Part shown: positions 1 through 53,564 of the stretch, in pieces
Position numbering within the stretch: position 1 is the stretch's first letter
How the letters are laid out: each line of letters starts with the position of its first letter
Source: Natronococcus amylolyticus DSM 10524
GTDB lineage: Archaea > Halobacteriota > Halobacteria > Halobacteriales > Natrialbaceae
NCBI RefSeq assembly: GCF_000337675.1
Contig: NZ_AOIB01000036.1
Location: 181,393 to 234,956 of the forward strand
Reading direction: 5' to 3'
Length of the DNA stretch: 53,564 bases
The notes under the pieces: generated by a model
What the model saw: only the letters and a program-made list of their open reading frames with translations
The model's database searches: none
Told to the model about the DNA's origin: nothing
Made by a program: the position numbers and the translations under genes

Positions 1-32
1 CCAGCCCGCTCAGAGATGTGGATAAGAGACAG
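1..32 (+). other. Sequencing adapter remnant (Nextera mosaic end) at contig edge
   Basis: Positions 14-32 read AGATGTGGATAAGAGACAG. This matches the 19-nt Illumina Nextera transposase mosaic end (AGATGTGTATAAGAGACAG) at 18 of 19 positions. The preceding GCTCAG resembles the end of the read-2 arm (GCTCGG). Genomic sequence therefore probably begins at 33, and the apparent N-terminal codons read through this stretch are artefactual. Confidence 0.85.
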
Positions 33-33
33 C

Positions 34-516
34 CTGCGGACCGTCTTCGAGACCCTCGAGGCCGAAAACGACGACGACGTCCCGATCCTGGTCAAGATCG
101 GCCCCGACTCGCCCGAGGAGTCGATGCTCGACCTCGTCGACATCGTCGAGGAGTGTGATCTCGACGGGATCGTCGCGACGAACACGACCACCAGCCGGGA
201 GGGCCTCGAGTCGCCGCGAGGGGAGGAGTGGGGCGGTCTCAGCGGCAACCCCCTTCGGGAACGCTCGACTTCGGCGATCCGAACGCTGGCGAGACACACC
301 GACGACGACCTGCCGATCGTCGGCGTCGGCGGCGTCGATTCGGCGAGAAGCGCCTACGAGAAGATCCGCGCGGGCGCCTCGCTCGTCCAGCTCTACACCG
401 GATTCGTCTACGGTGGCCCCAGGACGGCAAAACGAATCAACCAGGGACTAGTCGAGCTCCTCGAGCGCGACGAGTTCTCGTCGGTCGAGGATGCGGTCGG
501 CGCGGATCTCGAGTAG
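34..516 (+). CDS. pyrD: Dihydroorotate dehydrogenase, C-terminal part (5' truncated)
   Basis: This is the C-terminal 160 residues of a class-2 (membrane-associated, quinone-linked) dihydroorotate dehydrogenase, the FMN enzyme that oxidises dihydroorotate to orotate in pyrimidine synthesis. Visible signatures are the ATNTT strand, GLSG, the phosphate-binding PIVGVGG loop and GASLVQLYTGFVYGGP. The gene has no start here because the window begins inside it, and the first bases of the window are adapter. It ends 19 nt before the convergent pyrC stop, so two pyrimidine genes face each other. The family assignment is firm; the upstream half cannot be assessed. Confidence 0.93.
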   Translation: MRTVFETLEAENDDDVPILVKIGPDSPEESMLDLVDIVEECDLDGIVATNTTTSREGLESPRGEEWGGLSGNPLRERSTSAIRTLARHTDDDLPIVGVGGVDSARSAYEKIRAGASLVQLYTGFVYGGPRTAKRINQGLVELLERDEFSSVEDAVGADLE

Positions 517-535
517 GACAGCCCCAGCCTCTGCC

Positions 536-1903
536 TCAGTCGACGTCGACTCTCGTTCCGTACCCCGACTCGCCCACCACGCCGCCGTCCTCGTAGACGA
601 CCTCGCCGCGGACGACCGTCGCGGTCGCCTTGCCGACGAACGACTCCCCGACGAACGGCGTCACGCAGTTCTTCGAGTGTAACTCGTCGGCGCTCTCGAG
701 GGTCCACTCCGTCTCGGGATCGACGATCGTGAAGTCGGCGTCGGTGCCGACCTGCAGCGACCCTTTCTGTGGGTACATCCCCCACACCTGGGCGGGCCGG
801 GTCGAGTGGCGACGCACCCACTCCTCGAGGGTGAACCGCCCGTCGTCGACGAAGGAGAGCATGACGGGCACCTCGGTCTCGAGGCCGACGAACCCCGAAC
901 TCGCCTCCCAGGTGTTCCCGAACGGGTCGTCGACCTTCTTCTCCTCGGGGGTGTGTGGGGCGTGGTCGGTCGCGATACAGTCGATCGCGCCACGGTCCAT
1001 GCCGACCTCCCAGAGCGTCTCGCGCTCGACGGCGTCGCGGATCGGTGGCTGGATCCGGGCAACGTTGCCCTGCTCGCGCATCACGTCCTCGGTGAACCAG
1101 AGGTAGTGCGGCGTCGTCTCCGCGGTGACGTCGACCCCCCGACCTTTCCCGCGGGCGACGGCTTTCGCCGCGGAGCCCGAGGAGACGTGGAACATGTGGA
1201 CGCTCGCGTCGGTCTCCTCGGCGAAGGTGATCATCCGCTCGACGGCCTCCCGTTCGGCGATCACGGGCCTCGAGTGGGAATGGTCGATCGGCTCGTTTCG
1301 TCCCTCGCGCTTGAACCGTTCGGTGTAGTGGTCGATGATCTCGCCGTTCTCCTCGTGAAAGCCTAGGCGCTTGCCCGTCTCGCCGATTCGCTCCATCGCC
1401 TCTATGATCTCGCCGTCGGTCGGCGGCGGGACGTCACCGACCGTCGAGCCCAGGAAGATCTTGTACCCCAATACACCGGCGTCGTCGAGGTCGGGGATCG
1501 CCTCGAGGTTCTCGCTCGTGACGACGGCGTAGCTCTGGAAGTCGACGTGGGCGCCGGCCTCGCCTCGCTCGTACTTCAACTCGAGATGTTCGGGGCTGTC
1601 GATGACGGGATCGGTGTTCGGCATCCCGACGACGGTCGTCACGCCGCCCGCCGCGGCCGCCCGCGTTGCGGACTCCCAGTCCTCCTTGTACTCGAGGCCG
1701 GGTTCGCGGTTGTGGATGTGACAGTCGACGACGCCGGGTGCGAGAACGTTTCCGTCGGCGTCGAGGACCCGCTCTGCGTCGGGGAGCCGATCGGTGCGGC
1801 CGACGGCGACGATCGTCCCGTCCTCGACCGCGACGCCGGCGTCGGGGGTCCGTCCGGACGGTGTAACGACGGTGCAGTTTCGCACGACGAGATCCACGGT
1901 CAT
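536..1903 (-). CDS. pyrC: Dihydroorotase
   Basis: A 455-residue amidohydrolase that cyclises carbamoyl-aspartate to dihydroorotate. The N-terminal metal motif is DCHIHNREPG (His62 and His64). GYKIFLG carries a candidate bridging lysine, and ATDHAPHT near residue 310 holds the catalytic aspartate. Length and order fit the long archaeal dihydroorotase/allantoinase-like type. The ATG at 1903 is preferred over an in-frame GTG at 1912 because a TATA-like box (GCTATATCC, 1927-1935) lies about 29 nt upstream of the ATG, as in leaderless haloarchaeal transcripts. It converges on pyrD, which supports dihydroorotase over allantoinase. Confidence 0.93.
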   Translation of the reverse strand: MTVDLVVRNCTVVTPSGRTPDAGVAVEDGTIVAVGRTDRLPDAERVLDADGNVLAPGVVDCHIHNREPGLEYKEDWESATRAAAAGGVTTVVGMPNTDPVIDSPEHLELKYERGEAGAHVDFQSYAVVTSENLEAIPDLDDAGVLGYKIFLGSTVGDVPPPTDGEIIEAMERIGETGKRLGFHEENGEIIDHYTERFKREGRNEPIDHSHSRPVIAEREAVERMITFAEETDASVHMFHVSSGSAAKAVARGKGRGVDVTAETTPHYLWFTEDVMREQGNVARIQPPIRDAVERETLWEVGMDRGAIDCIATDHAPHTPEEKKVDDPFGNTWEASSGFVGLETEVPVMLSFVDDGRFTLEEWVRRHSTRPAQVWGMYPQKGSLQVGTDADFTIVDPETEWTLESADELHSKNCVTPFVGESFVGKATATVVRGEVVYEDGGVVGESGYGTRVDVD

Positions 1904-1926
1904 TGGCCCCACCTATCCACGAGATC

Positions 1927-1935
1927 CGGATATAG
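1927..1935 (-). promoter_or_regulatory. TATA-like box of pyrC
   Basis: On the minus strand this reads GCTATATCC, about 29 nt before the pyrC ATG at 1903. The spacing is that of a leaderless haloarchaeal promoter. Confidence 0.6.
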
Positions 1936-2231
1936 CTTCTGTTGCCCGAACGCGGTTGGCGACGGGATGAACCGAGTCACGCTCGAGAACCCGGTAGCAC
2001 ATCGACTGTCCGCGACGCCGCCCGTGTCTGGCGATCCGGACGATACTCGAGAGCGCTCGAGACGGAGGCCGAACGCGTTCGTCTCGATAATCGTCGTTTT
2101 GCTCCCGGTATCAACGGATTGGTCGCTTGTGCGCCGAACCGTCCGAAACCGGGTGAGGAGACCGGTTCAACGTCGGATCAGGTTCGCGTAGGTGAGAGAT
2201 AACTAACGGCTCCGCGACGGTAGGTCTGGGC
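1936..2231. other. Intergenic region between pyrC and the 2232 membrane gene
   Basis: No convincing gene is seen on either strand. The only element noted is GATAACTAAC near 2198-2207, about 33 nt before the ATG at 2232, which could serve as its TATA-like promoter. Confidence 0.4.
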
Positions 2232-2585
2232 ATGATTGACAGCCTCGTGGTCTTCGTCGTTAGCCTCCTGATCGGTGCGTTCGGCATCTTCGTCGGCGCG
2301 AGGGTCGTCGTCGACACCGAGGACTACACCTACGCCCTGATCACCGCGCTCATCGGCGCGATCGTCTGGGCGATCGTCGGCTTCTTCTTCGGCTGGATCC
2401 CGCTTCTGGGCCCCCTCCTCGTGTTCGTCGCCTACCTCGCGGTGATCAACGCTCGCTATCCGGGCGGGTGGATCGAGGCGATCGTCATCACTGTCATCGC
2501 CTGGCTGTCGGTGCTCGTCGTTCTCTACATCCTCGCTGTCATCGGCGTCACCGGGTTCGAGGCTGCCGGCGTCCCTGGCACATAA
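2232..2585 (+). CDS. Small polytopic membrane protein, unknown function
   Basis: A 117-residue protein made almost entirely of hydrophobic segments: about four transmembrane helices at residues 3-22, 34-54, 58-74 and 84-108. Short loops contain Asp/Glu and one TEDYTY stretch after the first helix. No catalytic motif is visible and I cannot name a function; similar small membrane proteins are common in haloarchaea. It stands alone, divergent from pyrC, with an AT-rich element about 33 nt upstream. The ATG at 2232 gives the whole first helix, so the start is probably right. Confidence 0.7.
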   Translation: MIDSLVVFVVSLLIGAFGIFVGARVVVDTEDYTYALITALIGAIVWAIVGFFFGWIPLLGPLLVFVAYLAVINARYPGGWIEAIVITVIAWLSVLVVLYILAVIGVTGFEAAGVPGT

Positions 2586-2792
2586 TAGAACCGAACACAT
2601 CACATTTCCTTACCGAGGCAGAGTAATCCACACTGGCGTTAGGTCGTCTGAGAATAGCGTCTGCGTGACATACCGCTACCGGAGTAACAATATATGATTT
2701 ATAAAAAATACTTTGTGGAGTGCTGTCGACGGTTCAGCGTAAGACGGTCGTTCCGCGGATCGCAGTAACACGGACCGATCTCTCCAGCCACC

Positions 2793-3257
2793 ATGATCCA
2801 TGCGCTCTCCGAACCCGTCATTACCGCGCTCGTTCCGTCGATCAGTGAGAGGGTCACCCTCGGCGTCGTGTCGACTCCCGGACTCGTCTGGGACCCACAT
2901 CTCGCGGCCGTCGCCGGACTCGTCGCGCTGATGATGCTCGGTGGCGCGCTCGTCGTCCGAAATCAGCTCGCGGCGACGTCGGGGCTCGGCACGGAGCCGG
3001 ATCCGCAGCGAAACGACGAGTTCGTAACTGACCGGGAGCGGGTCTGTGAACTCATCGAGGAGAACGGCGGCCGGATGAAACAGTCGAGGATCGTCGACTC
3101 GGTCGACTGGTCGAAGGCGAAGGTGAGCCGGCTGCTGGCCGAACTCGAGGAGGAAGAGGAGGTAACGAAGCTTCGACTCGGACGGGAGAACCTGGTCTGT
3201 CTCCCGGGCCACGAGCCGACGGCCTCGAAGTCGCCGGAACGCGCCAGAAACGAATAA
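2793..3257 (+). CDS. Membrane-anchored winged-helix protein
   Basis: 154 residues. An N-terminal hydrophobic part ends in one clear transmembrane helix (about residues 37-58). A linker follows, then a winged helix-turn-helix domain (about 80-140) with a recognition-like region around VDSVDWSKAKVSRLL. This layout is typical of haloarchaeal membrane-tethered HTH proteins (the DUF7343-like winged helix is my best guess). It would act at the cytoplasmic face of the membrane as a DNA-binding regulator; the target and signal are unknown. An AT-rich stretch (TTTATAAAAAATAC, 2698-2711) about 85 nt upstream may be its promoter. It converges on the next gene. Confidence 0.75.
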   Translation: MIHALSEPVITALVPSISERVTLGVVSTPGLVWDPHLAAVAGLVALMMLGGALVVRNQLAATSGLGTEPDPQRNDEFVTDRERVCELIEENGGRMKQSRIVDSVDWSKAKVSRLLAELEEEEEVTKLRLGRENLVCLPGHEPTASKSPERARNE

Positions 3258-3289
3258 AACCGATTCTCAGACAGGTCGTGACCGAACCG

Positions 3290-3793
3290 TTAGCCAAGCA
3301 GCTGGTAGAGGCTGCTCGCGGCGACGACCAGCAGGACGAGCACGCTCGAGAGGACGGGATCCAGACTCGAGCCGATGGTCCCGTCGAGGCCAGCCATCGC
3401 GATCAGGAGCAGGCCGACCAGACAGAGCGCCAGGTGGAGACGGAGGGTCGACGAGCGATCGGTCGGTTCGTCGTCGACGTACGTGAGGACGTCGTCGAAG
3501 TTCGGTCCCGAGCGGATAGTCTTCGCGTCGGAGTCGTACTCGATGACCAGGTCCTCCTGGAGCTGGGGGAGGTGTGTCTGCTGGAGGGAGACGTAGACGC
3601 TCTTGTAGAGGTTGTTCGGGACCGATGCGGCCTCCGATTCGGTCGACGCGATCTCGGTCGCGACCTCGGAGACGTCGACCTGTCCGGCTTCCTCGGCGAG
3701 TAGCTGGACGATCGCTCGCCGCCGGTCGTTGCCCAGGATGTGAAAAACCTCGCTTTCCTCGAGTGAGTCGGTTCGGTTCGTCTGGACGGACAT
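3290..3793 (-). CDS. DUF7344-type HTH membrane protein (copy 1 of 3)
   Basis: 167 residues. The N-terminal winged-helix domain (about 12-100) has the family pattern: FHILGNDRRRAIVQLL, then YKSVYVSLQQTHLPQL and an acidic EYDSDAKTI stretch. Two transmembrane helices follow (about 116-136 and 146-165). This is the haloarchaeal family with DUF7344, thought to be membrane-bound transcription regulators. Related copies lie at 6946-7482 and 31700-32296 (minus strand). The ATG at 3793 opens directly on the conserved domain. Its regulatory target is unknown. Confidence 0.8.
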   Translation of the reverse strand: MSVQTNRTDSLEESEVFHILGNDRRRAIVQLLAEEAGQVDVSEVATEIASTESEAASVPNNLYKSVYVSLQQTHLPQLQEDLVIEYDSDAKTIRSGPNFDDVLTYVDDEPTDRSSTLRLHLALCLVGLLLIAMAGLDGTIGSSLDPVLSSVLVLLVVAASSLYQLLG

Positions 3794-3973
3794 TGATCAA
3801 AGAGCGTTCGAAGACGTACGGTTACCGACCGGTCCACCACCCACTGACATACGCGTGGATTTCACCGACCACCAACTTCAACCTGCGGTATTAATTCCCA
3901 ATCGGTCCGTTCGGAAGGATTGTCTTCCATCGATCCGAACAGGAAACCAACACGGCGAGAACGGGTCAGGCTG

Positions 3974-4162
3974 TTACCTGGGTAGGTGTCCGCCCGATTG
4001 CATCTCCCGATACGTCGTGCAGGCCGGACAGCCGTGGACGACGTCACCGTTATCTCCGAAGACTCGAGCGAACTGCTGGGTGACGTGTGTCCCACAGTTT
4101 CGACAGCGGGCGCCTGCCGACGACGATTCCATCGGTTTCCAGCCGTGTTGTGTTCGTTTCAT
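3974..4162 (-). CDS. Small zinc-ribbon protein (DUF7563-like), copy 1
   Basis: 62 residues with two Cys pairs: CRNCGTHVTQQFARVFGDNG, then CPAC. They should form a single zinc ribbon. The protein closely resembles the one at 44135-44344, sharing the QFARVFGDN-DVVH-CP-C-TYREM core. The family is small, haloarchaeal and of unknown role, probably nucleic-acid or protein binding. The ATG at 4162 was chosen because the reading frame upstream of it lacks similarity to the paralogue. Long upstream extensions of the frame look non-coding. Confidence 0.75.
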   Translation of the reverse strand: MKRTQHGWKPMESSSAGARCRNCGTHVTQQFARVFGDNGDVVHGCPACTTYREMQSGGHLPR

Positions 4163-4662
4163 AGGTTGTGGGTGTACGCGGATGGGCGACGGGCGAGTTC
4201 GGTCGTCGAGCCATCCGGTCTCATCGGATCCAGGGGAGCAAACGTGAATAAAGGACACAGACCGTTCACCCCCGAGCCGGTCCGATACCTCCGGAAACCC
4301 GTCGTTTATGGCTAATTTCGGACGATAAAGCCCGTCTGAAGGCTGTTTTCCAATATTGGTTCGTTCCGATCTCAAGATGAATTCAGTCGCGTTCTCGTTC
4401 GTTCGTCGGAGGCTATCCTGATCTCTCACGTTGAGACCGGCCGAAAGTATTCGTTTCCCGACCGAAATCAACAGTTTCTCCCGCAGGCGATTTTGAAACT
4501 GAGTGTAAGGTCCACCGTTCTCAAATACCACTGTCGCTTACCGATTTACGTGTTGGAACGCGGCGACGCGACCGCGGATCGCGACGCGCCGCGGCTCTAC
4601 CGGCCGGGGACGGACGGCTCGGCGACGAACACCGGCCCCAGCGAAGATGGGTGATCACGACT
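4163..4662. other. Intergenic, 500 nt
   Basis: Between the zinc-ribbon gene and the 4663 regulator. Base composition is more AT-rich than in coding DNA, with runs such as TGTTTTCCAATATTGG near 4342. I see no convincing ORF, tRNA or repeat. Confidence 0.4.
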
Positions 4663-4992
4663 ATGTCAACGCAAGCGACCAATACACGAGTGGAATCGGA
4701 CTCGAATCCGTCGGTGCAGCTCAACGTGCTCGGCGACGACTGTGCACGGACGATCCTCGTCGCGACCAGCGACGGCCCGAAGACGGCAAAGGAGCTCACG
4801 GGGCGGACCGACAGCTCCTCGGCGACCGTCTATCGGCGCATCAACAACCTCCTCGAGAGCGACCTGCTGGAGGAGTGTGTGCGATTCGAGGAGAACGGCT
4901 CGCACACGACGGCGTACAAGGCGACGATAGAGGGCCTGTCGGTCCGAATCGACTCGAGCGGGATCGATGTCTCCCTGTCGAAATCCGAGTGA
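4663..4992 (+). CDS. Winged-helix transcription regulator (ArsR-like)
   Basis: 109 residues. LNVLGDDCARTILVATSDGPKT opens an ArsR-like winged-helix domain. The recognition helix is near SSSATVYRRINNLLESDLL, followed by a two-strand wing with FEENGSHTTAYKA. It is a soluble cytoplasmic DNA-binding protein by architecture. An in-frame GTG lies 12 nt upstream (4651), but the ATG at 4663 fits the family better. It is the first of two consecutive small regulators (with PadR at 5171) preceding the glycan locus, so a role in that locus is possible but unproven. Confidence 0.75.
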   Translation: MSTQATNTRVESDSNPSVQLNVLGDDCARTILVATSDGPKTAKELTGRTDSSSATVYRRINNLLESDLLEECVRFEENGSHTTAYKATIEGLSVRIDSSGIDVSLSKSE

Positions 4993-5127
4993 TACCGGCG
5001 CCGGACTCCGAGCGGGACTGTTCGAGAGCGCAAGTAACGTCCCAGAACGAACGATCGTCGTCTACAGACTAATTTTAATTGAGGTCGTCAGACGGGAACG
5101 AACTGCTAGCACGGCTGTATGATACGG

Positions 5128-5135
5128 ATAACAAA
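5128..5135 (+). promoter_or_regulatory. ATAACAAA element upstream of padR-like gene
   Basis: ATAACAAAT. The TAACAAA core begins 42 nt before the ATG at 5171. This is the first of the recurring elements in this window and the only one before a regulator rather than a glycan gene. Confidence 0.5.
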
Positions 5136-5170
5136 TATCTACTCAGTGGAACGGTCACTGTGATTGAGCA

Positions 5171-5446
5171 ATGCACGATCTAACCGGGTTTCAGCGCGAC
5201 CTGCTGTACGTGATCGCAGGTGCCGATCGTCCGTCCGGGCAGACGGTCAAAGACGAGGTCGAACAGTACTACAGCTCCGAAATCAATCACGGCCGACTGT
5301 ACCCGAACCTCGATACGCTCGTCACCAAGGAACTCGTCGAGAAGGGAGAGCTCGACAGGCGAACCAACTACTACGCGATCACCGACGAGGGCCACGAGCA
5401 GATCAGCGAACGACGCGAGTGGGAACGACAGTACGTCGACCTGTAG
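5171..5446 (+). CDS. PadR-family transcription regulator
   Basis: 91 residues spanning a complete PadR winged helix. FQRDLLYVIAGADRPSGQTV is the first helix pair. NHGRLYPNLDTLVTKELVEKG is the family's Y-P-L-L signature, and RRTNYYAITDEGHEQI the wing. PadR proteins bind palindromic operators and respond to small ligands. An ATAACAAA element lies 42 nt before the ATG, and the next gene, a glycan-locus membrane protein, carries the same element. This makes PadR a candidate regulator of the locus and possibly of itself (inference). Confidence 0.88.
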   Translation: MHDLTGFQRDLLYVIAGADRPSGQTVKDEVEQYYSSEINHGRLYPNLDTLVTKELVEKGELDRRTNYYAITDEGHEQISERREWERQYVDL

Positions 5447-5535
5447 TTCGACTCTACGAGCGCTGACGACGAGTTCGAGAGGCGCGTTTCGGACCCGTAT
5501 GACCGCGACTGGCCGCAATATCCGGTAGTACGGAC

Positions 5536-5543
5536 ATAACAAA
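5536..5543 (+). promoter_or_regulatory. ATAACAAA element before the DUF1616 unit
   Basis: ATAACAAAGCCC. The TAACAAA core starts 37 nt before the ATG of the 20-codon minicistron at 5574 and 96 nt before the main GTG at 5633. Confidence 0.6.
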
Positions 5544-5573
5544 GCCCGCGAGCGAGGACTGGCTCAACGATCT

Positions 5574-5636
5574 ATGGTACGAGCCTCCGCCCTCGAGGCG
5601 CAGACCGACCGACCAGCCGTGGTGACCGACGCGTGA
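5574..5636 (+). CDS. 20-aa minicistron overlapping the DUF1616 start
   Basis: ATG followed by 19 codons (beginning MVRASALEAQ) and TGA at 5634-5636. That stop overlaps the GTG start of the next gene as GTGA. The ATG lies 37 nt after the promoter-like ATAACAAA core, where a leaderless transcript would begin. The peptide has no recognisable motif. Coupling of translation to the downstream gene is an inference; chance overlap is possible for any single case. Confidence 0.4.
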   Translation: MVRASALEAQTDRPAVVTDA

Positions 5637-6631
5637 GTCATCCGACGAGCACGGAGACGCGGCTCGGATTCCTTCGGTGGTACCCCCTCGATCTCGCGCT
5701 GGTCTCGCTGGCGGCGGCGCTCTCGTATCTCGCCGTCACGAGCTTCGGTCCGGAGACCGCACCGCGGCTGCTGGTGACGTTTCCGCTCGCGCTGTTCCTG
5801 CCCGGATACGCGCTCGTCTCGGTGCTGTTTCCGGCGGGAGAACGAGCCGCCCAACAGACGGCGACGGCGCCGACCGACCGTCGGCCGCGCGGGATCGACA
5901 CCGTCGAGCGGCTCGGGCTCGCCGTCGCGCTCTCGCTGGCACTCGGGCCGATCACCGTGATCGCGCTCCCGTTTGCCGGCTGGGAGCTCGAGGCGGCGTC
6001 GGTCGCCGGCGGGCTCGCCGCCGTCACGATCGGGCTGGCGCAGCTCGGCGTCGTCCGTCGGCTTCGGACGCCCGCAGCCGTCCGCTTTACCGTCTCGATC
6101 CGAACGATCCGCGAGCGACTGATCGGCGCCGACGGTCGCGGCGTAACGGTGTCGTCGGTCGTTCTCGGGATCGCGATCGTCCTCGCCGTCGGGCTGCTCG
6201 TCGCCGCGTTCCTCTTTCCGGCCTCGGCCGGCGGCTACGACCAGCTGGCGCTGTACTCGGAGACCGAGGAGGGCGACCTCGTCGCCGGGGAGTTCCCCGA
6301 CGAGGTCGCGCCGGGCGAGTCGGTGCCGGTGACCATCGAGGTCGAGAACGGCGGCGACGAACCCCGAGAGTACACGGTCGTCGTCCAGGAGCAGATGATC
6401 GAGGGCGGCGAGGTCGTCGATAGCACGGACCACGAGCAGATCGAGACCGTCGTCCCGGGCGGCGAGACCGACGACGGTACGTACCCGGTCGCGCCGACGG
6501 CCGAGCCCGGGGAGACGGTTCGGATCAGCGTCCTGCTGTTCGAGGGCGACCCGCCGATCGGCGCGACGAACGAGGACGCCCTCGAGGAGACCTACTTCTG
6601 GGTAACCGTCGCCGAGGAGCCGGCCGACTGA
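5633..6631 (+). CDS. DUF1616 membrane protein
   Basis: 332 residues. Helices lie at about 18-36, 44-66, 92-113, 120-140 and 172-195. A predicted extracellular domain (about 200-332) follows, rich in acidic residues and resembling a CARDB/Ig-like fold (SVPVTIEVENGGDEPREYTVVV). The N-terminal part with LPGYALVSVLFP is the DUF1616 signature. These proteins are common near haloarchaeal surface-glycan genes; the biochemical role is unknown. The GTG start overlaps the stop of a 20-codon ORF. No in-frame ATG precedes the first helix. Confidence 0.8.
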   Translation: MSHPTSTETRLGFLRWYPLDLALVSLAAALSYLAVTSFGPETAPRLLVTFPLALFLPGYALVSVLFPAGERAAQQTATAPTDRRPRGIDTVERLGLAVALSLALGPITVIALPFAGWELEAASVAGGLAAVTIGLAQLGVVRRLRTPAAVRFTVSIRTIRERLIGADGRGVTVSSVVLGIAIVLAVGLLVAAFLFPASAGGYDQLALYSETEEGDLVAGEFPDEVAPGESVPVTIEVENGGDEPREYTVVVQEQMIEGGEVVDSTDHEQIETVVPGGETDDGTYPVAPTAEPGETVRISVLLFEGDPPIGATNEDALEETYFWVTVAEEPAD

Positions 6632-6945
6632 CCGCTTCGACGGACTCCGTCCGCGGCTGTGCTGGGCATCCGTTCGCTGTCCTCCATTGCCTCAAGCGTC
6701 GAGTCGCGTCGTTCGAACTCATCCCCCGGAGCCGTACCGGATCGGGCCGGCTTCGAGCGAATCGGATCGAACCCGGAGCGTGAGTACAGCCGGCGCTGGT
6801 CGTTCAACGATATGACCGAGCGTAATGCGGGTGCGGTGTTCGAGAGCTGTCGGACCGTGGAACCTCGAGCGACTGCCGAAACGAGCGGAGACGACCGACC
6901 GGCCGAGAAACGGTGTGCAGTCTCGTGACGGAAGTCCCAATGGAG
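6632..6945. other. Intergenic, 314 nt
   Basis: Downstream of the DUF1616 gene and convergent with the 6946 gene. ORFs here show no protein-like features on either strand. No repeat or RNA gene was seen. Confidence 0.4.
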
Positions 6946-7482
6946 CTATCGGCCCACCACACCGAACGGTAGCGTCAGCTCCGGATTCCTCGAGGCGCGG
7001 TGGACGATCGACACGAACAACACGGCGAGACAGAGCGCGAGCGCGACCGCGGGAGCGAGCGTCGCCGTCGCGGGCCCGACGGACAGCCAGGTAAGCGCCA
7101 GCGCGACGACGCCGAGCGCCGTTACCCCCGCGTAGATCCGGTGCCAGGGTCGTTGCTGTCCGAGCCGCCGATCGAGGTAGGGTTCGAACACCTCGCTGCT
7201 GGGGAGGAGATCGATCGTATGCGTATCTGGGTCCCAGTCGACGATTCCGTGATCTTCGAGCATCGGCAGGGGGGTCTGGTACAGCGAGATGTAGACGCGG
7301 CGGCGCTGCGTTCGCGTCACGTCGTCGGTACCGATCTCGTTCTCCCAGGCGGCGACCTGTTCGACCAGCGGCGCGAGATCGCAGCTCCCGCCCTGTCGTT
7401 TCAGATACCTGACCGCCTGGCGTCTGCGGGCGTTGCTGAACACGTCGAACAGTTCGGCCTGGCTGAACTCTCGATCGGTCAT
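6946..7482 (-). CDS. DUF7344-type HTH membrane protein (copy 2 of 3)
   Basis: 178 residues. LFDVFSNARRRQAVRYLKRQGG opens the winged helix, VAAWENEIGTDDVTRTQRRRVYISLYQTPLPML is the family core, and VDWDPDTHTI closes the domain. Two transmembrane helices follow at about 118-137 and 142-163. It resembles the copy at 31700-32296 more than that at 3290-3793: both share AAWEN-x(8)-QR(K/R)RVY. The ATG at 7482 lies just before the conserved domain; the open frame upstream to 7563 lacks family similarity. It sits between the DUF1616 gene and the nucleotide-sugar operon, reading against both. Confidence 0.8.
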   Translation of the reverse strand: MTDREFSQAELFDVFSNARRRQAVRYLKRQGGSCDLAPLVEQVAAWENEIGTDDVTRTQRRRVYISLYQTPLPMLEDHGIVDWDPDTHTIDLLPSSEVFEPYLDRRLGQQRPWHRIYAGVTALGVVALALTWLSVGPATATLAPAVALALCLAVLFVSIVHRASRNPELTLPFGVVGR

Positions 7483-7819
7483 AGGTTCCCTCGCGATCCC
7501 GTCTCCCGTGCCCGGAGATCGGGTCTGGTCGGATAGCTCACACCACCGACTGGGACGGAGCAACCCTTTACTATCTCGCGGCTACCCGGGCGAAACCGCC
7601 ATATACCGGTTAGAAGCCGTGACTGACGTCGGTAGCGACGATTCCGGCCGATCGGCCCCGTGGTCACCGGTAGCGATCGATCGAATCCGCGAGGGTGTCG
7701 GTTCGTTTCGTCCCTCGAGCGCCGACGTAGTACGGGACTACGCGACCGTCAAGCCGGGGATAACAAAGCCTCGCTACCGGCTGTGTCCGGACGATCACCC
7801 ATCCGGGTATCGAGCATCT
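7483..7819. other. Divergent intergenic region before the nucleotide-sugar operon
   Basis: 337 nt between the DUF7344 gene and the operon's first ATG. It contains the ATAACAAA element at 7760 (annotated separately) and a CATATACCGG stretch near 7599. No gene was recognised. Confidence 0.4.
7760..7767 (+). promoter_or_regulatory. ATAACAAA element before the nucleotide-sugar operon
   Basis: ATAACAAAGCC. The TAACAAA core begins 59 nt before the first ATG (7820), longer than the 32-37 nt seen at most other copies. Confidence 0.55.
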
Positions 7820-7894
7820 ATGAGCACATCCAGATACGACCGACGAGTGCAGGGACGAACCGTCGCGTTCCCGCGCGGAGGCTGGTCGCCGTGA
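7820..7894 (+). CDS. 24-aa minicistron overlapping the acetyltransferase start
   Basis: ATG (7820) starts a 24-codon ORF beginning MSTSRYDRRV. Its TGA (7892-7894) overlaps the downstream GTG as GTGA. The peptide is basic, unlike the acidic proteins around it, so it may be translated for coupling rather than for a product. It could also be a chance ORF. Confidence 0.35.
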   Translation: MSTSRYDRRVQGRTVAFPRGGWSP

Positions 7895-8469
7895 CACGGT
7901 TCGTCTCCGGCGAGGGCTGTACGATCGCCGACGGCGCGACGATCGATCACGGCGAGTTCGACGAGCCGACCAGGGTCGGCGCCGACGCGACGATCAGGGC
8001 CGGTTCGATCGTCTACGGCGACGTGACGATCGGCGACGGGTTCACGACCGGTCACGACGTGCTGATCCGCGAGGGAACCACGATCGGCGACGACGTGCTC
8101 GTCGGCACGAAGACCGTCGTCGACGGCGAGACGACGATCGGCTCGCACGTCAGCCTCCAGACGAACGTCTACGTGCCGACCGAGACGACGATCGGTGACA
8201 ACGTCTTCGTCGGCCCCGGTGCCGTCATGACCAACGACGAGTACCCCGTCCGGACCGAGGTCGACCTCGAGGGACCGACCCTCGAGGACGGCGCCTCGGT
8301 GGGCGCGAACGCGACGATCCTGCCGGGCGTGACCGTCGGCAAGAACGCGTTCGTCGCGGCCGGCGCCGTCGTCGTCGAGGACGTCCCCGCCGACAGCCTC
8401 GCCGTGGGCGCACCGGCGCGAACGAAACCGCTTCCCGCCCCCCTCGAGGGACCGAACCAGCTCGAATGA
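7891..8469 (+). CDS. Hexapeptide-repeat acetyltransferase (WbpD-like)
   Basis: 192 residues made of left-handed beta-helix hexapeptide repeats. Examples are CTIADG, VTIGDG and TTIGDDVLVG, with the acyl-CoA site region near FVGPGAVMTNDEYP. GVTVGKNAFVAAGAVVVEDVPADSLAVGAPA forms the C-terminal coils. It resembles WbpD/WlbB-type 3-N-acetyltransferases that acetylate UDP-GlcNAc3NA. The GTG start keeps the first repeat intact, and upstream codons have no repeat pattern. Its stop overlaps the aminotransferase start (ATGA). That context, beside genes for the other three steps, supports the assignment; the substrate is inferred. Confidence 0.8.
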   Translation: MTRFVSGEGCTIADGATIDHGEFDEPTRVGADATIRAGSIVYGDVTIGDGFTTGHDVLIREGTTIGDDVLVGTKTVVDGETTIGSHVSLQTNVYVPTETTIGDNVFVGPGAVMTNDEYPVRTEVDLEGPTLEDGASVGANATILPGVTVGKNAFVAAGAVVVEDVPADSLAVGAPARTKPLPAPLEGPNQLE

Positions 8470-9647
8470 CCGACACAGAAACCAATCCCGAGATCGACGC
8501 CGAAACGAGTATCGAGCGCGTAACCGACGAGCCGAGCGACGACGGGATCCCGATCGCCGATCCCGAACTCGGTCCGGACGCGATCGACCGCGTTCGGGAG
8601 GTCCTCGAGAGCGGCGCGCTCGCAGACGGTCCCGAGGTTCGGGCCTTCGAGCGCGAGTTCGCCGCCTTCTGCGGGGCCGACCGGGCCGTCGCGACCTCGA
8701 ACGGGACGACGGCGCTGGTGACCGCCCTCGAGGCCCTGGGGCTCGAGGACGGCGATGCCGTCGTCACCTCCCCGTTTTCCTTCGTTGCGAGCGCGAACGC
8801 GATCCGGCTCGCGGGCGGGACGCCGGTGTTCGCCGACATCGACCCCGAGACGTACGCGCTGGATCCGGAGGCCGTCGAACGAGTCCTGCGAGACAGGGAG
8901 GACGTCGTCGGCCTGCTGCCGGTTCATCTCTACGGACTGCCGGCGCCGATGCCCGCCCTTGTAGACCTCGCCGAGGATCACGACCTGTTCGTCCTCGAGG
9001 ACGCCTGCCAGGCTCACGGCGCGAAATGTGGGGGGGACCGGGTCGGCACGCTGGGCGACGCCGCCTGCTTCTCGTTTTACCCGACCAAGAACATGACGAC
9101 GGCCGAGGGCGGGATGGTCACGACCGACCGCGAGGCCGTCGCCGAGCGAGCGGCGCGGTACGTCAACCACGGCCGGGGCGAGACCGGTACCGGCGGCTAC
9201 GATCACCTCGAGCTCGGCCACAACTTCCGGCTGACGGGCGTCGCGGCCGCGATCGGTCGCGTCCAGCTCGAGCGACTGCCGTCGTTCAATCGGGCTCGCC
9301 GGGAGCACGCCGCCGCCTACGACGAGGCGTTCATCGAGCTCCCGCTCGAGACGCCGACCGAGCCGCCGCGGTATCGGCACGTCTACCACCAGTACACGGT
9401 CCGGACGACCGACCGGGACGCGCTCGCCGAATCGCTCGCGGACCGGAGCATCGACACCGGAATCTACTACGACCGACCGATCCACCGCCAGCCCGCCTAC
9501 GGGTCGGTCAGCACGGCCGCGGCGACGTTCCCCGAGGCCGAACGGGCCGCCGACGAGGTGCTCTCCCTGCCTGTTCACCCGTCGCTTTCGGCCGACGACC
9601 GCCGAACTGTCGTCGAGGCAGTGTGGGACCACTACGATACCCAATGA
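8466..9647 (+). CDS. DegT/DnrJ/EryC1 sugar aminotransferase (WbpE-like)
   Basis: 393 residues, the usual size for this PLP family. After an acidic leader of about 20 residues the fold begins IPIADPELGPDAIDRVREVL. VATSNGTTALVTALEALGL binds the cofactor phosphate. FVLEDACQAHGAK contains the ring-stacking Asp. FSFYPTKNMTTAEGGM carries the Schiff-base lysine (about Lys208). Such enzymes transaminate keto-sugar nucleotides. In this operon it would aminate UDP-3-keto-GlcNAcA at C3, using the product of the neighbouring oxidoreductase (inference). It overlaps both neighbours by ATGA. Confidence 0.9.
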   Translation: MTDTETNPEIDAETSIERVTDEPSDDGIPIADPELGPDAIDRVREVLESGALADGPEVRAFEREFAAFCGADRAVATSNGTTALVTALEALGLEDGDAVVTSPFSFVASANAIRLAGGTPVFADIDPETYALDPEAVERVLRDREDVVGLLPVHLYGLPAPMPALVDLAEDHDLFVLEDACQAHGAKCGGDRVGTLGDAACFSFYPTKNMTTAEGGMVTTDREAVAERAARYVNHGRGETGTGGYDHLELGHNFRLTGVAAAIGRVQLERLPSFNRARREHAAAYDEAFIELPLETPTEPPRYRHVYHQYTVRTTDRDALAESLADRSIDTGIYYDRPIHRQPAYGSVSTAAATFPEAERAADEVLSLPVHPSLSADDRRTVVEAVWDHYDTQ

Positions 9648-10624
9648 CCGACCAATCTACCGTCAGAGCCGGCGTCGTCGGCGCCGGCTCGATGGGGCAG
9701 AATCACGCGCGGGTGTACAGCGAGCTCCGAACCGTCGACCTCGTCGGCGTCGCCGACCGCGACCGCGAGGTCGCCCGGCGGGTCGCCGCCGAGCACGGAA
9801 CCGACGTCGTCGCCCTCGAGGCGCTGCTCGAACGGGTCGACGTCGTCACCGTCGCCGTGCCGACGCACGCACACGCCGAGGTCGTCTCGCGGTGTCTCGA
9901 GGCCGGCGTCGACGTGCTGGTCGAGAAACCGATCGCGGGTTCGGTCGCGGAGGGCCGCGCCCTCGCCGAACAGGCACGGAACGCCGGGCGAGTCCTGCAG
10001 GTCGGCCACATCGAACGGTTCAACCCCGCGGTGGGGATGCTCGAGGACCTGATCGAGGACCTCGACGTCATCGGGATCGAGGCCGAACGGCTCGGCCCGC
10101 CGATCAACCGCGACGCGCCCGGCGACGTCGTCTTCGATCTGATGATCCACGACGTCGACGTCGTGGGCGCCCTCCTCGGCCGGACGCCCACGTCGATCTC
10201 GGCGATCGGGGCGGCCGACGGACGGTACGCGACGGCGACGATGGAGTACGGCGATATCGTCGCGACGCTGACCGCGAGCCGGGTAACCCAGAAGAAGGTT
10301 CGGAAACTCACCGTCACCGCCCGCGAGTGTCTCGTCGAGGTCGACTACCTCGAGCAGTCGGTGCTGATCCACCGGGATTCCTACCCCGAGTACCTGACCG
10401 ACGACGGCCAGAACCGCTACCGCCACGAGAGTGTGGTCGAACGCCCGCGGATCGCGACGAGCGAACCGCTGCGGTGCGAGCTCGAGTCGTTCGTCGAGGC
10501 CGTCCGTACCGGATCCGAGCCCGAAGTGACCGCCGAGGACGGGATCGCGGCCCTCGAGACGGTCCAGGCGATCGATTCGCGGCTCGGAAACAGGAGACGC
10601 GAACCGGAGGTGAACGCCCGATGA
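9644..10624 (+). CDS. Gfo/Idh/MocA oxidoreductase (UDP-GlcNAc(A) 3-dehydrogenase-like)
   Basis: 326 residues. The Rossmann motif GVVGAGSMGQNHARVY is N-terminal, VEKPIAGSVAEG is the EKP motif, and HIERFNPAV and DLMIHDVDVV hold the catalytic region (the His of MIHD). The HIERFNPA form is typical of UDP-N-acetylglucosamine 3-dehydrogenases from archaeal glycan loci, from knowledge of the methanogen enzymes. It would oxidise C3 before transamination. Start and stop overlap the neighbouring genes by ATGA, consistent with translational coupling. Whether the substrate is UDP-GlcNAc or its uronic acid cannot be read from sequence. Confidence 0.85.
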   Translation: MTDQSTVRAGVVGAGSMGQNHARVYSELRTVDLVGVADRDREVARRVAAEHGTDVVALEALLERVDVVTVAVPTHAHAEVVSRCLEAGVDVLVEKPIAGSVAEGRALAEQARNAGRVLQVGHIERFNPAVGMLEDLIEDLDVIGIEAERLGPPINRDAPGDVVFDLMIHDVDVVGALLGRTPTSISAIGAADGRYATATMEYGDIVATLTASRVTQKKVRKLTVTARECLVEVDYLEQSVLIHRDSYPEYLTDDGQNRYRHESVVERPRIATSEPLRCELESFVEAVRTGSEPEVTAEDGIAALETVQAIDSRLGNRRREPEVNAR

Positions 10625-12072
10625 GCGCACTCGGTCCCTCGATTTACGGCTCGGAGCTCCCGGAGCGCGAGCTTCGCGAGCGGCTGATCGGCGGCGAGAT
10701 CCCCGTCGCCGTCTACGGACTCGGCAAGATGGGGCTCCCCCTCGCGGGCGTCTACGCCGAGACGACGGGCAACGTCACCGGGGTCGACGTCGACCCGACC
10801 GTCGTCGAGACGCTCGCCGACGGCGAGAGCCACGTCGTCGGCGAACCGGGACTCGACGACCTCGTCGCCGAGCAGGTCGAGCGGGGCCGGCTCACGGCGA
10901 CGACCGACGGCGCCGCGGCAGCTGCGGACGCCGGGATCCACGTGATCATCGTCCCGACACTGCTCGCCGAGGACGACTCGCCCGACCTGGCGACCGTCGA
11001 GTCGGTGCTCGAGGATATCGCGGCCGGGCTCGAGCCAGGTGACCTGGTCGTCGCCGAGTCGACGCTGCCGCCCGGCTCCTGCCGGGACGTCCTGCTTCCG
11101 CATCTGATCCAGGAGAGCGGCCTCGAGCGCGGCGAGCTCGGGCTCGCGTTCTGCCCCGAGCGGACGGCCTCGGGATCGGCCCTGCGGGACATCCGGGGAC
11201 GGTACCCGAAGGTCGTCGGCGGCGTCGACGCGGCGAGCACCCGCGCGGCCGAGCTGATCTACGGCGAACTCACGAGCAACGAGGTCCACGCGGTGTCCGA
11301 CGCGACGACCGCGGAGGCCGTGAAGGTGTTCGAGGGCGTCTACCGCGACGTCAACATCGCGCTCGCGAACGAGCTGGGTCGGCTCGCGGACGAGCTCGGC
11401 ATTTCAGTGCGGGAGGCGATCGACACCGCGAACGGGCTGTCGGTCTGTCAGCTCCACGAGCCCGGGCCCGGCGTCGGGGGCCACTGCATTCCGTACTATC
11501 CGCACTTCCTGCTCTCGCGGTTCGAGGAGCCGATGCCGGTGATGCGAACCGCCCGCGAGCTCAACGACGCGATGCCGTCGGTGATGGTCGATCGCCTCGC
11601 CGACCGGCTCGCGGCGACCGGCGCCGACACCGATCTCGCGGATGCCTCGGTGCTCGTCCTCGGGATCACCTACCGGGCTGGCGTCGAGGAGACCCGCGCC
11701 TCGCCCGCGCTGGGCGTCGTCGACGCGCTCCGCGAGATGGGGGCCGACGTCGCCGGTATCGATCCGCTGGTCGACCCCGCCGAGTACGGCGCCCGTCCGG
11801 TCGCCCTCGAGGACCTGCCCGACGAACCGTTCGACGGCGCGATCCTCGTCACGGCCCACGAAGAGTTCGAGGCAATTCCCTGGTCCGACCTCGAGCCGAT
11901 GGTCGTCGTCGACGGCCGGGACGCCCTCGACCTCTCGGGAACGGCCCACAGCCACTACACGTTCGCGGGCTCCCACGACGGGTCGGCCCCGTTCGGAGGC
12001 GGCGACGGCTCGGACGACGGTCGATCGGCACCGCTCGAGCCGCGACGAACGGACGGTGGGACCGATGTATAA
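10621..12072 (+). CDS. UDP-sugar 6-dehydrogenase (WbpA/UDP-GlcNAc dehydrogenase type)
   Basis: 483 residues. The NAD site YGLGKMGLPLAG is at about residues 32-43. The central domain contains EGVYRDVNIALANEL, and the catalytic cysteine lies in GPGVGGHCIPYYP (about Cys289). A C-terminal UDP-binding domain includes GITYRAGVEETRASPALGVV. The family performs two-step oxidation of a C6 hydroxyl to a carboxylate. With the three preceding genes it would supply a uronic acid, most simply UDP-GlcNAc to UDP-GlcNAcA. An acidic Gly/Asp-rich tail of about 40 residues follows the last domain. It overlaps the GT2 gene by 8 nt. Confidence 0.9.
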   Translation: MSALGPSIYGSELPERELRERLIGGEIPVAVYGLGKMGLPLAGVYAETTGNVTGVDVDPTVVETLADGESHVVGEPGLDDLVAEQVERGRLTATTDGAAAAADAGIHVIIVPTLLAEDDSPDLATVESVLEDIAAGLEPGDLVVAESTLPPGSCRDVLLPHLIQESGLERGELGLAFCPERTASGSALRDIRGRYPKVVGGVDAASTRAAELIYGELTSNEVHAVSDATTAEAVKVFEGVYRDVNIALANELGRLADELGISVREAIDTANGLSVCQLHEPGPGVGGHCIPYYPHFLLSRFEEPMPVMRTARELNDAMPSVMVDRLADRLAATGADTDLADASVLVLGITYRAGVEETRASPALGVVDALREMGADVAGIDPLVDPAEYGARPVALEDLPDEPFDGAILVTAHEEFEAIPWSDLEPMVVVDGRDALDLSGTAHSHYTFAGSHDGSAPFGGGDGSDDGRSAPLEPRRTDGGTDV

Positions 12073-13141
12073 GGGACGCTCGATCGGCGTCGTCGTCACC
12101 GCCTACGACGAGGCGGCGTTCGTCGGTCGTGTCATCGAGACGATCCCCGACTACGTCGATCGGATCTACGCCGTCGACGACGCCTCGCCGGACGACTCCT
12201 GGACCGTCATCCGACGGGTCGCCGAACGGATCAACGAGTCGACCGAGCCGGCGCGGGTGATCGCCGACGGCGGCGACAGCCGACGAGTGGTTCCGATCCG
12301 CCACGAGGAAAACAGGGGGTACGGCGGCGCGGTCAAGACCGGCTACGAGCGGGCCGCGGCCGACGGGATCGACGTCGTCGCCGTGATGAACGGCGACGCC
12401 CAGATGGACCCCGCGATCCTCGATCGGATCCTCGACCCCGTCGTCGACGGCGAGGCCGACTACGCGAAGGGAAATCGACTGTTGACTCCCGACGATCGCG
12501 CCTCGATGTCGACGTTCCGATTTATCGGCAACGCCACCCTCACCGGGCTCTCAAAGTTCGCCACCGGCTACTGGACGCTGTCGGACCCCCAGAACGGATA
12601 CACCGCCATCTCCAGGGAGGCCATCGAGACGCTCGAGTTCGAGTCGATCACCGACGAGTACGGCTTCCTCAATCACCTCCTGACCCACCTCAACGTCGCG
12701 GAGTTCCGCGTCGCGGACGTGCCGATGACGGCCGTCTACGGCGACGAGGAGTCGAGCATCGGCTACTCGTCGTTCGTCCAGTTCGTCTCTTTGCTGTTGC
12801 TGCGGAGCTTCCTGTGGCGACTCAAGACCCGCTACGTCGTCCGCAGTTTCCATCCCGCAGTCGTCTTCTACGGTGCCGGCGCGACCGGGCTGGCTGGTGG
12901 GCTCGCCGGACTGGTCGGCTCGCTCGCTCGAGCGGTCCGCGGCGCCGAGAGCTTCACGGGCGCGATCGCCTCCTTCGTCGCCGGACTGGTCGGCACGGTG
13001 GCCCTCGGAATCGCCATCTGGCTCGACCGCGAGGAGAACGCCCCCCTCGAGGTGAGCCCGTACGATCGATCAGACGAGGACGTCGCCGATGGAGGGTCGT
13101 CGGATCGGCTCGAGGAGGCGGCGCCCCGTTCGATCGAGTAG
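12065..13141 (+). CDS. Family 2 glycosyltransferase with C-terminal membrane helices
   Basis: 358 residues. The GT-A domain (about 5-235) has VVVTAYDEAAFVGRVIETIP, the nucleotide-binding VDDASPDDS, NRGYGGAVKTGY and the metal-binding GDAQMDP (DxQ variant of DXD). YWTLSDPQNGYTAISR closes the active site. Two or three helices follow, the clearest at about 270-300 and 305-325, then a charged tail. This resembles polyprenyl-phosphate glycosyltransferases (DPM1-like), which load a sugar on dolichol phosphate. As last gene of the operon it is the likely user of the sugar nucleotide made upstream (inference). Confidence 0.87.
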   Translation: MYKGRSIGVVVTAYDEAAFVGRVIETIPDYVDRIYAVDDASPDDSWTVIRRVAERINESTEPARVIADGGDSRRVVPIRHEENRGYGGAVKTGYERAAADGIDVVAVMNGDAQMDPAILDRILDPVVDGEADYAKGNRLLTPDDRASMSTFRFIGNATLTGLSKFATGYWTLSDPQNGYTAISREAIETLEFESITDEYGFLNHLLTHLNVAEFRVADVPMTAVYGDEESSIGYSSFVQFVSLLLLRSFLWRLKTRYVVRSFHPAVVFYGAGATGLAGGLAGLVGSLARAVRGAESFTGAIASFVAGLVGTVALGIAIWLDREENAPLEVSPYDRSDEDVADGGSSDRLEEAAPRSIE

Positions 13142-13463
13142 CGGGGGCCCGACGGGACGGCGCTCCGCCCTCTTAGTCTCCAATCCGAACCGAGCGGTCA
13201 CTGGCTCGAGGAGCCGATAAGTCACGTGGAGCGGTCAGTGACGTCGAAAATTCGGCTGTGAAAGACTGGGCGACGATTCGATGGGTTGACACGCCGAAGC
13301 TAAACTAACGTACTCCTCATATGTTCAATGAACGAGTCGGTCTGTCGGGCGATGACCAATACACCCAACTCTGACTTCTTCCCACGACTGAAGTCGTGAC
13401 CTTTCTCCTTGAACCACTGTAATCCGCTGAACCCATTCCAACCTGGCTTCGGAGAAACGACCC
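13142..13463. other. Intergenic region carrying an IS200/IS605-like end
   Basis: 322 nt between the GT2 operon and the convergent demethylase gene. Composition shifts to AT-richer DNA from about 13250. It contains the hairpin at 13383-13398, annotated separately. No intact ORF is seen. Confidence 0.45.
13383..13398 (+). mobile_element. Hairpin resembling an IS200/IS605-family end (remnant)
   Basis: CACGACTGAAGTCGTG forms a 6-7 bp stem with a tiny loop and is followed by ACCTTTCTCCTTGAACC. From memory, hairpins of this sequence followed by CTTTCTCC mark ends of haloarchaeal IS200/IS605 (TnpB-type) elements. No tnpA or tnpB frame is present nearby, so this would be a solo end or the scar of a lost element. 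It lies 65 nt from the stop of a gene with foreign-looking composition. Confidence 0.45.
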
Positions 13464-14828
13464 TCAATCGTCTATATCGTCCCTGGCGTGAATTTTGGCC
13501 TGTTCACGGGCGCTGGGGTTGACTGACTCTTTGAACGGAACTTTCGCCAGTGTCGCATACACGGGTTCGCCAGACACCTCAGCGTACTCGTCCGGGAGGT
13601 GGACTGCAAACTCCACATCGAGGCCCGCGTCATATATCGAGTCGTCGAGCGGAACGTCGGTCGCAGCCTGCAGTTTTGCCGCTGGAACGAATCCGAGGCC
13701 GATATTGGTCTCGAGGTCCGGATTCCACCCCGCCGACGTCAGGTAGCCACATTCATCGTCCGTCTCCGGGTCCGAGATGAGCCAGTAGTCGGAGGGCCAT
13801 TCCAAAATCGGGTCGCCTGCCATTTTCAGACCGACCAGTTTGTGAGTGAACGGAAACGCACCGTTTTCGATGGCCTCTTTCTGACGTTCCAGCTCGGCTT
13901 TGCCGACGTAGTCCGCGTCCTTGTCGTCGGGAACCTGATAGCCGAGGTTAACCTGGAACGGCGACGTCTCGTAGTCCATGTCCTGCCCCAACGACAGGAT
14001 TCCGGCAGCGATACGTCGACGACCGTTTACTGGCGTCGCGGCACCGCCGTGGTCTTTGACCGTTTCGAGTACTGGATTCCACACTGCCTCGGCGTTCTTC
14101 GTCGCTTCACGGACGTATATTTCGAACCCTGCCTCTCCGGAGAAGCCCGTCTGACTCACCAGCACCGGGACGTCGTTGATAGTCGCTTCCAGCAGTCCGT
14201 AGTACGGAACGTCTTCGACCGCATCACCGATGAGCGACTCCATCACGTCGGGCGATTTCGGCCCCTGAATCTGCATCGGCGAGACGTCGATCTCGTCGAT
14301 CTCGACCTCGAAGTCATTGCCGACTGTGACCCCTTGCAACCACTGCATCAGGTCGGAGTCAGCGATGGAGAACCAGAACTCGTCGTCGTCAGGCCGCAAC
14401 AGGACGAAGTCATTGAGGATACCGCCGTCCTGGTTGCAGCAGATGGCGTACTTGCCACGCATCGTCTCGATGTCGGTCGCGTCTCGCGTAATGACGAAGT
14501 TGACGAACGCCTCAGCATCGGGTCCCACGACACGAATCTGGCGCTCGACCGCGACGTCCCATAGCGCTACGTGGTTGACCAGCAACTCGTACTCGGCTTC
14601 CGCACCTCCGTCTTCGGGGTCGATGTACGCGCGGGGGTGGTACATGTGATTGTAAACCGTCGCCTGATGACACCCCTCCTCGACGGAAAGGTGCCAGAAC
14701 GGTGACTTCCGAACCCGGGTAGAGGTCACGAGGTCAACGTCTGCGTTACCTGTTTGACGAAGATTTCTGGGAACAGTACGATCCGATTGGTCGACATTGG
14801 GGTGGTTCGGGTGGTGGTTTCTCGACAT
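13464..14828 (-). CDS. GcvT-family demethylase, DMSP demethylase (DmdA)-like
   Basis: 454 residues of aminomethyltransferase (GcvT) fold, which transfers a methyl or methylene group to tetrahydrofolate. Motifs resemble DmdA: ATVYNHMYHP, ALWDVAVERQIRVVGPDA, KYAICCNQDGGILNDFVLLRP, ADSDLMQWLQG, the folate-site DVSPMQIQGPKS and TGFSGEAGFEIYV, and DYVGKAELE. The order and the VERQ and YNHM features favour DmdA (DMSP to methylmercaptopropionate) over glycine-cleavage T protein, and no gcvH/gcvP lie nearby. A sarcosine or dimethylglycine demethylase remains possible. Third positions are visibly AT-richer than in neighbours and the gene interrupts a glycan locus, suggesting transfer. The start at 14828 is uncertain; 14852 is an alternative. 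Confidence 0.75.
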   Translation of the reverse strand: MSRNHHPNHPNVDQSDRTVPRNLRQTGNADVDLVTSTRVRKSPFWHLSVEEGCHQATVYNHMYHPRAYIDPEDGGAEAEYELLVNHVALWDVAVERQIRVVGPDAEAFVNFVITRDATDIETMRGKYAICCNQDGGILNDFVLLRPDDDEFWFSIADSDLMQWLQGVTVGNDFEVEIDEIDVSPMQIQGPKSPDVMESLIGDAVEDVPYYGLLEATINDVPVLVSQTGFSGEAGFEIYVREATKNAEAVWNPVLETVKDHGGAATPVNGRRRIAAGILSLGQDMDYETSPFQVNLGYQVPDDKDADYVGKAELERQKEAIENGAFPFTHKLVGLKMAGDPILEWPSDYWLISDPETDDECGYLTSAGWNPDLETNIGLGFVPAAKLQAATDVPLDDSIYDAGLDVEFAVHLPDEYAEVSGEPVYATLAKVPFKESVNPSAREQAKIHARDDIDD

Positions 14829-15185
14829 TGGTAATCTATTTCGGTGATTCAACGGAATGGTTGCGCCCAGAGACGCCCGATGCGACTGGTATCGAACGGC
14901 GGGGTAACTCCCGTCGGGAGGTAGAATTTTGGTTCAGCGTCGATGCCTCGGTCACTGTCATGGTGTTTGTGTCATGCATGTGAACACTCGGCCACCGTCA
15001 TGGTGCATCGTACCATGGAAGTGAATGACGTCCTGTAACCGCATTGCCCTCTCTCTTAATCGAATAATGCATTTATATCGGGTCTAGAACATTTCACGCA
15101 TTCGTGATCACTTTCGCAGGTTCTCGGTGGAAGCAGTGAGGACGACGGTTCGAACCGTGCGAACTGGAACAGCGGTTCGACGAGG
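14829..15185. other. AT-richer intergenic region upstream of the demethylase
   Basis: 357 nt holding the presumed promoter region of the demethylase (transcribed leftward), the imperfect direct repeats at 14952-15025, and a short dyad TCACGCATTCGTGA near 15096. The latter may terminate the DUF354 gene or act as an operator. Confidence 0.45.
14952..15025. repeat. Two imperfect direct repeats (about 34 nt, 40-nt period)
   Basis: Copies start at 14952 and 14992. Shared blocks are GTCATGGTG (14957-14965 and 14997-15005), a middle CATG block, and GTGAA near the end. Within the second copy, CACC-GTCAT-GGTG is a dyad. They lie about 125-200 nt upstream of the demethylase start, where tandem operators could act. 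No protein is known to bind this sequence. Confidence 0.5.
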
Positions 15186-16286
15186 CTACAGCGACTGCGA
15201 TCGAGGCCGAATCGCCCGCTTGGCCGGCGGGCTGAGCCCCTCGAGCGAGCCCCGGGCGGTCGCGACGTCGACCAGCAGGTCGGTCAGGTTCACCAGTTCG
15301 CCGACGTAGGCCTGCCGACGTCGCTGCCAGCTGGCGTCGGCCTCGTCGTCGGCGAGGATCTCGAGCGAGCGCTCGCACAGCGGGCCGTAGGAGTCGAACT
15401 GCTCGGCGAGGCCGGCGCGCTCGAGTTCCTCGAACTCGCCGTACTCGTGCTCGTCGGTGCCCTGGTAGCGAAACGCGGGGGTACCGAGCAGGGCGGCCTC
15501 GGTGGCCATCGTCCCCGTGTCGGCGACCAGCAGCGAGGCCTCGGCCATCGCATCGTGGATCAGCGCGGGGTGGAGGTCGTACGGCCGAGCGGGGGTGTCC
15601 CGAAGCTCCATCCGGCCGCCCTCGTCGGAGACGAACACCGTCGCGTCCTCGCTCAGGCGGTCGATCAGATCCCGTCGCTGTTCGGGTGTAAACCCCTCGA
15701 GGTCGGTGTCGTGGAGCGCGTCGAGTGCGTTGAACCGGAGGAGGACGTAGGGCTCGTCGTCGGCGACGCCGAGATACTCGCGAATCCGCGCGTCGGGTTC
15801 GAAGACGTCGGGGTGGAGATAGGCGCACTCCTTGAACCCCTCGAACGTGTAGTGGTCGTCGCCCAGATCCCGGCGCGTGACCGCCGGCGAGAGGATGCAG
15901 TCGGCGAACGGTCGGGAGACGGTGTAGTTGAAGTCGCCCGGCTCGTCGTCGAGGACGAGCACCGTCGGCGTTTGCGTGACTGTCCCCGCAAGGGCCGCGT
16001 AGGGTCCGCGGCCGAAGACGACGTCGGGGCGAAAGCGCAGCGACTCGCGGACGATCGTTCCGAGCTGACCGCCCAGCTCGCGGGCGAACCGCAGTCGGGA
16101 GTAGGCGTCGGTGCCGTGGCCGCCGTACACCCGGTACGGCATCCCGAAAAAGTCGAGCAGGTCGGTCGTACAGGCGTACTCGCGGGTCAACACGAGAACG
16201 TTGTGGCCGGCTCGCTCGAGCCTGTCGACGGCGTGGCGGTACAGGTGGACGTGGGCGGGCGTATTCGCGAAGACCAGAATCCGCAT
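15186..16286 (-). CDS. DUF354 protein (GT-B-like)
   Basis: 366 residues beginning MRILVFANTPAHVHLYRHAVDRL, the DUF354 N-terminal strand-loop. The C-terminal Rossmann-like half contains SDEGGRMELRD, then LVADTGTMATEAALLGTPAFRY, which resembles the nucleotide-sugar site of GT-B enzymes such as UDP-GlcNAc 2-epimerase. DUF354 proteins occur in archaeal polysaccharide loci and are suspected glycosyltransferases or epimerases. The start at 16286 is set by the conserved N-terminus and by ATTACAAAG, a one-mismatch copy of the shared element, 33 nt upstream. It diverges from the GT4 gene. Confidence 0.85.
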   Translation of the reverse strand: MRILVFANTPAHVHLYRHAVDRLERAGHNVLVLTREYACTTDLLDFFGMPYRVYGGHGTDAYSRLRFARELGGQLGTIVRESLRFRPDVVFGRGPYAALAGTVTQTPTVLVLDDEPGDFNYTVSRPFADCILSPAVTRRDLGDDHYTFEGFKECAYLHPDVFEPDARIREYLGVADDEPYVLLRFNALDALHDTDLEGFTPEQRRDLIDRLSEDATVFVSDEGGRMELRDTPARPYDLHPALIHDAMAEASLLVADTGTMATEAALLGTPAFRYQGTDEHEYGEFEELERAGLAEQFDSYGPLCERSLEILADDEADASWQRRRQAYVGELVNLTDLLVDVATARGSLEGLSPPAKRAIRPRSQSL

Positions 16287-16312
16287 CGCCTCCCCGTACC
16301 CGTCGCCGACCC

Positions 16313-16320
16313 TTTGTAAT
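16313..16320 (-). promoter_or_regulatory. Variant element ATTACAAA before the DUF354 gene
   Basis: The minus strand reads ATTACAAAGG, one mismatch from ATAACAAAG. The core begins 33 nt before the ATG at 16286, the same spacing as the exact copies. Confidence 0.5.
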
Positions 16321-16483
16321 CGGCGGGCTACCCACGCTCGGCCGGCCGTTCGCCGACTCGAGCCGGACACGCGCCTCCAGATCCGAGCGACGGACGGTCT
16401 CCGATCGCGTGCTCGAGCGTCGAGCCCGTTCCGTCGGGCGTATGCTCCCCGTAACAGCCGCCGCCGACCGAGTTTCTCCGTCC

Positions 16484-16491
16484 ATAACAAA
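16484..16491 (+). promoter_or_regulatory. ATAACAAA element before the GT4 gene
   Basis: ATAACAAACC. The TAACAAA core starts 33 nt before the ATG at 16518, the position of a TATA box in a leaderless promoter. Confidence 0.6.
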
Positions 16492-16517
16492 CCGTCGCGG
16501 GGCGGTCGCCTCGGTCG

Positions 16518-17480
16518 ATGAACGTCCTCGCCGTGACGGCTAACGCCGACGCGCCGTTTCTGACCCAGCAGGTGGACGCCCTCGAGCAGCGGGGCGTCTC
16601 CGTGACGACGATGTCAGTCGCCGGCGAGGTGAGCGCCGACACCGCCCGGAGCCCGCTCGACTACGTTCGGACGGTCCCGCGGGTGCTCCGGGAGGCGGGC
16701 CCGGAGTACGACCTGGTTCACGCCCACTACGGGCTGACCGCGCCGGCCGCGCTGGCCCAGCTCCGGCTCCCCGTCGTGCTCTCGCTGTGGGGCTCGGACG
16801 TCCACGGCCCGACCGCGCCCGTGAGCAAGCTCTGTGCGCCGCTGTGTGCGGAGGTGGTCGTCATGTCGGCCGAGATGGGTGCCGCGCTCGGTCGGGACTG
16901 TACGGTGATCCCCGACGGCGTCGACCTCGAGCGGTTCCGGCCTGAACCCCGCTCGCGCGCGCGAGAAACTGTCGGCTGGGCGGACGACGAGTACCACGTC
17001 CTCTTTCCCTATCCGCCCGCACGCACGGTGAAAAACTATCCCCGGGCGAAGCGGGTCGTCGACGCCGTCTCGAGCCGCGTCGATCGACCGGTTCGCCTGC
17101 AGACGATCTCGGGCGTCGATCACGACGCCGTCGCGACGTATTTCAACGCCGCCGACGCCCTGCTACTGACGTCCGACAGCGAGGGGTCGCCCAACTCGGT
17201 TAAGGAGGCGATGGCCTGTAATGTCCCCGTGGTCTCGCTCGCCGTCGGCGACGTGCCCGAGCGACTGGCCGGGGTCGACCCCTCGGTCGTCGCGCGATCC
17301 GATCGGGAACTGGTCGATGGGCTGGTGGGCATCCTCGAGCGCGGCGAGCGCTCGAACGGACGGGAGGCGGCCCATGAGGTGAGCATCGATCGAACCGCGG
17401 AGCGAATGCTCGCGGTCTACGAGCGCGCGACCGGGAAACGAGTACCGACTCGAGTCCCGAGAGTTCCCGCAAAGCGGTAG
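16518..17480 (+). CDS. Family 4 glycosyltransferase (GT-B)
   Basis: 320 residues, short for the family (usually 350-400). The N-terminal domain includes ANADAPFLTQQVDALEQRGV, LVHAHYGLTAPAAL and SLWGSDVHG. The C-terminal donor-binding domain has VIPDGVDLERF, then FNAADALLLTSDSEGSPNSVKEAMACNVPVV with the E-x7-E type motif. It would add a sugar from a nucleotide donor to a lipid-linked or surface glycan on the cytoplasmic side. It stands as a single gene with its own ATAACAAA element and is convergent with the SDR operon. The acceptor is unknown. Confidence 0.88.
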   Translation: MNVLAVTANADAPFLTQQVDALEQRGVSVTTMSVAGEVSADTARSPLDYVRTVPRVLREAGPEYDLVHAHYGLTAPAALAQLRLPVVLSLWGSDVHGPTAPVSKLCAPLCAEVVVMSAEMGAALGRDCTVIPDGVDLERFRPEPRSRARETVGWADDEYHVLFPYPPARTVKNYPRAKRVVDAVSSRVDRPVRLQTISGVDHDAVATYFNAADALLLTSDSEGSPNSVKEAMACNVPVVSLAVGDVPERLAGVDPSVVARSDRELVDGLVGILERGERSNGREAAHEVSIDRTAERMLAVYERATGKRVPTRVPRVPAKR

Positions 17481-17632
17481 CGACCCGACCAGACTCGCCG
17501 CAGCGGGTGACTGTTGGCGGGAGCGAGACCGGATCACGTCCCATCTGAAAAACGAGGGGGAGGGCCGGAGCGCAGCAGGGGGCTCCTGGCAGTATCAATT
17601 CAGTGAGCGAACAGTATATGTCTTTATGGTAT

Positions 17633-17652
17633 GTTGTTAGTAACAGAACAAC
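17633..17652. terminator. Inverted repeat between convergent genes
   Basis: GTTGTT (17633-17638) and AACAAC (17647-17652) form a 6-bp stem with an 8-nt loop, between the ends of the GT4 gene (17480) and the SDR gene (17703). It sits in locally AT-rich DNA. It may act as a bidirectional terminator; this is inferred from position only. Confidence 0.3.
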
Positions 17653-17702
17653 AGTTAGCTCCGGTCGGCTCGACCTCGCAGGATGGCCGGGGCTGAGCCC
17701 GG

Positions 17703-18668
17703 CTACTGAATCTCCTCGCGGTACCAGGCCATCGTCTCCGGCAGGTGAGCCTCGAGCGGGCGATAGGTGTACCCCAGCTCCTCGTGGGCCTTCCGTGAGG
17801 TGTAGAACAGCCGCTGGGTCGCGAGTCGGGCCATTCGCCGATCGAAGGGAAACACGCGCCGACCGGTGGCGGCGTCGACGAGTTCGGCGACGGGACCTGC
17901 GGCGCGGATCGTGGTCGCCGGAACGGGGATTCGAGCGGGCGATCCCTCGAGGTGGGCGGCGATCCGCGAGACCGCGCGGTCGTAGGTGAGGTTCTCGCCA
18001 CCGAGGATGTAGTGTTCGCCGGACTCGCCGCGCTCGGCCGCGGCGACCAGTCCCGCGACGACGTCGTCGACGCCGACGATGCTGAGCCCGCCCGGGAGGT
18101 AGGCGGGCATCGTGCGCTCGAGCCCCATCGCGAGCAGCTGTGCCGTGAAGTTCCGATCGCCGGGGCCGAAGATCGAGGTGGGGTGGGCCGTCACCGCGTC
18201 GCCGGAGTCCTCGGCGTAGCGGTCGACGAGACGCTCGGCTTGAGCTTTCGAGGCCTGGTAGGCCCCGATCGGCTCGGCGACGTCGTCCTCGTCGGCGACG
18301 GGGTCGCTTCCGTTCGGTCGTCGGGTTCCCGAGGTGCTCGTAAACACCACGCGCCCGGCGTCGGTCGCCGCGCAGGCATCGAGGAGGTTCGCGGTTCCCT
18401 CCCGGTTGACCCGGCGGACGGTCTCGGGGTCGGCGCTCCAGAGGCTGGCGCCCGCGAGGTGGAAGACGGCGTCGCTCCCGTCGACCAGCGCCTCGAGCGT
18501 CCCCCGCTCGAAGAGGTCGCCGACGTACCAGTCGACGCCCGCGACGCCTCGATCCGAGCCGGACCGACTGAGCCCCCGGACGTCCCATCCCGCCGCACGC
18601 AGATGATCACAGAGGTGGGTTCCCAGAAACCCCGTCGCGCCCGTGACCGCGGCCGTCTTCGCGCTCAT
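17703..18668 (-). CDS. Extended SDR: NAD-dependent sugar epimerase/dehydratase
   Basis: 321 residues. The Rossmann motif GATGFLG is at residues 10-16, TSTSGTR holds the catalytic Ser, and YQASK holds Tyr137 and Lys141. FGPGDRNF follows. These define an NAD(P)-dependent epimerase/dehydratase of the type found with nucleotide sugars; a dihydroflavonol-reductase-like enzyme is the alternative. It is the last gene of a three-gene operon (Gfo/Idh, DUF362, SDR) with ATGA-type overlap to the DUF362 gene. The exact substrate cannot be read from the sequence. Confidence 0.85.
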   Translation of the reverse strand: MSAKTAAVTGATGFLGTHLCDHLRAAGWDVRGLSRSGSDRGVAGVDWYVGDLFERGTLEALVDGSDAVFHLAGASLWSADPETVRRVNREGTANLLDACAATDAGRVVFTSTSGTRRPNGSDPVADEDDVAEPIGAYQASKAQAERLVDRYAEDSGDAVTAHPTSIFGPGDRNFTAQLLAMGLERTMPAYLPGGLSIVGVDDVVAGLVAAAERGESGEHYILGGENLTYDRAVSRIAAHLEGSPARIPVPATTIRAAGPVAELVDAATGRRVFPFDRRMARLATQRLFYTSRKAHEELGYTYRPLEAHLPETMAWYREEIQ

Positions 18669-19594
18669 CGTCCCTCGAGCTGTGGCGGGACGGCGTCCCC
18701 GCTCGCGACCGCGTAGAGCCGGTAGGCGCTCGAGACCGCGGGATGCGTGTCGTCCGAGGGCGGCAGCCGACCGCCCGCCAGTCGCTCCCTGATGCCCGAG
18801 AGGTCGACGCCGTCGGGGTTCTCGACGGCAACCGGTCGCTCCGCGTCTGAGAGCAACAGAGAGAGCGCGACGTCCGCGTCGACGTCTCGACCCAACAGGG
18901 ATGTCGCCACGGCGTCGACGGCGGGCGCCGATCCCGAGAGCAACACGTTCGTCGCGACGGGATCGTCGCCGTAGGCGACCGTTCCGTCGAGCACGGCGAG
19001 GTCGGGATCGACCGTTCGGGTCGCGGCGACCGCGGCCCGAGTCGAGTCGGCTCCGGAGGTTACGAGTCGGCCGAGCGTTCGAACCGCCCCAGCAGCCGTT
19101 CCCTCCTCGGTCGGCCGCAGCGACGGGACGACGATCACGGTCGACTCGAGCAGCGGCTTCGGCACCGAGAGCGCGACCGAGCGCCCGTCGACGGCCCGGT
19201 ACTCGTTTCGCGTCGGTACGTCAGCGAGGTCGACGAGCGCCGCGTCGAAGCGCTCGGCCAGTCGGTCGTAGCCGAGGTACGACGCCGTTCGCTCGAACGC
19301 GATCCGGTCGTCGCTGCGCCCGACGACGACGAGATCGATCTCGAGTTCCCGGTCGAGCCACGCGGCGACCGCGCCGACGACCGCAGGATCGGTCACGACG
19401 CCCGTCGAGGGATGGAACGGGTAGTGGGCGTCCGGAGCGAGGGTTACCCGATCGGCGTTCGCGAGTCGCTTCCGGTGGGGCTCGAGGACCGCTCCGACGG
19501 CCGACTCGAGGCGGGCCAGCCGCGCGTCGACGGTCGGCCGCCAGCCGCCTCGACTGTCGTCCTCGTCGATCGCGGCCAGGTGAGCGGAGCTCAC
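18665..19594 (-). CDS. DUF362 protein
   Basis: 309 residues. LAPDAHYPFHPSTGVVTDPAVVGAVAAWL, LVVVGRSDD and the loop around VPKPLLESTVIVVPSLRPT fit DUF362, a family of unknown function sometimes linked to iron-sulfur proteins. No CxxC ferredoxin motif is present here, so the simple form is represented. It is sandwiched by ATGA overlaps between a Gfo/Idh oxidoreductase and an SDR epimerase, so it probably acts with them on the same sugar or lipid-linked intermediate. The role is not known. Confidence 0.75.
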   Translation of the reverse strand: MSSAHLAAIDEDDSRGGWRPTVDARLARLESAVGAVLEPHRKRLANADRVTLAPDAHYPFHPSTGVVTDPAVVGAVAAWLDRELEIDLVVVGRSDDRIAFERTASYLGYDRLAERFDAALVDLADVPTRNEYRAVDGRSVALSVPKPLLESTVIVVPSLRPTEEGTAAGAVRTLGRLVTSGADSTRAAVAATRTVDPDLAVLDGTVAYGDDPVATNVLLSGSAPAVDAVATSLLGRDVDADVALSLLLSDAERPVAVENPDGVDLSGIRERLAGGRLPPSDDTHPAVSSAYRLYAVASGDAVPPQLEGR

Positions 19595-20691
19595 GGCCGC
19601 ACCTCCGGGACCTCGAGTTCCTCGGCGATGGTCTCGGCCGCCAGGTCGTAGGCGGTCTCGGCCAGCGCGAGCGATCGCCGGCCGTCGAGCCCGCTGACGG
19701 GTGGCTCCTCGTTCGCCCGGACCGCCTCGCAGAAGTCGGCCAGCGCGTCGTAGTGGGCCCGCAGGTAGAACGTCGGGCCGAAGACGGTCGGCTCACCGCC
19801 GACGCGGCTGGCGACGTTCTCGAGGGCCGCCCGGGCCGCGTCCGCGTAGAAGTTCTTCGGAAGGTGGTCCCGGTTGGTGATCGTCCCCGTAATTCCCTCG
19901 AGGCGCAACCGCGTGTTCACCTCGGGCAGCTCCTCCCACTGGTAGGAGCCACAGTGTACCGTGATCGTCGTCCCCGTCTCCGGCGCCCGCAAGAGGACCG
20001 TCGCGGCGTCCTCGACGGGAATTTCGAGGGTTCGGCCCATCGTCGCGTCTCGGACCTCGAGCTCGCCGAACAGCCACTCGAGCACGTCGAAGCAGTGCAC
20101 CCCGAGCTCGAGCAGGGAGCCGCCGCCGACGGCGTTCGGATCGAGCGGCCAGGACGGCGGTGCAGTGTCTGCGGGCGGACGTCCGAGCGGGCCGTCGTTG
20201 AGCCGGATGATCGAGGCGTAGGGAACGTGGCCGACACCACCGTCCTCGTAGGCCGACTTGACGCCGACCATGTCGGGCTGGTACCGAAGTGTGTGGTCGA
20301 CGCCGACGGCGATCCCCGCTCGCTCGGCAATTTCGAGCATTCTATCGGCTTCCTCCGTCGAGCGGGCCAGGGGCTTCTCGACGAAGACGTCAATTCCGTA
20401 CTCGGCGGCCCGTTCGACGGCCTCGGCGTGGAGAAACGGCGGGAGCGCGACGACGGCGGCATCGAGATCCTCCGCGGCGAGCAGCGCCGCGTAGTCGTCG
20501 TACGTTCGGTCGACGCCGGCCCGCTCGGCCCGGTCGCGGTTCCCCGGAACCGCGTCGGCGGCTGCGGGGACCTCGACGCCGGGCATCGCCAGCGCCGATT
20601 TCAGATGCACCATGCCGATGTTCCCGACCCCGAGAACGCCGATCGAGAGCGGCTTCGAGTCGGTCGACCGGCCGCGAAACTGTGAGAGCAT
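19591..20691 (-). CDS. Gfo/Idh/MocA family oxidoreductase
   Basis: 366 residues. The N-terminal NAD motif is GVLGVGNIGMVHLKSAL, the EKP motif is VFVEKPLARSTEEAD, and GGGSLLELGVHCFDVLEWLF contains the catalytic region (D/H pair). This differs from the 9644 oxidoreductase and is only distantly similar. Such enzymes oxidise or reduce sugar hydroxyls. First gene of the operon with DUF362 and SDR, with an ATAACAAA element 34 nt before its ATG. Residues 1-14 before the Rossmann strand are short and polar, consistent with this start. Confidence 0.87.
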   Translation of the reverse strand: MLSQFRGRSTDSKPLSIGVLGVGNIGMVHLKSALAMPGVEVPAAADAVPGNRDRAERAGVDRTYDDYAALLAAEDLDAAVVALPPFLHAEAVERAAEYGIDVFVEKPLARSTEEADRMLEIAERAGIAVGVDHTLRYQPDMVGVKSAYEDGGVGHVPYASIIRLNDGPLGRPPADTAPPSWPLDPNAVGGGSLLELGVHCFDVLEWLFGELEVRDATMGRTLEIPVEDAATVLLRAPETGTTITVHCGSYQWEELPEVNTRLRLEGITGTITNRDHLPKNFYADAARAALENVASRVGGEPTVFGPTFYLRAHYDALADFCEAVRANEEPPVSGLDGRRSLALAETAYDLAAETIAEELEVPEVRP

Positions 20692-20718
20692 TCGCTCGAG
20701 AACGTGGTGGCTGCGGGC

Positions 20719-20726
20719 TTTGTTAT
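20719..20726 (-). promoter_or_regulatory. ATAACAAA element before the Gfo/Idh-DUF362-SDR operon
   Basis: The minus strand reads ATAACAAAGC. The core begins 34 nt before the ATG at 20691. Confidence 0.6.
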
Positions 20727-20816
20727 CGCCGCCGTACCGCCGTCAGACGCCGAGTAGATCGTCCCTTCTACACGAATACGCGGCCTACACGACGTCGATT
20801 CGCTCGACGGCCGAAC

Positions 20817-21770
20817 TCACGGCTGTCTTGCCGTCGCCCGACCGTCGACGCTGTTTGGGGTTCCGTCGACCCCGTCGGCTGCCTTCGTTCGGCGGGCGAC
20901 GTCGGCCATCGTCTCGACAGTGAGGTCGGTTTCGGCTCGTCGCCGATCCAGATAGGAGAGGATCGCCCCCATCCGATCGTCGTCGCGCTCGCGAGTGAGG
21001 TTGTTCGGGTGGAGCCACATGTGAAAGAGGCCATCGGCATCGACTGCCTCGTCGATGCCGCGACGAGCCAGCACGACCATCGGATCACTCCAGACCGATT
21101 CGGCGACCGTCCGCGCGGGTCCCTCGAAGCCGAACAGGAACAGCGACGCCGGAACGTTCACCAGGCCGTACTCGTCGACGATCGGTTCGACGATCATCGA
21201 CCGATCCCGCAGCGTCGAGTCGAAGAGGCCGCGAATCCCGTCGTGGGTCGGGGACCGACCGCGGTAGGCGCCGACGCCGTACTCGGCGAGCACGTCGCGG
21301 TGGCCGACGTCGTTTCGCGGGTAGACGAACGAGTCGACCGTCTGCCCCCACTCCCGCGCCAGCTCGAGGCTCCGCTCGAGTTCGGCTGCCGCGAGTTCGC
21401 GGTCGGTTTCGGGCTGTCCGAACAGGACGTGCGAGAACGAGTGACTGGCGAACTCGTGGTCGACGTCGGAGTCGAGGATCGCGCGAACCAGATCCGGACA
21501 GAACCGAAGGTCCTCGCGATCGGCCCACTCCCCTTGCTCGCGGTCGAACCATCCGTTCGGCACGGGATGGTCGGCGTGTCGCCCGTCACAGGACTCGAGC
21601 ATGAGGTGGCCGACGACGGCCCACGTCGCGGGGACGTCGTACTCGGCGCACAGCTCGAGCATAGCCACCCAGCCGCGTCGGCCGGCCTCGACTCGAGCGC
21701 TCGGCGGGGAGTCGAGATCGTGAAACCCCCACCCGAGCTCGGCGTCGAGCGAGATTACGACGCTGCCCAC
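20817..21770 (-). CDS. Polysaccharide deacetylase-like protein (NodB fold)
   Basis: 317 residues. SVVISLDAELGWGFHD contains the first metal Asp. ATWAVVGHLMLESC, FASHSFSHVLFGQPE (the H-x3-H metal motif), FVYPRNDVGH and LFHMWLHPNNLT match carbohydrate-esterase-4-like deacetylases. It would remove acetyl groups from an N-acetylated sugar during glycan synthesis. No signal peptide is visible, so it acts in the cytoplasm or on lipid-linked intermediates. The GTG at 21770 is the best start (VGSVVISLDAE); GTGs at 21779 and 21782 are alternatives. A 14-codon ORF (ATG 21799 to TAA 21755) overlaps this start in another frame. Confidence 0.83.
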   Translation of the reverse strand: MGSVVISLDAELGWGFHDLDSPPSARVEAGRRGWVAMLELCAEYDVPATWAVVGHLMLESCDGRHADHPVPNGWFDREQGEWADREDLRFCPDLVRAILDSDVDHEFASHSFSHVLFGQPETDRELAAAELERSLELAREWGQTVDSFVYPRNDVGHRDVLAEYGVGAYRGRSPTHDGIRGLFDSTLRDRSMIVEPIVDEYGLVNVPASLFLFGFEGPARTVAESVWSDPMVVLARRGIDEAVDADGLFHMWLHPNNLTRERDDDRMGAILSYLDRRRAETDLTVETMADVARRTKAADGVDGTPNSVDGRATARQP

Positions 21771-21825
21771 AGCGCCCACCACCGTTGGGGATCGTTCATG
21801 GGGATGCCGATAGCGCCTGCGTCGT

Positions 21826-21833
21826 TTTGTTAT
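21826..21833 (-). promoter_or_regulatory. ATAACAAA element before the deacetylase
   Basis: The minus strand reads ATAACAAAAC. The core is 33 nt before an ATG at 21799 that opens a 14-codon ORF, and 62 nt before the likely GTG start at 21770. Confidence 0.55.
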
Positions 21834-21989
21834 GGGCGCCGTTCCGACCATCCGGCCGCCCGCTGCGGACGGTAACCGGTCGGTACCGGTCTCCGATACC
21901 CAATGGAGAGCGTCTCGCCGACGAACCGACCACCGGTAGGATGTGACAATCGTCCGTCGATCGATCCCGTTCCCGAGTGAAGCCGATCT

Positions 21990-21997
21990 ATAACAAA
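21990..21997 (+). promoter_or_regulatory. ATAACAAA element before the first phosphodiesterase
   Basis: ATAACAAAGCG. The core begins 63 nt before the ATG at 22054, leaving room for a short 5' leader. It lies back to back with the copy serving the divergent deacetylase. Confidence 0.55.
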
Positions 21998-22053
21998 GCG
22001 GTCGTCGGGTCACCTCCAGGACAGTAGACGTTCCCGACGTCTCGACACCAATC

Positions 22054-23643
22054 ATGAGCGGATCTTCAACCCCGTCCGAGCGAGCGTTCGTCCTCGGACT
22101 CGACGGCGTACCGTGGAGGCTGATCGAACGATGGACCGACGCCGGGGAGCTCCCGAACTTCGCCCGGATGCGAACGGAGGGCGCCTCCGGGGTCCTCGAG
22201 AGCACCCGGCCACCGACGACGCCGCTGGCGTGGCCCTCGATCGCGACCGGCGTCTGGCCGGACAAACACGGCATCTACGGGTTTCAGAAGCTTTCTTCGG
22301 AGTACTCCCAGCGGATGTACACGAGTCACGATCGCCAACAGCCGGCCCTCTGGGAGCAGCTCTCGCCGGCCCACGTCGGCAACGTCCCGATGACCTACCC
22401 CGCCAGCGAAATCGACGGCACGATGGTAGCGGGGATGATGACGCCGTCGACCGAACGCGAGTTCACTCACCCACCGGAGTTCCAGTCGAGACTCGAGCGA
22501 CGCGTGCCGGAGTATCAGATTAGCCTCGACTACCCCGAGTACGCCGACCGCCTCGACGAGTTCCCCGACGCGGTCGACGAGATGCTCTCGAAACGACGAG
22601 AGCTGATGCGTCTGCAGATGGACGAGGCCGGCGACGACTGGCAGCTGTTTTTCTTCGTCTACACCGCACCAGACCGGTTCCAGCACCTCGTCTGGGAGAT
22701 GGAGCCGTTGCTCGAACACTACAAGCGACTCGACGAGATCCTCGGCGAGGTCATCGAGTACACCGACGACCACGACGCCGATCTCTACGTCATCTCGGAC
22801 CACGGCTTCGGGCCGATCCACCGACTCGTCTACGTCAATCACGTCCTCGAGCGCGAGGGATACCTGTTCAAACGGGAGGACGAGGGGACTCGCGGCGCGC
22901 TCGCGAGCCTGGGAATCTCCCGAGACACGATCACGAACACGCTCGACCGGGTCGGCATCTCCGAGGAGCTGCTCGTCTCGGCGCTCCCGCGCCGACTGGT
23001 CGACTCGGTCGCAGAACAGATACCCGGCGACCACGCCCTCTACGACGTCGACTACGACCGAACCGTCGCGTTCGTCCACGGCGCAGGCACCTGCTACGTC
23101 AACGACACCGAACGGTTCGAGCACGGCGTCGTCGAGCCGCGCGAGATCCCGAAGGTCAAAGAAAAACTCGTCGAGATCTTCGAGTCCGTCACTGAGGCCG
23201 ACGGGACTCGAGTGCTCGAGGTCTTCGACGGCGACGAGCTGTTCCCGACCGACGACCGATCGCCGGATCTGGTCGTCAACGGCCGGGACGGCTACGACTC
23301 GCGGAACACGATCACCGACGAACTGTTCGGCGAGACGGGCACGTACGCCGCCAGCCACCGGAGCACCGGGATCATGCTCTGTCGCGGCCCCTCGATCGAC
23401 GCCGGTGCGACGCTCCGGGGCGCCCGCGTCGTCGACGTCGCGCCGACCCTGCTCCACGGAATCGGCGAACCGATTCCGGAGAACACCGACGGTCGCGTGC
23501 TGTTCGACGCCTTCGACGAGCGCGCGACCCCCTCGCGGACGAAGGTCGAACGAGTCGCCGTCTCGGGAACCGAAGGCGGCGAGGTCGAGGAGGACTTCTC
23601 CGACGTCGAGGATCGACTGAAGGGGCTGGGCTACATGGAGTGA
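22054..23643 (+). CDS. Alkaline-phosphatase-superfamily phosphodiesterase (copy 1)
   Basis: 529 residues. FVLGLDGVPWRLI holds the first metal Asp, and RPPTTPLAWPSIATGVWPDKHGIYGF the nucleophile region (Thr or Ser before PLAWPS). VISDHGFGPIHR near residue 247 supplies Asp/His metal ligands, and a conserved His lies near YAASHRS. This is the type I phosphodiesterase/nucleotide pyrophosphatase group. No signal peptide is seen, so cytoplasmic action on a phosphate ester or sugar nucleotide is likely. A diverged paralogue sits at 39561. Its job in glycan synthesis, adding or removing a phosphate-linked group, is inferred. Confidence 0.87.
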   Translation: MSGSSTPSERAFVLGLDGVPWRLIERWTDAGELPNFARMRTEGASGVLESTRPPTTPLAWPSIATGVWPDKHGIYGFQKLSSEYSQRMYTSHDRQQPALWEQLSPAHVGNVPMTYPASEIDGTMVAGMMTPSTEREFTHPPEFQSRLERRVPEYQISLDYPEYADRLDEFPDAVDEMLSKRRELMRLQMDEAGDDWQLFFFVYTAPDRFQHLVWEMEPLLEHYKRLDEILGEVIEYTDDHDADLYVISDHGFGPIHRLVYVNHVLEREGYLFKREDEGTRGALASLGISRDTITNTLDRVGISEELLVSALPRRLVDSVAEQIPGDHALYDVDYDRTVAFVHGAGTCYVNDTERFEHGVVEPREIPKVKEKLVEIFESVTEADGTRVLEVFDGDELFPTDDRSPDLVVNGRDGYDSRNTITDELFGETGTYAASHRSTGIMLCRGPSIDAGATLRGARVVDVAPTLLHGIGEPIPENTDGRVLFDAFDERATPSRTKVERVAVSGTEGGEVEEDFSDVEDRLKGLGYME

Positions 23644-23753
23644 CCAGCCGTGTGGGGTCGGCGGGCCCGCGCTCGAGCGAGTGTCCGTATCGGCTCCACG
23701 ACCCGCGGCCTGCAAGCATAGCGACTACCCCCTATCGGCCCGCAGGGTCACGC

Positions 23754-24155
23754 ATGGTCGACGAGGATCTCGAACTCGAGCGCGACGTCGGTGAGGCAAC
23801 GATCGTCTACGACGAACCCGACGAGGGAACCGTCAGAAAGACGGTCCCGAACGAACACGTCGCCTACTTCCAGGACCACTGGATCATCAAGACGGACGAG
23901 GACGAGGATGGTCGTGACATCGTTCGACGGATCCCCGCACAGCGGGTCCACTACGTCGAGCGCTCGGTCGAGGAGTTCGAGGAGGAAGTGAGCACGCTGG
24001 TCGATCAGGTTCAGTCGTTCGCGTCGGACCTCCGGACGAAGATCCCCGTCGGTGGGGACAGCGCCGGCCGCCGCGAGCGCGGACGCGAGGACACCGATCC
24101 GATCAACGTCGATATCGACGAGCCAGAGGACGACGACGACCCGCTCGATCGATAG
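23754..24155 (+). CDS. Acidic hypothetical protein
   Basis: 133 residues, highly acidic. The N-terminal 65 residues look like a small beta-rich domain (TIVYDEPDEGTVRKTVPNEHVAYFQDHWIIKTDEDED, then IPAQRVHYVERSVEEFEEEV). A helical stretch and a disordered Asp/Glu-rich tail follow. I do not recognise a named family. The ATG at 23754 is preferred because the frame upstream to 23640 lies next to the previous stop and lacks protein-like composition. It follows the phosphodiesterase by 110 nt and is followed by a T-rich run. Confidence 0.6.
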   Translation: MVDEDLELERDVGEATIVYDEPDEGTVRKTVPNEHVAYFQDHWIIKTDEDEDGRDIVRRIPAQRVHYVERSVEEFEEEVSTLVDQVQSFASDLRTKIPVGGDSAGRRERGREDTDPINVDIDEPEDDDDPLDR

Positions 24156-24164
24156 CAATCCCAC

Positions 24165-24178
24165 CTTTTGTTTTTCGT
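24165..24178 (+). terminator. T-rich terminator
   Basis: CCTTTTGTTTTTCG follows the stop at 24155 by about 10 nt. Archaeal transcripts typically end at such T-runs. Confidence 0.45.
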
Positions 24179-24395
24179 CGAACGATCCCGTTCGAAGTCG
24201 ATCCGCTACTCGAGACCATGTGTCGTGGTCACCTCGCTCTCGCCGCGGTCCGTCCTCGCGCGTTCGTAGCGGACCCGTTCCGTCACTCGAGGGGGTAGCG
24301 CAACGGGAATAGCTACTCGCGATCCGTCTGCAGACGGTGGTGGTCGTACAGGTATCACTCGACCCCTTCGCTCCCGAACCCCCCGACTCTGTCGC

Positions 24396-25715
24396 CTATC
24401 GGTCGGAACGAACCAGTCGGAGTCCGGTCCTGGCGGCCGTCCAGGCCGGGTACAGTCTGTTGTAGACGCTGCTCGGCGCGTTCCTCGCACCCGCCCGGAG
24501 GAGCCGGTGGGACAGCGGCGGCCCCGACTCCGAGACCAGATCCTCGAGATCGGCCGTCTCGAGCCACTCGAAGAAGGCCCGCTCGGTCGCCGACTCGGGC
24601 TCGGCCTCTCGCGCGCGCCCGCGAATATCTTCCCACATGTAGCGCTCGTCCTGGCCGAGCACCCACTCGCCGCCCTCGAGGGCGACCCGCAGTCGCTCGT
24701 ACTCGTGGTCGGCGAAGGGGTAGCCGTGCTCGGTCGGCTCGAGGCCCGCGAGCCGGAGGCCGACGGCGGTCCGGTAGCACTTCTCGCAGCGCCCGCAGTT
24801 CCCCTTCATCTGACGGTTGCAGGTCTGGAGCTCGAGGTCCGGGGCGTCGCTTCGGACGTAGTCGGCGATAGCGTCGAGCCGTTCCTGGCGGGTGAGTTCG
24901 TAACAGTCGTGGTGACACCGGGTGCCGGCCCAGCGAACGTTGTCGTCGATGTCGGGCCGGGAGCCCCACTCGAGGTCGATCCCCTCCCAGTGGGTGGCGG
25001 CGACGTAGAGGTCGGTCATCCCGCGGGCGTACGCCAGCGGCGCACAGAGCCCGAGCAGGCCGAGGCCGTGGCCGACGGAGCTGTACCAGGCGCCGTCGAC
25101 GTGGCGCTTGTAGTGGGCGAGCAGCATCGGGTGGTCGAGAAAGGAGAGCATGTTCGACTCGAGGAAGGCCGTCTCGAGCTCCCGCTCGACGGCGAACGAC
25201 TCGACGCGATTCGTGAGATGGCGCCACTTGTCGTCGTCGGCGAGGTCGGGCGTGATCGTCCAGCCGCGGATGCTGATCAGCGTCGGTTCCTCCTCGCGGT
25301 GGCGGACGTACGAACACGTCGAGTCGACGCCCCCCGTGAACAGTAGTCCGCTCTCGCCGTCGCCCTCGTCGTCAGCCGGCGGGTCGGGGTCGATCGTGCG
25401 CCGGGCGTAGAGGGTTCCACCCTCGAGGAAGTCGTACATGCCACAGAGCGTCTCCTTCACGTCCTCGAGCGCGCGGGCGAAGGTCGCGTCGACCGCCTCG
25501 ACGTAGACGTCGGCGCCGTTGGCCCACGCGACGGGACAGACCTGCGCGAGGATAGGGATCGCGAGGATCCCCTCGGGGACCTCGGTGATCGGCACGTCGT
25601 ACTCGGTTCGGAACGGCTCGCTCGTCAGGAACCGCTCGAGGTCGGGCGTGGCGCGGGCCTCACACTCGAGGGTTCGCCCATCGACGGTCGGCCGATCGAT
25701 GATGATAGCACTCAT
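24396..25715 (-). CDS. PP-loop ATPase with QueC-like zinc site
   Basis: 439 residues. The PP-loop (ATP pyrophosphatase) motif is LLFTGGVDSTCSY (TGGVDS at 127-132). Near residue 300 a cysteine cluster, C299-x7-C307-x2-C310-x2-C313 (TCNRQMKGNCGRCEKC), matches the zinc-site layout of QueC, which makes 7-cyano-7-deazaguanine. The protein is about twice the length of QueC and has an N-terminal domain of about 120 residues, so it is unlikely to be QueC itself. PP-loop enzymes adenylate carboxylates or carbonyls. In a glycan locus, amidation or another activation of a uronic acid is a plausible role (inference). Start ATG 25715; a 16-codon ORF (25762-25712) overlaps it as ATGA. Confidence 0.75.
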   Translation of the reverse strand: MSAIIIDRPTVDGRTLECEARATPDLERFLTSEPFRTEYDVPITEVPEGILAIPILAQVCPVAWANGADVYVEAVDATFARALEDVKETLCGMYDFLEGGTLYARRTIDPDPPADDEGDGESGLLFTGGVDSTCSYVRHREEEPTLISIRGWTITPDLADDDKWRHLTNRVESFAVERELETAFLESNMLSFLDHPMLLAHYKRHVDGAWYSSVGHGLGLLGLCAPLAYARGMTDLYVAATHWEGIDLEWGSRPDIDDNVRWAGTRCHHDCYELTRQERLDAIADYVRSDAPDLELQTCNRQMKGNCGRCEKCYRTAVGLRLAGLEPTEHGYPFADHEYERLRVALEGGEWVLGQDERYMWEDIRGRAREAEPESATERAFFEWLETADLEDLVSESGPPLSHRLLRAGARNAPSSVYNRLYPAWTAARTGLRLVRSDR

Positions 25716-25762
25716 ATACGGGTTCGTCGCTCCAGAGCACGCCGAGGGCGTACAAAAAGCAT
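25712..25762 (-). CDS. 16-aa minicistron overlapping the PP-loop gene start
   Basis: ATG at 25762 opens 16 codons, and its TGA overlaps the ATG of the PP-loop gene as ATGA. No clear promoter box was found at the expected distance, so this is the weakest of the minicistrons listed. Confidence 0.25.
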   Translation of the reverse strand: MLFVRPRRALERRTRI

Positions 25763-25997
25763 CAGCGTCGTTGATCGTCCGCAACTCGAGAAATCGGTCC
25801 GTAGCCGTCAGTCCGGATCGAACAGGGACTGCATACTTGCCCCGTGACCTGGCGCCCCGGAGATCCCGTCGCCGGCGTCCGTTTCACGGGGCTCAGAATC
25901 CGTCCGAAACCGTCCTCGACCATCGGTGTCGACCATAGTAGTCGGGCCACGGATCGCCTCGAGCGGGCGTCAACGTCGGAAATCCTGTAGGTTCCCT

Positions 25998-26005
25998 ATA
26001 ACAAA
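25998..26005 (+). promoter_or_regulatory. ATAACAAA element before the polytopic membrane protein
   Basis: TATAACAAACCCC. The TAACAAA core is 37 nt before the ATG at 26036 (a 15-codon minicistron) and 81 nt before the main ATG at 26080. Confidence 0.6.
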
Positions 26006-26035
26006 CCCCGGCGTCGGCGTCGCTCGTGCCAGGAT

Positions 26036-26083
26036 ATGTGTATCGCGACACCATCGAGGAGACGGCGGACAGCCAGCCTATGA
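26036..26083 (+). CDS. 15-aa minicistron overlapping the membrane protein start
   Basis: ATG at 26036, 15 codons (MCIATPSRRR...), TGA at 26081-26083. The stop overlaps the next ATG (26080) as ATGA. The ATG lies 37 nt after the ATAACAAA core, exactly as in the DUF1616 case. The peptide is basic and has no motif. Confidence 0.4.
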   Translation: MCIATPSRRRRTASL

Positions 26084-27876
26084 ACCGATCGGCGCTCGAC
26101 TGGCTCTTCGCCGCCGGCTTTCTCGCGCTCGCCGCGGGGATCGCGCTTGCCCGGAACGATCCCGCGACTACCTACGAGTCGTCGGTCTACACCGGGACGC
26201 CGACGGCGGTCTGGATCGCCTTCGCGCTGGCGCTCGCGATCGCCGTCAGCGCGAGCCTGGTCTGTTACGGCCGCCAGCAGGCCATCGGGATCGGGCTCGG
26301 CGCCACGACGGTAACCGCGATCGTGAGCCTGCCGGTGATCAGGGGCTACTACTTCTACGGGATGGGCGACGCCCTCTCGCATCTGGGCTGGACCAGGGAT
26401 ATCGTCGAGGGCGAGATGGGTGCCCACGAACTGTTCTACCCGGCCGTCCACTCGCTGGGGTCGATCTTCTACTTTCTCGGCGGGATTCCGATCGAGCGAG
26501 GGCTACTGTTCGCGCTCGTGGTCACGTTCGTTCCGTTCCTGATCTTCGTTCCCCTCACCGTGCGCGACCTGAGCGGAAACGCGCTCGCGGTCGGCGTTGC
26601 GGCGATCGTCTCCTGGATGGTGTTGCCGATCAACAACGTCGCAACCCACATGGGCGTCCACACCAACTCGAACGCGCTGTTTGTCGTCCCGGTCGTCGTC
26701 TTCGCCGTCGTCGCCTACCTCCGTCGGCGCGCGACGATCGAACGATTCCCGCTTGGACTCTCTCCGTTCAGCGTCCTGGTGTACGTCTCGGCGATCACCC
26801 TCCTGCTGGTCCACCCCCAGCAGATGGTCAACGCCGTCGTCTTCGTCGCGGCCGTAAGCGGCGTCCAGTACCTCGTCCACAGGCGGTACGCCGACCACCC
26901 AATGCTCGAGCAGCCGACGCTCCACACTCAGACGCTCGTTCTCGGGACGATCTTCGGCGCCTGGGCGGTGACCAACCAGCGGTTCCGCGACGCCGTCGAG
27001 GGGTTCGTCACGGGCATCTTCGCGGCCGACGTCGGCGGAAGCGCCGAGATCGACCAGCAGGGAACGTCGCTCACCGAGATCGGCGGCAGCCTCGCGGAGC
27101 TGTTCGTCACGATGTTCTTCGACGCCGCCCTGATCGGGCTCGCCGTCGGGCTGTTCCTGCTGTTGGCCGTGATCGGGCGGACGAGACTGGACGCGGAGGG
27201 TCGGTCGCTCGTCACGTACTTTACCGTCGCACTCGTCCCGCTCGGGGGGATGTTCCTGCTCTACTTCCTCGGGACGCCCAACATGGCGTTTCGCCAGATG
27301 GGCTTCATCTACGTCGTGTTGACGATCCTCGCGGGCGTCGCGATCGCACACGGGATCGGTGGGCTCTCCCGGTTCGTCTCGAGGCCGGGTGCAAGCGCCG
27401 TTGCGGCGGTAGTGCTCGGTAGCTGTCTCGTGCTCGGACTGATGACCGTCTACGCCTCGCCGATCATCTACAGCCCCGGCCAGCACGTCCCCGAGGCGAC
27501 GTTCAACGGCTACGAGACGGGAATGGACCGCGGCGCCGACGACACGCCGTACGCGGGGATCGGGTACGATCCGTACCGGCTCGATCACGGCATCAACGGA
27601 CTCGAGGGCGAGGAGTCGCTGACTGCGGGCACCGCGGCCAGCGGCGAACTCGACCCCGAGACGTTCAACGAGGGGAACTATAGCGGTGCGTACAACGATG
27701 CCGACCACTACCTCGTCATCTCTTCGTTCGACGAGACCCGCGAGTTCGACGTCTACCAGGGGCTGCGCTACGAGGAGACGGCCTACCGTGGGCTCGAGTA
27801 CGATCCGTACGCGGACAGAGTGATCTCGAACGACGACTTCCGGATGTACGCGATCGCGGGCGGGGACGACGAGTAA
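26080..27876 (+). CDS. Large polytopic membrane protein (GT-C-like candidate)
   Basis: 598 residues with about 12 transmembrane helices up to residue 470, then a soluble extracellular tail of about 130 residues. An early loop contains YYFYGMGDALSHLGWTRDIV (about 88-107) with acidic and His residues, like the catalytic first loop of GT-C glycosyltransferases. The tail has NYSG, a possible glycosylation sequon. It could be a membrane glycosyltransferase or polymerase using a lipid-linked donor outside the cell; a transporter is less likely. ATG 26080 is used because the upstream frame reads polar codons and a minicistron stop overlaps this ATG. Confidence 0.7.
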   Translation: MNRSALDWLFAAGFLALAAGIALARNDPATTYESSVYTGTPTAVWIAFALALAIAVSASLVCYGRQQAIGIGLGATTVTAIVSLPVIRGYYFYGMGDALSHLGWTRDIVEGEMGAHELFYPAVHSLGSIFYFLGGIPIERGLLFALVVTFVPFLIFVPLTVRDLSGNALAVGVAAIVSWMVLPINNVATHMGVHTNSNALFVVPVVVFAVVAYLRRRATIERFPLGLSPFSVLVYVSAITLLLVHPQQMVNAVVFVAAVSGVQYLVHRRYADHPMLEQPTLHTQTLVLGTIFGAWAVTNQRFRDAVEGFVTGIFAADVGGSAEIDQQGTSLTEIGGSLAELFVTMFFDAALIGLAVGLFLLLAVIGRTRLDAEGRSLVTYFTVALVPLGGMFLLYFLGTPNMAFRQMGFIYVVLTILAGVAIAHGIGGLSRFVSRPGASAVAAVVLGSCLVLGLMTVYASPIIYSPGQHVPEATFNGYETGMDRGADDTPYAGIGYDPYRLDHGINGLEGEESLTAGTAASGELDPETFNEGNYSGAYNDADHYLVISSFDETREFDVYQGLRYEETAYRGLEYDPYADRVISNDDFRMYAIAGGDDE

Positions 27877-28188
27877 CTCGGCCGCCGAGTAACCCGGCCG
27901 CGGGCGGGTCGCGACCGCCGCGGCTCCAGATGACAGTTCTCGAGGCTGTAATCGCGTCTTGTTCACGATCGATCATCCGAAAGATCCGCTTTTCGCGGTG
28001 AATATCGAGATTACTCGAACGGAAGGGGTCGACGCCGTCCCCGGAAACAGTCCCTTACCTTCGTCACCGCGAGACCGACGCGGACGAACGACTTTCGTAA
28101 GTTCGTAACTGAACCGTTCTACATTCTGTCCGAATATACAATGTGTACAATATAATCTGTAAATTTAACCCAAGATAACAAGAAAAGG
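27877..28188. other. Intergenic region before the beta-helix genes
   Basis: 312 nt, increasingly AT-rich toward the right (28100-28188). It holds GATAACAAG near 28175, a loose match to the shared element, just before the TATA box at 28189. No gene was recognised. Confidence 0.4.
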
Positions 28189-28194
28189 TTTATG
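28189..28194 (+). promoter_or_regulatory. TATA-like box of the first beta-helix gene
   Basis: TTTATG, 33 nt before the ATG at 28222. This placement argues that the upstream in-frame ATG at 28192 is part of the promoter rather than the start. Confidence 0.55.
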
Positions 28195-28221
28195 TCCCGT
28201 AAGGCCAGGTTACGAAACTGT

Positions 28222-29160
28222 ATGGCGCAGCAACCCCGTACAACCGACGCGAGTAACGTGGCGAATACAGACAGTAACACGTCCTTAACCCGCCGGAGCT
28301 ACGTGCAGTCACTCGCAGCGGTTGCAACGGCAGCGGTCTCGGTTGGTGCAACGGGCGCCGCCGCCGCCGACGAGCAGTACGAGGTTATCGAAGCCGAAGG
28401 CCAGACCGTCACGATCAGCGACGGCGAGACCTGGGAGAACAAGCTGATCGACATGACCACCGGGGGTGACATCATCATCACCGCCGAGGGAACCGACTGG
28501 ACGATCCGAAACGTCGGCTTCCACGGCGAGAACACCTCCGGCGCCGGCTCCGCCACGTTCGGCGTCGCCGACACCGGCGGGGCGACGAGCACCGTCGAGA
28601 ACGTCTACCTCGGCGACGGCTCCGACTCGCAGAACGCGTCCGGCACCGGTCACGGCCAGACCGCCTTCTGGGTCAACCCCGACCACTCCGGCCACATCGA
28701 CTTCCGGAACCTCAACATCCAGGGGTTCGCAGACAACGCGATCTACGCCTCCGCGCCCGGCAACGCCGGCGGCGGCACCGTCCACATCGACGAGTGTTTC
28801 GCGGCGAACTGTTACGTCTCGCACTACCGCCTCGCGACCGAGGGAAGCCGAGTCACGAACTCGAGCATTCTCGTCGACGGAGAGGGGTTCGAGGGACGGG
28901 GAATCTGGGCGTGGGCGCCCGGCACCGTCGAGGTCGAGGGCTGCCAGATCGAGATGAACGGCGCGAACACGGCGATCGACGCGGGCGCAAACGGAAACGG
29001 CACCACCGTCGTCGTCAGCGACACCGACTACGACGACGCGGCCGGCGTTGCAGAACACGACGGCTCGAGCGTCCAGCTCGACGGCGACGTCGGCACCGAC
29101 CCCGAGGCGTTCGTGCCCGACGGCGTTCCGACCAGCGCCGAGGAAGCCGCGAGCGAGTAA
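28222..29160 (+). CDS. Tat-exported right-handed beta-helix protein (short form)
   Basis: 312 residues. The Tat signal is LTRRSYVQSLAAVATAAVSVGATGAAAA (Arg24-Arg25), then a beta-helix with repeated turns such as WTIRNVGFHG, STVENVYLGD, IDFRNLNIQGF, VHIDECFAAN and VEVEGCQIEMNG. Right-handed beta-helices of this kind are found in polysaccharide lyases, epimerases and surface adhesins; no catalytic set is identifiable. The protein would fold in the cytoplasm and be exported. It ends with DGVPTSAEEAA, also present in the next protein at the end of its helix. The start at 28222 is set by the TATA box at -33. Confidence 0.82.
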   Translation: MAQQPRTTDASNVANTDSNTSLTRRSYVQSLAAVATAAVSVGATGAAAADEQYEVIEAEGQTVTISDGETWENKLIDMTTGGDIIITAEGTDWTIRNVGFHGENTSGAGSATFGVADTGGATSTVENVYLGDGSDSQNASGTGHGQTAFWVNPDHSGHIDFRNLNIQGFADNAIYASAPGNAGGGTVHIDECFAANCYVSHYRLATEGSRVTNSSILVDGEGFEGRGIWAWAPGTVEVEGCQIEMNGANTAIDAGANGNGTTVVVSDTDYDDAAGVAEHDGSSVQLDGDVGTDPEAFVPDGVPTSAEEAASE

Positions 29161-29528
29161 CGACCGGTCCCCGCTGGCGTTGCCCTCCACCGCGCCGGCG
29201 CGAACGACTCCGCTGACGCAGTCCTCCACCGACGAAGTCCGCCGCCAACGCGGCAATCCGCTTCGGCCCTCCACTCGCCACTCGTTTTTTGCGGGTTCGT
29301 TTTCGGCCGCTGCTCGAGGACGAAACCGCGACACGGTCGGAGTAACTGTTACTTATTTCAGACGGTCGGTGCCACGATCGAACGACAGGAGCCGGTAATC
29401 GACGATTACTCGGGAGCCGTCGAATACTTGTGTATATAATATTCCGTGGCATAAAATAGAAAATCTACGTAACTAACCAGCACCGCCGATTTAGTGTCTG
29501 TTAATTTTATGCGAACTAGAGGAGAAAC
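29161..29528. other. Intergenic between the beta-helix genes
   Basis: 368 nt. The left half is GC-rich; from about 29420 it is AT-rich, leading into the promoter of the second gene. No ORF with protein-like features was seen. Confidence 0.4.
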
Positions 29529-29535
29529 TTTATAC
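29529..29535 (+). promoter_or_regulatory. TATA-like box of the second beta-helix gene
   Basis: TTTATAC, 33 nt before the ATG at 29562. Confidence 0.6.
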
Positions 29536-29561
29536 GGGTAGTACGGAATTACTCGATTGCA

Positions 29562-31337
29562 ATGGCACGCGAACCTTCGGTACTGGATGCGGAGCGGTTC
29601 GGCGGTGACGGCGACGAGCCGTCGGAAACGAGCGGTAATCACGGATTACTGGATCGACGGTCCTACCTGAAGCTGGCTGGGACGACGACCGCCGCGGCGG
29701 CCTTCGCGGGCGTCGCGAGCGCCGACGATGACTACGACGTCATCGAGGCCAGCGGACAGACGATCCAGATCGGCGAGGGAGAAACCTTCGAGAACACGCT
29801 GATCGACGTCTCGAACGGAAACGGGATCCTGCTGAACGTCACCGGTGCCGACGCGACGATTCGGAACGTCGGCTTCTCGGGACTCTATCAGGGCGGGGAC
29901 TTCGCGATGACGATCAACGTTCCCGCCGGCGACGTCCTCGTCGAGAACCTCTACCTCGGCGACGGCGCAAACAAGAGCGGCGAGAGCTTCGTCCACGGAC
30001 CCGGCGCGATCTTCCTGCACCGTGACAGCAACGCCGACGTTACGTTCCGACACTGCAACGTCCAGGGTTGGCCGAACAACGGCTTCTACTGTTCGAACAC
30101 GGCCAACGGCGGTAGCGTCCGCTTCGAGTCCTGTTACGGCAAGAACAACGGCGTGGCGACGTTCCGGTGTGCGAGTACGGACGACGTCATCGTCGACTCC
30201 GTCGCGTACAACGACGACACCGACTACTCCACCGAGAACGGGAGCTGGGGCGGCTACACCGAACAGCACGGCCGTCCCGTCTGGGCCTGGTCGCCCGGAC
30301 CGGTCACGATCGAAGACTCCGAGTTCGCCGCGGGCCCGTACGCCGCGGCGCTGCTCACCCACGAGGGCGGAACGATCGACTTCCAATCGGGCTCCTACAG
30401 CGGTGACACACAGGGACAGGTCCAGACGGGCGAGGTCACCAACGATCCGGACCTCTCGGTTCCCGACGGCGTTCCGACGAGCGCGGAGGAGGCCGCGGCC
30501 GGCGCCAGCCAGGGATCAAGATCAAGACCCTCAACTGACGAGCCCGACGAGGACGAGTCCGACCTCCCGAACCGAATCCGATTCGACGGCGACGCCTCCG
30601 GCGCGACCCGCTACGAGTTCGTCGTCGACGGCGAGGTCGCCCCTACGACCGACGAGGGCGCGACGATCGACGACAATCTCGAGATCGAAAACGGGACCGT
30701 CCACGGCAGCGTCGCCGACTGGGTCGACGCCTTCCGGTTCGACGGCGACCTCGAGAGCGTCACCGTCGACGGACCCGCAACGGTAGTCCTCAACGACGAG
30801 GAGATCGACCCCGACGAGTACGGCCCCGAACTCCCCCACGTCCTCGAGCTCGAGGGAACCGGCGAGCCCGCGAGCTACGAGATCACGGTCGACGGAACCA
30901 TCGAGGCCGACGACGAGGAGCTTCGGAGCTCCGGCTCGACGGTTCAGGACTCCGTGACCGACGGGAGTCGAACGTTCCGATTCTCGGGAACGCTCGCCGA
31001 CGTCACGTTCTCGGAAGGCGAAGCTCGAGTCTTCGTCGACGGCGAGGAGATCGATCCCGACGAGTACGGCGACAGCGAGTTGCTCCCCCACGCGCTGGTG
31101 ATCGACGGCACCGAGGCCGACGCGCCGAGCGTGTACTCCTTTACGGTCGACGGCTCGGTCGTCAAATCGGAGTACCGGGACGCCTCGATCGACGACGAGG
31201 ACGTCATCGAAGGGGCGACCGTTCGGGGGACCGTCTCCGACTGGCGCGACGCCTACTGGTTCGAGGGCGAGATCACGGCGTTCCAGCTCGCCGGCGACGC
31301 GGCCGTCGACGTGCAGTACAACGCTCGGGATCAGTAG
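29562..31337 (+). CDS. Tat-exported beta-helix protein with three C-terminal repeats
   Basis: 591 residues. The Tat signal is DRRSYLKLAGTTTAAAAFAGVASA (Arg32-Arg33). The beta-helix (about 60-310) is clearly paralogous to the upstream protein (IRNVGFSG, VENLYLGDG, FRHCNVQGW, DGVPTSAEEAA). A Ser/Asp-rich linker follows, then three tandem modules of about 85 residues (around 328-410, 412-497 and 499-585). Each begins with an (L)P-x-(I/V/L)-(R/E/V) strand, contains a Y-(E/S)-(F/I)-T-V-D-G turn and an FRF-G or WFEG strand, and the first two end in EEIDPDEYG. The modules look like wall- or glycan-binding domains. It would be exported to the surface; the ligand is unknown. Confidence 0.85.
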   Translation: MAREPSVLDAERFGGDGDEPSETSGNHGLLDRRSYLKLAGTTTAAAAFAGVASADDDYDVIEASGQTIQIGEGETFENTLIDVSNGNGILLNVTGADATIRNVGFSGLYQGGDFAMTINVPAGDVLVENLYLGDGANKSGESFVHGPGAIFLHRDSNADVTFRHCNVQGWPNNGFYCSNTANGGSVRFESCYGKNNGVATFRCASTDDVIVDSVAYNDDTDYSTENGSWGGYTEQHGRPVWAWSPGPVTIEDSEFAAGPYAAALLTHEGGTIDFQSGSYSGDTQGQVQTGEVTNDPDLSVPDGVPTSAEEAAAGASQGSRSRPSTDEPDEDESDLPNRIRFDGDASGATRYEFVVDGEVAPTTDEGATIDDNLEIENGTVHGSVADWVDAFRFDGDLESVTVDGPATVVLNDEEIDPDEYGPELPHVLELEGTGEPASYEITVDGTIEADDEELRSSGSTVQDSVTDGSRTFRFSGTLADVTFSEGEARVFVDGEEIDPDEYGDSELLPHALVIDGTEADAPSVYSFTVDGSVVKSEYRDASIDDEDVIEGATVRGTVSDWRDAYWFEGEITAFQLAGDAAVDVQYNARDQ

Positions 31338-31699
31338 CGGCTGATTGCGGACCCGTCTCAGCGGGAACTGACCCCGGCGTTTCACGACGCTTGCGCGGCG
31401 TCGCCACTCGCCGAATCATCGCTCGAGTCTCGCCGAATCATCGCTCGAGTCTCGCCGAATCATCGCTCGAGTAGAAGACGGCTCCCACGCCAGGAACAGC
31501 AGCTGGCACGCGAACTGTTCCGGTACTGGATGGCGGTCCTGGGAGCCAAGCGTCACTACGAGCTAGATGAATAAAAGTCCTTCTCGAGCGTTCGCCGGCA
31601 CTCGAGGCCGCCGCCTCCTCTGCGAGGACGCGGCGGCCGCCGTGGTGCCACCGGGAGTAGCCGTCGGCTCCGGGCGACTGCGGACCGGGGCTCGCTCGT
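31338..31699. other. Intergenic with a 22-bp tandem repeat
   Basis: 362 nt between convergent genes. It contains the tandem repeat at 31408-31472 and otherwise no gene. Confidence 0.4.
31408..31472. repeat. Three tandem copies of a 22-bp unit
   Basis: Units start at 31408, 31430 and 31452. Each begins TCGCCGAATCATCGCTCGAG; the third lacks its last base. The copies are identical, which suggests recent slippage duplication. The position between convergent gene ends makes a regulatory role unlikely. Confidence 0.85.
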
Positions 31700-32296
31700 T
31701 CACTCGATTCGGGAGAGTTTTCCATTGACCGTCTGCTCTTCCTGACGGTTCGTAACGGCGTGAACGATCGTCAGCACGGAGAACGCGCCGACGACCGCGC
31801 CGGCCAGGGCCATCGTCGGAACGGCGGCGAGCGGCGGAAGCCCGAGCGTCGCCGCGGCGACGACGGCGATTCCGAGGAGGCTCAGTACGGCGTACCACCG
31901 GTCCCACCGATCCTGCTGGTGGGTGTCGGTATCGAGGTACATCATGAGCAGATCGGCGTTGTCCGCCAGCGTGATGAGCCCACGATCCTGGTCGTACTCG
32001 ACGATTCCGGCGTCGTCCATCTTCGGCAGGTGCGTCTGGTACAGCGCGACGTACACCCGCTTTCGCTGGTCGGAACTCAACGCGTTGACGCTCGTGTCGT
32101 TCTCCCAGGCCGCAATCTGCTCGGCGAGTTCGCCGAGGGTAACGGTCTCGTCGGCCTCGAGAAGATACGTCAGGACCTCCCTTCGGCGCCGGTTTTTCAG
32201 GAGCTCGAAGATGACGTCCTTCGAGAGTCGGCCGTCGTCGTCGGTATCGGTAACCGACGCGATTTCGTCGGGAAGCGAGCTATCGATCGACGACAT
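31700..32296 (-). CDS. DUF7344-type HTH membrane protein (copy 3 of 3)
   Basis: 198 residues. IFELLKNRRRREVLTYLLEAD opens the winged helix, IAAWENDTSVNALSSDQRKRVYVALYQTHLPKMDDAGIVEYDQDRGLI is the family core, and two transmembrane helices lie at about 137-157 and 160-182. It follows the same plan as the copies at 3290 and 6946. The ATG at 32296 gives a polar leader of about 25 residues. It diverges from tfb across 732 nt. Target genes are unknown. Confidence 0.82.
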   Translation of the reverse strand: MSSIDSSLPDEIASVTDTDDDGRLSKDVIFELLKNRRRREVLTYLLEADETVTLGELAEQIAAWENDTSVNALSSDQRKRVYVALYQTHLPKMDDAGIVEYDQDRGLITLADNADLLMMYLDTDTHQQDRWDRWYAVLSLLGIAVVAAATLGLPPLAAVPTMALAGAVVGAFSVLTIVHAVTNRQEEQTVNGKLSRIE

Positions 32297-33028
32297 TACT
32301 GAACGCCTCCCCCACTTGTACGGCCGGCTCCCGCTGGTTTCGTTCGGGGCCGGGGTTCGTAGCGATCGGGCTGTCGGACCGACAGCGACCGCTGCAGCTT
32401 CGAAAGCGACGTTGCGATCACGATTGACACACCAGGTTGTACGCCAACACTGATTCTCTTAAGCACAACCACGTTTCGCACCGCCTGCAAAGGCGCTACG
32501 GATCGACTTCCGGTTCGGGAGAACGAGGCGGGACGAAACCGACCGCTCGAGGGCCGCTTCGGTCGATCGACCGATCGCGGTATCAACCGATTGGCGACGC
32601 GTAGTGACCACGTACGGCTGCGGCGGGCGAGCCGGCGACGAGGATGGGCGGATCGGTAACGCGACACTGGATCGAGGCCTTCGGCCGCAAAGCTATAAAC
32701 TCAGTCGACGGTTCGAACCCGCAAACGGGGGTTACATGATGAACGAGAGATTTACCTTATGTCCCCGTTGAAACGATAGAATCGGCGTCCTTTCGGCGTT
32801 CGCGCTCGCGTCTTGGAGACGGATCCGCCGAAGCGGACCGCCACCGAACGGGTGGTGTCGGACGCCGCTCTCGGCTCGAGTTCCGTTACCGTATCGGGTG
32901 CAAACGGGACGATGGCGTCGGTCATCGCTCGTTCACTCGGCGGCGTTATCCGACACGAATCAGTAAGTCACGGTTTCTCCCGAAACCATGTAACCCCCTT
33001 ACAGTGTCGGGATGGCTTTTCGGTACTG
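32297..33028. other. Divergent intergenic region before tfb
   Basis: 732 nt with no convincing protein gene. Noted elements: GGTTGT (32435) and ACAACC (32465) as a loose dyad around CTTAAG; a TATA-like CTATAAAC at 32691; a 12-codon ORF ATG-ATG at 32736 ending TGA 32771; and CTTACA at 32998, 31 nt before the tfb ATG. The frame leading into tfb stays open from 32813, but that part has no TFB similarity. Confidence 0.4.
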
Positions 33029-33988
33029 ATGACGCGGTCCATCGTCGATCACGCCAGAGCCGAATCGGAGTCACGGAGACGGGAGGTGGCCCTGTGCCCC
33101 GACTGTGAAACCGAGACGATCGTCCACGACCCGGACCGCGGCGAGCGGGTCTGCGGGGAGTGTGGGCTCGTCCTGACCGAAGATCCGATCGACTACGGGC
33201 CGGAGTGGCGAGCGTTCAACGCCCAGGAACATGACGAGCTCTCCAGGGTCGGTGCGCCCCTGACCCAGTCGATGCACGACCGCGGGCTGACGACGACGAT
33301 CGACTGGCGCAATCGCGACGCCAACGGTCACTCGATGTCGGCCGACAAACACGGCCAGCTCCATCGACTCCGGGTCTGGCAGGAGCGCATCCGGACGAAA
33401 AACGCCGGCGAGCGAAACCTCAAGTACGCGCTCTCGGAGATCGATCGGATGGTCAGCGCCCTCGGAGTACCAAAGCCCGTCAAGGAGACGGCGAGCGTCA
33501 TCTACCGACAGGCCCTCGAGCAGGACCTCATTCGAGGTCGATCGATCGAGGGGGTCGCGACCAGCGCGCTGTACACGGCGTGTCGCAAAGAGGACATCCC
33601 GCGCAGTCTCGAGGAGGTGACCGCCGTCTCCCGGGTCGATCAGCGCGAGATCGGCCGTACGTACCGGTACATCGCCGACGAACTCGACATCAACCTCGAG
33701 CCGACGAACCCCCGACAGTTCGTCCCCCGGTTCTGTTCCGAGCTCGACGTCGACACCCACGTCGAGTCGAAGGCGATCGAGATCATCGACGAGACGACCA
33801 CGCAGGGACTGCATTCAGGAAAGTCGCCGACGGGATTTGCGGCCGCGGCGATCTACGCTGCGGGGCTGCTCTGCGAGGAGACGATCCCCCAGCGCGCGGT
33901 CGCCGACACCGCACAGACGACCGTCGTCACGGTCAGAAACAGGTATCGCGAGCAGCTCGAGGCGATCGACCAGCAGCCCGCTACATGA
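33029..33988 (+). CDS. tfb: Transcription initiation factor TFB
   Basis: 319 residues. The zinc ribbon CPDC-x15-CGEC is at 23-45. The B-finger/linker region follows (GPEWRAFNAQEHDELSRVGAPLTQSMHDRG), then two cyclin repeats (about 115-210 and 215-310) with VAT-SALYTACRKEDIPRSLEEV and GFAAAAIYAAGLLCEE. It recruits RNA polymerase to TBP-bound promoters. Haloarchaea carry several TFBs with distinct promoter preferences. The ATG at 33029 (MTRSIVDHARAE) gives the normal length, with a CTTACA box 31 nt upstream. Its last 8 nt overlap the stop end of the convergent small gene. Confidence 0.95.
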   Translation: MTRSIVDHARAESESRRREVALCPDCETETIVHDPDRGERVCGECGLVLTEDPIDYGPEWRAFNAQEHDELSRVGAPLTQSMHDRGLTTTIDWRNRDANGHSMSADKHGQLHRLRVWQERIRTKNAGERNLKYALSEIDRMVSALGVPKPVKETASVIYRQALEQDLIRGRSIEGVATSALYTACRKEDIPRSLEEVTAVSRVDQREIGRTYRYIADELDINLEPTNPRQFVPRFCSELDVDTHVESKAIEIIDETTTQGLHSGKSPTGFAAAAIYAAGLLCEETIPQRAVADTAQTTVVTVRNRYREQLEAIDQQPAT

Positions 33989-34157
33989 TCGACCGCTCGT
34001 TCTCGCTGTAAACGTCGTCGTCGAGCAGCGCGTGCAGATTGGTGTAGGGGACGAACGCGACGAACTCGTCGTCGCCGTTGTACAGCTCGAGACCGTTGTC
34101 GGTTCGATCGTACCGTTCGCAGACGATCTGTCCTTCGGGGAGAATCGCGCGGAACAT
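33981..34157 (-). CDS. Small conserved-type hypothetical protein
   Basis: 58 residues beginning MFRAILPEGQIVCERYDRTDNGLELYNGDDEF and ending with an acidic helix. It looks like a compact beta-sheet protein; no function is recognised. The ATG at 34157 has a strong TATA-like run (TATACTATA) about 30-38 nt upstream. The gene overlaps the 3' end of tfb by 8 nt in convergent orientation, so each transcript is antisense to the other's tail. Confidence 0.65.
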   Translation of the reverse strand: MFRAILPEGQIVCERYDRTDNGLELYNGDDEFVAFVPYTNLHALLDDDVYSENERSIM

Positions 34158-34183
34158 GCAGCATGTGTTACGGTATCGGTCCG

Positions 34184-34195
34184 CATATAGTATAG
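34184..34195 (-). promoter_or_regulatory. TATA-like box of the 58-aa gene
   Basis: The minus strand reads CTATACTATATG, 30-38 nt before the ATG at 34157. Confidence 0.55.
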
Positions 34196-34233
34196 GGCTC
34201 ACGCTCGATCCTCGGGGGACCGAACGTAACCGG

Positions 34234-34239
34234 TTTACC
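34234..34239 (+). promoter_or_regulatory. TATA-like box of the helicase gene
   Basis: TTTACC, 29 nt before the GTG at 34263. This supports that GTG as a leaderless start. Confidence 0.45.
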
Positions 34240-34262
34240 CGTACTCCCGCTACGGGCCGTCA

Positions 34263-36212
34263 GTGACAGACCACTCCTCGAGCGACGCCGACGACGGTAC
34301 CACCCGCGAGGTGACGGACGAGCCGACCGACGGGGGCGAGGACGAGGACGTTCCCGACCGAGCGGCCGACGAGGAGTCGACGGCCCTCGAGGCGACCGAC
34401 GGGGAGCCGACGATCGCGGAGTTCCACGACGCCTCCCAGCGCGAGGGCTCGCCCGTGTTGACCGCGGCCGCCGTCGCCCGCGCCCTCGAGATCCCCCACG
34501 AGGAGGCCAGCGGGCGACTCGAGACCCTCGCCGACCGGGGCGACCTCGAGCGCCTCTCGGTTTCGACGGACCCCGTCGTCTGGTACCCGAGCGAGCTCGA
34601 GGATCTCACCGACCGAGAGCGCGTCGTCGTGTTTCCGAAGCGCCGCGAGATTATCGTCGATCGGCCCGACCAGTTCACCCGGGCCCAGCTCTCGCAGTTC
34701 GCCCACCTCGCCGACGGCAACGGCGAGCAGGGGTACCGGTACGTCGTCCGACCGGAGGACGTCTGGAGCACGCCCCACGACTCCTTCGAGGACCTCGCCC
34801 GGACGATGCGCCAGGCGCTCGGCCAGCGCAACGAGGACCTCGAGGACTGGGTCGAGAGCCAGTGGGACCGCGCCCACCAGTTCCGGCTGGCGACCCACGA
34901 GGACGGCTACACCGTACTCGAGGCCCAGACGCCGGAGATCATGGGCAACGTCGCTCACCAGAAACTCGACGAGGAACACGTCCACGCCCCCATCTCCGAG
35001 ACCGAGGACTGGGTCCGCGAGGGAGCCGAGGCCGCGATCAAACGCATTCTGTACGAGGCGGGCTACCCGGTCCAGGACCACCGCGACCTCGAGTCCGGCG
35101 AGGAACTCGAGATCGACCTCGAGGTCTCGCTCCGGGACTACCAGCGCGAGTGGGTCGACCGCTTCGCCGAGGCCGGCGAGGGCGTGTTCGTCGGGCCGCC
35201 GGGCAGCGGCAAGACCGTCGCGGCGATGGGCGCGATGGCTCACGTCGGCGGCGAGACCCTCGTGCTCGTCCCCAGCCGCGATCTGGCCCGCCAGTGGGCC
35301 GAAACGATCGAAGAGTACACCTCGCTTTCCCACCACCAGATCGGCCAGTACCACGGCGGCCAGAAGAACGTCCGCCCGGTGACGATCGCCACCTACCAGA
35401 TCGCGGGGATGGACCGCCACCGCTCGCTGTTCGACGACCGCGAGTGGGGGCTCGTCGTGTTCGACGAGTGCCAGCACGTCCCCTCGGACATCTACCGCCG
35501 GAGCACGCATCTGCAGTCCCGACACCGCCTCGGGCTATCGGCGAGCCCGATCCGGGAGGACGACCGCCAGACGGAGATCTTTACCCTCGTCGGCCCGCCG
35601 ATCGGTACCGACTGGGAGGCGCTGTTCGACGCCGGCTTCGTTGCCGAACCCGAACTCGAGATCCGCTACGTGCCGTGGGGCGACGAGGAGCAGGGGAACG
35701 CCTACGGCTCCGCCGAAGGGCGAGAAAAGTACCGTATCGCCGCACAGAATCGGGGGAAGATCGACGAAGTCCGATACCTGCTGTCGGCCCATCCGGGCGC
35801 GAAATCGCTGGTCTTCGTCGACTACCTCGAGCAGGGCCGGGAGCTCGCCGACGCGCTGGACGTCCCCTTCCTCAGCGGCGAGACGCCCCACCACGAGCGC
35901 CGGCGGCTGCTCGAGGAGTTCCGCCGGGACGAGCGCGACCTGCTGGTGATCTCCCGGGTCGGCGACGAGGGGATCGACCTCCCAACGGCGGACATGGCGA
36001 TCGTCGCCTCCGGACTCGGGGGCTCGCGCCGGCAGGGTACCCAGCGGGCCGGCCGAACGATGCGACCTGCAGGCGGGGCGCTCGTCTACGTACTGGCTAC
36101 TCGAGGGACCCGCGAGGAGGAGTTCGCCCGCCGACAGCTCCAGCATCTGGGTCGGAAGGGGATCACGGTCCGCGAGCAGAACGTCGACGCGGCGGGAACC
36201 GACGAGGAGTAG
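34263..36212 (+). CDS. XPB/Rad25-like superfamily 2 helicase
   Basis: 649 residues. An acidic leader (1-55) and a winged-helix-like segment (about 60-110) precede a damage-recognition-like domain. Walker A is GPPGSGKT (about 314-321), motif II VFDECQHV (about 399), motif III LSASPIR, and motif VI QRAGRTMRP (about 593). The order fits archaeal XPB-type DNA translocases used in repair or transcription. DECQ replaces the DEVH of eukaryotic XPB. Start is GTG 34263 with a TATA-like TTTACC 29 nt upstream; no good ATG exists. It diverges from the 58-residue gene. Confidence 0.88.
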   Translation: MTDHSSSDADDGTTREVTDEPTDGGEDEDVPDRAADEESTALEATDGEPTIAEFHDASQREGSPVLTAAAVARALEIPHEEASGRLETLADRGDLERLSVSTDPVVWYPSELEDLTDRERVVVFPKRREIIVDRPDQFTRAQLSQFAHLADGNGEQGYRYVVRPEDVWSTPHDSFEDLARTMRQALGQRNEDLEDWVESQWDRAHQFRLATHEDGYTVLEAQTPEIMGNVAHQKLDEEHVHAPISETEDWVREGAEAAIKRILYEAGYPVQDHRDLESGEELEIDLEVSLRDYQREWVDRFAEAGEGVFVGPPGSGKTVAAMGAMAHVGGETLVLVPSRDLARQWAETIEEYTSLSHHQIGQYHGGQKNVRPVTIATYQIAGMDRHRSLFDDREWGLVVFDECQHVPSDIYRRSTHLQSRHRLGLSASPIREDDRQTEIFTLVGPPIGTDWEALFDAGFVAEPELEIRYVPWGDEEQGNAYGSAEGREKYRIAAQNRGKIDEVRYLLSAHPGAKSLVFVDYLEQGRELADALDVPFLSGETPHHERRRLLEEFRRDERDLLVISRVGDEGIDLPTADMAIVASGLGGSRRQGTQRAGRTMRPAGGALVYVLATRGTREEEFARRQLQHLGRKGITVREQNVDAAGTDEE

Positions 36213-36649
36213 CTCGAGCGCTCAGTCGGGTTCGGGCTCGAGAACGGTCACTCGGCTCTCTCGTCCCCGAGCGGCGGGCTGGTCGATCCGCGAGCTCCCC
36301 CGTCGGGGATCGAACGCGAGAGGGAGCAAGCGAGTGGTGCCGTCGGGGCAATCATCTATCAGAATTGGTACCATTGTTTTCCCAGCATGGGTTGGCTTGT
36401 CGATGGACGCGGATTCGAGTGGCTTTCACCTCGACATCCTGCCCTCTCACGCGGGGAACCCATGAGAGTCGGTTTGGAACTCCGATACTGTTCGATTGAA
36501 TCCGTGTGAGGGTATGTCTGCACCTCTGAGTGCATCCCGTACTGTGTCGTCCCCCGTGCCAAGCCATGCATTCTGGGCAGACCCTGCACATTTTCACGGG
36601 CTACATCTATGCTACTGTATGACATAGTTGGCGGAGGGTGCGTCGTCTA
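36213..36649. other. Atypical intergenic region before the broken hydrolase
   Basis: 437 nt whose right part (36350-36640) is AT-richer than its surroundings. It contains a hairpin at 36444-36468 (CTCTCA / TGAGAG arms, with GGG/CCC inside). ORFs on the minus strand here (36352-36625) lack recognisable features apart from one CPEC. It may be the remnant of an acquired segment; nothing firmer can be said. Confidence 0.4.
36444..36468. repeat. Hairpin-forming inverted repeat
   Basis: CTCTCA (36444-36449) pairs with TGAGAG (36463-36468), with a possible inner GGG/CCC pairing. It lies in the AT-richer intergenic stretch. It could be a terminator or a mobile-element end. Confidence 0.35.
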
Positions 36650-37514
36650 TGGATGAACCAACACGACCCGATACGGACGAGGAAATTCACCGAGCCGTCT
36701 CGGATGACGGCACCGAGATAGCCGGACGCGTGCATGGAGAGGGACCACCGTTGGTCCTCGTTCCGGCGCTATGAGTGACGGAGAGACCGTCTGGGAACCG
36801 CTGTTACCGTACCTCACTGATCGGTTCACCTGCTACGCCATGAGTACGCGAAACCGCGGGCTGAGCGGCCAGAGTACCGATCACTCGCCCGAACGTCTCG
36901 TACAGGACGTCACGGCGTTCTCCGAAAGCATCGGCGAACCCGTGGGTTTGCTGGGGTGGTCGGGCGGTGGTCTGCTCTCGCTCGCCGCAGCGCAGAAGAC
37001 GGACGCGATCTCCGCCGTCGCCGCCTACGAGCCGGCCGCGTTCGAAGTGATAACCGAGGACGTCTCCGCACGCATGACGGATACGATCGAGCGCGTTGGC
37101 GAGGCCGCGGTGGAGGGTCGGCTGTCCGATGCAGCCCGTATTTGGGTCGAGTTCGTCGCGAACGACGACGAGCTGGCCTACGCGGAAGAACTGGGACTCT
37201 TCGAGGTGCTGGCGCCGAACGTCCCAGTTCAACTCCGGGAGTTCGAGCAGCTCTTCGAATCCGAGTGGGCCAGTCCGACAGACCCGTCGGAACTCGCCGA
37301 GATCACGGTGCCGGTCCTGCTCTTGCAGGGGACCCAGTCGGTCCCGGAGCCCTGGATGACCGACAGCATCCGCCACGTCGCCGAGCACGTGGCAGACCCC
37401 ACGGTGCGTGATATCGACGATACCGGACATACGGGTCCAGGCCATAAGCCCGAGGCGGTTGCCGACGAGGTTGTCCGGTTCTTTGCCGCGACACCGGATC
37501 CACCTCGATCGTGA
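36650..37514 (+). pseudogene. Alpha/beta hydrolase split by a frameshift
   Basis: ATG 36650 opens 41 codons whose end reads GEGPPLVLVPAL before TGA (36773-36775). The main frame from ATG 36771 continues SDGETVWEPLLPYLTDRFTCYAMSTRNRG. Together they make a normal alpha/beta hydrolase N-terminus, with the oxyanion strand in the first frame. One extra G in CCGGCGCT (36762-36769) would restore VPGAMSDGETVW. The rest has the nucleophile elbow GWSGGG, a core ending VLLLQGTQS and the catalytic His in DTGHTGPGHKP. The break is either an authentic single-base deletion or a sequencing error. The product of 36771-37514 alone would lack the first strands. Confidence 0.7.
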
Positions 37515-37631
37515 ACCGCCCGCGAGGACGATCGAGCTCCGATCTCGAGAACCTAACACGTTAGATCGAAGTAACGAAATCGTCTTCTCAACTACCGATT
37601 TCCGCCGCGTTTCTCGCCGACGTGAAGAAAG

Positions 37632-37639
37632 TATTCAAG
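37632..37639 (+). promoter_or_regulatory. TATA-like box of the HerA-like unit
   Basis: TATTCAAG, 33 nt before the ATG of the minicistron at 37665. Confidence 0.45.
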
Positions 37640-37664
37640 GTCTCGCATTCGAACAACAGTGATA

Positions 37665-37700
37665 ATGAACGAGTCGCGTCCGCGGGTGGTCGGTCGGTGA
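37665..37700 (+). CDS. 11-aa minicistron overlapping the HerA-like start
   Basis: ATG plus 10 codons (MNESRPRVVGR), with TGA at 37698-37700 overlapping the downstream GTG (37697) as GTGA. The ATG lies 33 nt after a TATA-like box, so a leaderless transcript would begin here. Confidence 0.4.
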   Translation: MNESRPRVVGR

Positions 37701-39301
37701 GCGACCAGCGGGAGGTCCTCGTCGGCGAGACCGCCGACGGCACGGAGCTGACGCTGCCGGTGATCGAGCTGCTGACGGGTCGCGGGTTCGCGACCGGGAA
37801 GTCGGGATCGGGGAAGTCGAACACCGCCTCGGTGGTCGCCGAGGAGCTGCTCGAGGCCGGCTTCCCCCTGCTGATCGTCGACACCGACGGCGAGTACTAC
37901 GGGCTGAAAGAGGAGTACGAGATGCTCCACGCCGGCGCCGACGAGGAGTGCGACGTCCAGATCGGTCCCGAACACGCCGAACAGATGGCGACCCTTGCGC
38001 TGGAGGAGAACGTCCCGATCATCTTAGACGTCTCGGGCTACCTCGAGGAGGACGCGGCCGACGAGCTGTTGCGCGAGGTCGCCCGCCAGCTGTTCGTCAA
38101 GGAGAAGAAGCTGAAGAAGCCGTTCCTGCTGGTCGTCGAGGAAGTCCACGAGTACATCCCCGAGGGCGGGGGCGTCGGCGAGACGGGGAACCTGCTGATC
38201 AAAATCGGCAAACGCGGGCGCAAGCACGGTCTCGGCATTCTGGGAATCAGCCAGCGCCCAGCGGACGTCAAGAAGGACTTTATTACCCAGGCCAACTGGC
38301 TGGTCTGGCACCGCCTGACCTGGGACAACGACACGAAGGTCGTGGGCCGCATCATCGACACCGAGTACAAAGAGCGCGTCTCGGAGCTCGACGACGGCCA
38401 GGCCTTCGTCCAGACCGACTGGACCGAGACCGACGTCCGGAAGGTCCAGTTCCGACGCAAGCGAACCTTCGACGCCGGCGCGACCCCCGGGCTCGAGGAG
38501 TTCGAACGACCCGACCTCAAGTCGGTCTCCGACACGCTCGTCGGCGACCTCCAGGAGATCTCCGAGCGCGAACGGCGGGAGGCCGACCGGGTCAACGAAC
38601 TCGAGGCCGAACTCGAGAAGCGCGACCAGCGCATCGCGACCCTCGAGGACGAACTCGAGTCCGCCCGCGATATTTCGACGGCGGCCCAGCAGCTCGCCGA
38701 CGCCGTCGCCGGCGTCGAGACGACCCAGTCTCAGCTGCCCGGAAACGACGAGGAGCGACGGCGACTCCACGAAGAGGTCGTCGACCTCGAGGCCGAACTC
38801 GAGGATCGCGAGGCGCGCATCGAACGCCTCGGGGAGAAACTCGCCGATCGGACCGACGAACGGGATCGGCTGCGCGAAGAAGTAAAACAGCTGCGCGAGC
38901 GCGTCGCGGAGCTCGAGGGGCCGGAGACGGGCCACGAGATCAGCTACACCGAGTTCGGCGACGAAACGAGCGAGGAGAGCACAGCGAGCCGCGACCCAGG
39001 CGATGTCGACATCGAGGCGCTGTTCGACGAAGAGCGGGTCGCCGACCGACTCGAGCGGGCCTGCGATCGGTCGCTATGTTCGCTCGAGGCCGGCGAGGAG
39101 ATCCTCGAGACGCTCGTCCGAGAGGGACCGCTCGAGACCGAGCAGTTAGCGACGCGAGTCGATCGGTCGACGATCGCGGTCCAGAGTCTCGTCTCGGAGC
39201 TACGGACCCGATCGGTGCTCGAGCGAACCGCCGACGGAGCGTACGGGCTCGAGGACGGGCTCCGTTCGACGGCTGGCGAGTCCCCGACGCGAGCCGACTG
39301 A
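37697..39301 (+). CDS. HerA/DUF87-type ATPase with coiled coil and C-terminal winged helix
   Basis: 534 residues. Walker A is GKSGSGKSN (about 34-42), then LLIVDTDGEYYGL, Walker B LLVVEEVHEYIP, and an arginine-rich ISQRPADVKKDF sensor. A long coiled coil (about 280-430, EREREADRV-type heptads) follows, with a winged-helix domain at 460-520 (ILETLVREGPLETEQLATRVD). HerA-like ATPases are hexameric DNA translocases, but this form lacks the usual N-terminal HAS barrel. The GTG at 37697 matches the short MSDQREVLVGE N-terminus expected for the family. An upstream in-frame GTG (37622) would add non-conserved residues and overlap the promoter. Confidence 0.78.
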   Translation: MSDQREVLVGETADGTELTLPVIELLTGRGFATGKSGSGKSNTASVVAEELLEAGFPLLIVDTDGEYYGLKEEYEMLHAGADEECDVQIGPEHAEQMATLALEENVPIILDVSGYLEEDAADELLREVARQLFVKEKKLKKPFLLVVEEVHEYIPEGGGVGETGNLLIKIGKRGRKHGLGILGISQRPADVKKDFITQANWLVWHRLTWDNDTKVVGRIIDTEYKERVSELDDGQAFVQTDWTETDVRKVQFRRKRTFDAGATPGLEEFERPDLKSVSDTLVGDLQEISERERREADRVNELEAELEKRDQRIATLEDELESARDISTAAQQLADAVAGVETTQSQLPGNDEERRRLHEEVVDLEAELEDREARIERLGEKLADRTDERDRLREEVKQLRERVAELEGPETGHEISYTEFGDETSEESTASRDPGDVDIEALFDEERVADRLERACDRSLCSLEAGEEILETLVREGPLETEQLATRVDRSTIAVQSLVSELRTRSVLERTADGAYGLEDGLRSTAGESPTRAD

Positions 39302-39527
39302 GCGAGTGCGGTGTCGGCCGGACCGGGAACGAAACTGCGGTCCCCGACGAAACCGGTAGTACCATGGCTCGAACCTTCCGAACGGGATGTCCGACCACAC
39401 CTGGATACCAGCGTCGGCGATACGCCGTCGTTTCGGGTCGCAGGCGGGTCCTACAGCCACGAGACGGCGTTCGAGTGCGCTCCAATGGCCTCCTACAGCG
39501 ACCCCCTACACTTCGCCCAGTGGTTGC

Positions 39528-39535
39528 ATAACAAA
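39528..39535 (+). promoter_or_regulatory. ATAACAAA element before the second phosphodiesterase operon
   Basis: ATAACAAAGCCC. The core begins 32 nt before the ATG at 39561. It lies about 13.5 kb from the next nearest copy, outside the main glycan locus. Confidence 0.6.
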
Positions 39536-39560
39536 GCCCGGACGGGCACAGCAGACGCCT

Positions 39561-41186
39561 ATGGATGGTTCGAACGACGGAGACGGTCTTCGACTACTCG
39601 TCATCGGGCTCGACGCCGGCTGTCGGCCGATCCTCGAGCCGCTGTTCGAGGCGGGGGAGACGCCGACGTTACGGCGGCTGTTCGAGGCGGGGACCAGCGG
39701 TCCCCTCGAGTCCCAGATCCCGCCGTGGACGGCCAGCGCCTGGCCGTCGCTGTACACCGGAAAGAATCCCGGCAAGCACGGCGTCTTCGACTTTCTCTCC
39801 TTCGACGGCTACGACTGGACCGTCGTCAACTCGACGCACGTCCGCGAACGGCCCGTCTGGGAGCTGCTGAGCGAGCACGGGCTCTCGAGCGTCGTGGTCA
39901 ACCTCCCCGTAACCCACCCCGCACGGGAGTTCGACGGGGCGCTTATCCCAGGGATGACCGCACCCGAGGAGCCGGAGTGTCACCCCGAGGGGATCCTCGA
40001 GGAGGTCAAGAAGGCCTGCGGAGAGTACCGGATCTACCCCCAGAACGGCGCCGAACCCGCCGAGTCGATCGAGGCTTACGAGCGGGTGACGGAGCTTCGG
40101 GGGAAGGCGTTTCGCTACCTCTGTCGGCGCTTCGAGCCCGACTTCGGCTTCCTGCAGTTCCAGCAGACCGACTCGGTCTTCCACGAGCGCGACGGCGAAA
40201 AGCGCGCGGTCGAGGCCGTTTACCGCGAGGTCGACCGCCAGATCGAGACGACCCTCGAGCGCCACGACCCGGAGAACGTCCTGATCGTCAGCGACCACGG
40301 GATGGGCCGCGTGACGGGCCACGAGTTCCGCGTCAACGAGTTCCTCAGAAACGAGGGCCTGCTCGCCGCGCGGAAGGGCGGCGAGGGGATGCCCGACTGG
40401 TCGCGGGCGTGGGAGAACGACCTGCTCGCCGGGAACGACGCCGACGACCACGAGGCCGGCCCGCTCGAGCGGGCGATGAACGTCGCGGCGACGGTCGGGA
40501 TCACGACCCAGCGCGTCGCCGACGCCCTCGATCTGGTCGGGCTGAAGGAGCCGATCGGCAGGCGCGTGCCCAACGACGTGATCCGGGCGGCGAGCGCCCA
40601 GGTCGACTTCCCCGAGTCGCGGGCCTACGTCCGTTCGAAGAGCGAACTCGGGATCCGGATCAACCTCGAGGGGCGCGAGCCGAACGGGACGGTTCCCTCC
40701 TCGGAGTACGAGTCGATCCGCTCGGCGCTCGTCGAACGGCTGTCGACGATGCGAACTCCCAGCGGTGAGCCGATGTTCGAGGCCGTCGAACCGCGGGAGC
40801 GGTACTTCAGCGGCCCGTACCTCGACCACGGGCCGGACGTGGTCACGGTTCCACGCGGGTTCGACAACGCGATCGTCGCCGACCTCGACGGTGCCGAGTT
40901 CGTCCGACCCCGCGAGTCGTGGAACCACAAGCAGACGGGCGTCGTCGCCGCGGCCGGCTCGGCGTTCGACGAGTCGGCCGATCTCGAGGGCGCGACGATC
41001 TTCGACGTCGCGCCGACGATCTGCTCGCTGTTCGACGTGCCGATCGACGCCGACATGGACGGCACCGCGCTGCCGATCGTCGACGAGAGTGCCGTCACCG
41101 ACTACCCCGCCTACGAGCCGGCGACGATCGCCGTCACCGACGATGGAGCGGTCGAGGACAGGCTCTCGGACCTCGGATACCTATGA
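39561..41186 (+). CDS. Alkaline-phosphatase-superfamily phosphodiesterase (copy 2)
   Basis: 541 residues. LLVIGLDAGCRPILE carries the first metal Asp, and QIPPWTASAWPSLYTGKNPGKHGVFDFL the nucleophile region. LIVSDHGMGRVTGHEF (about 242) supplies metal ligands, and FDVAPTICSLFDVPID closes the fold. It shares its plan with the protein at 22054 but is diverged. The ATG at 39561 gives a 10-residue leader and sits 32 nt after the shared promoter element; frames open further upstream are not conserved. It overlaps the FemAB-like gene by ATGA, indicating a joint role. Confidence 0.87.
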   Translation: MDGSNDGDGLRLLVIGLDAGCRPILEPLFEAGETPTLRRLFEAGTSGPLESQIPPWTASAWPSLYTGKNPGKHGVFDFLSFDGYDWTVVNSTHVRERPVWELLSEHGLSSVVVNLPVTHPAREFDGALIPGMTAPEEPECHPEGILEEVKKACGEYRIYPQNGAEPAESIEAYERVTELRGKAFRYLCRRFEPDFGFLQFQQTDSVFHERDGEKRAVEAVYREVDRQIETTLERHDPENVLIVSDHGMGRVTGHEFRVNEFLRNEGLLAARKGGEGMPDWSRAWENDLLAGNDADDHEAGPLERAMNVAATVGITTQRVADALDLVGLKEPIGRRVPNDVIRAASAQVDFPESRAYVRSKSELGIRINLEGREPNGTVPSSEYESIRSALVERLSTMRTPSGEPMFEAVEPRERYFSGPYLDHGPDVVTVPRGFDNAIVADLDGAEFVRPRESWNHKQTGVVAAAGSAFDESADLEGATIFDVAPTICSLFDVPIDADMDGTALPIVDESAVTDYPAYEPATIAVTDDGAVEDRLSDLGYL

Positions 41187-42193
41187 GCGTCGAGATCACC
41201 GCCCTCGATCCAAAGGGCGACGCCGACGAGTGGAACCGGTACGTCGAGCGCTCCGACGGGACGAACCCGTTCAGCCGGGCCGAGGCGGTCCGCCTGCAGG
41301 CCGAGGACACCGACACGACGGCCCACCTGCTCGCCGGCTTCAAGGGCCAGGAGGCCGTCGGGATTTTCCCCGTCTTCGAGTATAACAAAGGCCCGATCAC
41401 CGGCGCGTTCTCGCCGGCTCCGCACGCGTGGTCGTGTTACCTCGGCCCCTCGGTGTTGAACGTCGACAAGCTCAAACAGCGCAAGGCCGACAGGCGCGTC
41501 CAGCGGTTTCTCGAGGGCTGTTTCGAGTGGATCGATCGCGAACTCTCCCCGCAGTACTCCAAGTTCATCGTCGCGGAGTTCGAGGACGTCCGGCCGTTCG
41601 TCTGGAACGAGTACGACGTCGAGCCGGGGTACACCTACGTCGTCGACCTCGAGGGAAGCGAGGACGACCTGCTCGATCGCTTCAGCAGCGACGCCCGGAA
41701 CAACGTCCGCAACGCCGACCCCGACGCCTACGTCGTCGAGGAGGGCGACAACGACGACGTCGAGCGGATCGTCGACCAGGTCGCCGCTCGCTACGAGAGT
41801 CAGGGTCGATCGTTCCAGCTCAACCCCGAGTTCGCCCGCGCGGTTCACCGAGAGCTTCCTGAGGGGGCGATCCGCCCCTACGTCTGTCGGGTCGACGACG
41901 AGTTCGTCGGCGGCATTCTGGTCGTCGAGTCCCGGACGACCCGGTACCGCTGGCAGGGCGGCGTGAAGCCCGACACCGAGCTCGATCTGCCGATCAACGA
42001 CCTGCTCGACTGGCACGTCATGCGCGACGGGCTCCACGCGGGACTCGAGCGCTACGACCTCGTCGGGGCCGGCGTCCCGAGCATCAACCGCTACAAGGCG
42101 AAGTTCAACCCCCGGCTCGAGACCAACTACACGATCACGGCGGGCTCGTTCGGTCTCGATCTGCTGATCGATCGCTACCGAAAACTTCGGTAA
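41183..42193 (+). CDS. FemAB/GNAT-like transferase
   Basis: 336 residues. Two GNAT-like halves are visible: VGIFPVFEYNKG and APHAWSCYLGPSVLN in the first; LDRFSSDARNNVRNA, GAIRPYVCRVDDEFVGGILVVESRTTRYRWQGGVKPD and LLDWHVMRDGLHAGLERYDLVGAGVPSINRYKAKFNP in the second. This is the layout of FemX/FemAB and Acetyltransf_6 proteins, which attach aminoacyl or acyl groups to amino sugars or lipid-linked precursors. Haloarchaea have no murein, so a glycan amino group is the likelier acceptor (inference). It is translationally coupled to the phosphodiesterase. Confidence 0.82.
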   Translation: MSVEITALDPKGDADEWNRYVERSDGTNPFSRAEAVRLQAEDTDTTAHLLAGFKGQEAVGIFPVFEYNKGPITGAFSPAPHAWSCYLGPSVLNVDKLKQRKADRRVQRFLEGCFEWIDRELSPQYSKFIVAEFEDVRPFVWNEYDVEPGYTYVVDLEGSEDDLLDRFSSDARNNVRNADPDAYVVEEGDNDDVERIVDQVAARYESQGRSFQLNPEFARAVHRELPEGAIRPYVCRVDDEFVGGILVVESRTTRYRWQGGVKPDTELDLPINDLLDWHVMRDGLHAGLERYDLVGAGVPSINRYKAKFNPRLETNYTITAGSFGLDLLIDRYRKLR

Positions 42194-42228
42194 GCGGTCC
42201 GAAACAATTGTTTCGAACGCGAAACGAA

Positions 42229-42471
42229 CTACTCCTCGATCCAGTACTTCGACTGTCTGGCGTCAGCGAGGCTGACCCGACTGTCGACGACGTCGTGGTC
42301 CATGAGCGTTCCCAACGCGTACCTGACCGTCCGGGGACAGAGCCGCGACTCGAGTGCGATCTCCTCCTGGGTCATCGCGCCCTCGTACTCGAGGACCTTG
42401 TAGACGAGCTTCGAACTCGGCGGGAGCTCGGAGACGACGGGCTTCCCGGCGTCGCGCTCGGTCGCACTCAT
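42229..42471 (-). CDS. Small winged-helix regulator (MarR-like)
   Basis: 80 residues. PPSSKLVYKVLEYEGAMTQEEIALESRLCPRTVRYALGTLMDHDVV is a compact winged helix with the recognition helix around PRTVRYALGTL, then a short wing (SRVSLADARQSKYW). It is soluble and likely DNA-binding. It stands alone between the FemAB-like gene and glmM, reading toward the former. Target unknown. Confidence 0.8.
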   Translation of the reverse strand: MSATERDAGKPVVSELPPSSKLVYKVLEYEGAMTQEEIALESRLCPRTVRYALGTLMDHDVVDSRVSLADARQSKYWIEE

Positions 42472-42722
42472 CGGCGGTCGCGACGGCCGGACTCGCCGGC
42501 TCGCTCGACTTCCAAGGCGGTCGGCGTCGCGGTGCGAACGGGACGATTCCGCTCTCGAACGTGTGGGATCATGCCGTCCGGACGGCCACCGCGGGGACGT
42601 ATATACGATACCGACGGTTCAATTCGATAGGGGGTGGCTACCGGTTCGTTCGAAGGGGGATGTGACCGCGAACGCCGCTGTCGGCTTCCGACGGCGGTGG
42701 GTCGGGACCCGGAAGTCGACAC

Positions 42723-42729
42723 ATATTAA
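42723..42729 (+). promoter_or_regulatory. TATA-like box of glmM
   Basis: ATATTAA, about 31 nt before the ATG at 42755. Confidence 0.55.
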
Positions 42730-42754
42730 CGCCGGGGCCGCCGTCACGATTCGT

Positions 42755-44095
42755 ATGTTCGGGACCAGTGGTATCCGTGGAACCGTCGGGACGGACGTAA
42801 CGGCCGCACTCGCGCTCTCGGTCGGCCGTGCGGTCGCCTCCGACGGCTACGACCGTGTCGTCGTCGGCCGGGACGTTCGCGACAGCGGCCGCACGCTCGT
42901 CGACGCGGTCGCTGCGGGACTCCAGGAGTGTGGCGCCGACGTCCTCGAGGTCGGCGTCGAGGCGACGCCGACCGTCGCCCGGGCAATCGACCACCTCGAG
43001 GCGGACGCGGGGATCGTCGTCACGGCCTCGCACAACCCGAAGACCGACAACGGGATCAAGCTCTGGACGCCCTCGGGAAAGGCGTTCGGTCCCGAGAAGC
43101 GCGAATCGATCTCTCGCCGAGTTCGTGAAGACGATTACGAGCTGGCCGACTGGGACGGCCAGGGTCGGCGGGAACGACGCGACGGCGTCCGCGAGCACCA
43201 CGCGAGTCGGCTCGAGGCCGCGGTGGCTCTCGACGAACCGCTCGACGTCGTCGTCGACGTCGGCAACGGAGCCGGGGCCGTCACGGCGACGGTGCTCGCG
43301 AACCTGGGCTGTCGGGTCCGGACGCTAAACGGCCAACCCGACGGCTCGTTCCCGGGACGGCCGAGCGAACCGAACCGGGAGACGCTGGGCACGCTGATGA
43401 CCGTCATGGCCGAGACCGACGCCGAACTCGGGATCGCCCACGACGGCGACGCCGATCGAATGATGGCCGTCGACGAGACCGGCGAGTTCGTGCCGAAGGA
43501 CGCCCTGCTCGCGCTGTTCGCCCGGAACGCGGCCGGCGATGGCGACCGCGTCGCGGCTCCGGTCGATACGAGTCTGGCGGTCGACGACGCGCTGGCGTCG
43601 GTCGGGGCATCACTAACTCGCACGCAGGTCGGAGACGTCTACGTCGCCGAGCGAACTACCGAGGACGACGTCGTCTTCGGGGGCGAGCCAAGCGGTGCCT
43701 GGATCTGGCCGACCGAGACCCGCTGCCCGGACGCCCCGCTCGCGGCCTGCAAGCTCGCCGAACTGGTCTCGCGGGAGGGGCCGCTCTCGAAGCTCGCCGC
43801 CGACATCGACCAGTACCCGATCCGACGGACGTCGATCGAGGTCGAGGCGAAGGAGGCCGTAATGGAGGCGGTCGAGACGACGATCGAGGAGGAGTACGAC
43901 GACGTCGACGCCCTCGACGGCGTTCGGGTCGAGACCGACGACGGCTGGTTCCTGATCCGGGCGAGCGGAACCGAGCCGGTCGTCAGGGTGACCGCGGAAG
44001 CGCGCGCGGAAGCCGACGCGGACTCGATCTTCGCGACCGCGACGGGAATCGTCGAACGAGCGACCGAGACGGCGAACGTGCTCGAGGAACGGTAG
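42755..44095 (+). CDS. glmM: Phosphoglucosamine mutase
   Basis: 446 residues. MFGTSGIRGTVG is the hallmark N-terminus. The phosphoserine loop TASHNPKTDNGIK is near residue 91, DGDADRMM (about 230) binds magnesium, GEPSGAWIW fixes the sugar, and RASGTEPVVRVTAEA binds phosphate. It interconverts glucosamine-6-P and -1-P (some archaeal homologues also handle hexose phosphates). Start ATG 42755 is set by the conserved N-terminus and a TATA-like box 31 nt upstream. glmU and glmS lie nearby. Confidence 0.9.
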   Translation: MFGTSGIRGTVGTDVTAALALSVGRAVASDGYDRVVVGRDVRDSGRTLVDAVAAGLQECGADVLEVGVEATPTVARAIDHLEADAGIVVTASHNPKTDNGIKLWTPSGKAFGPEKRESISRRVREDDYELADWDGQGRRERRDGVREHHASRLEAAVALDEPLDVVVDVGNGAGAVTATVLANLGCRVRTLNGQPDGSFPGRPSEPNRETLGTLMTVMAETDAELGIAHDGDADRMMAVDETGEFVPKDALLALFARNAAGDGDRVAAPVDTSLAVDDALASVGASLTRTQVGDVYVAERTTEDDVVFGGEPSGAWIWPTETRCPDAPLAACKLAELVSREGPLSKLAADIDQYPIRRTSIEVEAKEAVMEAVETTIEEEYDDVDALDGVRVETDDGWFLIRASGTEPVVRVTAEARAEADADSIFATATGIVERATETANVLEER

Positions 44096-44134
44096 CGAGA
44101 AGCATCAGCGGGGACTGCGGTGGCAAAACGGTCG

Positions 44135-44344
44135 TTATCGTCGCTCCTCCGGGATGAAGTCGGAGGTCTTCATCTCCCGATAGGTCGCACACTCGGGACA
44201 GGCGTGGACGACGTCCCGGTTGTCACCGAACACGCGGGCGAACTGCCGGGTCACCTGGTTGTCGCAGTTGACACACCGTGGCGAGGTCGTTTGCTGCCCG
44301 GACGTGATCGGCGTCCACTTCGCGTCGGTTGGTTCCGTCGACAT
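44135..44344 (-). CDS. Small zinc-ribbon protein (DUF7563-like), copy 2
   Basis: 69 residues. CVNCDNQVTRQFARVFGDNRDVVHACPECATYREM gives two CxxC pairs of one zinc ribbon. It is the close paralogue of the protein at 3974-4162. ATG 44344 is preferred over the adjoining GTG at 44347, with a TATA-like box 25-36 nt upstream. It sits convergent to glmM. Function unknown. Confidence 0.78.
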   Translation of the reverse strand: MSTEPTDAKWTPITSGQQTTSPRCVNCDNQVTRQFARVFGDNRDVVHACPECATYREMKTSDFIPEERR

Positions 44345-44368
44345 CACCAGCGGCTAATCACAGAGCGG

Positions 44369-44380
44369 TATTTAATATAG
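44369..44380 (-). promoter_or_regulatory. TATA-like box of the zinc-ribbon gene
   Basis: The minus strand reads ATATTAAATACC, about 25-36 nt before the ATG at 44344. Confidence 0.5.
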
Positions 44381-44687
44381 GCAGCATAACGATCGCGATG
44401 AAATTTAGTCCGATCTTTCCGTTCCGAACGGTCCCTCGAGGGGGGTTGCCAACCCGTCTCTCGATATCGACGGCGTCGCGGGTTGAACCCGCAGAAATTA
44501 CATATTTCTGAACAGTAATGGGCCGATTAACGAGGGATAAAACCGTTCTCGATCGAACGGACGGGACCGACGCTCGAGGTTTCGGGGCGCTCTCGGAGTG
44601 TATCGGGAGAGGGGCCGTTCGCCTCGGCCAGCGGTCCCGTTCGACGGGCCGAATCGGCCGGGCAAACCGGCGAGCGATTATCGGCCG

Positions 44688-44695
44688 TATATTAA
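44688..44695 (+). promoter_or_regulatory. TATA-like box of glmU
   Basis: TATATTAA, 35 nt before the ATG at 44723. Confidence 0.6.
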
Positions 44696-44722
44696 TCCCC
44701 GAAATCGAACTATGCGATCGTA

Positions 44723-45904
44723 ATGAAAGCTGTCGTGCTTGCCGCAGGACAAGGGACGCGGATCCGACCGCTCTCCTCGTCGGTGCCGAAACCGATGTTG
44801 CCCGTCGCCGACCGACCGCTCGCCGCCCACACCGTCGACGCCGCCGTCGACGCGGGCGCCGACGAAGTGATCCTCGTCATCGGCTACGAAGCCGAAACCG
44901 TCAGGGAGTACTTCGGCGAGGAGTACCGCGGCGTGCCGATCTCGTATGCGATCCAGGAGGAACAGGCCGGAACGGCCCACGCCGTCAACGCCGCCAGCGA
45001 ACACCTCGAGGGTCCCTTCGCCGTGCTGAACGGCGACAACCTCTACGATCAGGACGCGATCGACGAGCTGTTCAGCGAGTGTCCGGCGATCTGTGCGATC
45101 GAGGTCGAGGATCCGCGCAACTACGGCGTGCTCAGCACCACGGACGGCACCGTCACCGACATCGTCGAGAAGCCGGACGATCCGCCGACGAACCTTGCGA
45201 ACGCGGGCGCCTACGCGTTCCCCGAGGAGGCCATCGAGTGGCTCGACGTCCCTGCGAGCGAGCGGGGCGAACACGAGATCACCGACGTGGTCGCGCAGGT
45301 CATCGATCAGTTCGCCGTCTCGCCGGTTACCCTCGAGCGCTGGATGGACGTCGGCCGCCCATGGGAGCTGCTCGAGGCCAACGAGTGGAAGCTCGGCGAG
45401 CTCGAGGGCGACGTTGCGGGCGAGGTCAGCGAGGACGCCCACCTCGAGGGTGCAGTCGTCGTCGAGGAGGGTGCGACGGTCAAACCTGGCGTCGTGATCG
45501 AGGGGCCGGCCCTGATCCGATCGGGGGCGACGGTCGGGCCGAACGCCTACGTCCGCGGCGCGACGCTGATCGACGAGGGAGCGAAGGTCGGCAACGCCGT
45601 CGAGGTGAAAAACAGCGTCCTCTCGCGGGACGCGACGGTCGGCCACCTCTCGTACGTCGGCGATAGCGTCCTCGGGCGCGACGTCAACTTCGGGGCGGGG
45701 ACGACCGTCGCGAACCTCCGTCACGACGGCGGGAGTGTGAAGTTCACTGTAAAGGGCGACCGGGTGTCGACGAACCGCCGGAAGTTTGGCGTGGTCGTCG
45801 GCGACGACGCGAAGACGGGCATCAACACGAGCCTGACGCCGGGGCTCAAACTCGGTACGGAGGCGACGACGTCGCCCGGCGAGGTCGTCGAACGGGATCG
45901 ATAA
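44723..45904 (+). CDS. glmU: Bifunctional sugar-1-P nucleotidylyltransferase/acetyltransferase (GlmU-type)
   Basis: 393 residues. The N-terminal nucleotidyltransferase (1-230) has VLAAGQGTRIRPLSSSVPKPMLPV, GTAHAVNAA and LNGDNLYD. A left-handed beta-helix with hexapeptide repeats (about 245-390) has the conserved GAGTTVANLRHDG stretch. Archaeal enzymes of this type acetylate GlcN-1-P and add UDP to form UDP-GlcNAc; some act on other sugar phosphates. The neighbouring glmM and glmS make the UDP-GlcNAc assignment the simplest. ATG 44723 has a TATATTAA box 35 nt upstream. It converges on glmS. Confidence 0.88.
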   Translation: MKAVVLAAGQGTRIRPLSSSVPKPMLPVADRPLAAHTVDAAVDAGADEVILVIGYEAETVREYFGEEYRGVPISYAIQEEQAGTAHAVNAASEHLEGPFAVLNGDNLYDQDAIDELFSECPAICAIEVEDPRNYGVLSTTDGTVTDIVEKPDDPPTNLANAGAYAFPEEAIEWLDVPASERGEHEITDVVAQVIDQFAVSPVTLERWMDVGRPWELLEANEWKLGELEGDVAGEVSEDAHLEGAVVVEEGATVKPGVVIEGPALIRSGATVGPNAYVRGATLIDEGAKVGNAVEVKNSVLSRDATVGHLSYVGDSVLGRDVNFGAGTTVANLRHDGGSVKFTVKGDRVSTNRRKFGVVVGDDAKTGINTSLTPGLKLGTEATTSPGEVVERDR

Positions 45905-45937
45905 CGGAGCGGCTCGCGAACGCAAGACTCCGCGATT

Positions 45938-47752
45938 CTACTCGACGGTGACGCTTTTCGCGAGGTTTCTGGGCTTGTCGATCGGTCGACCCAGCAGGTC
46001 GGCCGCGTAGTAGGAGACGAGCTGCAGCTGGACGTTCGCGAGCAGCCCCGCCAGCGCCGGCTCAGTGTCGGGAATCTCGAGGTGAGCGTCGGCCGTCTCG
46101 AGAGCGGGGTGGCCGTCTGGACAGACGGCGACCAGCGGCGCCCCGCGGGTCTGGGCCTCCTCGGCGTTGTTCAGTGTCTTCGCGTCCTCCTGGCCGGTGA
46201 AGACAGCGAACACCGGCGTCTCCGGGGTGACGAGCGCCAGCGGCCCGTGTTTGAGCTCACCGGAGGCGAACCCCTCGGCGTGCTCGTAGGTAATCTCCTT
46301 GAACTTCAGCGCTCCCTCGAGCGCGACCGGGTAGCCCAGCCCGCGACCGATGAAGAAGTACGACTGACTGCCGCGGTAGCGGTTCGCGACCGCCGCGGCG
46401 TCGGACGTCTCGAGGACGCGTTCGATCTCCGCGGGCATCCTGGCAAGCGCCGGGAGCAGCGACTCGAGGTCGGCCGGCGGCTCGCCCCGGCGATCGGCGG
46501 CGATTCGCTGGGCGAGCAGCGTGAGCATCACGGCCTGCGAGGAGAACGTCTTGGTCGCGGCGACGCCGATCTCGGGCCCCGCGCGGATGAAGAGCGTTTC
46601 GTCGGCCTCTCTGGCGGCGGTCGAACCGACGACGTTCGTGACAGTAACGGTCTCGGCGCCGTCGGCGTTGGCCTGTCGCAGGGCGTTCAGGGTGTCGGCG
46701 GTCTCCCCGCTCTGGGTGACGGCGATCACGAGCGTCTCGTCGTCGATGGGGGGTGCGGCGGCGCTGTACTCGTTGGCCAGCAGGGCGGTGGCCCTGATCC
46801 CGGCCTGGTTGAGCGCGAGCGAGCCGTACAGCGCGGCGTGGTAGGACGTGCCACAGGCAACGAGCTGGACGCTTGAGACGTCGGTAAACGTCCCCGGGCC
46901 GAAGTCGGCCAGCGCGATCCGTCCGTTCTCGGGATCGATCCGTCCCTCGAGCGCCTGGGCGAGCGAGGTCGGCTGCTCGTCGATCTCCTTGAGCATGAAG
47001 TGATCGTACTCGCCCTTCCCGGCCTCCTCGGGATCCCACTCGACCGTCTCGGGCTCCCGCTCGACGGGGTTGCCCTCCAGGTCGGTGAACTCGACGCCGT
47101 CGCCGTCGACAACGACGACGTCGCCGTCCCGCAGGTAGACGACGCTATCGGTGTACTCGAGGAAGGCGGGGACGTCGCTCGCGAGGAAGTACTCGCCGTC
47201 CTCGACTCCGACGACCAGCGGCGACCCCTGACGAGCCGCGTAGAGGACGTGCTCGCCCGAGAACATCGCCGTAATCGCGTAACTTCCCTCGAGGTCGCCG
47301 ATCGCCTTCCGGAAGGCAGTCTCGTTGTCGGCCCCCCCGTCGAGGTAGTACTGAATGAGGTGGGGGACGACCTCGGTGTCGGTGTCGCTCGTGAACTCGT
47401 AGCCGGCCGCGCGCAACTCCGCGCGGAGCTCGGCGTAGTTCTCGATGATCCCGTTGTGCACGACCGCGACGTCCTCGGTGGCGTCGGTGTGGGGGTGGGC
47501 GTTCTCGTCGGTCGGCGGCCCGTGGGTGCTCCATCGGGTGTGACCGATTCCGACCCGCCCCTCGAGTGGATCGTCCGCGACCGAGTCGACCAGCGCCTCG
47601 ACCTTCCCGGATCGCTTCTCGACGGCGATTCCCGAGCCGTTCTGGACGGCGACCCCCGCCGAGTCGTAGCCGCGGTACTCGAGGTTTTCGAGGCCCGTCA
47701 GCAGCGTCTCCAGCGCGTTGCCGTCCCCGACGCGGCCGATGATTCCACACAT
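45938..47752 (-). CDS. glmS: Glutamine-fructose-6-phosphate aminotransferase
   Basis: 604 residues. The N-terminal glutaminase needs a Cys directly after the initiator Met, which fixes the start at 47752 (MCGIIGRVG), not 47776. HTRWSTHG, the HNGIIENY strand and the SDTDTEV loop complete that domain. Two SIS domains (about 285-440 and 455-595) contain GTSYHAALYG, the TQSGETADT phosphate loop and KELTY-like FKEITYEHAEGF. It converts fructose-6-P to glucosamine-6-P, the first step to UDP-GlcNAc. A GGTGA stretch 7 nt before the ATG resembles a Shine-Dalgarno site, suggesting a leadered message. It converges on glmU (34 nt between stops). Confidence 0.95.
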   Translation of the reverse strand: MCGIIGRVGDGNALETLLTGLENLEYRGYDSAGVAVQNGSGIAVEKRSGKVEALVDSVADDPLEGRVGIGHTRWSTHGPPTDENAHPHTDATEDVAVVHNGIIENYAELRAELRAAGYEFTSDTDTEVVPHLIQYYLDGGADNETAFRKAIGDLEGSYAITAMFSGEHVLYAARQGSPLVVGVEDGEYFLASDVPAFLEYTDSVVYLRDGDVVVVDGDGVEFTDLEGNPVEREPETVEWDPEEAGKGEYDHFMLKEIDEQPTSLAQALEGRIDPENGRIALADFGPGTFTDVSSVQLVACGTSYHAALYGSLALNQAGIRATALLANEYSAAAPPIDDETLVIAVTQSGETADTLNALRQANADGAETVTVTNVVGSTAAREADETLFIRAGPEIGVAATKTFSSQAVMLTLLAQRIAADRRGEPPADLESLLPALARMPAEIERVLETSDAAAVANRYRGSQSYFFIGRGLGYPVALEGALKFKEITYEHAEGFASGELKHGPLALVTPETPVFAVFTGQEDAKTLNNAEEAQTRGAPLVAVCPDGHPALETADAHLEIPDTEPALAGLLANVQLQLVSYYAADLLGRPIDKPRNLAKSVTVE

Positions 47753-48407
47753 CGACAGGTCACCGTCCCCCGTCATCGACGCCGCTCGAGAGCGATCCCG
47801 CCGCGCCGCGAGTTCGGTCTTTGCGGCCGCGCCTCAGCTGAGAGCGACGCGTCCGTGCCGCTTGAGACTGATCGACCTGAGAAGCTGTTCGGGAGAACAA
47901 CCGGTACGTGAACATGAGGCAGCCTAAGAGCTCCGGAACCCATTACTATAGACGGGCTACCGGCGTCCGTAGCAAACGGATACTCGACCCACAACTCCGA
48001 CGAGCGATGGCCGATCTCCCGTAGCGGAACCGGCTGACTCGAGCGGGATCGAAGCCGCTGAGCGCCCGTCTCGACGCTCGGCGTTCCGACCGACCGATCG
48101 GTCGGGACGCGTTCCGAGTAGTAGCGACGTCGTACACGTTCCGACGACCGTGTTGGGAGGGTAGTTCAGAGGGACGAGTCTCGAGAAGGAGCCGGCTACA
48201 AAGACGTCGGCGATAGATAACCGACCGAACGTGGACAATAATTCAGAATGGGTGCTTAGTTCGATTATTCTCATCGACTTCGCCGGCTGCTGGGCACCAA
48301 AATCCGGAATCACGCGTTTTATTATCCGGCCACACCATCACCATCGCACGATTGTCTCCTCTCGAACCACGCCGCGACGAAATGCGTTCCATCCGATGAT
48401 AGGACTA
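47753..48407. other. Divergent intergenic region between glmS and the antiporter
   Basis: 655 nt with no convincing gene on either strand. CTATAG-containing AT-rich DNA at 47946-47955 may be the glmS promoter, giving a leader of roughly 170 nt. The right part (48225-48407) is AT-richer. Confidence 0.4.
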
Positions 48408-48413
48408 CTATAC
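48408..48413 (+). promoter_or_regulatory. TATA-like box of the antiporter gene
   Basis: CTATAC, about 30 nt before the ATG at 48440. Confidence 0.55.
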
Positions 48414-48439
48414 GCCCCCTCGAGTACAGCCCAGCCACG

Positions 48440-50506
48440 ATGAACTGGACCGTACTCTTCGTCGTCGACGGGTTCGGGTTACCACTCGACCAGCCGGTGC
48501 TGATCTTCGCGCTCGCGATGCTGATCTTTCTCGTCGGGCCGCTGTTCGTCAAGAAACTCGGTCAGCCCGGCATCGTCGGCATCGTCGTCTTCGGGGCGAT
48601 CATCGGCCCCGGTGCGACCGGTATCGTCGAACACTCGGACGCGATCGAGTTGCTCGGCGAGGTCGGACTGATCTACCTGCTGTTCACTGTGGGTCTCGAG
48701 GTCGACCTTCGGGGGTTCAAGGACGCGCCCGAGAACGCCGCCCTGTTCGGCCTGCTGAGTTTCTTCGTTCCGTTTACTGTCGGGACCCTCGTCACAACAG
48801 CCTTCCTCGGACTCGATATCTGGGCGGCGCTGTTGCTCTCGGCGGTGTTCGCCTCCCACACCCTGCTCGCCTACCCCATCGTCAACCGATTCGGCGTCAC
48901 GAAAAACCGCGCCGTCTCGGCCGTCTTCGGCGGGATCCTCTTTACTGACACCCTCGCGCTGGTCGTGCTCGCGATCGTCACCGGCGCGGTTCAGGACGGG
49001 CTCTCGGTGTTGTTGTTCGGCGACATCGCGCTCTCGCTCGGCCTCCTGTTCGCCGGCGTCTGGTTCCTCGTTCCGCCGGCGTCCCGGTGGTTCTTCCAGA
49101 ACTTCAGCGAGGAGAGCTACTTCGAGTTCCTGTTCGTGATGGTTGGGATCTTCGCCGCCGCCAGCCTCGCGGAGATCCTCGACCTGGATCCGATCCTCGG
49201 CGCGTTCGTCGCCGGACTGGCGCTGAACCAGCTCATCCCGCAGGGCGGGACGCTGATGAATCGCATCGAGTTCGTCGGCAACGCGTTCTTTATCCCGTTC
49301 TTCCTGCTCCACGTCGGGATGCTCGTCGACCTGGGGGTTATCTTCGCCGGCCCCGAGACCCTCCAGATCGCCGCGCTCATCACGACGATCATGGTCGTGA
49401 CGAAGGGCGCAGCCGCCTGGTCCGTCGCCGAGATCCAGGACTACACGAAACACGAACGCGACGTCATCTTCGGCCTCTCGACGGGACAGGCCGCCGCCGC
49501 GCTGGCGATCACGCTCGTCGGGTTCGACGCCGGGCTCTTCAGCGAGGCGATCCTCAACGCGGTCGTCCTCCTGTTGCTGATCTCGGCACTCCTCAGCCCG
49601 TGGATGACCGAACGTGCGGCCAACCGGCTCGCCCTCGAGCGCGAGGTCGAGGACGACTCCGACGACGGACGGGATCCGAACATCCTGCTCCCGCTGTCGC
49701 ACAACGCCGAACTCCAGCGGCGGCTGCTGGAGCTCTCGTTCGTCGTTAAGGGTGAGGGCGGAAGCAACCCGGTTCACGTGATGACCGTCGTCCAGCCCGA
49801 TACGAGCCAGTCGGCGGAAGAACAGATCAGCTCCGTTCAGGCCGAACTCAGCGACCTCGCGGCCGAAGGCAGCGCCGCGGAGGTCCCGATCGAGACGGAA
49901 GCACGGGTCAACCACAACGTCGCCTCGGGGGTCGTCCAGGGCGCCGTCGAGGTCCAGGCTAACCAGATCATTATGGGCTGGGACGCCACCCAGAGCTTCA
50001 GCCACCGCATCTTCGGGAGCATCATCGACCAGGTGCTCGAGCGGACGAAGCTGCCGGTGCTCATCTCGCGGCTCGGTCATCCGATCAACACGACCCGACG
50101 GATCTTCGTCGTCGTCCCGATCGGCGCCGACCACCACGAAGGGTTCTACGAGGCCGTCCACCTGGTCAAACGGATCGCGGCGAACCTCGGCGCCGAGCTG
50201 AACGTCATCGTTGTCGAAGGGGCGTCCCATCAGTTCGAGCAGCTGTTCGGTCTCGTCGAAGAGGACGTCACCGCCGAGTTCGACTCTATCGACGACTGGG
50301 GGAAGCTACTGCCGACGCTCGAGGAGCGAACCGAGGACGACGACCTCATCGTCGCGATCTCGCCGCGCCGAGGTGACGTCGGCTGGCACAACGAGCTCGG
50401 AGATCTGCCGGCCCGCCTCGCGGATATGCCGCCGGAGTCGTTCATCATGATCCACCCGCGCCAGGGCGAGCCGGAGTACGACCGACAGTACCTCCGGCTG
50501 AAGTAG
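48440..50506 (+). CDS. CPA2-type cation:proton antiporter with C-terminal UspA-like domains
   Basis: 688 residues. Residues 1-395 form about 12-13 transmembrane helices of the Kef/NapA type: PGIVGIVVFGAIIGPGATGIV, LLFTVGLEVDLRGF, LDLDPILGAFVAGLALNQLIP with the ion-binding Asp pair, and STGQAAAALAITLVG. Two soluble UspA-like regions follow (about 410-540 and 550-680), including LLPLSHNAELQRRLLELSF and VEVQANQIIMGWDATQSFSH. It would exchange Na+ or K+ for protons; the cytoplasmic domains may sense nucleotides. It stands alone and leaderless. Confidence 0.9.
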   Translation: MNWTVLFVVDGFGLPLDQPVLIFALAMLIFLVGPLFVKKLGQPGIVGIVVFGAIIGPGATGIVEHSDAIELLGEVGLIYLLFTVGLEVDLRGFKDAPENAALFGLLSFFVPFTVGTLVTTAFLGLDIWAALLLSAVFASHTLLAYPIVNRFGVTKNRAVSAVFGGILFTDTLALVVLAIVTGAVQDGLSVLLFGDIALSLGLLFAGVWFLVPPASRWFFQNFSEESYFEFLFVMVGIFAAASLAEILDLDPILGAFVAGLALNQLIPQGGTLMNRIEFVGNAFFIPFFLLHVGMLVDLGVIFAGPETLQIAALITTIMVVTKGAAAWSVAEIQDYTKHERDVIFGLSTGQAAAALAITLVGFDAGLFSEAILNAVVLLLLISALLSPWMTERAANRLALEREVEDDSDDGRDPNILLPLSHNAELQRRLLELSFVVKGEGGSNPVHVMTVVQPDTSQSAEEQISSVQAELSDLAAEGSAAEVPIETEARVNHNVASGVVQGAVEVQANQIIMGWDATQSFSHRIFGSIIDQVLERTKLPVLISRLGHPINTTRRIFVVVPIGADHHEGFYEAVHLVKRIAANLGAELNVIVVEGASHQFEQLFGLVEEDVTAEFDSIDDWGKLLPTLEERTEDDDLIVAISPRRGDVGWHNELGDLPARLADMPPESFIMIHPRQGEPEYDRQYLRLK

Positions 50507-50585
50507 CGCGTCATCGGCGTGGGATCGCGATCCACGGTGGCATCGAATCACCACATCTTTCCCGCAGCCGTCCCTCGATTTCGCC

Positions 50586-50765
50586 ATGGGTTTTGGTAGC
50601 TACGACGAGTCCGAACAGCAACAACCACGGGACGACGACGAGGACGTCGAGGCCGTCAACATCCACGAACACGACCACAACGGACAGCTCGAGTTCGAGT
50701 CCGACGTCTCGACCGATCAGCTGGTCTCCCAGCTCGGGTCGATGAAGGACGAAGACGACGAGTAA
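50586..50765 (+). CDS. DUF5786-type small acidic protein
   Basis: 59 residues. MGFGSYDESEQQQ starts it, and VNIHEHDHNGQLEFESDVSTDQLVSQLGSMKDEDDE ends it. This matches the haloarchaeal DUF5786 family, small acidic proteins of unknown function. The gene lies between the antiporter and the HTH gene. The start is fixed by the conserved MGFGSYDESEQQ. Confidence 0.8.
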   Translation: MGFGSYDESEQQQPRDDDEDVEAVNIHEHDHNGQLEFESDVSTDQLVSQLGSMKDEDDE

Positions 50766-50793
50766 CGAGCCGGCCAGCTTCGAAACCGCGTTT

Positions 50794-51489
50794 TCAGGCG
50801 AACGCCGACCCACAGAGCTGTGCGATCGCTCGCCGGAGCCGCTGAGAGATCGCCGACTTCGAGACCTCGAGGCGATCGGCGAGTTCGTCCTGGGAGATCC
50901 GTCGGGGGACGTCGAAGTACCCCTCCTCGTAGGCGACCGTCAGCAGTTCCCGCTGTTTCTCCGTGAGCGAAACCGGCCCACCGCCCTCGGTGTCGGCCGG
51001 TCGGAGGTGGTCGACGGTCACCGAGACGTCCAGTTCCCGACACCGGTCGTTGAACGCGACGAGGGCGTTCCGGTCGGGAAAGCGTAGCCGGAACTGCCAT
51101 CCCTCCCGACAGCTCGAGCAGCCGCGGAGCCGTCCGCCGACGGCGGCGGTCGCCTCGACGAGGGTGATCGCTCGCTCGGTAAGCTCGAGTCGATAGCTCC
51201 GACACTCGGGAGCGCGATCCACGAGGACGGGATCGGCAACGGTCGGATCGGTCCCGAGAGCGGTCTCGAACGCTCCGAACTCGGTGCCCAACGCGGTGAC
51301 GAACAGGAGGGTTCGGTCGCCGCCCGCGTCGGTCCAGTACTCGGGCTCGAGGGAGATCTCGGGTGCGCGTCGCAGCGTCGGTCGCAACACCAGCTCCGGG
51401 TGCGAGAGGGTGAGCTGAGCCAGCACGCCACCGTTGGCCTGCGTTCGAACGGCAACGCCGTCGGGATCCGCAGCGAGGTCGAGGCTCAT
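50794..51489 (-). CDS. Bacterio-opsin-activator-type HTH regulator
   Basis: 231 residues. An N-terminal ligand-domain-like region (about 1-165, including a central CSSCREGWQFRLRF stretch) precedes a C-terminal HTH_10 domain (about 175-228): LTEKQRELLTVAYEEGYFDVPRRISQDELADRLEVSKSAISQRLRRA. HTH_10 is the DNA-binding domain of haloarchaeal Bat-like regulators. The CxxC in the middle could bind a metal. It is soluble. A second Bat-type regulator lies 239 nt away, transcribed in the same direction. Targets unknown. Confidence 0.85.
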   Translation of the reverse strand: MSLDLAADPDGVAVRTQANGGVLAQLTLSHPELVLRPTLRRAPEISLEPEYWTDAGGDRTLLFVTALGTEFGAFETALGTDPTVADPVLVDRAPECRSYRLELTERAITLVEATAAVGGRLRGCSSCREGWQFRLRFPDRNALVAFNDRCRELDVSVTVDHLRPADTEGGGPVSLTEKQRELLTVAYEEGYFDVPRRISQDELADRLEVSKSAISQRLRRAIAQLCGSAFA

Positions 51490-51727
51490 CGGTTCATCCG
51501 CCGTCCGGGGAGACGGCAGCGATAAGATCTCGTTACCGGGTCCGTAGTCATCGAATGGCTGATTCGAGCGCGAACGGATGGCCGTGGGGGCTAGCTATCG
51601 ACACGACCCCTCGAAGCGGGGCTATACTGATTCATCGGTCACCGAAGCCGACTGTCGTCCGCGAGAACTCGACCGCACGCGTAGCCCGATGCTACTCGCG
51701 GTAATACGGGTCTACCGCCGTCTCGAG

Positions 51728-53564
51728 CTACTCGAGCCCGTCAAACTCCTCGAACAGCACCGAGAGCAGCGTCGCCTGTGCGGCCCTGACGTGACGGCTG
51801 AACGTCGGCTGGGAGATCCCCAGCGAGTCGGCGACCGCCTCCCCAGTGCTCTCCCGGGGCCACTCGAAGAAGCCGGCGTAGTAGGCCGCCTCGAGCGTCT
51901 GTCGCTGTCGCTCGGAGAGGCGCTCGCGAAGGGCCGAATCGAGCGCAAGCGCGTTCTCGGGAGACTGCTCGCGCTGGCGACGGGCCAGCAACTCGAGGTC
52001 CCACCCGCGCTCGAGCGCGTCGACGAACGCGCGAACGTCGGCCGATCCCGAGAGTTCGAGGACGAGCCGGGTCCGGTCGTCGGTCGGCGTCAGCGACCGG
52101 ACGACGCCGCCGTGTTCGGCGACGGTAACCACGACCGACGGCTCGTCGACGACGAGCTCGAGCAGCCGATCTCCGCCGATCGTCCCGGCCGTCCGCACCG
52201 ATTTGATCCCCTCGAGCTCGGCGAACGAGTCGACGCTCGGAAGCGAGTCGTCGGGGACAGTAACGAACGCGGTTTCGTCCCCGGCGGAGCGCGGAACGAC
52301 GGACCGAACCGTCAGCGGGTGACCGATCCGGTGAGCGATCGTCGCCAGAGGGTCGGGTTCGCGGAGGACGAACTCGAGTTCGGTGACCGCCTCGCCGCGC
52401 AGGGCTCGTCTGGTCTCGATCGCGCCGACGACGGCGCCGCCGACGTCCCCAAGTCGTTCGATCCCACGACGGGTCGGTTCGTCGAACGCCCCTGGCTCGG
52501 TCGAGTAGACGGTCAGCGTTCCGTACCGGAACGATTCCGATCGAAGTGGGACGCTCAGCACGGAGCGGATCCCCTGCTCGAGCGCCCGTTCGCGCCAGGG
52601 CTCGTCCGGTGCCTCGGTCAGGTCGTCGATACGGACCGACTCTGGAGCCGAGGCCCGCTCGGCCGACGGCGGTCGCGGGATCACGAGCGGATCGGGTCGA
52701 ACGTCGGCGTCTCCGGCGACCGCCTTGGGATCGACTCGTTCGCGGACGTTTTCGGAGACATCGATCCAGGCGAACTCGTTCGATCCCTCGGCGAACTCGA
52801 GGGACGTAATCCCCCGACAGAGCCGTCGGTACACCGCCTCCCGGTCGCTCGCCTCGAGCAGGTCCCGCTCGATCGTTCCGAGCCGCTCGAGCCGATCGAG
52901 GGTCGCCTCGAGAGAAGTGCGGTCCGATCGACACCCGCGTAGTTGGGCCGCCGCGTCCCGCTCGTCGAGCGCGAGCGCGCCGATCTCGACGAGGCTCTCG
53001 ATCGGGCCAGGATCGATCGGATCGAACCCCATCGGTTCCATTGTGGTCGCGACCAGCACCGTCGTTCCGACCGAAACCGTAAACACCTGCTCGGCCCGGA
53101 GGTCGGCCGCCTCGAGGAACGGCTCGAGCGCTCGAGCGTCTCGAGTCGTTGCACCACCTCCGTCGCGAACGACGTCGTCCGGGATCGCAGCGCGATCGAC
53201 GGCGGGGAGGCCGGACGCCCTCGAGTCGCGGCCCGCGACCCCGACCGGTCGGAGTGCTCGTTCCTCGAGTCGGTAGAGGCAGGCGACGTCGCCGCCGGCG
53301 AGATCGACCGCGGCCTCGGCGACCGCTCGCCCGACGTCGGGGACGGTTTCGGCCTCGCGAATCGATCCGACTGCGGCCTCGAGCGTCCGCAACGCTCCGG
53401 TTGGCGACCGTCGACGATCCCGAACCAGACAGAGCGTTCGCTCGGCGGCGGGAAGCGGGATCACGGCGACCTCGACGGGTCGGCGATTTCCGAGCGCGAG
53501 GGTTCCGAAAGTGGGCTCCATCCACCTGAACGGCGCCGCCCGCCCGCGTTCGCGAACCGTCTCC
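51728..53564 (-). CDS. PAS/GAF/bacterio-opsin-activator regulator (5' truncated)
   Basis: At least 611 residues; the frame stays open through the right window edge. The first residues in the window (ETVRERGRAAPF, then MEPTFGTLALGNRRPVEVAVIPL) look like the end of a PAS domain, so the ATG at 53521 is internal. Two GAF-like domains follow (about 50-200 and 220-390). A BAT/GAF linker (about 390-530) then leads to C-terminal HTH_10 (LSERQRQTLEAAYYAGFFEWPRESTGEAVADSLGISQPTFSRHVRAAQ). It is a sensor-regulator of the Bat type. The signal and target are unknown. Confidence 0.87.
   Translation of the reverse strand, partial: ETVRERGRAAPFRWMEPTFGTLALGNRRPVEVAVIPLPAAERTLCLVRDRRRSPTGALRTLEAAVGSIREAETVPDVGRAVAEAAVDLAGGDVACLYRLEERALRPVGVAGRDSRASGLPAVDRAAIPDDVVRDGGGATTRDARALEPFLEAADLRAEQVFTVSVGTTVLVATTMEPMGFDPIDPGPIESLVEIGALALDERDAAAQLRGCRSDRTSLEATLDRLERLGTIERDLLEASDREAVYRRLCRGITSLEFAEGSNEFAWIDVSENVRERVDPKAVAGDADVRPDPLVIPRPPSAERASAPESVRIDDLTEAPDEPWRERALEQGIRSVLSVPLRSESFRYGTLTVYSTEPGAFDEPTRRGIERLGDVGGAVVGAIETRRALRGEAVTELEFVLREPDPLATIAHRIGHPLTVRSVVPRSAGDETAFVTVPDDSLPSVDSFAELEGIKSVRTAGTIGGDRLLELVVDEPSVVVTVAEHGGVVRSLTPTDDRTRLVLELSGSADVRAFVDALERGWDLELLARRQREQSPENALALDSALRERLSERQRQTLEAAYYAGFFEWPRESTGEAVADSLGISQPTFSRHVRAAQATLLSVLFEEFDGLE

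Follow-up and report, generated by a model that had tools for sequence, protein, structure and literature searches.

A DmdA-like gene inserted in a glycan locus of Natronococcus amylolyticus and the haloarchaeal cassette to which it belongs

The DMSP demethylase DmdA of Pelagibacter ubique (PDB 3tfh; NCBIfam model PRK12486), summarised in the accessible part of PMC5395565, is a stand-alone, folate-linked protein with the GcvT fold. A Trp at position 171 has been described as key to its interaction with DMSP, and one clade of homologues not counted as DmdA carries Phe there; this ‘non-DmdA’ group is treated as homologues with a DMGDH-like model in the part of the paper available to us, which does not describe the two clades, the cassette or the gene neighbourhoods reported below (Hernandez et al., 2020; PMC7487153). 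Two GcvT-like aminomethyltransferases, SAR11_1265 and SAR11_1303, have metF or genes for betaine transport close by, and roles with betaine or DMSP are proposed for them in the accessible text of PMC3160333. The same folate-binding fold also forms the C-terminal domains of dimethylglycine oxidase/dehydrogenase and of TMAO demethylase. Brines are rich in glycine betaine and related osmolytes. In marine bacteria a cobalamin-dependent betaine demethylase has been reported (PMC12478193, seen as an excerpt), while for haloarchaea the available portion of PMC3102087 lists BCCT and dimethylglycine-oxidase genes, names no betaine demethylase and raises betaine use only as a possibility. The excerpt of PMC13280387 mentions dmdA for bacteria only, and a search of the open-licence PMC literature found no description of the cassette that we call clade A.

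We analysed a 53,564-nt stretch of the N. amylolyticus genome (the window), in which an intact gene for a DmdA-like protein lies between two convergent glycan genes (Table 1). The open reading frame is complete, with an ATG start. Its product resembles DmdA in being a stand-alone GcvT-fold protein with the folate-site Glu/Tyr and NDP/ADSD-type motifs, and its resident (clade-B) relatives likewise have MetF as a neighbour. It differs from DmdA in belonging to a separate clade, scoring below the DmdA cut-off, carrying Phe for the contact Trp, lacking DmdB- and DmdD-like neighbours and being longer (454 rather than 369 residues). SAR11_1265 and SAR11_1303 are likewise stand-alone, GcvT-like and close to metF or betaine transport genes (PMC3160333, in part), although their host is bacterial and the likeness to our two clades is one of description. 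In the dimethylglycine and TMAO enzymes the folate domain is fused to a catalytic part, whereas the clade-A protein stands alone.

Table 1. Features of the inserted segment and its flanks (positions are those of the window; aa, amino acids).
Feature	Position	Strand	Basis
Flanking glycosyltransferase (GT2), resident	11642–13141	+	Pfam; present in congeners without the insert
Inserted segment, ~1.84 kb, ends uncertain by ~5–30 nt	13295–15137		Congener flanks, cassette homology
Solo ~52-nt IS200/IS605 end palindrome, PATE-like	13371–13427		Genome copies, fold
Clade-A DmdA-like gene, GcvT fold, predicted THF-dependent methyltransferase, 454 aa, intact	13464–14828	-	Pfam, PRK12486, AF2, pN/pS
Broken leader ORF, still open, 47 aa, ends 7 nt before the gene	14836–14979	-	Alignment
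Remnant of ancestral leader frame, no start, C-terminus lost	14852–14971	-	Leader HMM, E 1.9e-17
Repeat pair, 14947–14965 and 14987–15005	14947–15005	-	Sequence, clade-A alignment
TATA-box-like promoter element CGATATAAATG, conserved in clade A	15070–15080	-	20 aligned upstream regions
Flanking DUF354 protein, resident	15186–16490	-	Pfam; in 9 of 9 genus genomes

The sequence-only reading had called the product DmdA-like, and profile scores, structure and phylogeny agree with it. The protein carries the Pfam domains GCV_T and GCV_T_C. Its top NCBIfam model is the DMSP demethylase PRK12486, at 245.9 bits (246.1 in the genome search) against a cut-off of 410; the GcvT models also remain under their cut-offs (PRK00389, 151.9 of 300; TIGR00528, 133.5 of 235.85). 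By sequence the best solved relative is the Pelagibacter DmdA, 3tfh, which is also the first match of an AF2 model built from 33 sequences (mean pLDDT 77, pTM 0.81, residues 272–297 below 50), with a Foldseek E-value of 3.4e-32 and, in VIA-align, Z 32.1 and an rmsd of 3.5 for 359 residues. GcvT chains matched the model nearly as well (Z 30–31), so that the fold alone cannot decide between DmdA and GcvT.

A contig scan gave 94 relatives; the best 80 were retained, 76 of them from haloarchaea and 4 from bacteria. The haloarchaeal members of these best 80 of 94 fall into two groups, A with 20 loci at 80–97% identity and B with 56 loci at 66–74%. In a 50-row tree, clade A, including the gene studied here, was recovered as a single clade of 22 rows (100/100), and A, B and the four bacterial proteins together formed a clade (100/100) apart from the references on the DmdA side (n = 6: two annotated DmdAs, one Phaeobacter protein and three from one alphaproteobacterial genome) and the GcvT side (n = 2). 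The grouping with GcvT that would have spoken against a DmdA-like identity was thus not seen in this tree, which omitted four long outgroup rows (L152, L154, L161 and L164) and all but 16 clade-B rows and in which the tool still flagged long outgroup branches. Clade B was not a single clade there because one B row, L065, was placed apart from the others; a quick 69-row mixture-model tree had very long branches and gave B as one side poor support (28). On scores and phylogeny, the product is best classed as DmdA-like rather than GcvT, in a separate family that is sister to DmdA.

We located the equivalent of W171 by its distance from the Glu and Tyr of the folate site. The ‘non-DmdA’ homologues described in the available part of Hernandez et al. 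(2020; PMC7487153) and our family have Phe at this same position. Phe is found there in 82 of 82 family members. We take the accessions of the published Phe group to be haloarchaeal. Among our references, four DmdA-like proteins have Trp, while two annotated roseobacter DmdAs and the GcvT-side rows have Tyr; since Trp is therefore not universal among annotated DmdAs, Phe weakens a role with DMSP and does not exclude it. The folate-site motif G-x-E-x-Y is present in all 82 members, and an S-x-A/S-D-S motif is common to the family and DmdA. Seven positions are fixed differently in A and B (130, 141, 156, 159, 200, 280 and 366), the remaining invariant motifs being the same in both. At 141, 280 and 366 clade B agrees with all four bacterial relatives and A deviates, while at 159 it is A that matches the bacterial relatives and DmdA. 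Site 141 adjoins a conserved Asp140, which presumably aligns with the catalytic Asp of GcvT, and site 280 lies in the GQDM region. The three A-specific sites raise the possibility that clade A uses another substrate, and they may serve as a lead for such a change.

The gene is foreign in composition and inserted relative to congeners, a stronger case for foreign origin than the sequence-only reading could make. The AT-richer third positions noticed in the sequence-only reading are real: GC3 is 0.721, or z = -6.3 against 24 family-assigned genes of the same genome (mean 0.879, sd 0.025, lowest 0.806). A 70%-identical paralogue in the same genome has a GC3 of 0.910. In the Natronococcus copies, the GC content of the clade-A gene minus that of its flanks is -0.086 to -0.103. 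We rejected foreign composition as a trait of clade A as a whole, in which the difference averages -0.027 (12 of 19 negative) against -0.008 in B (Mann-Whitney p 0.076); the strong contrast of the Natronococcus copies is not general. The enzyme gene is intact and under purifying selection, with a pN/pS of 0.17–0.18 against three congeneric copies.

Of the whole window, only 13300–15107 (N. jeotgali, L008) or 13419–15147 (L007 and L009) is shared with other clade-A loci, and among the matches listed, L007 to L025 and L038 match in the cassette only. Homology to the flanks of the nearest congener (G004) ends at 13294 and restarts at 15138, these flanks being on different contigs. All five congeners in which the spacer is assembled (G001, G003, G006, G007 and G008) lack the cassette there: from the glycosyltransferase to the DUF354 gene, on one contig, the spacer measures ~0.6–2.9 kb and has no cassette match. 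We took the surroundings of the DUF354 gene from eight congeners, two of which (G002 and G005) are seen from the DUF354 side only. The spacer is different in each congener, which marks it as a variable site between convergent genes. In G002, G005 and G006 the clade-A copies lie on contigs other than that of the DUF354 gene. A transferred gene with its own control region, as had been proposed, is supported by these cassette-free spacers, by the lack of normal synteny in relatives and by the recurrence of promoter, leader ORF and gene as one unit in unrelated surroundings. Recent horizontal transfer is the probable route of arrival.

The clade-A cassette consists of a TATA box, a leader ORF of ~49 codons, the demethylase-like gene and often a BAT/HTH_10 regulator. 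The columns of the TATA element are invariant or nearly so among 20 aligned clade-A upstream regions. In every one of the 21 other clade-A loci the leader is intact and stops 6 to 37 nt short of the gene; the annotation of Haloarcula sp. GH36 lists it as a hypothetical protein. In N. amylolyticus most of it is out of the ancestral frame, with 2 nt and 8 nt missing relative to L007–L009; this frame break may be an assembly error. The leader as a specific partner of the enzyme was a candidate that we set aside. Its constraint is weak (mean pN 0.32 against pS 0.43; pN is the lower value in 176 of 210 pairs), and B loci contain small ORFs of weak similarity at other places, so that it may belong to a wider haloarchaeal family of small proteins; the L011 leader and two similar ORFs that we tried gave no Pfam match. 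The upstream repeat pair is present as described, its copies 40 nt apart and 89% alike, and fares less well as a control element. It is a partial duplication of ~40 nt at the start of the leader ORF, which all four Natronococcus copies carry and L017 shares in part, and since most clade-A copies lack it we rejected it as a conserved operator. An Rfam search of the window returned no family.

The two clades differ sharply in their surroundings. In flanks of up to 6 kb around the 56 B loci, again from the best 80 of 94 relatives, we found genes for MetF (45 loci), HTH_10 (30), BCCT (18), FolD (16), IlvA (16), GlyA (14), FTHFS (9) and DMGDH-like proteins (6), and seven loci had no C1 gene within reach. 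The 20 A loci had HTH_10 in 12 and none of MetF, BCCT, IlvA, FolD, GlyA, FTHFS or DMGDH-like genes in the same span; contig ends shortened several of the loci counted. With a plasmid locus included, HTH_10 stands beside 13 of 21 A genes and an MFS gene beside three, both assignments confirmed by Pfam, and the A loci compared share no conserved A-specific metabolic neighbour. In N. amylolyticus itself MetF comes immediately after the B copy; FolD and two BCCT genes, one of them divergent, are close by, and FTHFS and a dimethylglycine-oxidase-like gene follow at ~10–15 kb. A second region, on contig C36, holds two dimethylglycine-oxidase-like genes together with IlvA, BCCT, GlyA and Rieske-type genes; close to the dimethylglycine-oxidase-like genes of this genome are two that encode Rieske-type oxygenases. 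On pNG700 of Haloarcula marismortui, a B gene stands with dihydrofolate reductase, MetF, two FAD oxidoreductases, a ring-hydroxylating oxygenase and ilvA. Such neighbour sets would fit a route from betaine through dimethylglycine, sarcosine, glycine and serine to pyruvate, with the methyl groups oxidised on folate.

Among 292 genomes of the class, 68 carry the family: 17 have A (one by a partial match), 51 have B only and none has A only. By this co-occurrence A depends on B, which is present in all 17 A-bearing genomes (Fisher p 3e-12, a value that ignores relatedness and overstates independence, as many A genomes come from one family). Within the genus, A is found in four and B in seven of nine genomes. 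We compared pairwise similarities among 13 genomes carrying both genes. When the two hosts belonged to different families, A was the more similar gene in 43 of 51 pairs (a host whose family is not known being counted as different); when they shared a family, it was so in only 12 of 27. Between N. amylolyticus and N. jeotgali A is 97% and B 80% alike, the low B value arising because N. jeotgali carries another B lineage. Clade B is the resident gene and clade A a stand-alone cassette found in unrelated places.

We favour, with reasonable though not strong confidence, a reading in which the protein is a GcvT-fold methyltransferase acting on a betaine-type onium compound and on THF, with the clade-A cassette as an accessory that feeds the C1 pathway of clade B. 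The methyl donor would be a small osmolyte of the betaine (onium) type and the acceptor tetrahydrofolate, in a redox-neutral step that needs neither flavin nor corrinoid; the resulting 5-methyl-THF would be oxidised by the MetF/FolD/FTHFS set beside the resident clade-B paralogue at another place in the genome. Clade A would be a second, accessory copy that spreads among haloarchaea as a small cassette and, in N. amylolyticus, landed in the variable spacer between the two glycan genes. A metabolic add-on of this kind can spread alone once its host has a pathway that consumes its product. The neighbour genes, with MetF next to B in 45 of 56 loci (best 80 of 94 relatives), point to a betaine-type substrate and to methyl transfer to THF; a betaine-type onium is probably the substrate class, and THF its likely acceptor. 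The proposals made for similar aminomethyltransferases, with betaine or DMSP, offer a precedent (PMC3160333, in its accessible part). A folate-linked demethylase family beside MetF, FolD, FTHFS and BCCT is a directly testable candidate for betaine use. Against this reading, the Rieske-type genes, two here and one on pNG700, could carry out betaine demethylation instead, and the portion of PMC3102087 available states that Haloquadratum walsbyi grew no better with betaine. It also has to accommodate the seven B loci of 56 without a C1 gene, the broken leader of N. amylolyticus, the seven fixed A/B sites, three of them unlike B and the bacterial relatives, and the same-family pairs, of which only 12 of 27 have A more alike than B.

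Those fixed sites are also what recommends a neofunctionalised clade A, acting on a compound other than that of B under its own BAT/HTH_10 regulator and leaving the usual substrate to B. We think this possible, if somewhat against the balance of the evidence: B and the four bacterial relatives agree at three of the seven sites, the leader and regulator are distinct and A is found only together with B, but the other invariant motifs are identical in A and B and no A-specific metabolic neighbour is conserved. A still more specific proposal, which we offer as speculative, is that clade B may be a cobalamin-free and oxygen-free GcvT-fold glycine-betaine:THF methyltransferase, the missing first step of betaine breakdown in haloarchaea, and that A may be a mobile, neofunctionalised offshoot that opens this C1 pathway to another methylated osmolyte, kept only with B.

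DMSP as the substrate, implied in the sequence-only reading, found no support, and a true DMSP demethylase in a haloarchaeon seems to us unlikely. DmdA is indeed the nearest named model and the nearest solved structure, with the folate Glu/Tyr and S-x-A/S-D-S motifs in common; yet the protein reaches only 246 of the 410 bits required and lies outside the DmdA clade, Phe replaces Trp in 82 of 82 members (though the two annotated roseobacter DmdAs have Tyr), and neither an acyl-CoA synthetase (DmdB-like) nor an enoyl-CoA hydratase (DmdD-like) gene was found in the flanks (up to 6 kb) of any of the 20 A and 56 B loci, 76 in all. The cassette argues against labelling haloarchaeal DmdA-like genes as DMSP demethylases. 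We give similarly little weight to a decaying passenger, without function in this strain. The frame-broken leader would suit it, as would the state of the HTH_10 regulator, which is missing from this strain's cassette and of which N. jeotgali keeps a C-terminal remnant, but the enzyme ORF is intact with a pN/pS of ~0.17 against three congeneric copies, and the TATA element is kept. That the gene is the ordinary, vertically inherited GcvT of the glycine cleavage system is scarcely credible. It has the GcvT fold, but scores 151.9 bits against a cut-off of 300 and shows no synteny, and the genome's GcvT-like gene is another one, on contig C31 and in another clade of the 50-row tree; score, tree and synteny together led us to rule it out.

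The hairpin noted downstream, like the repeat pair upstream, is where the sequence-only reading placed it, 65 nt beyond the gene stop, and has proved a poor sign of gene mobility. The hairpin, CCCACGACTGAAGTCGTG at 13381–13398, is an exact match (shuffles give 0.19 at three or fewer mismatches) and folds. The surrounding ~52-nt palindrome occurs at nine places in the N. amylolyticus genome, weak matches included, and in eight of nine genus genomes; copies lie upstream of a tnpA-like/tnpB pair on contig C14 (the tnpA-like call being read from the sequence) and upstream of tnpB on C13. It resembles PATEs, defined as short, ORF-less, dispersed elements with IS605-type palindromic ends and including terminal-only 52-bp forms (PMC3119063, in the part available): it is the same ~52-nt palindromic relic, ORF-less and dispersed, differing in that here it merely adjoins the cassette. 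No tnpA or tnpB stands beside this copy, and none of the 20 TnpB zinc-ribbon hits in the genome falls within the window. A palindrome so widespread and without an adjoining transposase is no proof of mobility, and we did not accept it as proof of an IS-borne cassette.

That an IS200/IS605 (PATE) element moved the cassette is accordingly doubtful, if slightly less so than a DMSP demethylase: the right end of the insert has no such palindrome, the copy present adjoins no transposase, the genus has the element in most of its genomes and many clade-A genomes lack it, but among 11 clade-A copies compared downstream only those of N. amylolyticus and N. jeotgali have it. In N. jeotgali the element sits between the demethylase-like gene and the C-terminal remnant of the HTH_10 regulator (residues 147–221), and the regulator is absent from the N. 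amylolyticus insert. The left junction of the insert (13294–13300) falls within a few nucleotides of the border between IS relic and HTH_10 remnant in N. jeotgali, an arrangement that points to an IS event as the initial cause of the regulator's truncation in the N. amylolyticus/N. jeotgali lineage.

The spacer in the window that runs from a glycosyltransferase gene to a DUF354 gene (13142-15185) has filler that differs from one Natronococcus congener to the next, ranging from about 0.6 to 2.9 kb; these differences suggest a possible hot spot for insertions. The window also encodes, at 50794-51489 (-) and thus not close to the clade-A gene (13464-14828), a regulator of the BAT/HTH_10 type that shares about 31% identity with the one associated with clade B.

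Extra copies of cassette parts were seen at two clade-A loci. In Halomicroarcula rubra, a second cassette, truncated and inverted and comprising the leader, the gene start and the HTH_10 gene, adjoins the full copy (L023:9025-10180, -). In Halobellus salinus the leader ORF is duplicated, with the second copy upstream of the first (L022:5529-5717, +). On a Haloarcula sp. GH36 plasmid, the cassette lies immediately downstream of a sulfur-transfer set encoding TusA, DsrE/F/H-like, YeeE/YedE and rhodanese-MBL proteins (L169:4195-7366); when neighbours were compared across the clade-A loci, these genes were not a conserved neighbour at any other of them.

Some loci of clade B, the resident haloarchaeal paralogue, also contain small ORFs with weak likeness to the clade-A leader. 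The two that were searched against Pfam matched no entry. These ORFs possibly belong to a broader haloarchaeal small-protein family.

Leader-like small ORFs in clade-B loci (positions within each locus)
Locus	Position	Strand	Pattern
L070	9519-9752	-	YLP...R-ER-LF-like
L056	5431-5688	-	YLP...R-ER-LF-like
L042	5439-5696	-	YLP...R-ER-LF-like
L028	3120-3326	+	YLP...R-ER-LF-like
L036	4567-4818	-	YLP...R-ER-LF-like

Haladaptatus halobius carries two clade-B copies (L035 and L040) on a single replicon, chromosome 2.

Follow-up and report, generated by a model that had tools for sequence, protein, structure and literature searches.

The gene on the minus strand at 24396..25715 of the window, the 53,564-nucleotide stretch of Natronococcus amylolyticus DSM 10524 DNA analysed here, encodes a 439-residue QatC-like PP-loop protein. 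Computation assigns it to the QueC/QatC fold class with conserved catalytic and metal residues, separates it with its relatives into a clade of their own, and links it to glycan genes. We propose, with about as much confidence as doubt, that it is a soluble zinc ATP pyrophosphatase of the QueC/QatC superfamily acting in the nitrogen tailoring of an acidic surface sugar. For this protein, we infer zinc, ATP use, adenylation and nitrogen transfer; the exact sugar and the nucleophile of the reaction are guesses.

The minus-strand frame, which starts with ATG, is open across exactly this interval, and the plus-strand frame across it is interrupted by a stop. With a dN/dS of 0.13-0.25 against close relatives, it is therefore a real gene under purifying selection. 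Its annotation reads hypothetical protein only, and searches of the protein (P0001) against Pfam, NCBIfam, PADLOC models and PDB sequences gave nothing above noise; Rfam had no match at 24000-27000 of the window. The motifs named in the first-pass annotation, which gave no strand, TGGVDS at residues 127-132 and C-x7-C-x2-C-x2-C at 299-313, were located exactly. The former is the PP-loop, the predicted ATP pyrophosphate site (25320..25337, minus strand), and the latter, with cysteines at positions 299, 307, 310 and 313, is the predicted zinc site (24777..24821, minus strand), based on its alignment with the zinc cysteines of QueC.

To place the protein by fold, we used an AlphaFold2 model built with 35 family sequences. 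The model reached a pLDDT of 83 and a pTM of 0.84, with uncertainty in two loops at residues ~200-220 and ~240-260, likely substrate loops (pLDDT 55-68), and in the last 40 residues. Foldseek with this model returned QatC first and QueC next. VIA-align gave a Z score of 14.5 over 303 residues for QatC (9y02_B; model residues 1-385 against chain residues 3-454), 13.7 over 190 residues and 13.0 over 186 for QueC, 10.9 for Cap9 and 10.6 for the nitrile synthetase ArtA. The comparison with QueC, which had been suggested at the outset, supports a QueC-type PP-loop/zinc fold; QatC and QueC are tied in Z score, with the QatC match extending over the longer span, and the N-terminal part of the protein is matched by QatC alone. 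Profile comparison by hhalign with archaeal QatC-like proteins (P 4.8e-8, probability 95%) begins at residue 68, i.e. within the N-terminal extension, and the profile alignment with E. coli QueC has a P of 9.6e-6.

The predicted fold is that of a QueC core with a QatC-type N-terminal extension. More specifically, an alpha/beta extension of residues ~1-118 (25362..25715, minus strand), delineated by VIA-align and hhalign, is common to QatC and absent in QueC, and residues ~330-439 form a C-terminal helical extension in the model (24399..24728, minus strand), the last part of which is of low confidence. The protein is indeed about twice as long as QueC (439 versus ~222-231 residues), as first noted, because of these QatC-type extensions. 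QatC of the qatABCD anti-phage system (PDB 9y01, 9y02; NF041925) shares the N-terminal alpha/beta extension, the QueC core and the C-terminal helices at a length of ~430 residues, and it carries a PP-loop and a four-cysteine site as well. The family placement is QatC-like, more than simply QueC-like. Nevertheless, identity to QatC is only ~14%, the two fall in separate clades, and the TxTxHP-type segment of QatC stands against GS[HR]P in our protein. P0001 falls far below the cut-off of the QatC model NF041925 (280 bits), which did not list it, and the best relative scored an E value of 0.0017.

Among 24 diverse archaeal and bacterial relatives, at least 92% retain each of F126, G128, G129, D131, R276 and the four cysteines, indicating that the TGGVDS and cysteine motifs are not due to chance. 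This conservation spans the haloarchaea to Bacillota, Cyanobacteria and Alphaproteobacteria. In the family alignment the PP-loop begins with [ST]GG, and the first cysteine spacing, x7 here, ranges from 6 to 11, compared with the C-x8-C of canonical QueC (PMC13329287). Canonical QueC (PF06508, TIGR00364; PDB 2pg3, 3bl5) has in common with our protein the core fold, the PP-loop, the zinc cysteines and a basic residue at the Lys place; in our protein this is Arg276 (24888..24890, minus strand), which aligns to a Lys conserved in both QueC and QatC. Neither PF06508 nor TIGR00364 listed P0001 at E<=1, and the best relative scored an E value of 0.0013.

The QueC catalytic layout first read from the sequence is thus retained in its PP-loop and zinc cysteines, but not in the x8 spacing, nor in Y35, R99, Y131 and the D133 position, none of which is kept in the family alignment. 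In QueC itself, mutation of Tyr35, Arg99 or Tyr131 abolishes queuosine formation (PMC13329287). Of the QueC substrate motifs YxQxHxxE, VPxRN and YPDC, all replaced in the family, only the Pro of YPDC is retained: a GHG-type segment stands opposite VPxRN in the alignment, and WGS[HR]Px opposite SGYPDC. The GS[HR]P motif (residues 251-254; 24954..24965, minus strand), placed by alignment and in agreement by hhalign, occupies the SGYPDC position, which serves substrate recognition in QueC. QatC, too, has lost the Tyr/Asp pair that holds the deazaguanine acid (PMC13279940), and these replacements together argue that carboxydeazaguanine is an unlikely substrate.

The gene occurs in 68 of the 75 good genomes of Natrialbaceae, as a single copy with few exceptions, and other haloarchaeal families hold further copies that are more divergent. 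Bacterial relatives, sampled from plasmid records and viral contigs, were found in plasmid records of Priestia, Pseudobutyrivibrio, Azospirillum, Gloeothece, Gemmobacter and Nostoc, all annotated as hypothetical protein, and relatives also lie on seven IMG/VR contigs; none of the phage records contained a relative of the Priestia copy. In a midpoint-rooted tree with several long branches, all 24 family members group in a single clade (100/97), separate from QueC and from archaeal QatC-like proteins, the latter serving as outgroup only. A search for QatC in 393 genomes of the phylum gave four matches, none above the cut-off. By sequence comparison, the protein belongs to a separate branch of the QueC/QatC family that is so far without a name. 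This branch scores below the PF06508 threshold used for the 2026 QueC family survey, which was built on PF06508 members (PMC13329287). Literature searches on QueC with polysaccharides, DUF6395, and QueC with pyruvyl transferase, with subscription papers mostly outside their reach, turned up no account of the family.

The association with glycan genes is stronger than the initial sequence reading had suggested. A membrane protein of ~600 residues is encoded divergently from our gene in all 33 Natrialbaceae loci with full flanks, and at least three recurrent glycan-cluster families are present in 31 of these. In the window this partner (26080..27876, plus strand) is, by adjacency and fold, a predicted GT-C membrane glycosyltransferase with an oligosaccharyltransferase/ArnT-like fold, related to DUF6541; the window protein itself matches no Pfam family, and one of its relatives bears the name DUF6541. 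The confidence of its model is intermediate (pLDDT 67, pTM 0.65), but every one of the 43 best-scoring structural matches is a GT-C glycosyltransferase or a subunit of GT-C fold, with Z scores of 21.5 for STT3, 18.7 for archaeal AglB and 16.9 for ArnT.

The neighbouring uronic-acid operon proposed at first pass is likewise borne out. On the plus strand it comprises a WbpD-like hexapeptide N-acetyltransferase (7660..8469), a WbpE-like DegT aminotransferase (8466..9647), a WbpB-like Gfo/Idh dehydrogenase (9626..10624, start approximate) with below-cut-off likeness to the archaeal UDP-GlcNAc 3-dehydrogenase model, and a WbpA-like nucleotide-sugar 6-dehydrogenase (10684..12072, start approximate) above the cut-off of TIGR03026. 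By analogy with the known Wbp pathway, their products would make a diacetamido-uronic acid. Further along the same strand lie a family 2 glycosyltransferase (12077..13141, start approximate), a family 4 glycosyltransferase (16518..17480) and a type I phosphodiesterase family protein (22054..23643), a family with a member in 31 of the 33 loci. The minus strand carries a run of epimerase, DUF362 and Gfo/Idh genes (17703..20691), conserved near our gene and also in Halorientalis litorea (L136), and a polysaccharide deacetylase family protein (20817..22274, start approximate).

Linkage to this operon was assessed with the WbpE-like gene as marker. It lies within 25 kb of our gene in 36 of the 53 genomes that hold both on one contig, at a median of 12.9 kb, and across genomes the presence of one is associated with that of the other, the two being both present in 64, both absent in 7 and discordant in 4. 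The genomes are related to one another, so that these counts are not independent, and the double absences stem from few genera. A more independent case is a 60% identical copy (L067): it lies amid genes for the acetyltransferase, the aminotransferase and the dehydrogenases, and the GT-C partner is missing there. Neither a glutaminase nor a dedicated nitrogen donor is a constant neighbour of the gene.

Loci of the bacterial relatives were also rich in polysaccharide genes. Priestia has two tandem copies (L132:10554-13158 and L133:9953-12566) in plasmid polysaccharide clusters, next to UDP-glucose dehydrogenase, pyruvyl transferase, glycosyltransferases and GalU, and one of these plasmid loci also encodes a DUF6395 protein that has the same motifs. 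DUF6395 (PF19932) resembles our protein in its PP-loop, C-terminal four-cysteine motif and N-terminal extension; its match to our protein reaches 11.9 bits over 21 residues against a Pfam gathering score of 25, and it sits on a very long branch in the tree. The copies of Pseudobutyrivibrio, Azospirillum, Gloeothece and Gemmobacter adjoin a polysaccharide pyruvyl transferase or lie at most two genes from one, so that this enzyme is found nearby in five of the six bacterial genera, and the neighbours of the Nostoc copy are a flippase, glycosyltransferases and an O-antigen ligase. The bacterial link to pyruvyl transferase is not valid here, since PF04230 was not found in the host genome.

Among the divergent haloarchaeal copies the picture is more mixed. 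The neighbourhood survey suggested at first pass did not, overall, place the relatives consistently away from sugar loci or next to queuosine genes, but about one third of the divergent haloarchaeal copies are not obviously in sugar loci. Two of them (L084, L085) adjoin a DNA polymerase IV gene, one (L090) is near a penicillin amidase gene, and three (L077, L087, L091) have no clear sugar genes around them. Next to the paralogue in L077, the protein at L077:7960-9237 resembles, by eye, the tRNA-modifying enzyme TiaS. ATP-grasp ligases directly adjoin a relative in several loci (e.g. L083:8134-9363, L136:13318-14526), and FemAB/GNAT proteins are frequent nearby (e.g. L079:13868-14872, L088:7746-8816).

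In PP-loop enzymes of the QueC type, ATP activates an oxygen and a nucleophile then displaces AMP. The nucleophile is ammonia in QueC and a protein amine in Cap9 (PMC13279940). In the mechanism we propose, the protein would bind ATP via its PP-loop and transfer AMP to a carboxylate (or acetamido) oxygen of an acidic sugar, after which ammonia or an amine would displace AMP to yield an amide or amidine. The single most likely product would be a primary amide at the uronic carboxylate. In the Natrialbaceae, the most likely substrate would be the diacetamido-uronic acid from the WbpD/E/B/A-like operon, as a nucleotide- or lipid-linked sugar, and the divergent GT-C enzyme would transfer the glycan at the membrane's outer face. 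More tentatively, and with the balance somewhat against it, the branch as a whole, in archaea and several bacterial phyla, may convert acidic sugars of surface polysaccharides to amides. We also considered, and set aside, a connection with the glutamate-containing cell wall polymer of Natronococcus occultus (cited in PMC10897055).

Two other outcomes stay close to this proposal, as amidine formation and amine conjugation are special cases of largely the same mechanism. Joining of an amine (an amino acid, an amino sugar or another) to the uronic carboxylate, in place of a primary amide, is unlikely, although it has real precedents: Cap9 and probably QatC use an amine nucleophile (PMC13279940), and Methanococcus glycans contain a uronic acid whose position 6 carries threonine, the enzyme for which was unknown in 2010 (PMC2952790). 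The several copies that adjoin ATP-grasp and FemAB/GNAT genes would fit such a reaction, but these genes are patchy (3 and 8 of 33 loci, respectively) and their products could perform the ligation themselves. A slightly smaller chance is given to a WbpG-like function carried out by a different fold branch, that is, conversion of acetamido to acetamidino on the diacetamido-uronic acid. WbpG and the other N-acetyl sugar amidotransferases (WbpG/WbuX, NASAT, TIGR03573; PDB 8WEX) are zinc PP-loop enzymes that add nitrogen to acetamido sugars to give acetamidino sugars (PMC10607449), and they too occur beside a Wbp-type diacetamido-uronic-acid pathway, the WbpA/B/D/E-type operon being the one linked to our gene. 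An archaeal N-glycan contains an acetamidino-uronic acid, to which a WbpG-like gene was assigned (PMC2952790), and the host genome has no NASAT above threshold, its one weak match (E 0.006, 16.6 bits) falling below the cut-off. Against this, the CxxC pair that precedes the NASAT PP-loop and forms half of its zinc site is absent in 24 of 24 family members, TIGR03573 did not list P0001 at E<=1, and no linked HisH/HisF ammonia-supplying pair was seen. Our protein is therefore not a NASAT member, though a similar job is possible.

The full-length fold likeness to QatC and the replacement of the deazaguanine-acid Tyr/Asp in both (PMC13279940) would also suit modification of a protein, such as one at the cell surface or the GT-C partner itself, as by Cap9 and perhaps QatC. 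QatC, the nearest relative over the whole fold, is thought to modify a protein and not a sugar (PMC13279940), which also counts against the preferred sugar reading. We consider protein modification distinctly improbable: qatA, qatB and qatD are found neither among the annotated neighbours of the relatives nor among the window neighbours of our gene, the neighbours present are sugar enzymes, and the GT-C partner begins with MNRS, MRRS or MKRS and not with Met-Gly. Least credible, to the point of near dismissal, is a diverged QueC still acting on 7-deazaguanine or another base. The shared core fold and zinc motif are set against a canonical QueC encoded separately in the host genome, the lost substrate residues, and annotated loci in which queuosine genes do not adjoin the relatives.

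The preferred reading, nitrogen tailoring of an acidic surface sugar, is less of a departure than the first-pass annotation claimed when it called this use of the fold in glycans undescribed. That claim was overstated, because the WbpG-type enzymes already set a precedent for PP-loop proteins in glycan loci (PMC10607449); what appears to be new is a separate branch with QatC architecture in such loci. Should the branch modify glycans, QatC-type architecture would gain a role outside defence, the branch would be a candidate for a nitrogen-tailoring step of glycans, and proteins now annotated as hypothetical in Natrialbaceae, Priestia, Azospirillum and cyanobacteria would become testable. If the amide reading is true, the ligase chemistry of tRNA bases and phage defence would also be general glycan tailoring. 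In the Natrialbaceae, the fixed GT-C pairing points to an undescribed surface-glycan pathway.

Two minor observations concern the Natrialbaceae loci. Two Natrialbaceae copies (G117:C5:23198-24514 and G150:C4:376142-377455) contain one in-frame TGA each and are either pseudogenes or sequencing errors. Beside the GT-C gene, at 28192-31337, two conserved proteins have twin-arginine-like signals and no Pfam match, and by eye they look like secreted beta-helix proteins.
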